NCBI GenBank assembly: GCA_019096065.1
Contig: JAGUCH010000008.1
Span: 2,857,001 to 2,921,000 of the forward strand
Length of the DNA stretch: 64,000 nucleotides
Reading direction: 5' to 3'
Origin: Paracyclopina nana
Taxonomy: Eukaryota; Arthropoda; Copepoda; Cyclopoida; Cyclopettidae
Shown: positions 1-64,000 of the stretch, in pieces
How positions within the stretch are numbered: the first letter of the stretch is position 1
How the letters are laid out: every line of letters starts with the position of its first letter
Notes under the pieces: generated by a model
The model's input: the letters and a program-made list of their open reading frames with translations, nothing else
Told to the model about the DNA's origin: nothing
Database searches by the model: none
Position numbers and translations under genes: made by a program

Positions 1-834
1 CCCTTTTGAATTTTCAAGCTTTGAACCTTCTCACGTAGCAGGCTAGAGCCCAAGAATGGCCTTCACGTGAGAAACAACATCTGGTGACCTAGCTTTCATA
101 TGGTCAAAGAGTGGTAGCTCGAGCCGTAAATACAGTTTTATGTTGCACACTTCGCCCTCCTCCAGGGTAATTCATTGAAACAAAAATTACGAGCAATTTC
201 CTCGCTGATGCTGCCTGCCTGCCCGCGTATATTTTAGCACCTCAAACCGATTGCTTTTTCTGCGAACTAGGTATATGTATTTTCTAGGGCTCCTACTTTT
301 CGGTCTTGTGGCCTTTTTTTCACCGCGAAACTTTTTGCACGGTGTGCACGGTTGCTGAGAGGAGCTAAATCTTATTTTCGATGAGACGAGCATCTCCAAA
401 ACCAATAAAAGTCCCAACCTGACAATACTCGTTTCACCGTAATTGAGCAACTTTTATCCCTTAGCTAAACTTCTTTACTTAGATCCTCAAAGCACTGGCT
501 TATACCAATTCACTGTAATTTATAATCAGGGTAGATTATAAAAGGCCCAAGACAAATGAGGATTCTTTAAAATATGGAAATTATTTTAAGGAATAATTTT
601 ATTTATTTTGGAGGCATGGAAAAGGTGGTTGGTCGGGATGATGAAATATCTGCTATACTAGTTTGCTACTGCAAGAGTACACATGCCCTCGAGCCACAAA
701 GCTAAGTGGCTATTCGCAAAAAGTGCAAACTTTCCTGCTAGAATCAAAAGGCTTTTCGCTTGTTTGAAGTTTTCGTAGATAGGGATGGTATTTTTTCCCT
801 CTGCAACATCTACGATAATCTAATTAAAGCTTAC
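1..834. other. Intron or 3' flank of the Beat-like gene
   Basis: No exon is supported here. A minus-strand ORF at 187-450 has a short hydrophobic patch, but no splice acceptor in the right phase joins it convincingly to the exon ending at 835. Confidence 0.5.
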
Positions 835-1072
835 CCGCTTTTTCGATCTCAATGTCGTCTCCCGAAGTCATGACGGAGGCGTATTTTGGCTTTTCTTGCA
901 GTAGAGTCACTTCAGCACTTTTCCAGTAAAACCTGGCTATGGATGCCAAACATTTGAGCTGCACTCGGTTGTTGTTGTTGACAAAATGGTTGGAGGTAAG
1001 CGGAAAAGAAAGCCCCAACTTTGGCGGACTTGTGTCGGTATGCGAATAGCGTCGCAAATATACATCATTGGC
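835..1072 (-). CDS. Beat-family Ig protein, exon for second half of Ig domain 2
   Basis: This exon encodes the second half of Ig domain 2. It contains LGLSFPL, a short Asn-rich insert (NNNN), and VQLKCLASIARFYW with the domain's second cysteine, which matches the Beat pattern RLKC(V/L)A-IA-YW. The acceptor ends TGTCATGCAG at 1073 and the donor is GTAAGC from 834. It starts in phase 0 and ends in phase 1, so a further exon beginning with two codon bases must lie to the left. No convincing C-terminal or GPI-anchor exon is visible between 1 and 834, so the gene probably continues outside the window. Confidence 0.85.
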
Positions 1073-1979
1073 CTGCATGACAAATAAAAATATCAGTTCC
1101 TATACCACATGCTTACATCTCAAACTGCTACACAAGACGTCATGCCATTTTGGAAAGGGAACAAAAACTCGGGATTGTCGAGTTTGCAGTACAATGCGGC
1201 GGTACGAAAATCAATTCACTTTGCCCCATAAATCTCACATCTGTGCTTTGGCATATAAAAGTTAATGCTCTCAAAAATATGTGAGGAGCCATGGCTACAT
1301 GTGGAGAGTAAGCACCACGACTGCCCCGTTCATCTACGCCAATAACTCCATAGGAAACTGCGCAAAAAAAACTTGAGACAAATGCTAAATGGGGAAAAAA
1401 TCAGATCGACTCTTAGCCAAACTTGCAAATAAACTACATCATAATTACTACAAATTGGTGTATTGTATAGCAAATATTTTCAGTTCAAAATAAGGTAACA
1501 TTTTGCCTTTTGGACTACAAACTTGTAGAAAGCAAGTTTTGCCATGAAAAATGATGATAAAGTAAGTCAGGATTGCCACATTTGTCCATGAAAACGCTGC
1601 TCGGACTCCAAGCTGAACTTGTTGATACAAATCAGCAGGAAGAATCACTTTTGGATTTTCCTTGGAGTTTCCTTAAAATCTTACGACAGCCTTAAACGAA
1701 ATGCTTAAGTTTTCGTACTTCTGATTAATCAAAACACTTCTAGCTCACATGACCAGGTCAGAAAAGTGGTCTAATTGAAGCTATGAAAAGTCAGTAAAAT
1801 GGTCAGTTCTGAAATAGGAGGCTTAAGTAAAACGCAATTTGACGGAAGGAAAAAATTTCCTTGGTAGGTGAACACAGCATTAAAGCCATAATTTATACAT
1901 GATCAAGGCATACAGTTTGGAGGAAACTAGGTCATATACTACCATGAAAGTCCATAGGAAAAGACCCAAGGAAACTTAC
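1073..1979 (-). other. Intron between Beat-like exons (Ig domain 2)
   Basis: A 907-bp intron with GT donor at 1979 and AG acceptor at 1073 on the minus strand. It interrupts the second Ig domain in phase 0. No other feature seen. Confidence 0.8.
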
Positions 1980-2113
1980 AGGCTCTCCATTGATGTACCA
2001 GGACAAATTTGTCGGCGGATTTGACTTCTGGGCTATGCACATGAGATCTGCTGTTTCCCCGACTTGATACTGCTTCCGCAGCGTCTCGATATTAGGACCA
2101 TCTCGAGGCAAAT
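1980..2113 (-). CDS. Beat-family Ig protein, exon for first half of Ig domain 2
   Basis: The exon opens with LPRDGP, the inter-domain linker, and continues into a second Ig-like half-domain with cysteine in DLMCIAQKSNPP and tryptophan in NLSWYINGEP. The CIA-SxPP-xLxWYINGE pattern is typical of the second Beat Ig domain. The acceptor is CTTTCAG ending at 2114 and the donor is GTAAGT from 1979. The 134 nt supply two bases to complete the preceding split codon and then 44 full codons, ending in phase 0 to join exon 835-1072. Confidence 0.88.
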
Positions 2114-4480
2114 CTGAAAGTGGGGCAGAAAAAAGTTGAAACAGGTTCTTGAGCAAGCAGAGCATGTACAAGTGGTGTCATGCAGTTTTTTGGCATCATC
2201 TCACGCAGCGTCGAAAAAGAGCCGGAAGCAAGCCTATTTTGAAGCATCCTTGAGCAGATCATCAGAGCTATATTTTTTGCTGATGCCCTGAACTTCCACT
2301 TTATGCTTGATTACTGCAAAACTTCGTCCTTCAAGAATGAATTCCGCGAATTTCGAATTTCAAGCCGCAGAAATGAATGGCCCAGCTCCAACAGGAAGTG
2401 AAAGCAGAATAAAGTACAATGGTACGTTGCATTGAGGGCCATTTTGAAACCCAACCACACTTTATAACTTTGTGCTTGTAAAAGATGTACCATTTCACTA
2501 TTTAAAAAGGGATTCTTAAAAAGCATTCTTGCCCCCTTCAAATAGATAGGCGTGGATGGAGAGCTGAGAAAAGGCCTAAAGCTCACTTTAATGGAGGCTT
2601 GATTACTCACTCAAGAAAATTGCCAAGTTGACGAAATTTTTTCGAGTGGAAAAGTGCCGCATCAAGTGTACTCAATCATGCATGAGAGATCCGCTTAAAA
2701 GTTTTCACTTTTTTGAACACTCCTATCGCCTCCCCTCAAATTAACGGCTGCTGTATTCCTAAGCGCTTGCTGAGACAGCCATTTTTTGAATGAGAAAAGC
2801 TGCTGCATCTTCAGGAAACTTGAATTTTTCGTAAGAAAATCTGGCCAATTTTATGAGCGAAGCTACCTGCTCTTCTGCACTGGCTGAAACAAAAGGAAAG
2901 ATCAAAGGCAACGTAGGTAATTTAGAAACTTCTTGACACCTTGAACCAAGCAAAAAGAAGTTCCCTAGCTACCAAAATGACATGTCAAAAAGATGCTTAA
3001 AAGTAATCCTGTCCAGTTTTTCCACTACCACTTTGGTAGAGGGGAAAAATACCACAAGTGGATTTTTTCGTAATTTATGAGTTTTGGCATTTTTGACGAC
3101 CAAGTGGTGTAAATAGTTCGGTAGTTTAAAGCAACATCAAAACAAATCGCTGCTCCCTCTTGCGGATTAGCATAGCACACTTGTTTTGCAGTAGCCTATG
3201 ATAACCTTCTGTATTTTTATCTGGTAAAAGGTCAAAATACGCTTGGATACTTTGCATGGTAACAAAAGGCATTCTTTGCATGCTCGTACTCATTTGGAAT
3301 GCTGTGTTGCTAAATTCGTGAAAGTACGCGCTGCATTTTGCATCGCAGATGCAAGAAATGAGGAAAAACCGTGTCAAAATGGAAAAATTCAATTCCTACA
3401 CGGAATTTCCAACTCAATTACACTAAAACACAATTCGTCTGGCGAAGGGAAGAGTTTGAAAATTTCCCCAAAGAGAAAGATACTTCCCGTAATGATGATA
3501 ATCCTTTTAGTTGACTTTGTGTTCGGCAAAATAGAGCCTTTATTCTCTCTCTTCTCCACTCTGATGCTTTGTGCAAATAAACAGGAAGCTTTCAGAGAAT
3601 TTGCCCTCATTTTGCCTCTTTTATTTCTTGTCTAGTTTGCTGTTGCACTTCACCAAATGCTTCACAGTTTTTCCTATATACCGCGAAAAAAATCCAGGAA
3701 TTTTTCATACTAGCCACCTCGGCTGATAGAAGCTGCAGATATGTAAATATGCTCTTTTCAAATCGCTAAAATCCTCTGCCTAATTCTAAAAATGGTAATT
3801 GGAGCCAAGTGAGTGGAGGTAACTGACTTTTTCCTTCCAAGCACGTTCAATGCGAAATTGTGTAAGGCCAAAAATTGAAGAGCTGTAAAATACCGAATGT
3901 AAGAAATATCCATTCTGCCTTTTTCCATGTTACTCGGAATATAAATTGGCTAGATTACCGAGACGTTGATGGCTCGGCGATGCCTTTCCTCAAAGATGTC
4001 AATCTTTTGACTTTCACTGGAGCGTGAAGGCAAAATCTCAGTTCCGACATTACCAAGTTTTTAAGAGCTCTGTAGATATACTTCTACAACACAAGTTCAT
4101 ATCCTCGTTTTTAATACACATTCAAAAAAAGAAAGAAAGAAAGATGTGCCATGTATATTCTCAGTGAGGAAAGAGTAATCTGATATTTAAATAATGAAGG
4201 ATAATAATATTGCTTATATGTAGTATAAGCAGCAGTCGCGAGTTTAAAATTGACTATGCTACATTAATTTTATTGTTCTGAAAAGCCAAACAATTTCGAA
4301 GCAGCCGCAGAAGAAGAGGAAATAAGAAAAAGTGTCTCATTTTGCCGAGATATGGGCAATTGCTAGGACTCTAAAAAAGAAAGCCTAAAACCAGCCCGAA
4401 AAACTCGAGCTAATTTCAAATCGAGTACATTTAATTAAGAGAGGGCTCATTTACATCAGTTACGATTCCACCCAACTTAC
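2114..4480 (-). other. Intron between Ig domains 1 and 2 of the Beat-like gene
   Basis: A 2.4-kb phase-1 intron with donor GTAAGT from 4480 and acceptor CTTTCAG ending at 2114. It holds a short AAAG microsatellite near 4130 and no supported gene; ORFs such as 3243-3635 have no recognisable protein character. Confidence 0.8.
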
Positions 4481-4613
4481 CCACGACTGTCATGTTGGCA
4501 AATTGCATTAGTGCATAATATCCTGGAGTAACGGTGACTTCGCATAAGTATGTTCCAGATTGCTTCACCTGAACGTTTTCAAGCAGGACTCGGCTTTGCG
4601 TGGATGCTGTCAT
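4481..4613 (-). CDS. Beat-family Ig protein, exon for second half of Ig domain 1
   Basis: This 133-nt exon encodes the second half of Ig domain 1, including the typical SGTYLCEVTVTPGYYAL stretch with the disulphide partner cysteine of the preceding exon. The acceptor is a pyrimidine-rich tract ending CAG just above 4613, and the donor is GTAAGT at 4480. It begins in phase 0, matching exon 9749-9954, and ends with one base of a split codon that exon 1980-2113 completes. Introns inside Ig domains are usual for this family. The intron between this exon and 9749 is about 5.1 kb. Confidence 0.9.
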
Positions 4614-7600
4614 CTGCAAGCAAATAAGAATTTGATAAGAGCCTCCCAAAAATAAATTGCAGTTGTGGAGAAGAAGGTCTTGCCCCCAAATTGGCATATT
4701 CTAGTTTATGGGTGGAAATGCCCTGGTGCTGCAGTGTGTGGATTGTCTAATCTCATTGTTTGTTTCCCCTTATGTGTCTTTCTTGTGTAGTTTCAGCCGT
4801 GGGAAAGTTCACAACCTTTATTCTGCGAAAAAAGGGAAAGCATTGAAAGCTCTCTGTCTGTACTTTTGTCTTCAGCTATATTGGCCATAATCAGAGCCTT
4901 TTGAGGGTCCACGCGTTGTAAGCAAAAGAAGCAAGGCTTTTTGACCATCTTTTTCCACATAATGGAAAATGGACGAGGAGCCCTGGCTTTTGCTCCTCAT
5001 CGGTGCATTTTAAGGGCATGAAAAAATAATGAAAAAAGGAGCAGGAAAAGGAAGCTAGAAGCAATTTTTTTTGACCACGTTCAGCAGTTACATGCGAGAG
5101 GCACTTTTCTCGTCTCTCTCCAAAAATCTAAAAGAGTAGTCAGGTTCTTCCAGCTAACTTTTCTGGCAAAGCATCATGGTCACGTTGGAAATTCCTTTAT
5201 TTCCAGGCTGGGAATCCCGGATTTCATCAAGAAAAATCAAAAAGAGCCAGGCTATTAAGACTGGCAGCATTAAAAACGAAATCCACGAGTAAATCCTTCT
5301 TTTTCAAGACTTGCCGGAAGAAGACTTTGAATTTAATCAGAAGATCCCCAGAGCAGTTTTTCATAAACTATGCATGCGTCTTTGTCCTCGAAAATTTCCA
5401 TCGAAATAGCACATGGAAAAGAAACTTGCTACTTGAGTGTTTTTCTTACAGATTTTGGCCTCCCTGCTGCACTTATCACTAATGGAAAAATCTCAGAAGA
5501 ACGTCCAGTTTCTAGTTTCTCTACTTCCTAGGAAAAAACAGTAGTTGAACATTTTCACAGACTTTCTTTCAGGCTTCGTAGCTAAAGTATCTTTATATAA
5601 ATAGTCCACATATTTTAATGTGAACTGAGGGTCCAATTTTTGAAAAATCAGGCCTTGATATGAAAGAATTATTAATGAGTAAACCATGAGGTCACGAAAA
5701 AAGCTTTGTAAAAAGGCTTTCTACATTCCCATCAAAATTGGAAAGGGATCGTTGCTTTGAAATTAACCTACTTTCACTATCTGTATAAAGCGCACTTCCA
5801 TCAGCCTGAAGTCATTTGGAAAAAAAGCAGTTGAATTGGCCAGCCTCAAATGGAGTAGAAGTTGTGTACTACTATACCATAAAGGCGGAAACAAAAACCA
5901 AGGACGAGCTGGGAGGATGTTTTAGTGCCAAAAGTTTGCTAATGGGAGTGGGACATAGCATGTGGCCATGTTTTAAGTAGGTATAATGATGGGAGAAAAA
6001 GGATACCATTATTAGGTAGCCTTTGGTAATCTATTTAATGTGACAATGATCAGTAAATAATGTTTGTAGGAACTGCTCAAGGACTTGAGGGAAAGCCTAA
6101 GCTTCTGAAACTTTGGAAACCCAATATAGCCATCTCACTTAGCAAGCTAGAATCAGCCAAGGCTGGAATTAGCAATCAAAAATGAATCTGCTTTAAAAAT
6201 ATCATTTCCAATATGAGTCACCATCAAACCTTTGGATCATTCATTCCTCTTCTATAATTAAAAAAATAGTATAAACCAGAAAGACTAGCAGAAATCCATA
6301 GCTTTGATGATGAAAAAGATGAAAGTCAACAGATAGTTTACCTGAGTTCACAAAAATGACTTCTTGCAAAGTTGTGCTTCAGGCCTTGCCGCTCTGGTGG
6401 AGAGGGACACTCTAATGGCCTTTCTTCTCACATGTCCTAATTCTCTTTTGCCCCCTTTTTTGTGGGACCTTCATTTGTCTTTTGTGGTCCACTAGCTAGA
6501 TTGTCAACTGTTGTTCTTGACAATGAACTTTTTCGGGGGGGCACAAATGTAGTACTGCTTTATGGCCCGTTTCCAAGTGCTAATGTGATCAATCTTTGGC
6601 AGTCTGGGGAAAATCAAAACCAAGGTTCCGATTCAATTTCACTTAGTGCACTTTCTGCAGCGCATCAGATACTGAGAGAAAAGCTATCTTGAGTTGCACT
6701 ACGAGATTAAATTCATTAATGGAGAAGCAAAGGTATTTCCCCGTTTTTGCCCCATTCCATCTTCTGGCAGCAAAAACTGCTCGTTTGCTGCATACAGCCA
6801 AGCATTTCCCTACTGCCAGAGAAGAGCTGCGCCACAACACTTCAGACAAACTAAGACAAATTGAAGACCAACACCATAACATCCCAAACTTGCTTGAAAG
6901 CCCCAAACAGGTGAATCAACAAAATGTTTCCTATCAGCCTAAAGAAAGGGGTAAAATCTGGCAGGAATGCATTTTAGAAAGCCCTTTCAAAAGTGAGTCA
7001 AAACTCCAGTTGACTGCAGCCTGTACTTGGTTGGGATGGTAGCTTTTTAAGGGGAGGATGCACCATTCTTTATAATTTAGTTTAGGCTTACTAAAGCCAG
7101 CTTCTTTGAGTGCTTTCGCTGCTTTAAGGGAACTGCAACACGGCTTGGGTTTGCACGAGCAAGGGGGCGTTGATTTACACTCATCGATTGCGAAATTAAT
7201 CTCGTGACTGCACGACAAGCACAAAAGGGAACCAAGGAAGAACACTGTTAAGTGGAAGGCTTTAGACCGAAATCTAGGTGGCAAACACAGAGCAGCAATG
7301 AATGAAGTCTGTTTGACAACTTGCCTTCCAACAAGTTCTTGCAGAGCCAACTTTTCCCCCAGAAATTCGACATGATGCATCTTTGACAAGCAACCATTGC
7401 CTTCTTCCCAAAAATAGTTGGGAGGTCAGCAATATAGTTTATTAGCACTAATTTTCGGTCTTGGGATTCTTCTTGTCACATAGCTGTCATCAGAGAGTGA
7501 AAGTTTTCGCCCAAATTATGTGACAAAGTCTAAGTTTGACTTTCGGTGTGAACTTTCCCAAAAGGTTCACGCAAGATTCTGCTCATCCGTTGTGATTGCT

Positions 7601-9748
7601 GCTTGCTGCGCTAACATTTGCTACTTTTCATGTAGCCTCGAGAGAGCAATGTTTAATTAAAACATCTAAAAAACTATGGCAATATACTGCATTCTAGCAC
7701 TGCAATAGAAGTTAGCATTTGCAACTTTCAAGGGCCCAAGACGACAATTGTCAGCATTTGCTTGTGCTTCAATGAGGAAAGTAGGCATCTGCACCTCAAC
7801 TATGACAGTATATGTAGTAAGGAAGAATTCACTGTTTATTTTGTGAAATAACTCTCAATGGTGGCAAAGCTATCTATCTAGGTTACACAACATGACAAAA
7901 AACAATAAGTTTTAGCACGATATAGCAGCTTGCATGCAAATCATGAAAATCTAAGCAGCCAACCATCTGATTAGACAAGGTCATGAAGAGGTGCCAAAGT
8001 TGGTCGAGCAATATAATTACTGCTCTGTGCGAAGACTGAGTGACATAACGCATACCAAGAAGGCAAAATGAAGCTTCTTCTTCTTGTGTATGGGATATTA
8101 AACGCGTGATCTGCTTAATTTAGTGTCAGACTTCATTATTAATATGCTAACATGCAGTTTATGTATTCAAGGGACACTCCACTGCGTTCAGTCAATGAGC
8201 AGAGCCACCGAAGCAAATATTGCTCCATAAGGAAGCACATTGTATAATGCAACTTCTTGGTAAGCTAAGGTTTGGTGTCACTAGCCATTAGTACAAACGT
8301 CGAATGAGCAATCAGCCACTAAACAACAATGCTGTATTGGTTTATTCTTCAGCACGCCTTGAAGCGTGGCAAGGCTGCGGTCACGATACATCGTTGCTGA
8401 CTTTTTACCCCACAGGAACGACAAAAAATCCTTGCCTAAAAAGTGATTTGCTGACAGTGAAAGTATTAGGGAATTGAAACACGAGTCCATCAAGAGAAGT
8501 GGACACAAAAATCTGTTTTCTCAGCCTAGCATAAGTGAATGCCACGAAATGCTCCTGTCAATAAATATTTGATTTATCAATGCTAAAAGCATAAAGTGAA
8601 AAAATCCATTGTATCATGCAACTTTTAGGGGGAATTTATTCGATTTGGCCAAAAGCATGCCTACTTCTATCTGAGGAATTCGGCTGATCACTATTTAATC
8701 ATCAGGTCTGCCAAAATTACAGCTTATACAGATGTGTACTAGCTTTATGTAAACTTCTTACATAGGAGAAAGAGTGAGAAGCTCGCGAAAAACGTATGAA
8801 GAAAGTAGTTGGGTATCGGTTTTCCCATCAAGCAAGGTTATATCCAACACGCCAGGTAAATGATTATCCACTTAATGAGCTTTTTTCGACACTTTGGGAA
8901 AAGTGAGCCTACAAAAGCAGGGCTGTGGTTGGAGCCTTGGCTGTTTAAAGTTATGTGGCAGCAAAGCCCATTCGTAATCTTTTGGCAAGTGACTGTCATG
9001 CAGTCGGACAAATGCACTTTACCGTGCGAACGATTTGGCTTGGTATACCCACTATACCACTATTGCACACTACTATATAATAATGGAAGTATATTCATAG
9101 CCCGGCCCTCAACTTGACGGTTTACTTGGTTTCCAAATTCTTTTGTTGGCTATGTCGTTAGAGGCTTGAAAAGAAATGATGAATTCTGGGGCCAAAGCTA
9201 CTATGCTACTCGCAATAATGGAAATATGGGTACTTTTCAATAACAAAAAGTAGCATATAAAAAGTTTACGAGTAGCAGCACTTTTCCAATTTTCGCGAAA
9301 TGAAACAGAAACAGGGGCCTGTTTTTGTGTAAGCAAAGTTGGCAATTTTGCAATCCATTATTATCGCCAACGAGTGTTGCCACAGAAGGTAGAATAACCA
9401 TTTTAATTAACTGCATTCCAATACTTGGCAATCATTTTTAGCGAGGGAACTGCAAAGTGCCTTTTCGGACCGGAAGTTATGGTGGTGGTAAACTGTATTT
9501 GGCATTGACACTGATGGATCTTCTTTTACCAGCTCTGTTAAAGCATTAGAAACCAAGAAAAAAGTCCATTTATTACGCCACCAGCTGCTGCTGCTGCGCT
9601 GGATTCTACAATAAAAGGGGAAAAACGCTGCCAATCACAATTTCCTCCGGGGGAAAAAAGAGGCCTCTTTCAAATCGGGGATTTTCACGAGATTGGCTAA
9701 TTTTCCTCTCCACTTTTTTATGGTATGAAAAGGCTAAGCAATACTCAC
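4614..9748 (-). other. Large intron within Ig domain 1 of the Beat-like gene
   Basis: A 5.1-kb phase-0 intron between exons 9749-9954 and 4481-4613. ORFs inside it are short, lack domain signatures and run on both strands. No transposon ends were recognised. Confidence 0.75.
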
Positions 9749-9954
9749 ATTTATTTCCATGCCTTTGACAGGAAAAATCTTGATCACTGGATCCTGGTCT
9801 GGCATGTAACGATAAAACTCGTGTCGACCCTTGTACCATTTGACCGAATACAGCTTATCACCGCCCAAGTTGAAGCTGCAGGTCAAATCAGCTGTGTGCC
9901 CGTGCTGAATGTACTCGGGAATCCGCACTGACAAGTTGGACAGGCTGTCAATCA
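9749..9954 (-). CDS. Beat-family Ig protein, exon for first half of Ig domain 1
   Basis: This exon encodes the first half of an immunoglobulin domain. The cysteine lies in DLTCSF and the core tryptophan in SVKWYKGRHEFYRY, a stretch characteristic of the beaten-path (Beat) family of arthropod axon-guidance ligands, which are secreted or membrane-anchored and bind Side-family receptors. On the minus strand a pyrimidine-rich acceptor ends in CAG at 9955 and the donor is GTGAGT below 9749. The 206 nt begin with the last two bases of a codon and end on a codon boundary, matching the next exon at 4613. The family call is by motif recognition; the exact paralogue is not resolved. The upstream exon is not certain (see 62129-62255). 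Confidence 0.88.
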
Positions 9955-11118
9955 CTGCAAAAAAAAAATTGAATATTCTGATGAAATCCCACGGCTTTTA
10001 TCTGTACTACGTTTCCTTAAGAAAGTTGGTCTACTTTGGAAAGTTTCCTAATTAGAAAGGCATTTGTCAGCAATCAGAGAGAAATACTTTTTATTTCGGC
10101 TTAGGTCAATTTGGGAGAAAAACGTGCCACTTCGAGGCCTGTCACATTCCACTGTGCAGGAAAAAGTTAATTTTGGTCCTAGCTCTCCAGCAGATGAATA
10201 GGACTTATCCCTAAATGGATACAGCGTGTGGTGGCTAGTTATAAAATGGATACAAGTGTACGGCTAAAAATGCCCATTTATGCACAGAATTTATGGACTC
10301 TGGTGTACAACTACAAGCTATATTCTCAGAGGGGGCCGAATTTAATGCAAAGAATCCTCCTCAACTACCAAAAACCATGCTCAATAGAGCCAAGAAGAAA
10401 GCTGCCAACCTTGTTCGATACTTGCTCACTAATCATGGCTTTAAAACTGCAGTGTGGTCATGTCTCGCGTTGCACTTCTTGCGAAAACGTGGCCACAGCA
10501 GAAGCAAGAAAACAAAGGGAGATTTCTAAATAATTCCTCTCTGTATCTTTGCAAGGTCAGCAGCAATATTCTAGGTGAGGCAAAAGTTGTCTGTTTTACT
10601 TGGCAAAATGTACTACAAAGCAGATGTTGGTGCGGCGAAAACTTTATGGAAGAATGTGTACTGAAATTACAGCCGAAAGTTGCTTACATGCAAAATACTA
10701 CTGACCAAGATTGAGCTTTAAAGTGGGAAATCTCACCTTGGAGGAAAGCAGCGAGAAACCAGTAGACTTTGTTGTGCAGGGATTTCATTATTGCATCTGT
10801 ATGGCTTGCCGTCAACTTTTACAATTCAATCATTACTTATGTTGGGAGAAAAACTACGGTAGGCTTCTGCTTTCCAGGGTGCCGCAAATGGCAACCATCC
10901 CTCACTTTCTCCTCAGTTTTTTTGTTTTCCTTTTTCTTCTTCTGCCCTCGCTTCCTCTTAGGTCTTGAGGCCAACTTCCTGGACCCAATAAAATCTGCAA
11001 TCAGAAAAAATAGGTTGCCATTATTAGCCTGTGAAAAAACTGAGCATTTCCTCAAATGGGTTGAGTTTGTCTTGGCAGCAAGCTTTATGGAAAAAATGGA
11101 CCTTTTAGGGGAGCCATT
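9955..11118. other. Non-coding interval, probably intron of the Beat-like gene
   Basis: No gene supported. ORFs of 78-117 aa occur at 10228-11122 on both strands but overlap each other and show no domain. Confidence 0.5.
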
Positions 11119-11121
11119 TTA

Positions 11122-12020
11122 GGCCTGGATCAGCTGGTTATTTCACCGCAATTTTGAGTGCCGTAATTTCGATGCAATTGTCAACATAACAGCGATCAGC
11201 TGGTAATTGTAATCCAATTTTGGCTATGTGCAAAAATTACTTCTCTAGCAGGTTTGAAGTAAAACTTTAAGACCAAAATTCGAAAATGGGATCATTAGAG
11301 CTTAAACTATCAAAAACAGCCTCAGTTATGACAAATAAGGCCAAAAATTAGGCCAACTTAAATTGCAAAGGTTTGGTTGACTTTACTGTTAAAGTTCCGT
11401 CGCTGCTTTGCTCGCCGAAATTGCGCTGCAATTATCTGTAGTAGCTGATCCACTTAAATTGCAGCGCAATTACAAACAGCAGCTGAAATAGGAACACGTA
11501 AACAAGTCCCATATCTATCCTACCGGCGAATTATGTAACATTTTGGAGGTCCGATCGCTGCCTGCATCAGGCCTCCAATTTCTAATGAATCAGTTTTTCT
11601 CGATATTTTTTTTCACAAGGTGGGATTTTGTCAAGCGTACCTTGTACTTAGGGGAAGAAAGTACATATTTTATTGTAATTTGACCATATTTTGAGCCATA
11701 TTTTGCTAGTAAATCCAATTTTTCTGCTAATTTCGGGCTGGCTTTTGGGCTGGCTTTTAGGCAAGCCAATGCACCAATCAAAGGTGTTCCCAGAATGGCA
11801 TTATTTATAAAAAGTGGCTAAATAGTAAAAAAAGTTGGCTCTTTTTGGCCTGATTCTATTTCCAACAACTTGAAACACTTTTGAGGCACGGGTCAACTAC
11901 GCTCACGCGATCATGACGTCACGTTCACTGAGCGGACCTCCAATAAACAGTCAAAATCGCCGATTCGCTTCCCTATTATAACCGAAATTGCGCTGCAATC
12001 AGGACCAGCTGATCTAGGCC
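11122..12020. mobile_element. TIR element with TTA target duplication, copy 1
   Basis: The ends are inverted: the left begins GGCCTGGATCAGCTGGT and the reverse complement of the right end begins GGCCTAGATCAGCTGGT. TTA flanks both sides (11119-11121 and 12021-12023). A homologous copy at 58718-60407 has the same ends and also TTA on both sides. The 899-bp body encodes nothing recognisable and repeats ATCAGCTG and GCGCAATT subterminal motifs. A 3-bp TTA duplication with GGCC-start ends suggests a non-autonomous PIF/Harbinger-type element; that assignment is inference. Compared with copy 2 it carries about 480 bp of extra interior near 11492-11975. Confidence 0.72.
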
Positions 12021-12043
12021 TTAATTCAAGTCCAAGTAATAGA

Positions 12044-12333
12044 CAGAGCGGTAGATTTTGATGAGTGTATTTCGCTCTCAACAACAGCTGAACTTTTTTT
12101 GGAAAATAATTATCATGGTACAACTCAAACTCCGATTGGAACGAAAATTTGAGGCGTTCATGGTTTCTAAGTAAAGTTACCAAAGAAGAAATAAAAAATA
12201 GCATAACATTATATAATAAACGATGAAACAAAAATGGGCAGATGTCGTGCTACAGTAGGCCGGCCGGCCAACTTTAGGCTGTTTTTAGAACGGAGTTTTG
12301 AGAACGTTCTACTCATCAAAATCTACTACTCTG
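12044..12333. mobile_element. hAT-like miniature TIR element
   Basis: A 290-bp element. The left end reads CAGAGCGGTAGATTTTGAT and the reverse complement of the right end CAGAGTAGTAGATTTTGAT, both continuing into GAGT. Flanking 8-mers GTAATAGA (12036-12043) and GAAATAGA (12334-12341) differ at one base and are read as an 8-bp target duplication. CAGAG ends and an 8-bp duplication are typical of the hAT superfamily. No coding capacity. Confidence 0.65.
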
Positions 12334-12341
12334 GAAATAGA

Positions 12342-15300
12342 GACAGGAAAACTGAGAAGGGTCAAATGGCGCTTGTTGACAAAGTAACCCAACTAGCCTG
12401 AAAGTGTCCATGTAATCCTAACTCAGCTAAAAAGCACAGGAAAAAAAAGTAAGCAGAGCTGGCTGCCCAAAAGAGACTATTAATTACGCAAAAAATTTTC
12501 CGGCTCACTCCTTTGCTTGCCAAGGAATTCTTCACATTCCTTTGGCCATGACACAATTGCAGCAAAAACATAAACTCGAAGGCTTCTACTTTGCGGCCAC
12601 CTTAAATGGGGAATAATGCAGGAAAATTGCTTTGGATAGCCCAGCTATTTCCACTCACGAAAGGATTCTTATGCTATGAGTACACCGATTTGCTGAGTAA
12701 CGCCTTACACAATATTCTGAGAGTTGAGCAAACTTCGATGGCTTTCCAAAAATACACTTCTTCAGTGACATAATAAACCAGATATTGAAGAAGCTAAGTA
12801 AAAATACACAGGAAAAGCCAGCTTAGCTTATCAGGCTGTGATTACTTTCAGCTTTGGTGCCCTAATTGCACGTCTAAATTAGTAGCTAGCAATTCCCATT
12901 ACACCTTGGGCCAAGTTGCAGACATGCCTGAGAGGCAATTGAGCGAAAACTTACATAATTTCGTCATCCTTTCTTGGCGTTCGTCTCCCTTTGCAAATTT
13001 GCTTTTTAACCATTTCAGCACCACGCATAAAGTCCTTGAATTGTCAGGCTCCTTTTGAAACTCACGAAAAGTTTAAATGTCCAGCTTTCATGGATGTTTT
13101 CTCAGTATTTGTGTCAACTCTAGCTCGCTATTGACAGACAGATATTGACAGTTTCGTGAGCATTCACCGCAATTATATGGTATTATATGGTAGCTAGTGC
13201 ACTTTAATGGACGTCGGGCGAACGAATTTTCTTCACAGGGAAACTCGAACACTGTAACAAATCTAATAATAACGAAGAAGACATTGAAGCAAAAAAGAAA
13301 GAGAAAGTCGGTTCACGTAGGCGCCGCCAGGATAAATGTGAGAGCAATCCCTATCATTTATATAAGAAAAACCTGGGCTTGTTTGGCTTTGTGCTATAAG
13401 GTAGCTCGTAAAATCTGGGCTTTGGTTTTCAATCGAAGTTAGCTGCTTGTGGTGCAACTATTTTGGCAGGTCTCTTTCGAATTGTTTCTCCTCAAAGTAC
13501 TTTTTGCCATATATGCCCCTCGAGCTGAGAGCCATAAAAAAATAATAAAAGCGGATATAGTAAGCAATTCCACTGACGATTGTCGAACGCGCCAAACTTT
13601 GGCATATAACCTTTAACCGAAATTGTTATGCATAAAAGTGGAAATAGAGTATCTAGAACTCTTATAGCTGTTGGGAAAGGCTTTTGGATAATTTATCAAA
13701 GGAGGTGCGAGAACATCAAAAGAGTGCTCAAGTGGGCCTTGATGTCCAAAGGCCAGCCAGCTAGCAAAATCAACCTTGATTGCAATTTAAGGCTGCTACT
13801 TCTAGGGATTATATCACGAGGGCTTTCTAATTTCATATCAGCCTCGTTGCGCACGCAGCAGTACAAGCTTAACCGACCAAGAGCCGAAAAATGTAGTGAT
13901 GCGAAAAATTCACTACTCTATCGAGGTTATGAACTGTTCGATCGCAGTATATACTATAGTTTGGGCGCGAGCAATTTTTCTCTTCTGTTGACAGCCCTGT
14001 CACGTGGAATTACCTTCAGAAAATCAAAACTGCGTGACCATAGTTCAAGTAGCCGACTTGTTAACGGCCGAATCACTGTCCAAGCTGGCAATAAAACAAT
14101 CAGGCAATGTCACTGCATAGGCTCTATTTATCCAGCTTTTCCTCTGTGTATTGTTTTGCCCTGTGCTTTTTTTCTGCGAAGGCCTTTCAAGGTTCCCCCT
14201 TTGTTTTTTGCAGCCCATTAGCTCACTAAGCAAAAGCAAGCTAACTGGAATTTACTCTTGGAAGCCAAGTTTATCTGAAATGCGATGGAAGAAGCTAGAC
14301 ACCATTTTTTCTCAATATGTCTGCAAACCCAGCCGATTGATGCATTGGCTCTCGATTTTCAGAAAGCTATACACTTTGTCAGGGTTGCAATTACTTTCGT
14401 TGAAGGGTGGTGATTTCTTCGTAAATCCTTTTCGGCTCAGTAGATTTATAAGCTTCGTTGTGGCTTATGAAAGTGAAATGCGGCCTTGCCTGTAGATCAG
14501 ACCCGTCGAGGTTCATTTCCGACAAGTTAATTACTTTGCAATGCTAGAATTGCTTCAGACTTGGTTTGAACTGAATTTTGCATTTTTTGCCTTCCTTTAC
14601 GTTTCTTAAGGCTCCTTCCTGCATATGCAAAATATGCAACAGCCCAAAAAAAGCTGCCCTTTTTTTTAAAGGACCAAAACCAAACTTGTTTTGGCCAAGT
14701 TTATTTTGAAAAGTGGCAGCGTGGAGAATGACATGTTTGCACTAAGCACGCTCACAAAGCATTCAATTTATCAGGCTTTCACGAGAGAAAAAAGCAGCCC
14801 ATTCCATGATGTAAAGAAAGAGAGCCTTTGATCCGAAAATTGAAATGTGCATTTGTTCTTCCAAATGACTGACTCTTCATGCACCATTGGCATGAAATAT
14901 TTTTTTCCAGCCACTTGGCCTCATTTTTGGCAAATGTCATTTTTACCCCACATGCGCGAGTGGCTGCTTGTGCAGCATTGGCGTGAAAAGGCACTTCATA
15001 CTGAATAGAGAGCACTCTTGGCACATGTAGTAAGGGCTGTGCCTTTCATCTGATCCACCTCAATTATCGCGGCATTGACAACAAAAATCAACTTAAGCAT
15101 TCTCCAGGAAAATGAGCGGGCATAAGCGATTCCTTTGTTTTTATCTATCGCAAGTGCACGTGCACTCAAAACGACGCGCGAAGTGCAACTCGACTACAAT
15201 GCCAGAATTATCATGCTACACATACACACAAATGTATCTAGTACTTATTTCTCATAAAGCTGCTTATCTTGACACATCAATTTATTCCTCCTAGTTCCAC

Positions 15301-18300
15301 TTACACGATTTGTTGGCATAATGTGGCTTTTTCTGATGAGAAATAACGACTATAGCTTAGGAAAATTGAAAAATGCCACCTTTTCGCGATAGTGCACACT
15401 TACATTTTTAAATGCAGGCAAAAAGGGCAGTTTTTGACTCTATTGCGCTTTTGCCATTCATCTGCTCTGATTGCGGTTGGGGAGAATACTTTCCAGCTGT
15501 TGAGTGGAATATAGGGTGGTTATTGGAAATCCAATAGCAGCAATTCACCACATGTGCATTAATAAGCAAGTGCATGTGCCTTTGCATTGCTGGCATCTTG
15601 AACGGATCACTCTATTGCATAGTGCTTGCTTTTTGTAATATTCAGTCACTGTGGAACAAAGCCCCCATGTTTATATTGCTTCCTCCCTTCAGCTGCACAA
15701 TTGTGAACTCGCGTATTAACGGACATTCTTTTGATGTCTTCGTAAAATTGCCCATACTACATCAAATCTTTTTATATCCAAAGATACCTACAAACATACT
15801 ATATCCACCAAACTTAGGCTTCACAACTAGCTATGCCATGAAAATTAATAGAAAGTCTGCAAGATTTCCACGATGAACAAAAATTGCAACATGAGGCCAT
15901 TATTTAAATGCTCTTTTAGTTACGCATGAATAATTTGCATAGCTGTGGATTAATGCTCTTGTTTTGTACCCATGAGCACTTTGATTGCATGCAGATGTGT
16001 AATATGGTCGTAGGGGATCGGAACAATCATTATATGGGACATTGCCAGTGGCGACCAAGAGCCTTTTTTACCTTCCGCAATGCCATTAAGTCCTGCCTTG
16101 AATGCGAGCCTGGCGACAAATACATAGAGTGGTATATATTGCACCCCAATTGGTGCAGGAAAAAAACTCTCTCCCCACTTTGGAAACATCAATCGAACGA
16201 ACATGAAACACATTTGCTTTTATTTCTTGGGGTGGGTGGTGCGACTACAAAGAAAATTCTTGCCATATTTGCAGCGAGCTTGATTTGAGCTGTCTTTCAT
16301 CCTATCAAAAGACTTGAGAGAATATTCGTAGTCGGGGAAAAATTAGCATCAATTTAGGGAATCTCCTTAAAGAAAAAAAAAACCTTCAGAATCCATGGGA
16401 ATCAATACAGTTATGATGAAAGTTTCCTCTCGGAAGACACGACATGAATTCAATTAATTAACTCGCAAGTCCCAAGGGAACGCTAAATCTCCAAGCAAAC
16501 GTAAGCTAAAATTCAGATACGTAGCAGTGCCAAAAATGTTTGCACTAAACTGAATCAGTCAGTTTTAACCACTTTTCATGGCATGAAACGATCATCAAGA
16601 GGTCAATCAACAAAAGTTTGGCTCGTGGGGCGTTTGTCGATTACACCCACTAAATAAACAGAGAATGTTATACTAGATGAAAATGCAGAAAGCTTCAAAG
16701 TTGACAAACAATTCTCGAGTGAATTACCATAAACTATATTATGTAGGCCTTTTCAAAGAATTGAATATACTTGTTGGCCGCAACAACAAAAGAAGATAAT
16801 CTTGATGGTGAGATAACTCGCATAAAGACACTGCAAATGTTATTTTTGCTGGCAGTTAAGCTCATTAACTCGGCTCTGGGCTTCAAGTTCATCTTTACAA
16901 CGCCTCATAAGTTTTGATGGTTTCGTCTAGCACAATGGTCTCATTTGAATAATCCTCGGGCAAACAACATTGTTAATGGAGTATGCAATCTATAATGTAC
17001 ATGGATCATCCTGATGATCCTGATCCCCTTGTTGGCCAGCTTGGGTATCAATCAAAGAGGAAAAAGGCCGCTCGCAGCCTTCAAAAACCTACATAGAGTG
17101 TGCACACACAGAGGCCAATTTTGGAACTTGAAGAAGGCCAGAAGGCCAAGGCTGAGTTCCAACAAGCCTTCACTTTTCAAGACCTTTCATGAAAAATGAG
17201 GCATAATGCTTTAACTATTCTCAGCCTTGCCTTTATATACAGCTTCTTTTGAAGCCTGCTTTGACCTTATACCACTTCTTCTCCCCATTTTTGCAACGCA
17301 ATTTTTCCTGGTGAAGAGCGAGCACAGGACAGTAAAACATTGCAGAGCTGCAAGGCCTGCCATAACTTTATTTTTGAAATACTCGAGACCTTCCCGGAAT
17401 TGCAAGCTTCTAGACCAATTATTTTTCGAGGTATGTGTACATGTAGTTTTTCCCCTGCAGCTTACTCAAGTGCAACAACATAATTTCTTCTGCTCGTGGA
17501 AGCAACTTTTTGAATTATTCTGGGTAACTTCTTCTTTAAGAATTACACAAAGTTTCCATCAGAGGATAAGTACGTCAAGCTCATATGCTTTAACTTTCTG
17601 GAGCACAGCAAAGCAAACAATAATTCCAGACTTTGTGCTCAAAGCTTCAGTCACAAAAAAATACTGCCAGAATTGTATTTGGTGACTTTTCAGGATACAT
17701 TCAAAATAGCCATATTTTGTGGAAGAGCAGATAGAGTGGTTTCATCAAGAAATTTGCCCAGTCTCTTCTCCTCCATGTGGGCTCACGGTTTCTCGTGAAG
17801 ATGGAGCAGAAGTTTTCATCACTTTTGTCATGTCAAGCATGCACAGAACAGTTGTCACTGAATTCCGCAAAATTGCTCCAGGGAAGAAGGAAAGCGAGCC
17901 GCCGACATAAATCAAGAAAAGTTATGCCAACAGTTGTTACTGCTATACCTTCTTCCTCATCCATGAGAAATTCTGGCGCGCGTTTTACTCCAGTCAAATG
18001 AGACACATAATTGCTCCAACTTTATCTAATTACTTTGTTTAACCACCATAAGCCCCCTCAATCTCTGTGCGGTGGCATAATCATGAATCTACTACTACTC
18101 TTTAGTGTACATAAGCTTGTACTCCCAAGCAGCAGGAATGAATGGCAGAGAGGAAAAGCTCTTTTTATGCACTCATTAACTTGACTAATGCCCCTTGCTC
18201 AAACTGAGTCTTTGGTATCAATTTTCTGCTCCACGAAAGCAGTGGCAAAGCTCTTCTTCAAATTCCCCAATTTTTTTCTCATGCCAATTTAAGCAATCAA

Positions 18301-21300
18301 TTTAAAGGAAGATTTATTCCGAGCCCATAAAAATATGTGAAAGGCATGATAAAAAGCCCGGATCTTACATGGAGTGTCAGTTTTTTTCCCTCCAGAACTA
18401 TTATTGCTGCCTTTTGACGATTGAATGCAGGCAAGGTAATCAGGCTCCTGTGTGCACTTATTAGAGGGAAAAAGAGGAAATCGTCATGCAAAGACCGGAT
18501 ATCGAGAATACTAAGCTTGTACCGTTGTAGTATTTTTTGTACAGAAGAATGAATGCTTTCACTACAAACATTATGCTATGAATATAATGACAAGTGAAGC
18601 TTGTAGAAAAAATGCCATCTGTGAAGTCATAATTCAGTAAAAAGTTAAATATGAACCAAAGGACACAATAATGCAAGTGAAAGCAGTGAGAAAGTAGTTG
18701 GAGGCCACACCACTCCTAAAAGTTGGCAAATAGTGGTTTTTTAATAGCAGATAGTATATACTAGTAATACAACAACGCACATAATACGAACATTTTTTCC
18801 AACAACGTTTATGGCACTTTTATTGCTGTTTGCAGCTGGCAAGAAGGGTGAATCAAAAGTTACGTTTTATCCTAGCCTGATATGTGTCACTTTGCCAGTT
18901 CCTCGACAATTTGAAAAGATTTATAACGCACCAAAGGCAAGAAGAAGGCTTTTTGAATATACTAGTATGTGCTCAAAACCGAGGGGAAAAGGCCTTTTTC
19001 TTGCTACACCCAAAAGTATCATGAAAGCTGAAAATTAAGGTGGGGCTTTTTTGGTCATGAACTCTTGATTTTCATTCCACATTTAGCTTTTGAGAGTAGA
19101 GTGTGTGCACTCTTATAGCCTTTTTCTATCTAAGCCCATATTCCCCTTGGAAAGCTCACTCTAAATGAAAAAAGTCCCAGATGGCTCCTGGTCATAGGGC
19201 CTTCTTGGCAAGGCAATTTCATGAATTGCAAGTCGTCCAATCTTACGTTGTCGAGGGGCAAAGTGCTCAATTGTGTGTTTACTTTTTGAACCTGCCAATG
19301 CTAGTAGCCTAGACACTGCAAGTTTTAGAAGCCTAACCAACGGTTTTTCCAAAATTAAATAATAATTGGCAGCATTATTTGCTAATGAGGCTTTGATGAT
19401 TTGTAGGCATGAAATTGAGTCTTCTGTGGAATTTAGCAACTCTGCCATCATCCCACAGTGGCTCGTGGTTTCCTGGCTGGAGATCAAGTTTTGGCTTTTC
19501 ATTTAACATTCCACGTAGGAGTTTCAAAATGTTTTCCCCTGATGCTGTTCAAGTTGAGGAGGAGAAGTCCGAAGAAAGTGGGGCAATTGGTGATTAAGAC
19601 CCTAGCTTGCTGCCACACAATATACTATACAGCACGTATTTAAAAGCTACAATGTTTCGTCTAGATAGCAAGACCAAAAAGATTTATTGTCTCAAGCTGC
19701 TCCCCCCTTCTAATGCCCAATAAAATGACGACATTCTCCTTAAATTTCCCAGTTCATCCAACGGCGCCGTCATAAAATGTGAAGAGGAGAGCAGCTTGGT
19801 TTCACTTACAATCAACCAAAAAAGGCCTTCTTTATTTTCAGCAGGATGACCACAGCAGCGGAAGTGGGACGACAGCCACAATGAGAAAAGCCCGACCTCG
19901 AGGCCATTAGGGCTGTGCCGAGATCAAAGGACAGCCCCCAAAATGAGATTGAGAGACGAATTCGAATTTTGCAGGAGCCGCCGAGTGCCAATTTCTTTCA
20001 AGCATGCAACTTTCCAAGTTTTCCAGATTCAATCGTTGACATTGACTGAGCAGGACATTTGCACTTATTTCAACAAGATTTTTCCCCCAGCTTTTTTTCC
20101 ACGCCCATGTGCATTTGGGTGTCTACGTTAACGACTCCATGCTTTCCCACCATTAAATTTACTGCTTGCAAATCTAATTTGAGCTGCTTTAGATTTGCTG
20201 TGCCTGAAAGCGCAGCCGATAATGTCCGCATGCTCTATGAATCTGTCACGTACACGTGACAGGAATACAGTAGCCTAGTATTCAATCCTGAGTGCTCAAG
20301 AAGAAGGCTAAAAAGTCAGATCATAAAGTGTAGGTCCACTTAGGGCCTGACCATTACAATATTGCTTAACTGAAGCTCTTGAAAAGCAGCTAGTCTCTGC
20401 TGACAAATGATGAGACCGAGTGAATGGGAAAAGTCTTAAGTACCAAGGAAAAATAGTAAGCAGGCTCAGAAGCTTAGAGAGCCATTGCTATTGGATATAG
20501 CCAAGTGGCTCTTTTTAGGAATGACAAACATGGATGTAATTGGCCATATCCTGACTATTGCTGATTTGGCTCTTTTATCCTTGCCTCATGTCTCAAGAGT
20601 CTTCGCCGCGATGAAAGAAATGGGGGAAAAGGACTTTGGGCTTTCTTTCAGCCATTATGAGCTGAACGAGGCCATAATGTGCCTTTTTGGGCTGTGTAAT
20701 GCATGCGCGCACTTACGAGTTGATTGAAAGCAAATTCGAATATTCAGCCCATTTTTGAGCTAACGCTCGGGGAATTTACTGTATTAGCGTGCCCAGTCAG
20801 ATGTATCCGACTGGTCGAGGTTTAATGATCATTCTGAGCGGTGAAAGTAGATAGATAGCTTTCCACGCCGCATGATGATGGCTCTTTAAAGCCCACACAG
20901 TGCACAACTTGATTATGCTACTATACAGTTTATAGTATGTGCAGGAAAAATATTTGAAGGTCCACAAGTGCAGTCAGGCGGCAGAAAAGCAGGGTTGACA
21001 CACTCTGAATCCAAATATCATTTGTCCACCCACATCATTAAAGGTATCTTCTCCTGAGTGCTTTGTCCTTTTCCCCAATCTCAAAGAGGATAGAAAACAG
21101 GTCACCCCAACTTTTACATCAAACCAACCTACCAACCCCCTGGAAACAATCCTGTCTACTATGTGTCACAGCCAGCAAATGAGGCCAAAACTGATGAGAA
21201 AAAGAGACGTTCCACCTTGGTCATCTGGAGCGCAACAATGGCAGGCATTTCGCGGAATTTTCATATGAAAATGCCATAGGGCTCTACTACTACAGCAAGA

Positions 21301-24300
21301 TGCAGAAGGGGCAGTGCAGGTTTTCTTGGACGACATTTGCAAAAGGTAAAAATGCCCAGTCGTCAAGTTTCCTTTCAGGTTGAGCCTTGACGATGAGAAG
21401 GAGGAAAAGGAGGAAGGGCAGCAAGTATGACATGAATACAAATAAGATGATGATGCTCTCTGGCTGAACTGAATTGCATAGTAAAATCCAATCTCAAACA
21501 GCTTCGCTATGCTAAATGAATTCACTACTCTGGTGCTATATGTGCTTTTGGTGCCAGCCTTGGCCATTTGAAGCAAGATGAGATTGACATTTCTTCTTCT
21601 GGCTGGCAAAAATCAAAATATTTTCCCATTGCCTGCTCACTGTTGAAATCTCTTAACCTGATATTTTTGCCAGGGAAAAGGACGGTTTTTTCATTCTCGA
21701 GTCTAGACGAAAAACCGCAAGCTACGCAGGATGGATACATAACTGTATTGTGATGGGCGGGTAGTAAAATAACCTTGAGCACTATTGCCTATAGAAGCAC
21801 GATCGTGGGCAAGGGAGAAAGAAAAAAAAAGTTGGCAAGACGAAGATAACCTTTTTATTACTTTATTTCTGGCAAAGTGGATTATCCTTTCGCCAATGCT
21901 GATTTGATCAAAAATTCCACGACAATCATGATGGATTTTTGCAGTGGTGTATATCAATTTATGGAGTTTGCAGCAGCAGCACAGAAACAAATTGCAACAT
22001 CCAAGAATTGCCCTTGGGATGGTTGCAGTTGTCAAAAGTTTTGGTCTACTGCTGCACAAAGCAAATAAAGAATTAACAGCGAGCCTTTCACCTGCATGGC
22101 ACAGCAGCAAAAGGACTAAATGCCTCTTTTAAACCTCCTAATTAAAATAGGGAAAACGGGGCTAATTTAAAAAAGACATTAAAAGCCTGAATATTGCTGC
22201 TTGCTTTCCTTCTGGAAGTTACAACAAGAATGTAGTGCTGCCTTTTTTATGATGTGAAAAGCTTGCGAAAGTTTCCTGTCGATTTGGCCAAAATGGCGTT
22301 GATCAAGGCAATTTTGCCAAAAATAGGGGCTCTGTGGAGAGTTTATCAGTACAACTAAATGTTGGCTGTGTGGTGGCGGTGCAAGAAGTTTTTCTCCTCT
22401 GCTACCAGAAAGTTCTTTCTTCTGAGCAAAATAATCGCATTAACGTGAGCCTTTACACACAGTGGAACATTTTCCTCCTAATTTGATTTATTAAAATCCC
22501 TTAGTTGTTAGTTAGCCAGGATTTTCAGCTCGTCAGAAGGCTCTAAATACTGCCTAATTTCACATGAGAAAATAAGCTTAGATGTAGCTTCCAAATTAAG
22601 GAGATATTCACTTATGGAAAGAGAGGGACTATTTTTTACCAGGTGCCCTGGATGCATGTCTGTACTACAACCCGTGGCATGTGGTTTTTGTGTTTTGGCT
22701 TCCACTGCATACTACTGTATACTTTGGCCTACCACGAATTGGTGGACTAGATTCGTGAATGGGCCCTTCCGAAATTCACAATTGTGCATTTTTGGCCAGA
22801 TTAGAACTTTTTTTTTCGCAAATGAACCACCAGCTTTTTGCACTTATTGTGCTGCTGTAAATACTTTTTTAGCTAGTTGCAGCCTGTTATTATTTGAATG
22901 AAAAGACTGCATTTCATGCCAAAAAAGCTAGCTCTCTCAATTTAATCATCATTAGCTTTCACTTGGTGTTTTTTCCTCATTTTTCTTTCTAAAATAAAGG
23001 CCCAGCTCTCCTTACACGCCCAAGCTGTAAAGAGCTTTTACATAGACACCAAGGCTGGACGGGAGCCTTTGCCAGTTTGCCACCTTTGCTGCTGTCACAG
23101 AATAATTTTGAAGAGGTCTCGTGCGTGATCAGAGCAATCAAGCAGAGAGAAAGCTCGGTATTGTCATAGCCTAAAAGCCAGAAAACCGTTCGACACAAAA
23201 CGCGTGGAAATTCCCTGGTGACTAACGACTCTTTCTGGCGCAATTATCTAAAAATGATCAGAATGCTATAAAGCCTACAACTGGAATTCCACAAGCTGGT
23301 TCAGCCCTATTTTTGCAGATTATTATCTCGTCTGCCACCTTCGTTAAAACGGTTTGCCATAAAAAAGCACCTAGAGGCTCTTATGCAAGATGGAAGATTG
23401 CTTACTTTTCCCTAGGTCCTTCCTCTTAAAAACTGAAAAAGGCCTCTCGTGAGATATTGGCCTCGTTTGCCCCTGAGGTCCATTTTCTGAACCGACATTT
23501 TGACTTATTAGCAGCCAGCTTTGGTTTTGATCGCTCTGGTGACGAATTATGTGGCATTCATAAATTATTTCTGAAATCATTTGACAAGCCTACCAGGAAG
23601 GACACCAAGAAAAATGGCTTTTGAAGTGTTCCAAAAGAGACAAGATATGGCAAAAAAGGACCACTACAACAAATCGAGCTTTCCTTTCCCATGGCTTTTT
23701 GCCCCTGAACGATGAGGTCGTCATAAAGCAGATTACTTTGAATATCCTAGATTGCACACACACACAAAGAGAGTGCATTGTCATAAAGCACCAAGAGAGG
23801 TAAGAAGCCCTTTCAATCCGATTAAAATAGATTTGCTCAAGCCTAATCGCACTGCTGCTGCTACTGAAAGTGGAAGTGCATTTTCAAATGCCAAACGGAG
23901 CAAATTCAGTGCCATCATCATCTTCGCAATTCTAATTCTAGTTGTGCAGTACCGAAAAGCTTTCAGAGCTCAATTGAAAAACGGACAAAAGAGTTTTCAG
24001 CAGCTTTGAAACCACCTAGATTGGATTTTTGTAAGCTACCAGAATGTCAAAAAATTCAATTTTGTCAGCTCAAAATGAGGGTAAAAAGCTTCTTGTTTTC
24101 TTTTACTGGGGAGAATAGGCACAGCTGGAATTTCCTGCCAAATGTAGCTTTCAGCTAGCTACTCATGTGTACTTGTGGTTACTTTTCCTAACGTAATATG
24201 CAATACCGAAGCAGCTAGGACAATCCACTACCATGTGTTAATTGCTCCTTTGCGTTGATATGGAGAACCCCATTTGCAAAGAAATGATAGGAAATTAATG

Positions 24301-25955
24301 CATAGGCAACATAATTTATTTACACCGAGAGCTACTTAGGTAAAAACTATTAGCACACGCCTTTTAAATGCATTTTGCCATAGCGCTGAATTAGGAGCAC
24401 ATTGAAGTATGCAGTAAAACTTGCAGCTAACAAACTTTGGCTTATTTGCATGGAAGTCTATTCTTCTCGAGGAAAACATTTGGATTTCTGGAAAATGTTT
24501 ATATGCACTACTAAAGACTGTTCTGTAAACAGGCCTGCGGCTAGCTGAAAAATGATTTCTCACCTTTGCAGCCCAATCACTCAGGCTTCAGAGAAATCCC
24601 AGAAATAATACTACTTTCCCACAGCAATCCTCCAGATAAAATAATTTTCATGATCATGAATGCAGCTCATTAGGTTAGTTAGCCACCAAAAAGGAAGTGA
24701 CACTTGCCATCATGCAGCTTGCTCCAATTACTCAATCAAAGCTGGTTTTTTATTCATGTTCTTTTTTGTTGCTTACCTTATGTTGCTGCAGATATCTGGC
24801 ATATATTTGGAGCTTTATGCGGCTTCTCTATGTAAGGTTTGACCAAGCTCCTACTTAAAGCGTGTGTATAATCCTGAATTTAACAGTATACGGCTTCAAA
24901 GTTGACAAAGATACAACAGCCGCAAATGCTTTAGTTAGACTAAGGGGCTTTCGCTCACTACTACTCATCGTCCGTTGGGAGAGCCGAGCGCTTTTCACCT
25001 TCATGCTTCAGACTGGAGCTCTTTTCGCGAGAATCATGCTCTGCCCGAAATGTGTGTTCAACTCCACCGAGAGCAAAAATTAAAATTCATTAAATGCAAG
25101 TTCACATCGCAGCCAGCAACTACTACAAAGTGTAATAGTTTGTAAACAAATATGCAAAGCATAAGCAATTTTAAAAGCCTAGCCTTTTCAGTAAAATGTA
25201 AGCTAAGAAATTCAAAGTGGACAACTTGTGACAATGCTGCCATAGTGGGAGCTTCATTTATAGCCTATTAGTTAACAAAAAACGCCAAAATTTTGCTTGC
25301 ACTGCCGCGACTAAAGCCAATCAAATGAAATAGATTTGGTTGTGTGCTATGAAGCTAACCGAGATATAGAATTTGAACGAGTGAAAACGACTGGTTCAGC
25401 TCCGCTTACTTCAAATCAAGTTCAATCTGGTAAAAGTGGCCAACAAAAAAAAGGCGACAAAATCGTTGAATTTCCTACCTTCTTCGACCCATGATGACAT
25501 CGTCGAGCCCTCTAGAACACTGAGTTTCACGAAAATTCATGATAATTGCTACCTCGATAGGTTATTTCGAAACATGTTTTGCTGTACGCTCGAATCGAGG
25601 CAACTCATAACTGAATTTTTCGGCTGAGCATCCAAACAAAGTTGACCGCTGAGCAAGAGCGTTGTGTTGACCAGTGGAGAGCTCTGGCTACCAGACGCTC
25701 CATCATTTAATCGGATTTTAGTAGCGGAAAAGCCACAAAAATAGATCTTATTCGGGATTTCCTCGACTCATCAAGGTAAGCGCAAGGATCAACCCACATC
25801 AACTTGCAAATTGTCTTTTGCAGTGTTACCAGATGCGGCTACTTTTGGCAAACTTGAGGCGTTTTTTGCCGACATGGCTGATTTCGAGAGAAGTCTTCTC
25901 ACGAGCAAAATCTGGCCGCACTGGTGTTTTATTGTTTGATCGCTGACAGCCCTTG
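12342..25955. other. Long interval with no supported gene
   Basis: About 13.6 kb of AT-rich sequence. The longest ORF, 197 aa at 13628-14221 on the plus strand, and all others lack domain signatures, repeat support or splice-linked partners. The interval is best read as intron or intergenic DNA. No tRNA, rRNA or transposon ends were recognised. Confidence 0.5.
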
Positions 25956-25963
25956 TAAGTCTG
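25956..25963. repeat. 8-bp target-site duplication, left (outer element)
   Basis: TAAGTCTG immediately precedes the left TIR at 25964. The identical octamer follows the right TIR at 56101-56108. Confidence 0.85.
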
Positions 25964-28330
25964 GGCAGTGGCCAGATAACCAGCGCACAGAAATCCCGAA
26001 ATCACACAATGCACACACCAGCCTCATTAACCATAGAAACACACAGAAATCCCAAAATCACACATTGCACACAACCTCACTCATCTCACGTGCCTCATCA
26101 GCCTCACTCACCTCATCAACCTCACTCACCTCACAATCCTCATCAACCTCACTCACCTCACTCACCTCACTCTCCTCACAATCCTCACTCACCTCATCAA
26201 CCTCACAATCCTCATCAACCTCACAATCCTCATCAACCTCACTCACCTCACTCGCCTCATCAACCACACAATCCTCATCAACCTCACTCACCTCACAATC
26301 CTCATCAACCTCACTCACCTCACTCGCCTCATCAACCTCACTCACCTCACAATCCTCATCAACCTCACTCACCTCACAATCCTCATCAACCTCACTCACC
26401 TCACTCGCCTCATCAACCTCACTCACCTCATCAACCTCACTCACCTCACAATCCTCATCAACCTCACTCACCTCACAATCCTCATCAACCTCACTCACCT
26501 CACTTGCCTCATCAACCTCACTCACCTCACAATCCTCATTAACCTCACTCACCTCACTCGCCTCATCAACATAACTCACCTCATCAACCTCACTCACCTC
26601 ACAATCCTCATCAACCTCACTCACCTCACTCGCCTCATCAACCTCACTCACCTCACAATCCTCATCAACCTCACTCACCTCACAATCCTCATCAACCTCA
26701 CTCACCTCACTCGCCTCATCAACCTCACTCACCTCATCAACCTCACTCACCTCACAATCCTCATCAACCTCACTCACCTCACAATCCTCATCAACCTCAC
26801 TCACCTCACTTGCCTCATCAACCTCACTCACCTCACAATCCTCATTAACCTCACTCACCTCACTCGCCTCATCAACCTCACTCACCTCACAATCCTCATC
26901 AACCTCACTCGCCTCACTCACCTCACAATCCTCATCAACCTCACTCACCTCACTCGCCTCATCAACCTCACTCACCTCATAATCCTCTTCAAACTCACTA
27001 ACCTCACAAATCTCATCAACCTCACTCACCTCACTCACCTCACAATCCTCTTCAACCTCACTCACCTCACAATCCTCATCAACCTCACTCACCTCACTCG
27101 CCTCATCAACCTCACTCACCTCACTCGCCTCATCAACCTCACTCACCTCACAATCCTCACTCACCTCACTCACCTCATCAACCTCACTCACCTCACTCAC
27201 CTCATCAACCTCACTCACCTCACAATCCTCATCAACCTCACTCACCTCACAATCCTCATCAACCTCACTCACCTCACTCGCCTCATCAACCTCACTCACC
27301 TCACAATCCTCACTCACCTCACTCACCTCATCAACCTCACTCACCTCACTCACCTCATCAACCTCACTCACCTCACAATCCTCATCAACCTCACTCACCT
27401 CACTCACCTCACAATCCTCATCAACCTCACTCACCTCACTCGCCTCATCAACCTCACTCACCTCACAATCCTCACTCACCTCACTCACCTCATCAACCTC
27501 ACTCACCTCACTCACCTCATCAACCTCACTCACCTCACAATCCTCATCAACCTCACTCACCTCACTCACCTCACAATCCTCATCAACCTCACTCACCTCA
27601 CTCGCCTCATCAACCTCACTCACCTCACTCGCCTCATCAACCTCACTCACCTCACAATCCTCACTCACCTCACTCACCTCATCAACCTCACTCACCTCAC
27701 TCACCTCATCAACCTCACTCACCTCACAATCCTCATCAACCTCACTCACCTCACAATCCTCATCAACCTCACTCACCTCACTCGCCTCATCAACCTCACT
27801 CACCTCACAATCCTCACTCACCTCACTCACCTCATCAACCTCACTCACCTCACTCACCTCATCAACCTCACTCACCTCACAATCCTCATCAACCTCACTC
27901 ACCTCACTCACCTCACAATCCTCATCAACCTCACTCACCTCACTCGCCTCATCAACCTCACTCACCTCACAATCCTCACTCACCTCACTCACCTCATCAA
28001 CCTCACTCACCTCACTCACCTCATCAACCTCACTCACCTCACAATCCTCATCAACCTCACTCACCTCACTCACCTCACAATCCTCATCAACCTCACTCAC
28101 CTCACTCGCCTCATCAACCTCACTCACCTCACAATCCTCACTCACCTCACTCACCTCATCAACCTCACTCACCTCATCAACCTCACTCACCTCACAATCC
28201 TCATCAACCTCACTCACCTCACAATCCTCATCAACCTCACTCACCTCACTCGCCTCATCAACCTCACTCACCTCACTCGCCTCATCAACCTCACTCACCT
28301 CACAATCTTCATCAACCTCACTCACCTCAC
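25964..28330 (+). repeat. Left long terminal inverted repeat of the outer element, mostly minisatellite
   Basis: The first 120 bp are unique sequence shared in inverted orientation with 55985-56100; a single difference (GAAACAC versus GTAACAC) is visible near 26037. The rest is an array of 9-bp words: CTCACTCAC, CTCATCAAC, CTCACAATC and CTCACTCGC. Longer blocks of these words recur about every 150-190 bp between 27100 and 28200, giving higher-order structure. Because all units are multiples of three, several frames stay open, including a 755-codon frame on the minus strand. I read that as a by-product of periodicity, not a gene. Confidence 0.9.
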
Positions 28331-29971
28331 TTGCGCTTTGGTGCGCTATATCTCGATGAACAGTAGATCATTTTTTTATTTCATAGCAAACTTGATATCT
28401 CCACTTTTTCTTGCACTACTTCTTAACGAAAAGCTCTTTGTAGTACCTGGTACATGGCACTGTACTTAAAACTCGGTAAGCATGCCAAAATTCGAAACAT
28501 GTTCCGATTTTGGATCTCTTTACAGTTTTGGAAAAGGGAGATCAAAATGACCACTTTTTAATACATTGTAAACAAGATATCTTTGCGCCTTGTCTCCGTA
28601 AAACTCAGCAGTTAGGCTGTTATTAAGCGGTAAACTTTGGCACGCGATATCTCCGGTTCTATACAAGATACTATCTGGCTCCAACTTGATACTGTGATGT
28701 CAGGGCTCTACAAGTTTTATTAGTAGTCGCTTTTAAGTCTTCAAATTCATGAAAAAGTCAAAGAAGGACTTAAAGGAAGACTTGGCAGGAAGGATTGCCC
28801 CTTATCCGTCATTTTTAGCCCCAAAAACAGCCCAAATTCGGAATGTAATATTCAGATGCGAATCCGCAAAAATACGAAAAGCAAAACTACTGATTTTAGT
28901 TAAACCACGCTGATTCTGGTTAAACAAAACGCTACAAGAATGCCTACTTTGGAACAGCCATTTTTGCCCATGTTTTGAGCCGCCACATTAAGAAGACAAG
29001 GCCTTCATTTTCTTTGCAGTCTTTATGCTAGCTAAATAAGTAAAGTGGCACTTCCATTACCCAATTTCGGGCCCAAAATGGACAAGTAAACAAAGACTCT
29101 ATATCTCAGCAACAGTGCGTCTCAGCTCACTTCTTTTTGCGGCTATGAATTCGTCTTGACATTCTCTATAACTTTTATTAATACTTTTAAAGTCTCTCAG
29201 CGCATTTTCAGTTACGAAGTTCTGTACAGCTGAGAGCTTAGCGCTATCTCAGCCTGTATTTGTCCGATTTTAAAACTGTTTACTTCTATGAAATCCTGAG
29301 ACTCAGCAGATCAATTTTTTATTTCATAGCAAATGTGATATCTCCACTTTTATTAACGCTTCTCCTGAACGAAAAGCTCTATGTTGTACGTAGTACATAA
29401 GGCTGCGTTTCATCCATCTATTCAATGCCAAAATTAGAAAAATGCACCGATTTTGGAGCTATTTACAGTTTTGGAAATGGGAGATCAAACTGAACACTTT
29501 TTATTAGTAAATCATTCAAGCAACTCAGCTAGAAGTCTCCGCAAAACTCAGCAGTTAGGCTTCTATTAAGCAGTAAACTTTGGCGCGCGATATCTCCGGT
29601 TCTAGACCAGATATCTGGCTCAAATTTGAACCTATGAAGTCAGGGCCATCAGCTCTACAAGGTATATTAGTAGTCAAATACCGTGGACCGACTTTTATTT
29701 GATCGGCCAAAAGTTGACGCGATCCGTTTTTCGCGGAAAAATTATACTCTAGAATGCAATTAAGTCTTTTATATACTGTAATACGATTTCCTCGTGTTAT
29801 AATTCAGTTTACCGATCCGACTCAGCTCTTTTATATCACAGTTCTTTCTATGCAATTTGGGGGATATTAAATACTTAACAGCCCTTGAATCAAATTTGAG
29901 GGATTTTAAGTAATTTAATGCCCTCATATTCCATGGAAGTAATGCAAATTCCAAAGAAGTTGGAAAAAGAG

Positions 29972-30044
29972 AGGATCATCCAAGATTCGAACCTCAGACA
30001 GTTGGATTAGCATCCCAATGCTCTAACCACTGAGCTATGGAAAC
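29972..30044 (-). tRNA. tRNA-like sequence, probable pseudogene (anticodon GCT)
   Basis: Read on the minus strand it has a good D-arm (TAGCTCAGTGGTTAGAGC, matching the Pol III A box), a 5-bp anticodon stem with loop ATGCTAA (anticodon GCT, serine), and a B box GGTTCGAATC. The acceptor stem pairs poorly, the T stem is imperfect, and the long variable arm expected of tRNA-Ser is missing. It is therefore a decayed tRNA or the head of a tRNA-derived SINE rather than a working tRNA. Confidence 0.5.
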
Positions 30045-30117
30045 ATCATGATAATTGCATGCTATGTATAGGACTTTAACCATAATTTTAGCCAGATAAA
30101 GAAAAAAAGTTAGTTGA

Positions 30118-30190
30118 GGAATGACTGGGGTTTGAACCCTAGACTCCTGAATCAAGAGCCTAGCGCTCTAACCAATGTGCCATAGGAACA
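30118..30190 (-). tRNA. Second tRNA-like sequence, probable pseudogene
   Basis: It lies 73 bp upstream of the first, on the same strand. It has A-box-like sequence around GGCACATTGGTTAGAGC and a B box GGTTCAAACCC with a partly paired T arm. The anticodon arm pairs five bases around a 9-nt loop instead of 7, so no anticodon can be assigned. Two adjacent tRNA-like units with intact Pol III boxes but degraded stems suggest a tRNA-derived repeat. Confidence 0.45.
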
Positions 30191-30376
30191 CATCTGAAGA
30201 AATGGATTTTGAAAGTCTATTTAATTGCTCCCAACCCACTGGATGCTAGCTAATGAGAGCCAGTGATATTCACATAGCAACTAAAAACCGAGCAGTATTT
30301 TCTAGGGCACGGGGCAGCCCGGTAACTTCATTAAAACACTCAAAAATCGTATTACAGAATATAAAATTGTATATTC

Positions 30377-30553
30377 CGAGCTGGGGCACGTAAAATTGGG
30401 TCATTAAATAGCTGACCTCGGATTTAAAAATGGAAAAACACTCGTACAATTACAGCCCTCGCAGGCTCGGGCTAGTAAAGCTGTACTCGAGTTTTCCCAT
30501 TTTAAAATCCTCGCTCAGCTATTTAATGACCCTACTTTACGTGCCCCAGCTCG
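30377..30553. repeat. Hairpin-forming inverted repeat (177 bp)
   Basis: The left arm starts CGAGCTGGGGCACGTAAA and the reverse complement of the right arm starts the same way. Arms of roughly 80 bp match with some differences across a short GC-rich loop near 30460. This is the structure of a small foldback MITE. Target duplications are not clear. Confidence 0.6.
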
Positions 30554-32726
30554 AAATAAATAACTACAAATTCATGAAAAAGTCCAAGAAAACAATAAGA
30601 GGAACACTTGGCTGCATGAATCCCCCTATTTCGAGCTGTTTTAAGCCCCCAAAACTCAAAAATTCGGGCTCAAAAGCAAAAGTAAAAAAGACTATATAGT
30701 AAACTTTGGCGCGCGATATCTCAGCAACGTCTCAGCACCCATGAATTCGTCTTGACATTCTCTATCACTTTTATTGGTACTCAAAGTCTCTCAGCGCACT
30801 TTCATTGCGAAGTTGTGTACTGCTCAGAGCTCAGCGCTATCTCAGCAACGGAGCATCTCAGCACAATTCAATTTACGGTTTTGAAGCCAGGCTGATCTCC
30901 TCTACAACTTTGTACTTCATAGTCAAGTCCATAAAATGACTTGGGAAAAAGTTGAGTTTTCCCAAGGGGGTAGCCTTAGAAAAAGTGGCCGATTTTCCAA
31001 AGTGCTCCGATCCAGCTGAAACTTGGTACGACTGGTCTCCGTCACATTTTGAGCAGATAATCTCAAGTCAACATAAGTCCAAAAACGCTCAGCAGTTGAG
31101 TTATTCAGCCTCCCATTTGACCCCATTTTCAGAACTTTGCTTAATAACTCAGCAGAATGAAGAGATATATGAAATGCCTTTACTGATAAATGATCACTGT
31201 CTTATGAGCTATTAGAAAGTGTCATCAGTTTTTTTCACAGCTAAGCTGGTTCTCTGCTGAGCAGGGTTTTATGCTGAGCATATCTAGCTAAATAACTCCG
31301 CTGCTGAGCTGCTGAGCGCCAAAACCTTTGGTGTGCTGACTCATGGCATCTAGTAAATCATTTGTACCAAGTCTCAGCCAAATCGGAGAACTCAGCGAAA
31401 AAGTGCACTTTTTCTTGGGGCTCAGCAGTAGTAAACTTTGACGATCCATATCTCAGCAACGGAGCGTCACAGCTCAGATCAATTTACTGTTCTGAAGTCG
31501 TGCTGAGCTCCTCTATAACTTTGGACTTCAAAGTCAAGTCCACAAGTCCACTTCCAAGTCCGCTTGTTCTGTACTGCTCAGCGCTCAGCACTATCTCCGC
31601 TCATAGTTGTCCGATTTTAAAACTGTTTACACTTTTGGAATCCAGAGACTCAGCAAAACAAACTTTTATATCATAGTAAAGTTGATATTTCCACTTTTAC
31701 ACCCGCCAGTTCTGAACGAAACGCTCTATGTAGTACGAAGTACATAAAGCTGCCGTTTTATCCGTCTATCATATGCCAAAATTCGAAAAAAGCTCCGATT
31801 TTGAAGCTCTCTACAGTTTTGGAAATGAGAGCTCAAACTGTACACTTTTTATTACATAGTAAACAAGATAGCTCCGCTAGAAGTCTCCGCAAAACTCAGC
31901 AGTTGGGCTGCTATTAAGCGGTAAACTTTGGCGCGCGATATCTCCGGTTCTAGACTAGATATCTGGAACCAATTTGATTCTATGAAGTCAGGGCAACCTC
32001 CTCTACAAGGCTTATTAGTAGTCAAAGTCCGCATTTCAACTTTAAATTGATCGCTCGAAATTTGATGCGATCCGTTTTTCGCGTAAAATTCCACTCTAGA
32101 AAGCTGTAAATTGCTCATGAAAAAGTCCAAGAAAACAATAAGAGGAAGACTGGCAACAAGAATTGCCCCATTTCTAGCACCCCAAAACAAGCCAAATTCG
32201 GGCCCAAGATGAAAAGTAAACAAAGTCTCTATGTAGTAAATTTCGGGGAGCGATATCTCAGCAACGGAGAGTCTCAGCTTACTGCTTTTTGAACCCATGG
32301 ATTCGTCTTGACATTCTCTATAACAATTATTAGTACTCAAAGTCCCTCAGCGCATTTTCGTTTACGAAGTTCTGTAGTGCTGAGCGCTCAGCGCTATCTC
32401 CGCTCGCAGTAGTCCGATCTTAAAACTGTTACATTTTTGGAATCCAGAGACTCAGCATAACAAAGTTTTATATCATAATAAAGTTGATATCTCCACTTTT
32501 GGACCCGCTAATTCTTAACGAAACGCTCAATGTAGTACGTTGTACATAAGGCTGCGTTTCATCCGTCTAATCAATGCCAAAATTCGAAAAATGCCCCGAT
32601 TTTGAAACTATTTACAGTTTTAGAAACGGGAGGCCAAACTGAACACTTTTTGTAACATAGTAAACAAGATAGCTCCGCTAGAAGTCTCCGCAAAACTCAG
32701 CAGTTAGGCTGCTATTAAGCGGTAAA

Positions 32727-32734
32727 CTTTGGCG
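32727..32734. repeat. 8-bp target-site duplication, left (inner element)
   Basis: CTTTGGCG precedes the inner TIR at 32735, and the same octamer follows its right end at 53490-53497. Joined across the element, the flanks restore the recurrent motif ACTTTGGCGCGCGATATC present intact at about 29578 and 31922. Confidence 0.85.
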
Positions 32735-32824
32735 GGCAGTGGCCAGGTGTCCAGCGACACAGAAATCGTGAAATTTGTGCCATCAGTCAGGCATAGGACT
32801 CAAATGAATGAGTTTTATTTGAAA

Positions 32825-33776
32825 CTTCATGTGGCGCAGTGGCTCAGTGGCGCAGAGATCAACGGCCATTGCTAATGTTCGCACGCTATTGGTGGGCATG
32901 TGAATGCCAATTTTTATTTGAAACTTCATGTGGCGCAGTGGCTCAGTGGCGCAGAGGTCAACGGCCCATAATAAAGTCCGCGCTCGCTATTGGTGGGCAT
33001 GTGAATGCCATTTTTTCTTTGAAACTTCATGTGGCGCAGTGGCTCAGTGGCGCAGAGGTCAACAGCCAATAATAAAGTCCGCACTCGCTATTGGTGGGCA
33101 TGTGAATGCCAATTTTTATTTTTGAAACTTCATGTGGTGCAGTGGCTCAGTGGCGCAGAGGTCAACCGCCCATAATAAAGTCCGCGCTCGCTATTGGTGG
33201 GCATGTGAATGCCAATTTTTATTTTTGAAACTTCATGTGGTGCAGTGGCTCAGTGGCGCAGAGGTCAACCGCCCATAATAAAGTCCGCGCGCGCTATTGG
33301 TGCGGGCAGGTGAATGGCAATTTTTATATGAAACTTCATGTGGCGCAGTGGCTCAGTGGCGCAGAGGTTAACGGCCCATAATAAAGTCCGCGCACGCTAT
33401 TGGTGCGGGCATGTGAATGGCAATTTTTATTTTTGAAACTTCATGTGGTGCAGTGGCTCAGTGGCGCAGAGGTCAACGGCCCATAATAAAGTCCGCGCTC
33501 GCTATTGGTGGGCATGTGAATGCCATTTTTTCTTTGAAACTTCATGTGGCGCAGTGGCTCAGTGGCGCAGAGGTCAACGGCCTATAATAAAGTCCGCGCG
33601 CGCTATTGGTGCGGGCATGTGAATGGCAATTTTTATTTTTGAAACTTCATGTGGTGCAGTGGCTCAGTGGCGCAGAGGTCAACGGCCCATAATAAAGTCC
33701 GCGCTCGCTATTGGTGGGCATGTGAATGCCATTTTTTCTTTGAAACTTCATGTGGCGCAGTGGCTCAGTGGCGCAG
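32825..33776 (+). repeat. Tandem array of ~100-bp tRNA-like units, left arm
   Basis: About ten units start near 32831, 32930, 33031, 33134, 33237, 33340, 33444, 33545, 33651 and 33750. Each contains GTGGCGCAGTGGCTCAGTGG, in which TGGCGCAGTGG fits the Pol III A-box consensus twice in overlapping register. This is followed by AATAAAGTCCGCGC and a short T-rich stretch. There is no B box, so it may be a degenerate tRNA-derived repeat. The last unit is broken at 33776 by the LTR element and continues at 47663. Confidence 0.8.
33773..33776. repeat. 4-bp target duplication, left (LTR element)
   Basis: GCAG at 33773-33776 is repeated at 47663-47666. Joining the flanks across it restores the array unit (CAGTGGCGCAGAGGTCAACG). 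Confidence 0.8.
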
Positions 33777-34013
33777 TATGAAGAAATGGAACCAGACGAC
33801 GACCACAAGTAGGTCACGACGCCCGATCTCTCTTTTTTTGGCTCTACGCGCACGCCGCTGGTATATGTTACTTCTACCTGCATTTTTACTTCAGTATGCT
33901 AAAGTTTGCTTCGCTCACTTCACCCTAGCAAATAAAGTATACTCAAACCCGTTTCATCACTCTTCTACTCATAAAACTGTTCGAACCCAGTTCTTCACCT
34001 CCATTTCATCATA
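33777..34013 (+). repeat. 5' LTR (237 bp)
   Basis: Identical as read to 47426-47662. It begins TATGA and ends TCATA, a short inverted repeat in place of the common TG...CA. It contains a TATA-like GTATATGTTA at 33861-33870 and a polyadenylation signal AATAAA at 33931-33936. Confidence 0.92.
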
Positions 34014-34375
34014 GTTGGCTCCCACGGAATTGTATCAAGATCACGAGTGGTAGTGAAGTGCTTTTTCCAGAGCGGGGGAGAAATAATATCATCTAAAGAA
34101 GACCTAGCCAGTCTAATTTGGATCGACTCCCTCAACAAAGTCGTACAGTGCTCCATCACTACATCTGAACCATAAAGGTAACCTTGCCTTAGACGAGATT
34201 AGCTACCTCAAAAAAGGACACTTCCGGCTACGCGCCCATATAAGTTAAAAGAGGCCCTTAATTCAGAGTCCCGTGTTGTGACTTACAGCTCAAACAAAGC
34301 CCTTAAGGCAATCTGGGCGGAGCATAGAAGTTCTTTCCTATCAACAACTTACTTTCACGTACATTAGGTTCAAAA
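34014..34375 (+). other. Retroelement leader with candidate primer-binding site
   Basis: A 362-bp untranslated leader. TGGCTCCCACGG starting at 34016, two bases after the LTR, is in the position of a tRNA primer-binding site; the tRNA is not identified. The interval ends in a good start context (CAAAAATGGC) for Gag. Confidence 0.6.
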
Positions 34376-36166
34376 ATGGCTGAATCTGGTGCTCATCATC
34401 ATGACCACCACGAAGAGACTTTAGAGAACGCCATACAAAACGAGCTACTAGGCATTGCAGCTCGCATGGCCGTGCCTCCAAATGAAGTTTCACAAGATCG
34501 CAGAGCAAAACTTGCCACCAACAGGAAAATTGAGAAGCTTGAGAGAAACCTCCTCAAAATGCAAGAAAACGTCGACACCAGCTTCTCAACCATCACCAGA
34601 GCATTGAATGATGTTCATGAGTCAAACAAGGCCATTCTACAGCGCATGGAACCATCTCCGGACTCACCTCCACAAGACCAACCTGAGCCAAGAAGATCTC
34701 GCCGATCAAGTGTGGCATCCTCCATCAGAGGAGACTCTCGAGCACCATCTCCTCATGCCAATGCTGGAGTAGCCCCACTCTTCCAAAGCTTGGCTTATGG
34801 AACTAGCAACCTTCTCCAAGGGAAAACTCATAAATATGAAAAGTCCCTTAAGGATCTGAAGGAATATGCTCGTCACAATTCAGTCCAAAACAGGGTGGAA
34901 ATGGAACGAGATATTATCGCAGCAGAACTCAGGAACGACTTCCTTCAACTCATTCCAAAACTCATCCAAACGCAAAGAATTCCATGCCTGAAAACCGTCC
35001 CTTTCATTCCCGGATCTGATACAAGAGAGTCCAACGCGCTTTTTGTCCAACTAAAAAGAGAAAACTTGAAAGAGTTCCCGAGGTTGAGCAAGGCAAGCCC
35101 AGATGTGAGGCACATTATTGAAGCTATGGCTGAGCGACACGCAGGCGAGCTAACAGCCAAGCAGTTTGCCAACCTCATTATACACCAGACTAACTCTCAA
35201 CTCAAGGACACTTTCACCAACATTTTCAAGAGTCATGATGATATTAATGAAGCTATCAAGGAAATCCTTGAGAGCTATTGTTGCAGCAAGAGACCAGACG
35301 AACTCTTGTGCGAGTTTTATGACTCCAAAATTGACACGAAAAAGGTCGATGACTCGCTAACCAAGATAGTCGAAAAGGCTCGTTTGGCCTTCCCAGAACA
35401 AAGGAACGATGCCTTGACTAAGTTAGTTATCGATCATGTCATTCCCCAGCTGCCTTCAGAGGTACAAAAGGCAGTTAACCTTGAACGGACAAAGATTGCG
35501 GAACTCCAAAAAATATCACCCTTTGTTCCACCCATGGATTTGAACACGTTCAAAAACATGGTTACATCCCATCCTTCCATGACAAAAAGGGTAGTAAAAA
35601 ACTTGGAAGCAGCCCCTCAAGCCATAAATAATGAGCATACCACAACCGCAAGCATAAAAACCGGTTCTTCCAACCACTCCAATGGCCATTTCGCTGCTAA
35701 TAATCAAATCATCTCTGAAATGAAAGAAACGAACCAGTTATTAATGAAAACTGTGGCTGCACTCGAAAATCAGCCCAAGACTTACCCAAACGAAAAGGGA
35801 GGATACAACAGACCTCAAAAGTCTGAGCTGATTGTCTACAAAATTTCTGACCCCAAATTTTCAGAAATAGCAGCCAAGTTTGACAACAAAGGCCCTCTTA
35901 TGAATGTTCTTCTCATGGAAATCGATTCGTATGAACGAAACACCAGAAAGAGAGGCCCAAAGCTCAAGATGCTGGATGATCCACATTCGCGAATTCCCTA
36001 CAAGTTTGACAATCTTGGACGCATTATTCCTGAAAATGCACCAATTGACTTTCCAGTATTTGTTGAAACTCAACCGGGAAAGTATCGCATCTCTTTGAAA
36101 ACTCTTGAAAGAATCTCTATTTCTTGTCTTGAGATGTGGACATTTACTGTGTGGATTCAACGCTGA
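34376..36166 (+). CDS. gag: Gag-like structural polyprotein
   Basis: A 596-aa ORF in the gag position, starting at an ATG in good context 362 bp after the 5' LTR. The N-terminus is His-rich. A predicted coiled coil spans about residues 50-92 (KIEKLERNLLKMQENVD onward). A Ser/Arg-rich linker at about 100-125 precedes a helical region that would be the capsid. There is no zinc knuckle in this frame. A CX2CX4HX4C knuckle lies in the +1-shifted frame immediately downstream (36099-36269), so the last 15-20 residues here are probably out of frame, through an indel or a programmed shift. The Gag call rests on position and general character, not on a recognised domain. Confidence 0.78.
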   Translation: MAESGAHHHDHHEETLENAIQNELLGIAARMAVPPNEVSQDRRAKLATNRKIEKLERNLLKMQENVDTSFSTITRALNDVHESNKAILQRMEPSPDSPPQDQPEPRRSRRSSVASSIRGDSRAPSPHANAGVAPLFQSLAYGTSNLLQGKTHKYEKSLKDLKEYARHNSVQNRVEMERDIIAAELRNDFLQLIPKLIQTQRIPCLKTVPFIPGSDTRESNALFVQLKRENLKEFPRLSKASPDVRHIIEAMAERHAGELTAKQFANLIIHQTNSQLKDTFTNIFKSHDDINEAIKEILESYCCSKRPDELLCEFYDSKIDTKKVDDSLTKIVEKARLAFPEQRNDALTKLVIDHVIPQLPSEVQKAVNLERTKIAELQKISPFVPPMDLNTFKNMVTSHPSMTKRVVKNLEAAPQAINNEHTTTASIKTGSSNHSNGHFAANNQIISEMKETNQLLMKTVAALENQPKTYPNEKGGYNRPQKSELIVYKISDPKFSEIAAKFDNKGPLMNVLLMEIDSYERNTRKRGPKLKMLDDPHSRIPYKFDNLGRIIPENAPIDFPVFVETQPGKYRISLKTLERISISCLEMWTFTVWIQR

Positions 36167-36269
36167 AAATTGCATTTACAAGAGCTCCACTCCTAGCTTC
36201 AATGCATGCTCCAAATGCATGCAAGGTTTCCATCTTGATCACCAATGTCGAGCAGTTCCTTTAAACTAG
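36099..36269 (+). CDS. Gag nucleocapsid segment with CCHC zinc knuckle (other frame)
   Basis: This open segment is shifted +1 relative to the gag ORF it overlaps. It encodes a Cys-rich stretch and then a perfect CX2CX4HX4C knuckle, with Cys codons at 36207, 36216 and 36246 and His at 36231. It has no start of its own and ends at TAG 36267-36269, directly after a TTTAAAC heptamer. It is almost certainly the C-terminal nucleocapsid part of Gag, reached from the upstream frame at about 36100-36165. It is described as a broken or shifted continuation; no joined product is proposed. Confidence 0.72.
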   Translation, partial: KLLKESLFLVLRCGHLLCGFNAENCIYKSSTPSFNACSKCMQGFHLDHQCRAVPLN

Positions 36270-39178
36270 CTCGGCCCTTTCCAAAAACAGCAACTGTAAA
36301 AGAAGAAATATCATTAGTCACATTCTCAGACATTTCACTCGCAGATATTGACACTGAAGATGATGACAATCCCACCATTTCCTCTTCAATCGAACCTGAC
36401 TGGTTAGATTCAGATGCTGCCTTGGAAATCGCATCCTCATTAGACTATCAAGAAATTTCGCAAGTCTCCAAAGTTCTTACTCCAGATATCATTTTAGAAG
36501 GACTCGATCTTCCAGTGATCAACGAAAGTCCTCTAAAAACAGCTTTGACAACAGACTTTGGCCTAAAAGTCGACTTCACTGTCGACTCAGGTGCACAAGT
36601 CTCAATTCTCTCCGTCAAAACTTTCCAAGAGCTTCCTAAAGACAAGTATTCCCTTTCTAATGAACAACTCACATTGGTCGATGTCCAAAAGAATGAAATA
36701 CCACAATACCAGTGTCCAATCGAACTAACCTTCAAACTACAAGGATTTCAGTTTAAGCACACATTTTTCATTGCCTCTTCAAGCAATCTACTTGGTTTAG
36801 ATTTCATAACCACTCACAACCTTCAAATAATCCAACAAAAAGGTAGAACAAACCTCATCATAAGCTTTGAGCAAAGATCTGAACAAAAGTCTCTGCCATC
36901 TCCGGAAGGCTTAGACTCATGGGCTTTAGTGGATGAGATCGAAGTTCTACCCGGATTAAATGAGGTCACTGGCACTCTGGATCTTCCGGATGGCCAATAT
37001 AACTTGTCAATTCCCCGTGAATCACCCTTAAAGACAGTTGGATCACTTTCAGTCAGAGGGGGAAAATTCACTACCACCATGGAAAACAAGTCTACTTCAA
37101 GATTCCCACTTTCCTGCAATGAAATCATTGGAAAAGTAACCACTGAGGATGAAGCCACCAACCAAATAGATGAAGAGACAGTTGAACCAACCGGATTCCC
37201 ATGCTTGATTACAGAAGAAAAAGATGACTGGAAAATGATTATTCGTGATAATCATTCTCACATCGATAAATCTGCAGTTGAAGACATCATATCATTCATC
37301 GAAAAGGAAACACCCAATCTTTTCAGCACACATGAATCCGACATTGGAAAGATCCATGAAAAGTTTGAAATCTTCTTTGACATAGAAACTACAACTGAAA
37401 AACCTGTCTACATCAAACCTTACACCTTGGATCCGCTCAGAGAAGCTCAACTGGCTGACCAACTCGCTGAACTTGAGAAAATTGGAGTTCTGAAAAAAGG
37501 ATTTTCACCATGGGCCATGCCATGTTTCTTGGTCACAAAAAGGAATGGAACATTAAGAGCAGTGTATAATGCTCGTGAACTGAACAAGGTTACAAAACCT
37601 GTTAAGTTCCCCTATAAGCCAATTAACACCATCATCGAAGAAATCTCATTGGCCAACCCCAAATACTTCACCACCATTGACATTGCCTCAGCCTTTCTCT
37701 CTATTCCCATGACAGAGAGAGCACAAAAGATCTGTGCAATTGTCACCAATTCAGGTCAGTGGCTTCCCCTTCGAATGATCTTTGGTCTCTCTAATGCTCC
37801 ATCCTACTACAATTACTGCATGAGCCGCATCCTTGATACTGCAGACAAATCTCCGTGTAAGAGCAACTTTGTGTGCAACTACTCTGATGATGTCTGTCTT
37901 TATTCAAAAAGCTTTGAACTCAACATTCAGCAAACCAAAATCATACTCAGAACACTTTACAATGCTGGAATCAAACTACGACCAAGAAAATTCCAGTTTG
38001 CCCAAAAAAGCATCGAACTTCTCGGCAAACACTTGGACCAAAATGGATTTTCCATTCTTCCTCGACACTTGTCTGCTGTCAAGAACTTTAAAAAGCCTGA
38101 GGACAAACACACTTTGATGTCCTTCATCGGCTTGGCTCAATGGAACGCTAACTTAGTTTATGCCTTTTCTGAAAAATTGAAGCCACTCACCAAACTTTTA
38201 CGGAAAGATGAAGACTTTGCCTGGGGTACCGAACAAGATCAAGCCTTTGACGATATTAAAAATGCCATTATCAACTCTACAACGGTGTACTTTGTGAACT
38301 ATAACGAACCACTCTATCTCCATTATGACAGCAGCCTCAATGCCATTGCTGGCTATTGCTATCAGATCAAGTCCTTCTCCAGGGAGGAAGTCTCCAAATG
38401 GCATGAAGAACTTTATCAAGAGGAATCCCTCGATAGCAAGTCAAAATTGAACACAAAACATCCAGTCATCCCTCCATCTGGAAAAAATAATCCAGGAATG
38501 GTAACACTGTCACCAATAGATGAAGCATTGAAGCAATATGAAAGTAACTTGAAAACCAACAACGAAGAGCTCTTCATCAGAGACATCAGACATGAAGAAC
38601 TTGACGAATTGGAACCCATCTCTACATATCTTCAGGAAAAGGACAAATTACACATAATTTGTCCTGTGGGTTTTTACAGTGCAACGCTCAACAAGCAGCA
38701 ATCCAGATATACCATTCTGGAACTTGAATGCCTTGCCCTTGTGAAATCACTCGAACATTTTGCTCATCTACTTCATGGAGTTCCGACAACTTTTGTTTGT
38801 GGTGATAACATGGCACTTCTGTGGATACTCAAATCATCCAAGCTGTCCCCAAATCCACCTCCAAAGCTAGTGAGATGGTGCATCACGATTAGCTCAATGC
38901 CATTCAAATGCATCTTCCTACATTGCCAAGGAAAATACAATTTGTGTGCAGATGCCATGACTAGAAACTTTCCCATAGTGTATAAAGCTGTTCAAAATGA
39001 TGGTCAACTAGAACCCATTCTCATCACTTCACCGTTCAAGCTTGGTAAGGTTGTCACTTTAAATGATCTCCAAGAATATCTAGAAAAAGTCTATGAAGAA
39101 GGTTTTGAACCCAAGTTCAATGGAGAACAAAAGCTTGGGACACGCAAGAAAAACCTAAAAGACTTTTTCCTACATTGA
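36245..39178 (+). CDS. pol: Pol: aspartic protease, reverse transcriptase, RNase H
   Basis: The ORF is open from 36239; its first ATG gives 977 aa, but entry is probably by frameshift at 36260. An aspartic protease motif DSGA lies at residues 114-117 with LLGLDF at 182-187. RT spans about 380-600: FTTIDIASAF with catalytic D479, LPLRMIFGLSNAPSYYN, and YSDD at 546-549. The connection and RNase H follow Ty3/gypsy style, with D695 in YDSS, E828 in LELECLALV and D854 in CGDN. D695 and E828 are 133 residues apart, versus roughly 45-50 usual for gypsy elements, because of an extra charged segment after D695. The frame closes at 39178, just before the integrase in another frame. Confidence 0.93.
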   Translation: MSSSSFKLARPFPKTATVKEEISLVTFSDISLADIDTEDDDNPTISSSIEPDWLDSDAALEIASSLDYQEISQVSKVLTPDIILEGLDLPVINESPLKTALTTDFGLKVDFTVDSGAQVSILSVKTFQELPKDKYSLSNEQLTLVDVQKNEIPQYQCPIELTFKLQGFQFKHTFFIASSSNLLGLDFITTHNLQIIQQKGRTNLIISFEQRSEQKSLPSPEGLDSWALVDEIEVLPGLNEVTGTLDLPDGQYNLSIPRESPLKTVGSLSVRGGKFTTTMENKSTSRFPLSCNEIIGKVTTEDEATNQIDEETVEPTGFPCLITEEKDDWKMIIRDNHSHIDKSAVEDIISFIEKETPNLFSTHESDIGKIHEKFEIFFDIETTTEKPVYIKPYTLDPLREAQLADQLAELEKIGVLKKGFSPWAMPCFLVTKRNGTLRAVYNARELNKVTKPVKFPYKPINTIIEEISLANPKYFTTIDIASAFLSIPMTERAQKICAIVTNSGQWLPLRMIFGLSNAPSYYNYCMSRILDTADKSPCKSNFVCNYSDDVCLYSKSFELNIQQTKIILRTLYNAGIKLRPRKFQFAQKSIELLGKHLDQNGFSILPRHLSAVKNFKKPEDKHTLMSFIGLAQWNANLVYAFSEKLKPLTKLLRKDEDFAWGTEQDQAFDDIKNAIINSTTVYFVNYNEPLYLHYDSSLNAIAGYCYQIKSFSREEVSKWHEELYQEESLDSKSKLNTKHPVIPPSGKNNPGMVTLSPIDEALKQYESNLKTNNEELFIRDIRHEELDELEPISTYLQEKDKLHIICPVGFYSATLNKQQSRYTILELECLALVKSLEHFAHLLHGVPTTFVCGDNMALLWILKSSKLSPNPPPKLVRWCITISSMPFKCIFLHCQGKYNLCADAMTRNFPIVYKAVQNDGQLEPILITSPFKLGKVVTLNDLQEYLEKVYEEGFEPKFNGEQKLGTRKKNLKDFFLH
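36260..36266 (+). promoter_or_regulatory. -1 programmed ribosomal frameshift site TTTAAAC
   Basis: In the knuckle frame the codons read TTA AAC, followed at once by the stop TAG (36267). In the pol frame the same bases read TTT AAA. T TTA AAC is a canonical X XXY YYZ slippery heptamer, placed exactly at the end of the upstream frame and at the start of the pol frame. A downstream stem-loop or pseudoknot was not identified by eye. Confidence 0.82.
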
Positions 39179-39695
39179 CTCGATTCCGGAGAAGATCCAA
39201 ATTAACTACATTGGTAAGAAAAATCCAAAACATGAACTCGCTGAACTGCTGACTCTTGATAACATCGCAATGGAACAAGAAAAGGATGCCAATATTCAAA
39301 AAATGAGGAGAAATCCAATTAAAGGCTTTGCTTTTGAACAAAATGTTCTATACAAAACTGTTCAAAATCCAGACCAATCCACTGAAAGGAGCCTTATTTA
39401 TATTCCCGATTCTCTTCTTGGTGTACTTTTAGCCTATCTTCATTTGGATTGTCATATAGGAGGAACAAGCTTGGCACGAATGGCTGCTATGACTCATTAT
39501 CATCCCAAGTTATTTAAGTCAGCTTTAAACTTCACAATCCAATGTTATCTTTGCCAACTCGCCAAACCCAATCGACTTGGAAAGGCCAAGCTAAAACCTA
39601 TCTCATATGGAGAATCACCAAAAGGCCATACCTTTTCAATTGACATCCTCGAAGGCTATCCTGAGTTTTACAAAGCTCCAAGATCCTTGTCATGA
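39159..39695 (+). CDS. Integrase N-terminal part: HHCC zinc-binding domain and first catalytic Asp
   Basis: This frame opens at 39159, overlapping the end of pol by about 20 nt and shifted +1 from it; its first ATG is at 39270. Counting from that ATG, H58 and H62 with C92 and C95 form the HHCC zinc-binding domain (YLHLDCHIGG, then CYLC). FSIDILEGY carries the first catalytic aspartate of the DDE core (D125). The frame stops at 39695, where the next ORF continues the core in the pol frame. The segment therefore lies between two opposite single-base shifts, a T-run at 39164-39168 and a point near 39660-39685. Confidence 0.85.
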   Translation, partial: KTFSYIDSIPEKIQINYIGKKNPKHELAELLTLDNIAMEQEKDANIQKMRRNPIKGFAFEQNVLYKTVQNPDQSTERSLIYIPDSLLGVLLAYLHLDCHIGGTSLARMAAMTHYHPKLFKSALNFTIQCYLCQLAKPNRLGKAKLKPISYGESPKGHTFSIDILEGYPEFYKAPRSLS

Positions 39696-40738
39696 TTGAG
39701 TACTTTACTGGTTACAAGATCATAGTACCCGTCAAGAATGCGACTGGTGACGAAATTGCCAAGATTATTGAACAATACATCATTGCAGTGTTTTCACCAC
39801 CTAAAGTCCTCATCTCTGATGGTGCCTCCAACCTTGTCTCCTCATCAAAAGTCAGAAGACTTCTGGAGTATTATGACATCCACCCACATGTGACAATGCC
39901 ATACTCTCCTCAAGCTCACTCAATTGTGGAAAATGCAGTTCAACAAGTCAGCAACCTCATCCGGATTTTGACCAATCAACTTAAACTACCCTGGATCAAA
40001 CTCTTGTATCTTGTTCAACTATCCTTGAACACTCGCCCCTCACCAAGAATTGGCAACATTAGCCCCATTTATGCTTACTTTGGAGTTGATCACGACAGAC
40101 TAAGACCAATTACAGAAAAGGACATTGTCGAACCAAGCACAATCAAAGACATCTGGAAAGCTCATGACGCCATTATACAAGAAGCAATCAATAAGAACAC
40201 TCAGCTCAAAAAGCAAGCAAGAGAAAAGATTCCTGGAAAAGACATCAACTATGAGCCTGGCACTTACGTTTTCATGCTTGATAAGAGAAAACATGAAAAG
40301 CCAAAGATTTGGGTACGTTATCACACGAGCCCTTACCTGGTCCTCAAGAACTTGCAAAACACATGCCTTCTAAAAAGTTTCAATGGAGTTGTCTTTCCTG
40401 CTCACAAGAATCTCCTGAAGAAATGCTCTCCTCGCTTCGCTGAGCTCTATGGAAATTTGCCATTAAGTGTTAGATTCATGCTTGGATCACACTTCACATT
40501 GGAGTCTCTCGAACCGTACATGGAAATCCAAAAGACTCCCGAATTCTTCGATGAGGACATTTTCAAGCCCATTGAAAAGGGCCGTGTAATGACACGTGGT
40601 GAATCAAAAAGACTAAAGGAGCAAGAAAAAGCTCAAAGTGTCAACTCTCAGCTTCCAATCATTGACCAGATGTTCCTGGATGATGAAGAAGATGAACAAG
40701 CAATGCCATATGAACCTACTGTACATTTCGCAGAATGA
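39692..40738 (+). CDS. Integrase catalytic core (C-terminal part) and tail
   Basis: The 348-codon ORF starts at ATG 39692, but its frame is open upstream and already matches the integrase consensus (ILVMIEYFTGY). The second catalytic Asp is D43 (ISDGASN) and the Glu is E80 (SIVENAV), 36 residues apart instead of the usual 35. PWIKLLYLVQLSLNTRPSP and ISPIYAYFG are typical of the core's end. A basic segment and an acidic tail follow, the latter probably a C-terminal DNA-binding or targeting region. The reading frame equals that of pol, so the two shifts around the zinc-binding part compensate each other. Confidence 0.88.
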   Translation: MIEYFTGYKIIVPVKNATGDEIAKIIEQYIIAVFSPPKVLISDGASNLVSSSKVRRLLEYYDIHPHVTMPYSPQAHSIVENAVQQVSNLIRILTNQLKLPWIKLLYLVQLSLNTRPSPRIGNISPIYAYFGVDHDRLRPITEKDIVEPSTIKDIWKAHDAIIQEAINKNTQLKKQAREKIPGKDINYEPGTYVFMLDKRKHEKPKIWVRYHTSPYLVLKNLQNTCLLKSFNGVVFPAHKNLLKKCSPRFAELYGNLPLSVRFMLGSHFTLESLEPYMEIQKTPEFFDEDIFKPIEKGRVMTRGESKRLKEQEKAQSVNSQLPIIDQMFLDDEEDEQAMPYEPTVHFAE

Positions 40739-40814
40739 ATATTAGACAAATGTGATACAAATGATGATGGATGAATGATAACCTCTACACTCTACTTTGA
40801 CTTCTAGCCCAACT

Positions 40815-42083
40815 ATGAGTACAAGGATGAAACAACTTCTGTGGAGTTTGGCGTTGGCAACACTGCTCCACAACACGAGTGTGACAAGCACTCACTTCTG
40901 CAAGGCTTACAACATTGTGTCCTTGTCAGAAACACTCAATCAACTACATCAGCTCCTAGAGCCTCTAGTTGATGCCATCTCGAACCAAATTACTGATGTG
41001 GAGACTTTTGCAAAAGGTCGCATTGTCAACGACAAAGTTTACAAGCTGATCAATGTTCAAGACAAGTTTGCCACTTCAAAATTGGTCTGCGAGATCGAGA
41101 AGATGACTTTCATCAAGCCCAAAGGTGATTTTGCATCTGTTTTAAAGAAGATAGAGGCAGGTGTGAGAGACACACCTAACTTCAAATTCGATGACAAGAA
41201 AATCTGGGTAAATCTTCAATATGACAAAAGAACTGATTCCTACTACTTCGACGGTGAACCATTTCCACTATACTGGGGAGACAATGTTGAGAATCTAAGT
41301 GTCAAGCCTACTTCATTTGATGAAAACAAGTGCTATCGGATCGTCGTACCAAACAATTACGACGACAACACTGTTTTTGTAATTGAAGATGTGGCTTGCA
41401 GGAACGGACAAGCTTTGACACTGTGTGAAGCTGCCATTCCGGACAATTATGAAAAGTACACTTCCCTTCGAAAAGTTTACTCAGCAGAACTCACTACTAT
41501 CAAAGACAACTTCCCAAATGGAAAAGAGTTAATCCAAGAGTTGAATCAAGCTGATTGGTGCGATCAATATCAAGAAAGCAATGTGGATGAACTCTTTCTG
41601 GACCACCCTTTACAAGAAGTGAAGAATCTACTAGAATCTACTCCACCCAATATGGAGTTGATCTTTGACCTTCTTCCTAATCTAGTGAATGATTATGTCA
41701 CAGCGGACAATATTATTCAGAGATTGGATAATAGTGCAAAATCTATGGATGGAAACCAAATTTGCATTTGTGATGAAGAAGAAAAACAAAACTCCGCTGA
41801 AATCAACCCTCCTACTACAGTTATTAATGGCTCTATACCCACTAAGACAAAAAGGCCAAAGGTGATAAAAACACTTCCAGCTGATAAGCCATCAATCAAC
41901 ATCACTGAGATTTTTGATAAGGCAAAAGAAAAACTGCCAGATTGGATCACTAAACATACAAATCCTAAAGTGCTGGATATTATATTTAGTATCATAGGCG
42001 GTATATCTGGAATTGTCACCTTGATCACAAGCCTTTTCCCTCGTCATAAGAAGCTGTCGGAAAGATGGATTTATGTGCCATAA
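40815..42083 (+). CDS. Env-like type I membrane protein 1
   Basis: About 422 aa from ATG 40815. A signal-peptide-like stretch (QLLWSLALATLL) is followed by a long Cys-containing ectodomain with several N-glycosylation sequons (NTS, NLS, NGS, NIT). A C-terminal membrane segment (about residues 387-408) and a short basic tail of 14 residues complete it. Position after integrase and topology are those of an envelope glycoprotein. I recognise no known fusion-protein family and see no clear furin site. A 3' splice-like TTTGACTTCTAG lies just upstream at about 40797-40808, consistent with a spliced subgenomic mRNA. The env role is inference. Confidence 0.72.
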   Translation: MSTRMKQLLWSLALATLLHNTSVTSTHFCKAYNIVSLSETLNQLHQLLEPLVDAISNQITDVETFAKGRIVNDKVYKLINVQDKFATSKLVCEIEKMTFIKPKGDFASVLKKIEAGVRDTPNFKFDDKKIWVNLQYDKRTDSYYFDGEPFPLYWGDNVENLSVKPTSFDENKCYRIVVPNNYDDNTVFVIEDVACRNGQALTLCEAAIPDNYEKYTSLRKVYSAELTTIKDNFPNGKELIQELNQADWCDQYQESNVDELFLDHPLQEVKNLLESTPPNMELIFDLLPNLVNDYVTADNIIQRLDNSAKSMDGNQICICDEEEKQNSAEINPPTTVINGSIPTKTKRPKVIKTLPADKPSINITEIFDKAKEKLPDWITKHTNPKVLDIIFSIIGGISGIVTLITSLFPRHKKLSERWIYVP

Positions 42084-42438
42084 AAGAAAAAGATTTGTTG
42101 CTTTTAAAGTACCTGCCAACAAGGCGAGTCCCAAAACTACCAATCGTAATGAAACTGAAATGGCCACTTTTCTCCCATCAAAAAGGACTCTTCAAGCGAG
42201 GGAAAATGATAAAAGTGATGTCTATTTTGTGACTCAAGATTCAAAATCAAAGAAACAAATGGACAACACAAAACCTTCAAGACCACCAAGAAGAAGCCCA
42301 AGAGCCAAAAGATCTGTAAAAGTGATTGATGTTGCTCATGTCCATAGCATTGATCCCAGGAGACACAGCAACTATTCCTGTTACACAAGTGAGGATGAAA
42401 TTCAAGCAGCAAGCAAAATTCACCCCTACTATGACTAA
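42073..42438 (+). CDS. Basic accessory ORF overlapping the env-like gene
   Basis: 121 aa, starting inside the last codons of the env-like ORF (11-nt overlap, +1 frame). It is rich in Lys, Arg, Ser and Pro, with a cluster PSRPPRRSPRAKRSVK that could serve as a nuclear-localisation or RNA-binding signal. It could be an independent small protein made by reinitiation or splicing, or an alternative longer cytoplasmic tail of the env-like protein reached by frameshift. No family recognised. Confidence 0.45.
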   Translation: MCHKRKRFVAFKVPANKASPKTTNRNETEMATFLPSKRTLQARENDKSDVYFVTQDSKSKKQMDNTKPSRPPRRSPRAKRSVKVIDVAHVHSIDPRRHSNYSCYTSEDEIQAASKIHPYYD

Positions 42439-42520
42439 TGGATATGCAACATCAACTTTTCGCCTTCAAATACAGTATAGCCAAGCATTTTACATCTAGT
42501 TCAACACAACAGCAATTTTA

Positions 42521-43831
42521 ATGAGCCATTATTGCACATTAAGCACGAAGAAGATACACTATCAAATTGCAAAACCTCAGTCTCATCTACTACCAAGAAG
42601 AAGCAACATGAGTCCACTCCAATTCTTCGTCATCACCTTAAGATTGATTTCTGCCATAGAAGCCAAATCAATCTCTGAGATTGAATTCCTCAACAACTAT
42701 GTCCTCAATCAACAACGACTAACCACCTGTCTTGCATCCGAAGCTGAACTCAAGGAAAACAACCAGGAATTGAAGACCAAAATTACCACCTTGACTGATC
42801 AACTTGACAAGTGCCAAACAACCTATGCTGCCATGATAACAGAAGAGAAGGAGAATAACAAATCTACTTATCTGGATCCAACGGCAGACACCGATCTTGA
42901 GGAGCAAGAGGCTCTTTTTCAAAACATAAGTGTGGCCTCTCAAGATTTGATCAATGCTTCATCCAGATTGAATCCCAATCAAGGTCTCCGTGATGTCCCT
43001 TGTCAAAGAAAAGTCATCATCCTGGAAAAACTCTATGATTATGCCAAATCCAAGGTTGAGGATATGCTAATTACCATGTCAGCTCAAGAAGAACGCCTCA
43101 ATACAGAAATCCTTAACCTCCAAAAGGATCTATCCAATCAAAAGGTCCTCAACATTGAGCTCCAAGCTACAATTGCCTCACTAGAAGATGTCAAGACTGG
43201 TACGGTCCCCATTTATGACGAATTGATTGGAACCCCTGGATTCGACACCGCTCTGAGAAACAATCCTACCTTGACGATGTGGCTCACCATCCCCACCTCG
43301 ATCTTAGTCCTCCTGGCTTTGGCATTCTTCACATATCTACTTCATAAGTGCTCAGAGAACAACTTTTTCCTTCTGAGACAGCTTGGAACCAGAGCTAGAA
43401 AATACGTGAAACGTCAAGACAAAAAGTTGAGATCCAGAATCCAAGTACGACTTACCAAGATGAGGAAAGCCAAGGACTCCATGGAAAATGAAAACTTCGA
43501 CGAGGATATTCTTGACCCTTCGAAGGACATCTTAAAGTCTGTGGAGAAAAGCATTATCAAAAACGAGCGTAAACTTGAGGCCATGAAGCACAAAAAGGCC
43601 AAGCTCATGGAGATGATGCCACAACCTGGAAACTCACCTTCAACTCTACCCAACACTCCCACTATTCACGTTGAAACCGCAGTTGAAGTTCATGTCGCTG
43701 ATGACAACAATTCTGACGGCAACAACGTCGATGACGACAACATTGAGGTGAACACTTCTTCCACTGAGAAAATCGTCGCTGATGTCACTGCGGCCTCCCA
43801 AGTTGAAAAGGCCCAGTGTAAAACTGATTAA
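42521..43831 (+). CDS. Env-like membrane protein 2 (coiled-coil ectodomain)
   Basis: 436 aa from ATG 42521. A second ATG at 42608 is immediately followed by a better signal peptide (PLQFFVITLRLISAIEA), so that start is preferred (407 aa). Numbered from 42521, the ectodomain has heptad-rich helices at about 75-105 and 175-225, with N-glycosylation sequons. A membrane segment lies at 253-275, and a long, basic then acidic cytoplasmic tail of about 160 residues follows. A coiled coil next to a membrane anchor resembles the stalk of a fusion subunit or receptor-like protein. With the preceding gene it may form a two-part envelope; this is inference. No homologue recognised. Confidence 0.65.
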   Translation: MSHYCTLSTKKIHYQIAKPQSHLLPRRSNMSPLQFFVITLRLISAIEAKSISEIEFLNNYVLNQQRLTTCLASEAELKENNQELKTKITTLTDQLDKCQTTYAAMITEEKENNKSTYLDPTADTDLEEQEALFQNISVASQDLINASSRLNPNQGLRDVPCQRKVIILEKLYDYAKSKVEDMLITMSAQEERLNTEILNLQKDLSNQKVLNIELQATIASLEDVKTGTVPIYDELIGTPGFDTALRNNPTLTMWLTIPTSILVLLALAFFTYLLHKCSENNFFLLRQLGTRARKYVKRQDKKLRSRIQVRLTKMRKAKDSMENENFDEDILDPSKDILKSVEKSIIKNERKLEAMKHKKAKLMEMMPQPGNSPSTLPNTPTIHVETAVEVHVADDNNSDGNNVDDDNIEVNTSSTEKIVADVTAASQVEKAQCKTD

Positions 43832-44448
43832 AATGCATTTGGAATCACTTGCATCCACTTTCGAATAAAATTAACAAAATCACTTTGTTTTGCCATGCTT
43901 TAGGAAAATGTCAACAAAAATTAAGTTGGTCGGAAAAATAGCTCGATCTAGACACTTCATTTTCCAACCTGATTCTCCATGGATCCAAACGCCAAAATCC
44001 TCACCAATTGGTGCCCTCGATGGCGTAATGGCATTCTCTGATTATATTTTCGCAAAATCTTTGAAAATGATCAAAACCATCAAAGCAAGAATTTTCCCAA
44101 ATTAGCCTTAAAAATAACTGCTCGATTCACACGGCTTGATGATTAGTAAACAACAACAACTGTCATGTGGACCGTGGGAAAATTCATCCTCATTCATCTA
44201 TCAGCTGATGTTTTGACAAGTCATCTCAGGCCTACTTCCGGACACCATAATAAGGAAAGTAAATCTGTCAATTATAAGGAATCTTCAAAAATCAGTCACA
44301 TCACACCTTTCAAAAGTAATTGCCATATATTGGTCATTTGCTGGCTTAACATCATAACAATTATTAAACAAAGTGACTAGATTAAAGCTTCCTCTTCTGT
44401 AAAAGGACAGCCATTCGAGCTGACCTCCTCTCTTGGGCCATCTTGGCC
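43832..44448 (+). other. Small sense ORFs of uncertain status
   Basis: Two ORFs are possible: ATG 43908-44105 (65 aa, basic, preceded by a splice-acceptor-like TTTGCCATGCTTTAG) and ATG 44165-44380 (71 aa with a C-terminal hydrophobic patch). Neither shows a domain. They may be minor accessory ORFs or chance. Confidence 0.3.
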
Positions 44449-45353
44449 CTAATGGCCATCCTCCGACTCGGGACTTCCATTGGAGTTGGGGCAACCTGGC
44501 TGGAAGAATCCAGGCCCCCCTTGACGAAAGGGCTGCTGCCCTTGACCCTCCTGGTCACCGACGACGCCATTGCCATTACTGGCCAGTCCAGCCGAGGCCA
44601 CTACCTCGCCGTTATCGCCGACAGCATCATAAATGCCATCCTCGAGGTTGACATCCTCAAAAGGTGCTGATGGGGTAGGCCAACTCGATTGACCTGACTC
44701 CACATCTTCGGGCCATCTCGCCAAACGGGGGAGGATGAGGTCACGGACCAACACTGTCCTCTCTGTGGAGCCTGGCGGGTGGAAAACGAGAGAGAGGTAC
44801 TCGCCAGACAACACCTCTCTCACAAACGCGTCATTCCCATCGAAGTTCGTGGCTAACAAGTAAGGCAGGACCACGCGCACCAAATTGGCCAACGTCTGAG
44901 CAGCCTCCGTAGGCTTCGGCCTCACTGGCAACTGCTCCTTCCCGCACATGTCATGAAAGACATACCCCAGGAATGGTCCAAACGTCAGCGGGAAGAACAC
45001 AGCTGCCAGGAACTTAACGAAGATGTCAAGCCACACATTCCGGAGAGCCTTGAAGAACACAGGAACAGTGAAAGTGAAAGCTGCCTTTAAAATTCATATC
45101 AACTTACTTTACGACTGAAAAACCCGTACACCATGTACGCGAGGAAGACGAGGAAGACGAGGACCATGTACACCACCACCACCAAGAAACCGAGCTCACC
45201 AATCAACAGTGACCCCACACCTTCTTCAGGCTGACACATATTAGCCTTAAGCCAATTCGGATCCACAAACTTGGACACCTCATTCCGGATCTCGCCGACC
45301 TCCGATGCCACCTTACTGAGCCGGTACTCGTTCATACGCTGAACTGACGACAT
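44449..45353 (-). CDS. Antisense spliced gene A: two-exon membrane protein
   Basis: Exon 1 spans 45353-45108 and exon 2 spans 45048-44449, with a 59-bp intron (GTAAGT donor, pyrimidine-rich TGTTCTTCAAG acceptor). The first frame hits a stop two codons into the intron. Removing the intron joins the frames exactly, giving 281 aa. A hydrophobic segment of about 30 residues (FLVVVVYMVLVFLVFLAYMV) ends exon 1, and another (FLAAVFFPLTFGPFLG) begins exon 2. The C-terminal half is acidic and Gly/Pro-rich. A TTTTCAG acceptor just upstream of ATG 45353 suggests a spliced 5' leader. The region is visibly more GC-rich than the sense genes, hinting at separate origin. No family recognised. Confidence 0.62.
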
Positions 45354-45446
45354 GATGCTGAAAAGTCAATGATTAAACAAAGTGATTGACAGTAAAGCAA
45401 AACTAGCAAACTTAAAAAGGCTGAGGAAACATCTATTTACAAAAGC

Positions 45447-46108
45447 TTAACAGAAAGGAAAAAGAGGGAAGAAGAAACAGAATGGAGAAACTGGTGGCGA
45501 ATAGGACATGGTTTGTGACACCACCAGGATCATCAACACCATAGCCATCAATCCGTATCGCCTGGTTGACCCTGACCAGACGAGGACTCCATAAAAGAGG
45601 CTGGCAAGGCCTCCAGCCAGGCCTACAATGATGCCAATCAGAGCCAAGATCAGCCTTCTCAAAAGTCTTCGTCGCCATCTCCCAGCTTCCACTCTACTTG
45701 GCCCTCCATAGTAATCCCGCCATGCCATCCGATAGTCAAGTGATGCCAAGGCCAGAATGGCCATGGCAAGGACCCAAAGAGCCCTTAGACGAGGTGACAA
45801 GCCCGACGCAGCCTCCGTCAACGCCTCCAAATCCACAAGGAATCTCTTCAAAAGGCGAATTACTTCTTGACTAGAATCGTTGGCCATCCAGAATTGGAGG
45901 CCATGGGCAATAAGCTCCGTTATGAAATCAGCCATCTACAAATCAAATGTTTCCACAGCCCTGAAGAAAATGCTAAGGTGTAACTTACCTTGACAAAGAC
46001 TCCGCAAAAAACCGTAATGGTGACTGACCGGGAATGAAAATTCGAATGACCTGGCTTATGAATGCTACCCAAAAAAGTTGACCTCATGTCCCTGCTTCTC
46101 AACCTCAT
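45447..46108 (-). CDS. Antisense spliced gene B: multi-pass membrane protein
   Basis: A long open exon (45935-45447, 162 codons) begins at ATG right after an acceptor TTTGATTTGTAG. The upstream exon 46108-45989 (40 codons from its ATG) ends at a GTAAGT donor, and the 53-bp intron joins the frames in phase, giving about 202 aa. Translation could equally start at 45935. Three hydrophobic helices are evident (ALWVLAMAILALASL; LILALIGIIVGLAGGLASLF; LMAMVLMILVV), separated by an Arg-rich loop. This suggests a small viroporin- or tetraspanin-like membrane protein; function is unknown. GC content is high, as in gene A. Confidence 0.6.
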
Positions 46109-46254
46109 GCAAGAGACAGGTTAATACAGCCCATTCAGCCCGCTACAGGTCCACACTCCTGACTTCACCTGTTGCCACCACAAGTCTGTTCAGCTATACG
46201 TGCACTCCTAAGCCAAATTCAAGCTAGTTGCCTGACAACAGCTACCAGACAAAG

Positions 46255-46755
46255 ATGCATCTTTTGCAACTATTGCTCGAAAGCACCAATCTAATCATGC
46301 AAACATGGCTTACCTTGGCCTCGTTCATTTGCATGATCATTGGAGCGTTTACGATCGTGGCCAAAATTATCTCATTAAGAAAAATGAAGAAAACTCAAAT
46401 CATTCATGTGACCATTGGCATCTCTAAAATCTTGAAAGCCTTCAATTTAGTGACATTTGTTGAAGCTTCATCAAACTCAACCATAGAATATCACGGAACA
46501 CTTTGTCGCATCATCATCAACTACTCTTTCTGCAACAACTATTTTCACTTCCTTATGGATTCGCCAATCAAAAAGATCAATTTCATTTGTGAACCGCACT
46601 CAATTGAAGAACTCATTCTGGACATTGATGAATTAAGCAGATTGAAGTCCATTGAAGACACAGTACAGAAACTTTACAGGCTTGCCTTCAGGGGAAACTC
46701 CACTACTAACCGCCAAAGAGGACTCGCCCGACATGAAGCAAGAAACAGGTTTTAA
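46255..46755 (+). CDS. Sense small membrane protein near the 3' LTR
   Basis: 166 aa from ATG 46255 (the frame is open from 46228). An N-terminal leader is followed by a hydrophobic segment (WLTLASFICMIIGAFTIVAK) and a mostly hydrophilic remainder, making it probably a single-pass membrane protein. It lies between two antisense genes and converges on the 3'-LTR-proximal one. No family recognised. Confidence 0.5.
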   Translation: MHLLQLLLESTNLIMQTWLTLASFICMIIGAFTIVAKIISLRKMKKTQIIHVTIGISKILKAFNLVTFVEASSNSTIEYHGTLCRIIINYSFCNNYFHFLMDSPIKKINFICEPHSIEELILDIDELSRLKSIEDTVQKLYRLAFRGNSTTNRQRGLARHEARNRF

Positions 46756-46824
46756 TACCAGCCCACAACGAAATCTACAATAAGTCCACATGGAGAAGAT
46801 CAGCCCAAAAACATCACTAACGAT

Positions 46825-47390
46825 TTATTCATCATCTTTCTCATTCTCAAAAGTATCATACTCTAATGATATTTCATCACACAACATAACTTCCCTGGAA
46901 ACAGCTTCCACTTGGTCATCTTCATCACCCATATTTGAAATAGTAATCTCAAGACTCTCTCTTGTCTCCATCATAATGCCTGATCCGGATTTTGAAGATG
47001 ACGCTGCCCTTATTTGGTTGGAGTCCTCTAAAACCAGATCACGGAAATATGACAAGTCAATGTGAAGATTCTTCTCAAGAGCCCTCCGCACTTTTCTCCT
47101 GAATATTGGTGATCTCTTCAAATACCGGCATACCTCCTCGTACTGTCTCCTTTTCAACGACAAAATGATCCTTTTCAACGTATTCACCAATGATGCGGCC
47201 TCCAACCTAAAATTGACACTTCTTGGGTCGACCCCATCGCCATTCCCCAGTTCGTCCATGGGCAAACGATGGATCATCATAAGAAGATCGACATAGGCAA
47301 TGCAAATCGACACCTAAATTGGAAAAATCACATTATTATAGACGTCGTGATTCATTTCTTCAATCATACCTGACTGGTCCTAGCCTTCAT
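46825..47390 (-). CDS. Antisense spliced gene C, starting beside the 3' LTR
   Basis: Exon 1 (47390-47370) is ATG plus six codons, ending at a GT donor in CAG|GTATGA. A 56-bp intron ends TTTTTCCAATTTAG, and exon 2 (47313-46825) continues in phase, giving 169 aa. The start codon lies 36 bp from the 3' LTR, so transcription probably initiates inside that LTR on the opposite strand. The middle is basic (RRQYEEVCRYLKR; RRKVRRALEK) and the C-terminus acidic (GDEDD; ENEKDDE), with no membrane segment. A nuclear or regulatory role is conceivable. The layout recalls HTLV-type antisense genes, but I see no sequence homology. Confidence 0.62.
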
Positions 47391-47414
47391 CGTGGAAGGC
47401 TAGCTTCTTCTTCC

Positions 47415-47425
47415 GGGGGGATATC
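47415..47425 (+). promoter_or_regulatory. Candidate polypurine tract
   Basis: A run of six G followed by ATATC directly abuts the 3' LTR, the position expected for the plus-strand primer. It is short. Confidence 0.45.
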
Positions 47426-47662
47426 TATGAAGAAATGGAACCAGACGACGACCACAAGTAGGTCACGACGCCCGATCTCTCTTTTTTTGGCTCTACGCGC
47501 ACGCCGCTGGTATATGTTACTTCTACCTGCATTTTTACTTCAGTATGCTAAAGTTTGCTTCGCTCACTTCACCCTAGCAAATAAAGTATACTCAAACCCG
47601 TTTCATCACTCTTCTACTCATAAAACTGTTCGAACCCAGTTCTTCACCTCCATTTCATCATA
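47426..47662 (+). repeat. 3' LTR (237 bp)
   Basis: It matches 33777-34013 at every base compared, with AATAAA at 47580-47585. Followed by GCAG (47663-47666), the right copy of the target duplication. Confidence 0.92.
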
Positions 47663-47910
47663 GCAGAGGTCAACGGCCTATAATAAAGTCCGCGCGCGCT
47701 ATTGGTGCGGGCAGGTGAATGGCAATTTTTATATGAAACTTCATGTGGCGCAGTGGCTCAGTGGCGCAGAGGTTAACGGCCCATAATAAAGTCCGCGCGC
47801 GCTATTGGTGCGGGCATGTGAATGGCAATTTTTATTTGAAACTTCATGTGGCGCAGTGGCTCAGTGGCGCAGAGGTCAACGGCCAATAATAAAGTCCGCG
47901 CGCTATTGGA
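47663..47910 (+). repeat. Continuation of the tRNA-like tandem array after the LTR element
   Basis: The array unit broken at 33776 resumes, with further units starting near 47744 and 47848. The array ends in GCGCGCTATTGG and passes into satellite-flanking sequence. Confidence 0.8.
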
Positions 47911-48437
47911 CTTTTTGGACTAATTTGACTTCTTGGTCTATTGACTTTTTTGCTTTGATTCAGAGCATAAAAAAGAATATGCTAGTTTCAGTTAGTTTTT
48001 TCACTAGGAGATTAGTCTTGTCAAAACTAGATGAAACAAAGGCCAAAGTTTTGACCAGGCTAGTCTCCTAGTGAAAAAACAAAGTGAAGCTAACATATTT
48101 TTTGAACATTTTTTTGAGCTAGGAGCGAAACTCGCGTAACGTGAATAATTGCAAGAGCAAAATTGCATTTTTTGACAAAGGCCAAACTTTGGCCTTTGTT
48201 TCATCTAGTTTTGACCAGGCTAGTCTCCTAGTGAAAAAACTAACTGAAGTTAGCATGTTTTTTGAACATTTTTTTAAGCTAGGAGCGAAACTCGCGTAAC
48301 GTGAATAATTGCCTGAGCAAAATTGCATTTTTTTGACAAAGTCCAAACTTTGGCCTTTGTTTCATCTAGTTTTGACCAGGCTAGTCTCCTAGTGAAAAAA
48401 CTAACTGAAGTTAGCATGTTTTTTGAACATTTTTTTA

Positions 48438-48589
48438 TACTCTGTTCATCTACCGTTCCTTAAGGAATGCATAATGACGAAACCATGCAGAATGACAACT
48501 CTACGCAGCTAGTTTATGTACTGAGAACTCCTTTGCGCAAAGGAATTTCGCGTTCCGATTCCTTAAGGAGTTTGTAGATGAACAGAGCA
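48438..48589. mobile_element. 152-bp MITE inside the satellite, copy 1
   Basis: The ends TACTCTGTTCATCTAC and (reverse complement) TGCTCTGTTCATCTAC are inverted, and TTA is duplicated at 48435-48437 and 48590-48592. The interior includes CCTTAAGGAAT-type palindromes. A 3-bp TTA duplication suggests a PIF/Harbinger-type MITE. Confidence 0.75.
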
Positions 48590-49075
48590 TTAAGCTAGGA
48601 GCGAAACTCGCGTAACGTGAATAATTGCCTGAGCAAAATTGCATTTTTTGACAAAGGCCAAACTTTGGCCTTTGTTTCATCTAGTTTTGACCAGGCTAGT
48701 CTCCTAGTGCCAAAACTAACTGAAGCTAGCATATTTTTTGGCAACTATTTTTGAGCTAGTAGCGAAACTCGCGTAACGTGAATAATTGCCTGAGCAAAAT
48801 TGCATTTTTTTGACAAAGTCCAAACTTTGGCCTTTGTTTCATCTAGTTTTGACCAGGCTAGTCTCCTAGTAAAAATACTAACTGAAGTTAGCATGTTTTT
48901 TGAACATTTTTTTAAGCTAGGAGCGAAACTCGCGTAACGTGAATAATTGCCTGAGCAAAATTGCATTTTTTTGACAAAGTCCAAACTTTGGCCTTTGTTT
49001 CATCTAGTTTTGACCAGGCTAGTCTCCTAGTGAAAAAACTAACTGAAGTTAGCATGTTTTTTGAACATTTTTTTA

Positions 49076-49227
49076 TACTCTGTTCATCTACCGTTCCTTA
49101 AGGAATGCATAATGACGAAACCATGCAGAATGACAACTCTACGCAGCTAGTTTATGTACTGAGAACTCCTTTGCGCAAAGGAATTTCGCGTTCCGATTCC
49201 TTAAGGAGTTTGTAGATGAACAGAGCA
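49076..49227. mobile_element. 152-bp MITE inside the satellite, copy 2
   Basis: Identical as read to 48438-48589 and at the same place in the monomer, 638 bp away. It was therefore copied by satellite amplification rather than by a second insertion. Confidence 0.75.
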
Positions 49228-52200
49228 TTAAGCTAGGAGCGAAACTCGCGTAACGTGAATAATTGCCTGAGCAAAATTGCATTTTTTGACAAAGACCAAA
49301 CTATGGCCTTTGTTTCATCTAGTTTTGACCAGGCTAGTCTCCTAGTGAAAAAACTAAGTGAAGCTAGCATATTTTTTGCAACTTTTTGAGCTAGGAGCGA
49401 AAATCGCGTAACGTGAACAATTGCTAGAGCAAAATTGCATTTTTGACAAAGGCCAAACTTTGGCCTTTTTTTCATCTAGTTTTGACATGACTGGTCTCCT
49501 AGTCCAAAATAAGAACTGAAACTAGCATATTTTTTGCAACTTTTTGAGCTAGGAGCGAAAATCGCGTAACGTGAACAATTGCTGGAGCAAAATTGCATTT
49601 TTGACAAAGGCCAAACTTTGGCCTTTTTTTCATCTAGTTTTGACAAGACTGGTCTCCTAGTGCAAAATAAGAACTGAAACTAGCATATTTTTTGCAACTT
49701 TTTTGAGCTAGGAGCGAAACTCGCGTAACGTGAATAATTGCAAGAGCAAAATTGCATTTTTTGTTAAAGGCCAAACTTTGGCCTTTTTTTCATCTAGTTT
49801 TGACCAGGCTAGTCTCCTAGTGCCAAAACTAACTGAAGCTAGATTATTTTTTGAACATTTTTTTTTAGCTAGGAGCGAAAATCGCGTAACGTGAACAATT
49901 GCTGGAGCAAAATTGCATTTTTTAACAAAGGCCAAACTTTGGCCTTTGTTTCATCTAGTTTTGACCAGGCTAGTCTCCTAGTGCCAAAACTAACTGAAGC
50001 TAGCATATTTTTTGGCAACTATTTTTGAGCCAGTAGCGAAACTCGTGTAACGTGAATAATTGCCTGAGCAAAATTGCATTTTTTTGACAAAGGCCAAACT
50101 TTGGCCTTTGTTTCATTTAGTTTTGACCAGGCTAGTCTCCTAGTGCCAAAACTAACTGAAGTTAGCATGTTTTTTGAACATTTTTTTAAGCTAGGAGCGA
50201 AACTCGCGTAACGTGAACAATTGCTGGAGCAAAATTGCATTTTTGACAAAGGCCAAACTTTGGCCTTTGTTTCATCTAGTTTTGACCAGGCTAGTCTCCT
50301 AGTGAAAAAACTAAGTGAAGCTAGCATATTTTTTGGCAACTATTTTTGAGCTAGTAGCGAAACTCGCGTAACGTGAATAATTGCCTGAGCAAAATTGCAT
50401 TTTTTGACAAAGACCAAACTTTGGCCTTTGTTTCATCTAGTTTTGACCAGGCTAGTCTCCTAGTGAAAAAACTAAGTGAAGCTAGCATATTTTTTGGCAA
50501 CTATTTTTGAGCTAGTAGCGAAACTCGCGTAACGTGAATAATTGCCTGAGCAAAATTGCATTTTTTGACAAAGACCAAACTTTGGCCTTTGTTTCATTTA
50601 GTTTTGACCAGTCTAGTCTCCTAGTGAAAAAACTAACTGAAGTTAGCATGTTTTTTGAACATTTTTTTAAGCTAGGAGCGAAACTCGCGTAACGTGAATA
50701 ATTGCCTGAGCAAAATTGCATTTTTTGACAAAGACCAAACTTTGGCCTTTGTTTCATTTAGTTTTGACCAGGCTAGTCTCCTAGTGCCAAAACTAACTGA
50801 AGTTAGCATGTTTTTTGAACATTTTTTTAAGCTAGGAGCGAAACTCGCGTAACGTGAACAATTGCTGGAGCAAAATTGCATTTTTGACAAAGGCCAAACT
50901 TTGGCCTTTGTTTCATCTAGTTTTGACCAGGCTAGTCTCCTAGTGAAAAAACTAAGTGAAGCTAGCATATTTTTTGGCAACTATTTTTGAGCTAGTAGCG
51001 AAACTCGCGTAACGTGAATAATTGCCTGAGCAAAATTGCATTTTTTTGACAAAGTCCAAACTTTGGCCTTTGTTTCATCTAGTTTTGACCAGGCTAGTCT
51101 CCTAGTGCCAAAACTAACTGAAGTTAGCATGTTTTTTGAACATTTTTTTAAGCTATGAGCGAAACTCGCGTAACGTGAATAATTGCCTGAGCAAAATTGC
51201 ATTTTTTGACAAAGGCCAAACTTTGGCCTTTGTTTCATCTAGTTTTGACCAGGCTAGTCTCCTAGTGAAAAAACTAAGTGAAGCTAGCATATTTTTTGGC
51301 AACTATTTTTGAGCTAGTAGCGAAACTCGCGTAACGTGAATAATTGCCTGAGCAAAATTGCATTTTTTGACAAAGACCAAACTTTGGCCTTTGTTTCATT
51401 TAGTTTTGACCAGTCTAGTCTCCTAGTGAAAAAACTAACTGAAGTTAGCATGTTTTTTGAACATTTTTTTAAGCTAGGAGCGAAACTCGCGTAACGTGAA
51501 TAATTGCCTGAGCAAAATTGCATTTTTTGACAAAGACCAAACTTTGGCCTTTGTTTCATTTAGTTTTGACCAGGCTAGTCTCCTAGTGCCAAAACTAACT
51601 GAAGTTAGCATGTTTTTTGAACATTTTTTTAAGCTAGGAGCGAAACTCTCGTAACGTGAACAATTGCTGGAGCAAAATTGCATTTTTGACAAAGGCCAAA
51701 CTTTGGCCTTTGTTTCATCTAGTTTTGACCAGGCTAGTCTCCTAGTGAAAAAACTAAGTGAAGCTAGCATATTTTTTGGCAACTATTTTTGAGCTAGTAG
51801 CGAAACTTGCGTAACGTGAATAATTGCCTGAGCAAAATTGCATTTTTTGACAAAGACCAAACTTTGGCCTTTGTTTCATTTAGTTTTGACCAGTCTAGTC
51901 TCCTAGTGAAAAAACTAACTGAAGTTAGCATGTTTTTTGAACATTTTTTTAAGCTAGGAGCGAAACTCGCGTAACGTGAATAATTGCCTGAGCAAAATTG
52001 CATTTTTTGACAAAGACCAAACTTTGGCCTTTGTTTCATTTAGTTTTGACCAGTCGAGTCTCCTAGTGAAAAAACTAACTGAAGCTAGCATGTTTTTTGA
52101 ACATTTTTTTAAGCTAGGAGCGAAACTCGCGTAACGTGAACAATTGCTGGAGCAAAATTGCATTTTTGACAAAGGCCAAACTTTGGCCTTTGTTTCATCT

Positions 52201-53109
52201 AGTTTTGACCAGGCTAGTCTCCTAGTGAAAAAACTAAGTGAAGCTAGCATATTTTTTGGCAACTATTTTTGAGCTAGTAGCGAAACTCGCGTAACGTGAA
52301 TAATTGCCTGAGCAAAATTGCATTTTTTGACAAAGACCAAACTTTGGCCTTTGTTTCATCTAGTTTTGACCAGGCTAGTCTCCTAGTGAAAAAACTAAGT
52401 GAAGCTAGCATGTTTTTTGGCAACTTTTTTTGAGCTAGTAGCGAATCTCGCGTTACGTGAATAATTGCCTGAGCAAAATTGCATTTTTTAACAAAGGCCA
52501 AACTATGGCCTTTGTTTCATCTAGTTTTGACCAGGCTAGTCTCCTAGTGCCAAAACTAAGTGAAGCTAGCATATTTTTTGGCAACTATTTTTGAGCTAGT
52601 AGCGAATCTCGCGTTACGTGAATAATTGCCTGAGCAAAATTGCATTTTTTAACTAGGGCCAAACTTTGGCCTTTGTTTCATCTAGTTTTGACCAGGCTAG
52701 TCTCCTAGTGAAAAAACTAAGTGAAGCTAGCATGTTTTTTGGCAACTTTTTTTGAGCTAGTAGCGAATCTCGCGTTACGTGAATAATTGCCTGAGCAAAA
52801 TTGCATTTTTTAACAAAGGCCAAACTATGGCCTTTGTTTCATCTAGTTTTGACCAGGCTAGTCTCCTAGTGCCAAAACTAAGTGAAGCTAGCATATTTTT
52901 TGGCAACTATTTTTGAGCTAGTAGCGAATCTCGCGTTACGTGAATAATTGCCTGAGCAAAATTGCATTTTTTAACTAGGGCCAAACTTTGGCCTTTGTTT
53001 CATCTAGTTTTGACCAGGCTAGTCTCCTAGTGAAAAAACTAACTGAAGCTAGCATATTTTTTGGCAACTATATTTTTGAGCTGAGGGAGTTTTTTTCCCG
53101 TGCGCGTCC

Positions 53110-53400
53110 AGAAGGCTTTTTGAGCCACTGTGGAGCGGACTTTATTAACTGGCCATCGACCTCTGCGCCACTGAGCCACTGCGCCACATGAAGTTTCAAA
53201 TAAAAAATAGCATTCACATGCCCACAAGCAAGCGCGGACTTTAATAATGGCCATTGACCTCTGCGCCACTGAGCCACTGCGCCACATGAAGTTTCAAATA
53301 AAAAAATGGCATCCACATACCCACAAGCCACAAGCGTGCGCGAACTTTATTATTGGTCATTGACCCCAGCGCCACTGAGCCACTGCGCCACCAATTGTAG
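53110..53400 (-). repeat. tRNA-like tandem units, right arm of the inner element (inverted)
   Basis: Three units homologous to 32825-33776 but in reverse orientation, with CCACTGAGCCACTGCGCC near 53171, 53269 and 53372. They lie just inside the right TIR and make the inner element a foldback structure. Confidence 0.8.
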
Positions 53401-53489
53401 GCTCAAGTCATTCTGTGTGCCTACTCTGGGCTGGCCTGTATGGCACAAGTTTCGCGATTTCTGTGTCGCTGGACACCTGGCGCACTACC

Positions 53490-53497
53490 CTTTGGCG
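53490..53497. repeat. 8-bp target-site duplication, right (inner element)
   Basis: CTTTGGCG, matching 32727-32734. Confidence 0.85.
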
Positions 53498-53849
53498 CGC
53501 GATATCTCCGGTTCTAGACTAGATATCTGGAACCAATTTGATTCTATGAAGTCAGGGCAACCTCCTCTACAAGGCTTATTAGTAGTCAAAGCCCGCATTT
53601 CAACTTTAAATCGATCGCACGAAATTCGACGCGAACCGTTTTTCGCGGAAAATTCCACTCTAGAACGCCATAAAATTCATTAAAAAGTCAACGAAAAGAC
53701 TGCAAGACAGACTTAGGAGTAAAAATTCCCCCGTTTCCAGCTGTTTTAGCCCCAAAAAGACAAAAAATTCGGGCTTAAAAGGAAAATATATCTGCTTTTA
53801 CTTGGGCTAATTTTAATCATTACCGAGTTTTAAGTACTGGGTTATGTAA
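53498..53849. repeat. Continuation of the 0.8-0.95-kb repeat unit
   Basis: From GCGATATCTCCGG onward this closely follows 31934-32230 (for example ACCAATTTGATTCTATGAAG). It shows that the inner element interrupted one of these units. Confidence 0.8.
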
Positions 53850-56100
53850 TACAAGGCGAGTGAGGTCAGTGAGGTTGATGAGGTGAGTGAGGTTGATGAG
53901 GCGAGTGAGGTGAGTGAGGTTGATGAGGCAAGTGAGGTGAGTGAGGTTGATGAGGATTGTGAGGTGAGTGAGGTTGATGAGGATTGTGAGGTGAGTGAGG
54001 TTGATGAGGCGAGTGAGGTGAGTGAGGTTGATGAGGCGAGTGAGGTGAGTGAGGTTGATGAGGATTGTGAGGTGAGTGAGGTTGATGAGGATTGTGAGGT
54101 GAGTGAGGTGAGTGAGGTTGATGAGGATTGTGAGGTGAGTGAGGTTGATGAGGTGAGTGAGGTGAGTGAGGTTGATGAGGTGAGTGAGGTGAGTGAGGAT
54201 TGTGAGGTGAGTGAGGTTGATTAGGATTGTGAGGTGAGTGAGGTTGATGAGGATTGTGAGGTTGATGAGGATTGTGAGGTTGATGAGGTGAGTGAGGATT
54301 GTGAGGATTGTGAGGTGAGTGAGGTGAGTGAGGTTGATGAGGATTGTGAGGTTGATGAGGTGAGTGAGGATTGTGAGGAGAGTGAGGTGAGTGTGGTTGA
54401 TGAGGATTGTGAGGTGAGTGAGGTTGATGAGGTGAGTGAGGTTGATGAGGTGAGTGAGGTTGATGAGGTGAATGAGGTGAGTGAGGCTGATGAGGTGAGT
54501 GAGGTGAGTGAGGATTGTGAGGTGAGTGAGGTTGATGAGGCGAGTGAGGTGAGTGAGGTTGATGAGGATTGTGAGGTGAGTGAGGTGAGTGAGGTTGATG
54601 AGGATTGTGAGGTGAGTGAGGTTGATGAGGATTGTGAGGTGAGTGAGGTGAGTGAGGTTGATGAGGATTGTGAGGTGAGTGAGGTTGATGAGGTGAGTGA
54701 GGTGAGTGAGGTTGATGAGGTGAGTGAGGTGAGTGAGGATTGTGAGGTGAGTGAGGTTGATGAGGATTGTGAGGTGAGTGAGGTTGATGAGGATTGTGAG
54801 GTGAGTGAGGTTGATGAGGATTGTGAGGTGAGTGAGGTTGATGAGGTGAGTGAGGTGAGTGAGGTTGATGAGGTGAGTGAGGTGAGTGAGGATTGTGAGG
54901 TGAGTGAGGTTGATGAGGCGAGTGAGGTGAGTGAGGTTGATGAGGCGAGTGAGGTGAGTGAGGTTGATGAGGATTGTGAGGTGAGTGAGGTTGATTAGGA
55001 TTGTGAGGTGAGTGAGGTGAGTGAGGTTGATGAGATTTGTGAGGTGAGTGAGTTTGAAGAGGATTATGAGGTGAGTGAGGTTGATGAGGCGAGTGAGGTG
55101 AGTGAGGTTGATGAGGATTGTGAGGTGAGTGAGGTGAGTGAGGTTGATGAGGTGAGTGAGGTTGATGAGGCGAGTGAGGTGAGTGAGGTTGATGAGGATT
55201 GTGAGGTGAGTGAGGTGAGTGAGGTTGATGAGGCGAGTGAGGTGAGTGAGGTTGATGAGGATTGTGAGGTGAGTGAGGTTGATGAGGCGAGTGAGGTGAG
55301 TGAGGTTGATGAGGATTGTGAGGTGAGTGAGGTGAGTGAGGTTGATGAGGTGAGTGAGGTTGATGAGGCGAGTGAGGTGAGTGAGGTTGATGAGGATTGT
55401 GAGGTGAGTGAGGTGAGTGAGGTTGATGAGGCGAGTGAGGTGAGTGAGGTTGATGAGGATTGTGAGGTGAGTGAGGTTGATGAGGCGAGTGAGGTGAGTG
55501 AGGTTGATGAGGATTGTGAGGTGAGTGAGGTTGATGAGGATTGTGAGGTGAGTGAGGTTGATGAGGTGAGTGAGGTGAGTGAGGTTGATGAGGATTGTGA
55601 GGTGAGTGAGGTTGATGAGGCGAGTGAGGTGAGTGAGGTTGATGAGGATTGTGAGGTGAGTGAGGTTGATGAGGCGAGTGAGGTGAGTGAGGTTGATTAG
55701 GATTGTGAGGTGAGTGAGGTTGATGAGGATTGTGAGGTTGATGAGGATTGTGAGGTTGATGAGGTGAGTGAGGATTGTGAGGATTGTGAGGTGAGTGAGG
55801 TGAGTGAGGTTGATGAGGATTGTGAGGTTGATGAGGTGAGAGAGGATTGTGAGGAGAGTGAGGTGAGTGTGGTTGATGAGGATTGTGAGGTGAGTGAGGT
55901 TGATGAGGTGAGTGAGGTTGATGAGGTGAGTGAGGTTGATGAGGTGAATGAGGTGAGTGAGGCTGATGAGGCACGTGAGATGAGTGAGGTTGTGTGCAAT
56001 GTGTGATTTTGGGATTTCTGTGTGTTACTATGGTTAATGAGGCTGGTGTGTGCATTGTGTGATTTCGGGATTTCTGTGCGCTGGTTATCTGGCCACTGCC
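53850..56100 (-). repeat. Right long terminal inverted repeat of the outer element
   Basis: Inverted counterpart of 25964-28330: a 9-bp-word minisatellite up to about 55995, then about 105 bp of unique TIR ending GGCCACTGCC. The array order is not identical to the left arm, so the arms have diverged by unequal exchange while the terminal 100 bp stayed nearly identical. Long open frames on both strands, including 759 codons on the minus strand, follow from the periodicity. Confidence 0.9.
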
Positions 56101-56108
56101 TAAGTCTG
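56101..56108. repeat. 8-bp target-site duplication, right (outer element)
   Basis: TAAGTCTG, identical to 25956-25963. Confidence 0.85.
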
Positions 56109-58714
56109 TTGGCTCAACTTTTTGAGTTGAAATACTGCAGAGCAAATCATAAAACTAGGTTAAGAAAGCAGCAAGGAACTTGAAGACATATTGCCCCAGG
56201 GCTCCGCTTTTTGTGCCTCTAAAAATGTCATATCGTCTCTGCTACAATTGAGTAAGTATGTCTTATGTTTTTTCTTCCTGTGCCCGTGGGCCCCCTCGAT
56301 CCCTAGTAAAAAATTGGTGTTGATTGATGGTCCTCAAGCTGCCTGACCTTTACATTATTTAGAATTTCTGTAGGATATCGACCATGTGAAAACTTCACTT
56401 GTTGTTGTAGTAGTAGCAGATGTTGCTTTTGCGGCAGAATGTTGTACAAGGTTTGGCCATACGAAAATGTTTATCTAAATGTCTTATTCAGCGACTAAAC
56501 AGCCTCATTTGGGGGCTTTTCTTAAAAAGCAAGCCTTTTTGAGGACGCGGGCGTCGCCTGTGTCACGTTCATGCATTTTTAAGAATACCAAACAAGTCAT
56601 TAGACAGTTTTGGTCCCCAAGCAAAGAATACTAAGGGAAAGACACAGGGATACATACGGCTATGTAATTTGGCCCCACTAATTCATGTCTTCACTGTATA
56701 ACTACTTATATGCTTAGCATTCAATACAGTTCTGTGTGAGAAACAGTACTCTATAACCATGCAATGTAAAATTATGTTTTTGGGTGCTTTTTTGAAATAA
56801 ATGGGGCAGTAACTTGAGTTTTCCAGTTTTTGTATCACCATAACTCAAAGTGGCACCATTTATGAGGCATGGGTAAATAAAAGCCATATTGTGTTGCATG
56901 ACCATGTTGACAAATTATGCGGCTGAAAAATGTTGTCAAGGCCAATGTCAAAGATACCAAAATTAAGGTTATTTGTTTTTGAAATGCTCTCAGAGTGAAT
57001 GGAGCAATCAAGGAAAGAGACAACTCGAACTGCCTCTTTTTCAATCAAGGACACAATAGTAGTACAGTAATCAATAAACGAGCTCCCCAGATACAAAAGC
57101 ACATTATACGAGATCACTAATACAAATTAATGCAAGATCGAAGGCTGAAGGCAAAAAATCCCCATTCCCCCAATAATCACTGGAATAATTATGGGCTTGA
57201 TTTCATCTCTGGTTTTCAAGTTAGAATATTGATTCTTTTCATTCTGGAAGTGCCAGTTTCAGTTATAGCCTTATTTGCGTTATAAATCATCATTTGGCTC
57301 TAAAATGCATGATTCGTGAGAAAGGGGAGCTCTAGTTTCAGCAGTCTCCTTAGCAACACTTCGATAAAAAGGTACATATTAGAGCAAGCTACAGACATAT
57401 GTGATTTATGTCTTGGCACAGGTCTATACTTTTTACCTGATGACTCTCAATTCCGAGTTATTTCTGCTCAATGCAAAAGTTTTCCGGGGAATACCATTTA
57501 TCCAAACCTGGCCTCTTTGTAATGTTGTAGATACATTAATATTACCATGCAGGATCTTTTGTTGTAGCCCTCGATGCATTTAGAAAGTGAAACATGCGGT
57601 AGCATAATTTATGCATGCATCAATCCATCTTTTCAGACGCATACCCTTTATCTTTGAAGATTCATTGAGGCGTGAAAAAGCAAACGGATGGTAATTATGC
57701 AGCCAGTCAAGATGCTCATACATTTCTTTTTTAGTAAGCACCACTCTGTTACACACTTTTTCCTTAAAGGTTGCGAGATTGCATTCTCAATTTTCCGTAC
57801 TATTGTAGTAATAGAAAGCATCATGGAAATCACTAGAGCAAATCGAATCTTTGATATTACTCTAAAATGGATTTATTTTTAGATGACACTTAACCATTTT
57901 AGTCGAACTTACATCCATATTTTCGAAAATCTGAATATAAAGGAAAGTCAATCCGTGGCAAACAGTTGAATCCGGAATCAAACTTGGATAAGCTACCATT
58001 TCTTTTTGCAATGGTGTCCTTTTTTATTTGAGCAGTTTAACCAAAGATACAATTTATGCTTCTTTTATCTTTATTGGAGCTTTATAATAAAAGCTTTGAA
58101 TTATTGTTATTCCTTGGCTTGTTCAACTTGTGTTCTTTGAGAGTATTTCTAGTGAAAAATAATGAACGCCCAAACTTTTTTCTCAACTAATTGCATGGCC
58201 TCGAACCAAATATGCCATAGAGGGGGCAACATCTTCTGAAATGGCGTTGGGTTTGCTCTGAAGAAAGCCGTAACAAACAAACCTCTAGTCAAGCATGGCA
58301 AAGAATAGCAAGGTAATGATCGCCCACAATACGCTTTTGTTCACCTTTCAAGAGGCCTCTAATGACCAATTTTTTGGGAGGGAAAAATGCTTTCTCTGGC
58401 TTGGCGTAGTTGTAAATTGTGATAGCTAGCATGTGTGGCCACTTCACTTGTCTTGTCAGTGTCAGTTATTTGTGCCATGTTCTCCAAGATGCTTTTTGAC
58501 TTTGATGGGTCACACATTACGCACCCCCAACAAGCAAACCTCAAGCTTTAATTTCCCAAGGGCTCGAGAAAACGGTGGCAAAGAAAAATGGTTTCATTTT
58601 CACTCTTCTTCTTCGTCTTCTTTGAATTGTATTTCCGCCCTTAACAAACATGAATAAAACTTGGCCAAATTTTCATAAGCTGACATTTTTCTATTTAATG
58701 TAGTATTTTAAATG
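56109..58714. other. Interval with no supported gene
   Basis: AT-rich, with short ORFs on both strands and no domain or repeat recognised. Probably intron or intergenic DNA. Confidence 0.5.
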
Positions 58715-59240
58715 TTAGGCCTGGATCAGCTGGTTATTTCACCGCAATTTTGAGCACCGTAATTGCGATGCAATTGTCAACATAACAGCGATCAGCTGGT
58801 AATTGTAATCCAATTTTTACTATGTGCAATAATCACTTCTTTAGCGGGTTTAAAGTAAAACTTTAAGAACAAAATTCAAAAATGGAATCATTAGAGCTTA
58901 AACTATCAAAAACAGCCTTTGTTATGACAAATAAGGCCAAAAAATAGGCCAACTTAAATTGCAAAGGTTTGGTTGACTTTACTCATAAAGTTACGCCGCT
59001 GCTTTGCTCGCCGAAATTGCACTGCAATTATCTGTAGTAGCAGAGTTGTGAATTTATTGGCTACGCGCATGTGTCCAGCTTTCAAAAAAATGCGCTGAGG
59101 TGCAATGGTAGATTTTGTCCCATGAATATTTGTCTCATAGTAGCATATTAATGGAAAAGTGCACCTGTGCAATAGAAGGATTTTTGCCGTAGCAAGGCGT
59201 GTCATTTAATAAAATACTTTAAGAAAATGTCTCATGTATA

Positions 59241-59525
59241 ATGTTGCTAGGGAAATGTATCATAGATAAAAGTATCATATCACTTTGTCATAAGGAAATG
59301 TATCATAGCACTTTGTATCATAGGGAATTGTATCATAGCACTTTGTATCATAAGGAAATGTATCATAGCATTTTGTATCATAGGGAATTGTATCATAAGG
59401 AATTGTATCATAGAGAAGTGTATCATAGCACTTTGTATCATAGGGAAATGTACCATAAGGAAATGTATCATAGCACTTAGTATCATAGGGAAATGTATCA
59501 TAAGGAATTGTATCATAGCACTTTG
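59241..59525 (+). repeat. TATCATA-based tandem array, left arm
   Basis: Units of 15 bp such as TATCATAGCACTTTG and TATCATAAGGAAATG alternate irregularly. The inverted counterpart is at 59788-60146. ORFs across it are repetitive (MYHSTLYH-type) and not considered genes. Confidence 0.85.
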
Positions 59526-59787
59526 TTATGTGCTTGGTTTTGACTCAAGGCTGACCTTCAAGGTCATCTCTTGACCTTGTTCTAAAATGACCTCATCCTT
59601 AGCCTTTAAAAAAACCCAAGCAGCTGTTTCCAGCTGATCAAAACTTTGTTTGAATTACAAAATTTTGACTGGCTGATGTTATGTGCTTGGTTGTGACTCA
59701 AAGGCTGACCTTCAAGGTCATCTCTTGACCTTGTTATGAAATGATCTCATCCTTAGCTTCTCAAAAACCACAAGCAGCTGATTCCAG
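59525..59787 (+). repeat. Two copies of a 154-bp unit with nuclear-receptor-like half sites
   Basis: Copies start at about 59525 and 59679 (GTTATGTGCTTGGTT). Each holds TGACCTTCAAGGTCA, a 15-bp palindrome of AGGTCA half sites, followed 6 bp later by TGACCTTG. Confidence 0.7.
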
Positions 59788-60146
59788 ATACAAAGTGCTA
59801 TAATACAATTCCTTATGATACATTTTCCTATGATACAAAGTGCTATGATACATTTCCTCATGATACATTTCCTTATGATACAAAATGCTATGATACATTG
59901 CCTTATTATACATTCCCCTATGATACATTTCCTTATGATACAAAGTGCTATGATACATTTCCCTATGATACAAAATGCTATGATACATTTCCTTATGATA
60001 CATTCCCCTATGATACATTTCCTTATGATACAAAGTGCTATGATACATTTCCCTATGATATATTTCCTTATGATACATTTCCCAATGATACAATTCCCTA
60101 TGATACAAAGTGCTATGATACATTTCCTTGTGATACATTTTCATTG
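59788..60146 (-). repeat. TATCATA-based tandem array, right arm (inverted)
   Basis: Reverse-complement orientation of the left array (TATGATACAAAGTGC, TATGATACATTTCCT). Together the arms could fold into a stem of about 300 bp. Confidence 0.85.
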
Positions 60147-60410
60147 AGACATATCCTTATCATGCAAATCCAAAAAATAAGTTTTGGAGAAGTACATGCT
60201 TATAACTGTGAAGGCAATCAAGGAATCTGTCACGCTCTGTTTAGTAGGTTTGTACTTATATGCCTTTTTCGTGGAGCTGGACACATGCGCGTAACCAATT
60301 TATTGCCCTGTGTAGTAGCTGATCCACTTAAATTGTAGCACAATTACAAACAGCAGCTGAAATTATAACCGAAATTGCCCTGCAATCAGGACTAGCTGAT
60401 CCAAGCCTTA

Positions 60411-63400
60411 TATTAACTTTGGGATATGGTAATTTTGCAGAATTCTGTCGCGATTGCTTTTTTCTTCTCGGGAATTCGGGGGAAGGAATTCAATTCGATT
60501 TTCACATTTTCTCCAGAACTACAAATATTTCTCTTTTGTGGAAGGCCAAGAAGGAATGGTAATTGCCACCATTCCATTACTTTAGCTATTCCGCCTGCAA
60601 CTTTCCCTTTATTCGAAAATGGCGCCGGGGCTCTGGTTCTTCTTCTGCCATTTTACATAGTACTGGCAGCAAAAGAAGTTCAAATGTGCTCGTAACTACA
60701 ATTTTGGCGGCCTTAATCTCTTCTCGGGACTTGAAAAGTCTCGCATATCTCATATAAATCTCCGAATAATGTTCCGTGCTTTTTTTCAGCTACGAAATGA
60801 AGCATGGCCGTGCAATTGCCTCATTGATGCGTCGTTTCGTATCTTGTTGGCGAAGAGAGAAAGCCTGGTTGAGCGGCGCGCATCATCTGAGTTTGCTTTT
60901 CCACTGGCAGCTCTGGACTTTTTCCGGGAGCAAGAAGACACAACCCAAAAGTGGCGGTGGCGAGCTCTAGAAAACCGGCTTCAGTTGGTCGTGATGAGCC
61001 AAGAGAGAAACTCCAAAATGATCCTGCAAATGCGCCTTCACTGAAGAGGCCTTCGACTTGCACGTAAGCCAACCTACTCTAACTATCAAAATTATGAAGG
61101 GCGGTGAAAAAGCAGCTTAAGCCTAGGATATCTGCCTTTTCTTGACACCACTATTTAGCTTTCACTATTGTAGTTGTAGTAAGCAAACAGAAGTGTCCTC
61201 AAGTTTCAAGGCTAATTCGGATAACGAAAACTTGATATTACTGCTAGCTCGTATCAAAAATCGATATTTTGCTGTATCCTAGTGGACAAGAGAATCCCGA
61301 GCTTGGATAACGCACTCACACAAAAAACCGTGGATTTTTTCTCATTTGCCACTACTCAAGGCATCTTAAGAGAGGATAATTACCACAGAGCAGCAAAAGT
61401 GGTGAGGAGCGAGCATGATAAATAGAGTTGAAGGGTAATTAATCACTCAAGGGTATTTTTCATGGCGGCAGATGATTCAAGAGCAAAAACACTTTTTTTC
61501 TCTCTTCGGCTGTTTTTAAGAAATGGACGTGCTTAAAATTAAAGACTATTTTCCTCTGCAGTGATTTAGTAGGGCACTCAGACCCCCAAAGCGAGCGCTA
61601 GCTACAAAAAGGCTCGAGCAAAATTCGAGCTATAGGGCAGAAAAGCTCAGATATTATCAAGGCCAAGTTAGACAAATTGGCATCCATTTGACGTTGGAAC
61701 CCAGTGACTGAGCCCATTTAGCTAGATTATTGACAGCATCAAGAGAATTGAAGAAGATTTTTCCCTGAAATTGTCATCCATGGAGAAATCCCGAGCCCTT
61801 GCCTACTTAGCTTTCTTTTTTACTTTGGTGGGGAATTTTCAAGAGCAGCCATTTACCAAGGTGAAATGAAATTGAAGCAATGCATTATTCTGGAAATGAA
61901 TTGAATGGGTGCTGAGCAAGGTATAGCAGCAGTAGATTTTCTTCGGGAAATGGCTTAGAACTGGAGATCTGGTGATGTATGGCCATGGTGAAAGCCCACA
62001 TTCTACTTCAACGGTTTTTCCTTCTCGAGCAACCCCACTCTCATTCGAATGTATGCACGGAACACTCCTTTATTTCAAATTGTCTGCATGCCCACTAAAA
62101 TCACGCAGTATTTACTTTGGCTGCTGACCTACTAAACGTATTTGGCCAAAAGTAGCCACGCGAATGAGGATCAAGAAAGCTTTTAGCTCGACGAGGAGCA
62201 GACTTGCCAGCTTTAAAACCAAGAGCAGCAGCCAATTATGATTCTGTGGACACATCGTCACTTTTTCCCTCTCAAGGTCTTCTTCTCCTCTCGTGTTATT
62301 AAGCTCCTTAGATTTTCCCTGGGAAAATTTGAGAAAATTAAAACCCAGCATTTATTTTGAAAGCTCCCACACATGTGATAATTCTAGCTTCTTCTAGTTG
62401 CACCCCATTCTACACTCACTCTTTACCCTACTAATTTCCGGTTGGTTGGCTGTGGCCGGCTCCATTATATTACAGAAAGCCTGTGACACCGAATCTTGGG
62501 GCTATCACATAAAACCTCGTTGAATCGGATTTTGTGGCAGCTAGCAAAACAATATTTACATCTATTTTAGCAACAGAGCTACTAGTGACAGGGACAATTA
62601 GTATTTATTGCTATGGCTGGTAGTTTTTAGTGAAACTGCAGCTTTTTTCCTCATTGAACTTCATGTTGGTGCGCAGTAATCACACCGAAAACACTGCAGA
62701 GATCGAAGATGGCTGAAACGAGCTGAGATTGATCCTTAATTACCGAGATGAATTGACTGCTTTTACTTCTACTATGACCACTCTCGTGCAGATTGACGCT
62801 GCTTTCTTCCACCAAAATTGTCTTTAATGAGATTCATGGAAAGGCTCCACTTGGATTTATCCAGGGTGAGATGAGAGCATGTCAATTTTTCGTGAATTAA
62901 GCCGCGGTATGAATGCTTTGTCATCTTTTGATCTGCCTTTGGTAGCTCAGAATTTCTGCCACAAAAAAAGGCCTACTAATTCAATCAAGACCTCTAAAAG
63001 TTTTTGCTCTTTTATGTGGCATTAAAAAGTCAAACTTGTCAGTCCTTATCTGCACTTGACCCACCCAAAAGGGAACCGCCATTTCAAAGAAGACAAAGTG
63101 GCCTTGGCTTCTGAAAAAGGAGCTGACTCCTTTTCGAAATCCATGGTTACAGTCAGTAGAAATTAGCCAGTCCCAAGGCACCAACTAAAACTTGGCTTGT
63201 TTGCTTGAAACCTGACACTTTTGTTGTCTCATCAGCGTTCCTTGCACTGCGTGGTACTTGGTAACTAAGTAAAGGCTCATATTTTCCTCGTTATATTGCT
63301 GACCAGGCCAGAAAAGCTCTTCCTGATCAAAAGAGCTTTCCTGCATTTTCGGCTATATGTACTCAGCCCATGCAAGAAAAGCACCAATTTTAAAGGTGCT

Positions 63401-64000
63401 TACTGCATATCTAGTGTACTGCTTGCACCATTCGTCGGAAATTGACACAACAAGGCCAACCGACATATTTACACTGCACTGTGGAGAAAATGCAATTCTG
63501 GGCAGGAAAAGCGTTGGAAATAATTTGTTTTGCACCACAAATTACCACTCAGCGAGCCCCATTGTAAAATTGCTTTTGCTGCTGCCAAAAATGCACTCCT
63601 CGTGATGCGTACAGAATATTTAGTTGTTGGGCTCTTTAAAAGGCTTTTTTCTCAAAGGTCGCGGCGTCCTTCCAGGGATGCTGGCTACTAGGAGGAAGAA
63701 GCACTCGGGGAGGGACTTAACAGCGATTTATTGTTTACTGTGTGCGTCGTCCTAGCCTGTATTTTCAGCAGCATGCATTCTTATAAATTATCCTGAAGCC
63801 GGACTTTTGCTACCTGCCTACTTATCTAATGGTTTTGGCCATGCATTGCTTATTCCCTTTTGTCCTAAAGCAGCAGCAATTGCTTTGGGTCATTTCAACC
63901 AAAATATGTACTAGTACATAAAGCAATTGTTCCAGCAAATGTATCGCGTCATTTGCCCATAAAAACGTTGATGCGGCTGAATCTGCGCTCCATCGTTAAA
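60411..64000. other. Interval with no firmly supported gene
   Basis: AT-rich sequence with short ORFs. The only candidate is the weak signal-peptide exon at 62129-62255 on the minus strand, described separately. Confidence 0.45.
62129..62255 (-). CDS. Possible signal-peptide exon of the Beat-like gene
   Basis: A minus-strand ATG at 62255 opens an ORF with a short polar start followed by WLLLLVLKLASLLLVELK, which resembles a secretory signal peptide. A weak donor (GTCAGC) at 62128 would end the exon in phase 1, exactly the phase required by the exon starting at 9954. Direction, phase and hydrophobicity fit a first Beat exon. The donor is not strong, the distance is about 52 kb, and hydrophobic ORFs arise by chance in this AT-rich DNA. 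Treat it as a candidate only; the real first exon may lie beyond the window. Confidence 0.22.

What the first reader, a model, noticed from the sequence alone, without database searches (positions are those of the whole stretch)
33777..47662. A 13.9-kb ambisense, env-bearing LTR retroelement that may be undescribed
Seen: identical 237-bp LTRs, gag/pol/integrase, two signal-peptide/TM proteins, a third TM ORF, and at least three opposite-strand ORF groups with GT/AG introns in the 3' third. Known: Ty3/gypsy elements with env are typically far shorter and code on one strand. Inference: this is a complex retrovirus-like lineage with a regulated antisense programme.
Basis: partly seen in the sequence, partly recalled or inferred. 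Interest (0 to 1): 0.92.

Follow-up and report, generated by a model that had tools for sequence, protein, structure and literature searches.

The report
Retroelement with conserved genes on both strands
A recently active, 13.9-kb retrovirus-like jumping element in an animal genome carries, besides the usual genes, small intron-bearing genes on the opposite strand that natural selection appears to have kept intact, an arrangement known from some plant elements and a few vertebrate retroviruses.

Summary
Window 33777-47662 is one complete LTR retroelement and one of 11 copies found in a 92-Mb animal genome. All 11 have 4-bp target duplications and 10 of 11 have identical LTR pairs, so the family moved recently. 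RT is Ty3-like; its nearest relative in a 5.8-billion-protein search is 39% identical. The antisense ORFs are not chance: variation among copies shows AS1 and AS2 constrained in their antisense frames (omega-like 0.20, 0.21, 0.11) about as strongly as gag and pol (0.25, 0.24); AS3 is open in 11 of 11 copies but not significantly constrained (0.56). Predicted GT/AG introns are conserved, and AS1's intron lies at the same codon in diverged paralogs (by eye). The window copy itself is damaged in integrase and env tail. Antisense ORFs 3' of pol are known in plant elements and retroviruses, so this is a new variant of a known kind; several spliced antisense genes in an animal env-bearing Ty3-like element did not turn up in my searches. 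Transcription and function are untested.

The parts
33773..33776 (.). left target-site duplication GCAG, in a 103-bp satellite array
33777..34013 (+). 5' LTR, 237 bp, TATGA...TCATA; AATAAA at 33931
34016..34027 (+). candidate primer binding site (TGG...), 2 nt after the LTR; tRNA not identified
   Evidence: read by eye; searches gave no tRNA
34376..36166 (+). gag-like ORF (596 aa; its end differs in length from the other copies)
   Evidence: omega-like 0.25; no Pfam match above cut-off
36245..39178 (+). protease region / reverse transcriptase / RNase H (RVT_1, RT_RNaseH_2); protease not matched by Pfam
   Evidence: omega-like 0.24 (7 copies)
39270..40738 (+). integrase (H2C2, rve, both below Pfam cut-off), in two broken frames in this copy
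   Evidence: omega-like 0.18 for 39692-40735
40797..42438 (+). env-like membrane protein: part 40797-42083 with a TM near its end, and basic tail 42073-42438; one 552-553-aa frame in 9 of 11 copies
   Evidence: omega-like 0.37 and 0.09
42521..43831 (+). second membrane protein ORF436: coiled-coil-like ectodomain (by eye), one TM, charged tail
   Evidence: omega-like 0.42
44449..45048 (-). AS1 exon 2 (antisense membrane protein, C-terminal part)
   Evidence: omega-like 0.21, 0/2000 simulations as low
45049..45107 (-). AS1 intron, 59 nt GTAAGT...AG; position shared with diverged paralogs
   Evidence: by eye
45108..45353 (-). AS1 exon 1 (82 aa; 40-residue hydrophobic stretch)
   Evidence: omega-like 0.20, 6/2000
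45447..45935 (-). AS2, antisense membrane protein, 162 aa, two hydrophobic stretches
   Evidence: omega-like 0.11, 0/2000
45936..45988 (-). predicted intron joining a leader exon to AS2
45989..46087 (-). predicted AS2 leader exon (possible N-terminal extension; an earlier in-frame ATG lies at 46108)
   Evidence: inference
46091..46254 (.). 164-bp block between AS2 leader and the sense TM ORF, 1 variable site among 8 copies compared; candidate bidirectional promoter
   Evidence: role inferred
46228..46755 (+). sense ORF, 175 aa (166 aa from ATG 46255), one TM
   Evidence: omega-like 0.16, 0/2000
46825..47313 (-). AS3 exon 2, charged protein without hydrophobic stretch, open in 11 of 11 copies; AATAAA overlaps its stop
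   Evidence: omega-like 0.56, not significant
47314..47369 (-). AS3 intron, 56 nt GT...TTTAG
47370..47390 (-). AS3 exon 1 (7 codons), about 35 bp inside the 3' LTR border
47426..47662 (+). 3' LTR, identical to the 5' LTR; candidate antisense promoter for AS3
   Evidence: promoter role inferred
47663..47666 (.). right target-site duplication GCAG

Best explanation
A recently active family of Ty3-like, env-bearing LTR retroelements in an animal. Shown: the sense strand encodes gag-like, pol, an env-like membrane protein and a second TM protein; the 3' third carries minus-strand genes AS1, AS2 and AS3 plus a small sense TM gene, and AS1, AS2 and the sense TM gene show codon-level constraint. Inferred: AS2 and AS1 are spliced mRNAs from an internal bidirectional promoter at about 46091-46254 shared with the sense TM gene, and AS3 is a spliced mRNA starting in or next to the 3' LTR, as HTLV hbz does. 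Because the genomic RNA is the sense strand, antisense introns are not removed from it, so intron-bearing genes can pass through reverse transcription only in this orientation. Proposed roles (weak inference from hydropathy): AS1, AS2 and the sense TM protein act at membranes (assembly, entry or superinfection control), AS3 as a nuclear regulator.
For: 11 copies, 4-bp TSDs in 11 of 11, identical LTR pairs in 10 of 11. Codon test (C1 left out; 8 other copies hold AS1/AS2, 9 the sense TM ORF and AS3, 9 gag, 7 pol): AS1 exon 1 0.20 (6/2000), AS1 exon 2 0.21 (0/2000), AS2 0.11 (0/2000), sense TM ORF 0.16 (0/2000), against gag 0.25 and pro-RT-RH 0.24. Splice motifs kept: AS1 and AS2-leader introns in 9 of 9 other copies that hold the region, AS3 intron in 9 of 9 copies looked at (C1 not looked at). 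AS1 intron at the same codon and phase in paralogs C7 and C3 (by eye) whose AS1 blocks are 26-34% identical to the window's and differ from each other by dN 0.071, dS 0.585. RT best matched by Ty3 among solved structures.
Against: No RNA evidence of any kind. AS3 is not significantly constrained over its length (383/2000), and its second half has 6 replacement against 1 silent change. AS1 exon 1 is full and open in 7 of 11 copies: C6 has a stop, C7b and C1 align only in part, C3b lacks it. The sense TM ORF is open in 7 of 11: broken in C7b, C9b and C1, partial in C3b. Absence of new stops among AS variant sites says little, 0.2-1.1 being expected. The test counts each variant site once but ignores relatedness, and drops sites near gaps. 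AS1 has no relative in the protein search; AS2, AS3, ORF436 and the sense TM protein were not searched there. No accessory protein has a Pfam match above cut-off. The low variation of 46091-46254 (6 per kb) is only suggestive: other non-coding blocks range from 0 to 101 per kb.
Confidence: 0.72

Rival explanations
1. The AS2-AS1 cassette is a captured host (or foreign element) gene pair that rides along as a passenger; its constraint reflects function at other loci, not a role in the element.
For: AS1 relatives exist outside the family at C3:1094851, C7:5621616 and C8:6744325, preceded at C3 and C8 by an AS2-like frame on the same strand; introns are retained; GC is 0.47-0.56 in 44200-46199 against 0.37-0.45 in the 1-2 kb on either side, though the gag region also reaches 0.47.
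Against: The constraint is seen among copies of the element itself, that is after capture, although part of the copy-to-copy variation could be older than the present family. At C7 the AS1 paralog lies beside an env-like relative, so the two may belong to a related element.
Confidence: 0.2
2. Antisense transcription matters as RNA (silencing or interference) and the ORFs are incidental.
For: Antisense RNAs without coding capacity are described for other elements (PMC7264820 passage).
Against: Third-position excess in the antisense frames (codon positions 1/2/3: AS1 exon 2 7/3/18, AS2 2/1/12) is protein-level constraint. The sense frame that shares wobble positions also scores low (0.28 and 0.20) but is interrupted by stops.
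Confidence: 0.05
3. Chance open frames on the opposite strand.
For: Antisense frames can stay open by composition; AS3 is not significantly constrained.
Against: Simulation, codon test, conserved intron position.
Confidence: 0.03

Closest known systems
Plant LTR elements with antisense aORFs: Retand, Grande, RIRE2 (PMC11963269, PMC7264820)
   Same: Long region between pol and 3' LTR (here 6.7 kb, env included) with conserved ORFs antisense to gag-pol; Grande gene23 has its own promoter by report.
   Different: Animal host; no Pfam domain (so no TRP28) found in AS1-AS3; an env-like gene is present; antisense genes here include membrane proteins and predicted introns.
Deltaretrovirus hbz / APH genes and HIV-1 asp (PMC10186651)
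   Same: AS3 resembles hbz in being a spliced-type antisense gene next to the 3' LTR (the exon layout of hbz is recalled); AS1/AS2 resemble ASP, called a transmembrane protein in a reference title seen.
   Different: No sequence relation tested or bZIP found; the AS genes do not overlap env; AS2/AS1 would need an internal promoter; RT is Ty3-like.
Bdelloid rotifer LTR retrotransposons with captured ORF3s (PMC5408684)
   Same: Modular extra ORFs 3' of pol, including TM proteins without database relatives, in an invertebrate (abstract and passages).
   Different: The one mention of 'antisense' concerns small RNAs; no antisense genes in the passages seen.
C. elegans Cer1 with CERV (PMC10309623, abstract only)
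   Same: Invertebrate LTR retrotransposon with an extra protein from a spliced mRNA.
   Different: The abstract states no antisense gene.

Membership tests
Ty3/gypsy (Metaviridae) | RT most similar to Ty3 RT | tested here: met
   Ty3-G Gag-Pol 7q5b 2.1e-37 and 4ol8 (recalled as Ty3 RT) 1.8e-38; next Gag-Pol 1.2e-22
Ty3/gypsy (Metaviridae) | domain order RT-RNase H-integrase | tested here: met
   RVT_1, RT_RNaseH_2, then H2C2 (E 3.8e-4) and rve (E 4.9e-5), the last two below Pfam cut-off in this broken copy
Ty3/gypsy (Metaviridae) | LTRs with 4-6 bp TSD and TG...CA termini | tested here: inconclusive
   4-bp TSD in 11 of 11, but outer termini are TA-TG...CA-TA in 11 of 11
Ty3/gypsy (Metaviridae) | tRNA primer binding site | tested here: inconclusive
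   TGG 2 nt after the LTR; no tRNA identified, only 2 of 28 non-element sites looked at
Ty3/gypsy (Metaviridae) | place in a tree with named clades | not testable with these tools
   tree held only unnamed rows; window and P0002 pair at 100/100, both long branches
Errantivirus / catalogued env families | env related to a catalogued viral fusion protein | tested here: not met
   no Pfam match at E up to 1, no solved relative (best E 0.066)
Retand-type plant element | antisense TRP28 domain | tested here: not met
   no Pfam family in AS1, AS2, AS3 at E up to 0.01
Retand-type plant element | conserved antisense ORFs between pol and 3' LTR | tested here: met
HTLV-type antisense gene | spliced antisense transcript from the 3' LTR | not testable with these tools
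   AS3 exon-intron anatomy fits; no RNA data
Troyka | 3-bp TSD and CG...CG termini (PMC12440569 abstract) | tested here: not met
   4-bp TSD, TA...TA

The most novel reading that the evidence does not exclude
An animal retroelement lineage that is truly ambisense: a sense retroviral genome plus a divergently transcribed, multi-gene, intron-bearing antisense unit of membrane proteins (AS2, AS1) and an LTR-driven antisense regulator (AS3). The antisense orientation is what lets intron-bearing genes survive the RNA stage, and the AS1 module has moved as a cassette: at C7 an AS1 relative lies on the same strand as an env relative.
Probability: 0.4. Interest if true: 0.82.

Novelty: new variant of a known kind. 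Interest (0 to 1): 0.66.

Why it matters
Antisense genes of retroviruses and retroelements are argued case by case. Here a young multicopy family gives a natural replicate set in which antisense coding can be tested by codon statistics, and two antisense genes pass about as strongly as gag and pol. It suggests a general rule, that retroelements can carry intron-bearing genes if these point backwards, and offers an invertebrate system to test what antisense membrane proteins do.

Tried and rejected
Primer tRNA: an 18-base pattern from the leader, up to 3 mismatches, gave 39 sites, 11 of them the element's own copies; 2 of the other 28 were fetched and are not tRNAs, the rest were not looked at. 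Host naming: one actin gene (L063) is closest to animal cytoplasmic actins; the species stayed unnamed and the rRNA search did not complete. Viral contigs: three scans (pol alignment, env alignment, P0002) gave no relative. Structure of env: tool switched off. A C-type-lectin-like look of the env cysteine motif was considered by eye and dropped; neither Pfam nor the solved-structure profile search supports it. The Monjiviricetes-type glycoprotein next to AS1 at C7 was first taken as a gene partner; one search gives 73 matching stretches of it in the genome, several about 3 kb past an RT of other gypsy families, so the adjacency may be chance. A 113-bp direct repeat around AS1 at C7 was looked at as possible LTRs and shows no clean ends. 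In one search AS1 exon 1 was scored in a frame off by one base (1.66); one search repeats it in the right frame (0.20). One search's pol row lacked the pol loci (one variant); one search used L010-L016.
Full report
Observation. The stretch 33777-47662 is a complete LTR retroelement. The LTRs are 33777-34013 and 47426-47662, 237 bp and identical, with short inverted termini TATGA...TCATA, and the insertion is flanked by GCAG on both sides. It sits in a 103-bp satellite array. The window is C8:2857001-2921000 of a 92-Mb genome in 10 contigs. An actin gene from that genome is closest to animal cytoplasmic actins, so the host is taken to be an animal; the species is unknown to me.

Copies. A search with the RT reading frame finds, besides the window, ten further copies, four of them (C8b, C7b, C9b, C1) in several pieces. 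I fetched 3' and 5' stretches of all ten. All ten carry both LTRs, all 11 copies have a 4-bp target duplication, and the two LTRs are identical in 10 of 11; the two LTRs of C1 differ by small gaps. The family is therefore young. The antisense region is present in 10 of 11 copies; in C3b a deletion runs from inside ORF436 into the sense TM ORF. C1 is the most damaged copy.

Sense genes. The gag-like ORF 34376-36166 has no Pfam match above cut-off (one weak match below it). RVT_1 and RNase H domains are well above cut-off; H2C2 and rve are below it. In four other copies the pol frame is 1491-1500 aa long; in the window copy it is split into 977, 141 and 348 aa. The env-like ORF lies in a 552-aa frame in 8 copies and 553 aa in one, of 11; in the window it is split into 428 and 121 aa. 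It has one TM near the end of the 428-aa part and four NXS/T sites; ORF436 has one TM at residues 249-275. env has no Pfam match at E up to 1; ORF436 has three chance-level ones below cut-off. A search of 5.8 billion proteins finds two env relatives, 97% and 54% identical, both without names and with source tag lgn, which I take to be Logan, so a related element exists in other sequenced material.

Antisense genes. AS1 (exons 45353-45108 and 45048-44452), AS2 (45935-45450, with a predicted leader exon) and AS3 (exons 47390-47370 and 47313-46828). Frames of this number and length are not expected by chance. Of 11 copies, AS2 is open in 9; AS3 in 11 (10, C7a); the AS1 exon-2 frame in 8, and C8b, whose one TAG falls on the intron's AG in the alignment, would make 9; AS1 exon 1 is full and open in 7. 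For comparison the gag frame is open in 8 of 11.

Selection test. For each frame I took every site at which one of the other copies differs from the window, classed it as replacement or silent, and compared with 2000 simulations that place the same base changes at random (C1 left out; sites within 5 columns of a gap dropped; 9 copies for gag, 7 for pro-RT-RH, 9 for the 3' rows, of which 8 hold AS1 and AS2). Omega-like ratios: gag 0.25, pro-RT-RH 0.24, integrase part 0.18, env 0.37, env tail 0.09, ORF436 0.42, AS1 exon 1 0.20, AS1 exon 2 0.21, AS2 0.11, sense TM ORF 0.16, AS3 0.56. All but AS3 have at most 37 of 2000 simulations as low. AS3's first half gives 0.21 (51/2000), its second half 2.71 (1865/2000). 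The simpler six-frame test also gives low values in the one opposite frame that shares wobble positions, as it does for gag; for AS1 exon 2 and AS2 that sense frame is interrupted by stops. The test does not correct for relatedness of copies.

Introns. The AS1 donor GTAAGT and acceptor AG, and the AS2-leader donor and acceptor, are kept in the nine other copies that hold the region, with small length changes beside the AS1 sites in C8b, C7b and C1. The AS3 intron is kept in 9 of 9 copies looked at. Support for the AS1 intron also comes from outside the family: AS1-like genes at C7 and C3 have a GT...AG intron at the same codon and phase, and a second GT...AG gap that the window gene lacks (read by eye). 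Between C3 and C7, dN is 0.071 and dS 0.585 over the aligned exon blocks, the last block being imperfectly aligned at its end, so AS1 has long been a protein-coding gene, also outside this family.

Where the cassette comes from. In two six-frame searches AS1 relatives outside the family appear at three places: C3:1094851, C7:5621616 and C8:6744325. At C3 and C8 an AS2-like frame precedes the AS1-like one on the same strand, as in the window; their link to the window's AS2 is weak and rests on L061 (27%, E 1.9e-4). At C7 an env relative (26% and E 1.8e-6; 21% and E 1.7e-9) follows AS1 on the same strand, unlike the window, where env and AS1 converge. No pol of this family lies there among the scored hits (47 of 532 candidates scored). 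This fits either an older related element with another gene order, or a cassette that moves between contexts. I could not fetch enough flanking sequence to decide.

Place among retroelements. The RT is nearest Ty3 among solved structures. Its nearest protein relative is P0002, 39% over the RT; the other 11 hits are 25-30%. In a tree of 29 unnamed rows the window and P0002 pair at 100/100 on a long stem, apart from the two host gypsy groups included; both are long branches, whose place the tool calls unsure. A named clade could not be assigned.

Mechanism. Shown: structure, recency, constraint on AS1, AS2 and the sense TM ORF, intron conservation. Inferred: AS2 and the sense TM ORF start head-to-head across 46091-46254, where 1 of 164 sites varies among 8 copies (6 per kb), against 31-61 per kb in the coding blocks of the region; other non-coding blocks run from 0 to 101 per kb, so this is only suggestive of a shared promoter. 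AS3's first exon begins about 35 bp inside the 3' LTR border, in a 53-bp stretch without variation that also holds the likely polypurine tract (by eye), and an AATAAA overlaps its stop, which fits a compact LTR-driven antisense unit like HTLV hbz (PMC10186651 passages). Since the packaged RNA is the sense strand, introns that point backwards stay in it; this would explain both the orientation and the retained introns. Functions of the proteins are guesses from hydropathy.

Literature. Seen: abstract and passages of PMC11963269 and PMC5408684; passages of PMC7264820, PMC8220671 and PMC10186651; abstracts of PMC10309623 and PMC12440569; search listings otherwise. Plant antisense aORFs and vertebrate retroviral antisense genes are established. 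The listings showed no animal Ty3-like element with several antisense genes; subscription journals, Repbase notes and preprints are not covered, so absence from print is not shown.

Verdict. A real and unusual element; new variant of a known kind. The antisense coding of AS1 and AS2 is well supported, AS3 less so, and the regulatory programme is unproven.

Noticed in passing
C7:5622614-5624491 (L062) and other places in the host genome: A Monjiviricetes-type fusion glycoprotein (PF24664, E 1.4e-72) has 73 matching stretches in this genome, several about 3 kb past an RT listed: apparently the env of separate gypsy families.
   Followed up: partly
L059 559-1650 with L059 2284-2745 and L062 156-509: An env relative and an AS1 relative of this element lie on the same strand at C7, an order unlike the window; a 113-bp direct repeat (99%) flanks AS1 there.
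   Followed up: partly
window 33011-33776 and 47709-47938: 103-bp tandem satellite into which the element inserted.
   Followed up: no
window 26058-28325 and 53866-56145, minus: Long open frames without Pfam matches; the first is made of a degenerate SEVDE-type repeat, the second was not read. The C3b copy of the element sits in DNA that by eye looks like such a repeat.
   Followed up: no
window 47972-48424: Inverted repeats of 57-84 bp just outside the element.
   Followed up: no
window 43864: AATAAA on the sense strand just after ORF436, a possible internal polyadenylation signal.
   Followed up: no
ORF436 in L039, L047, L048: Length differences among copies in ORF436: longer in C9a, and about 140 bp matched twice near the end in C5 and C1.
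   Followed up: no
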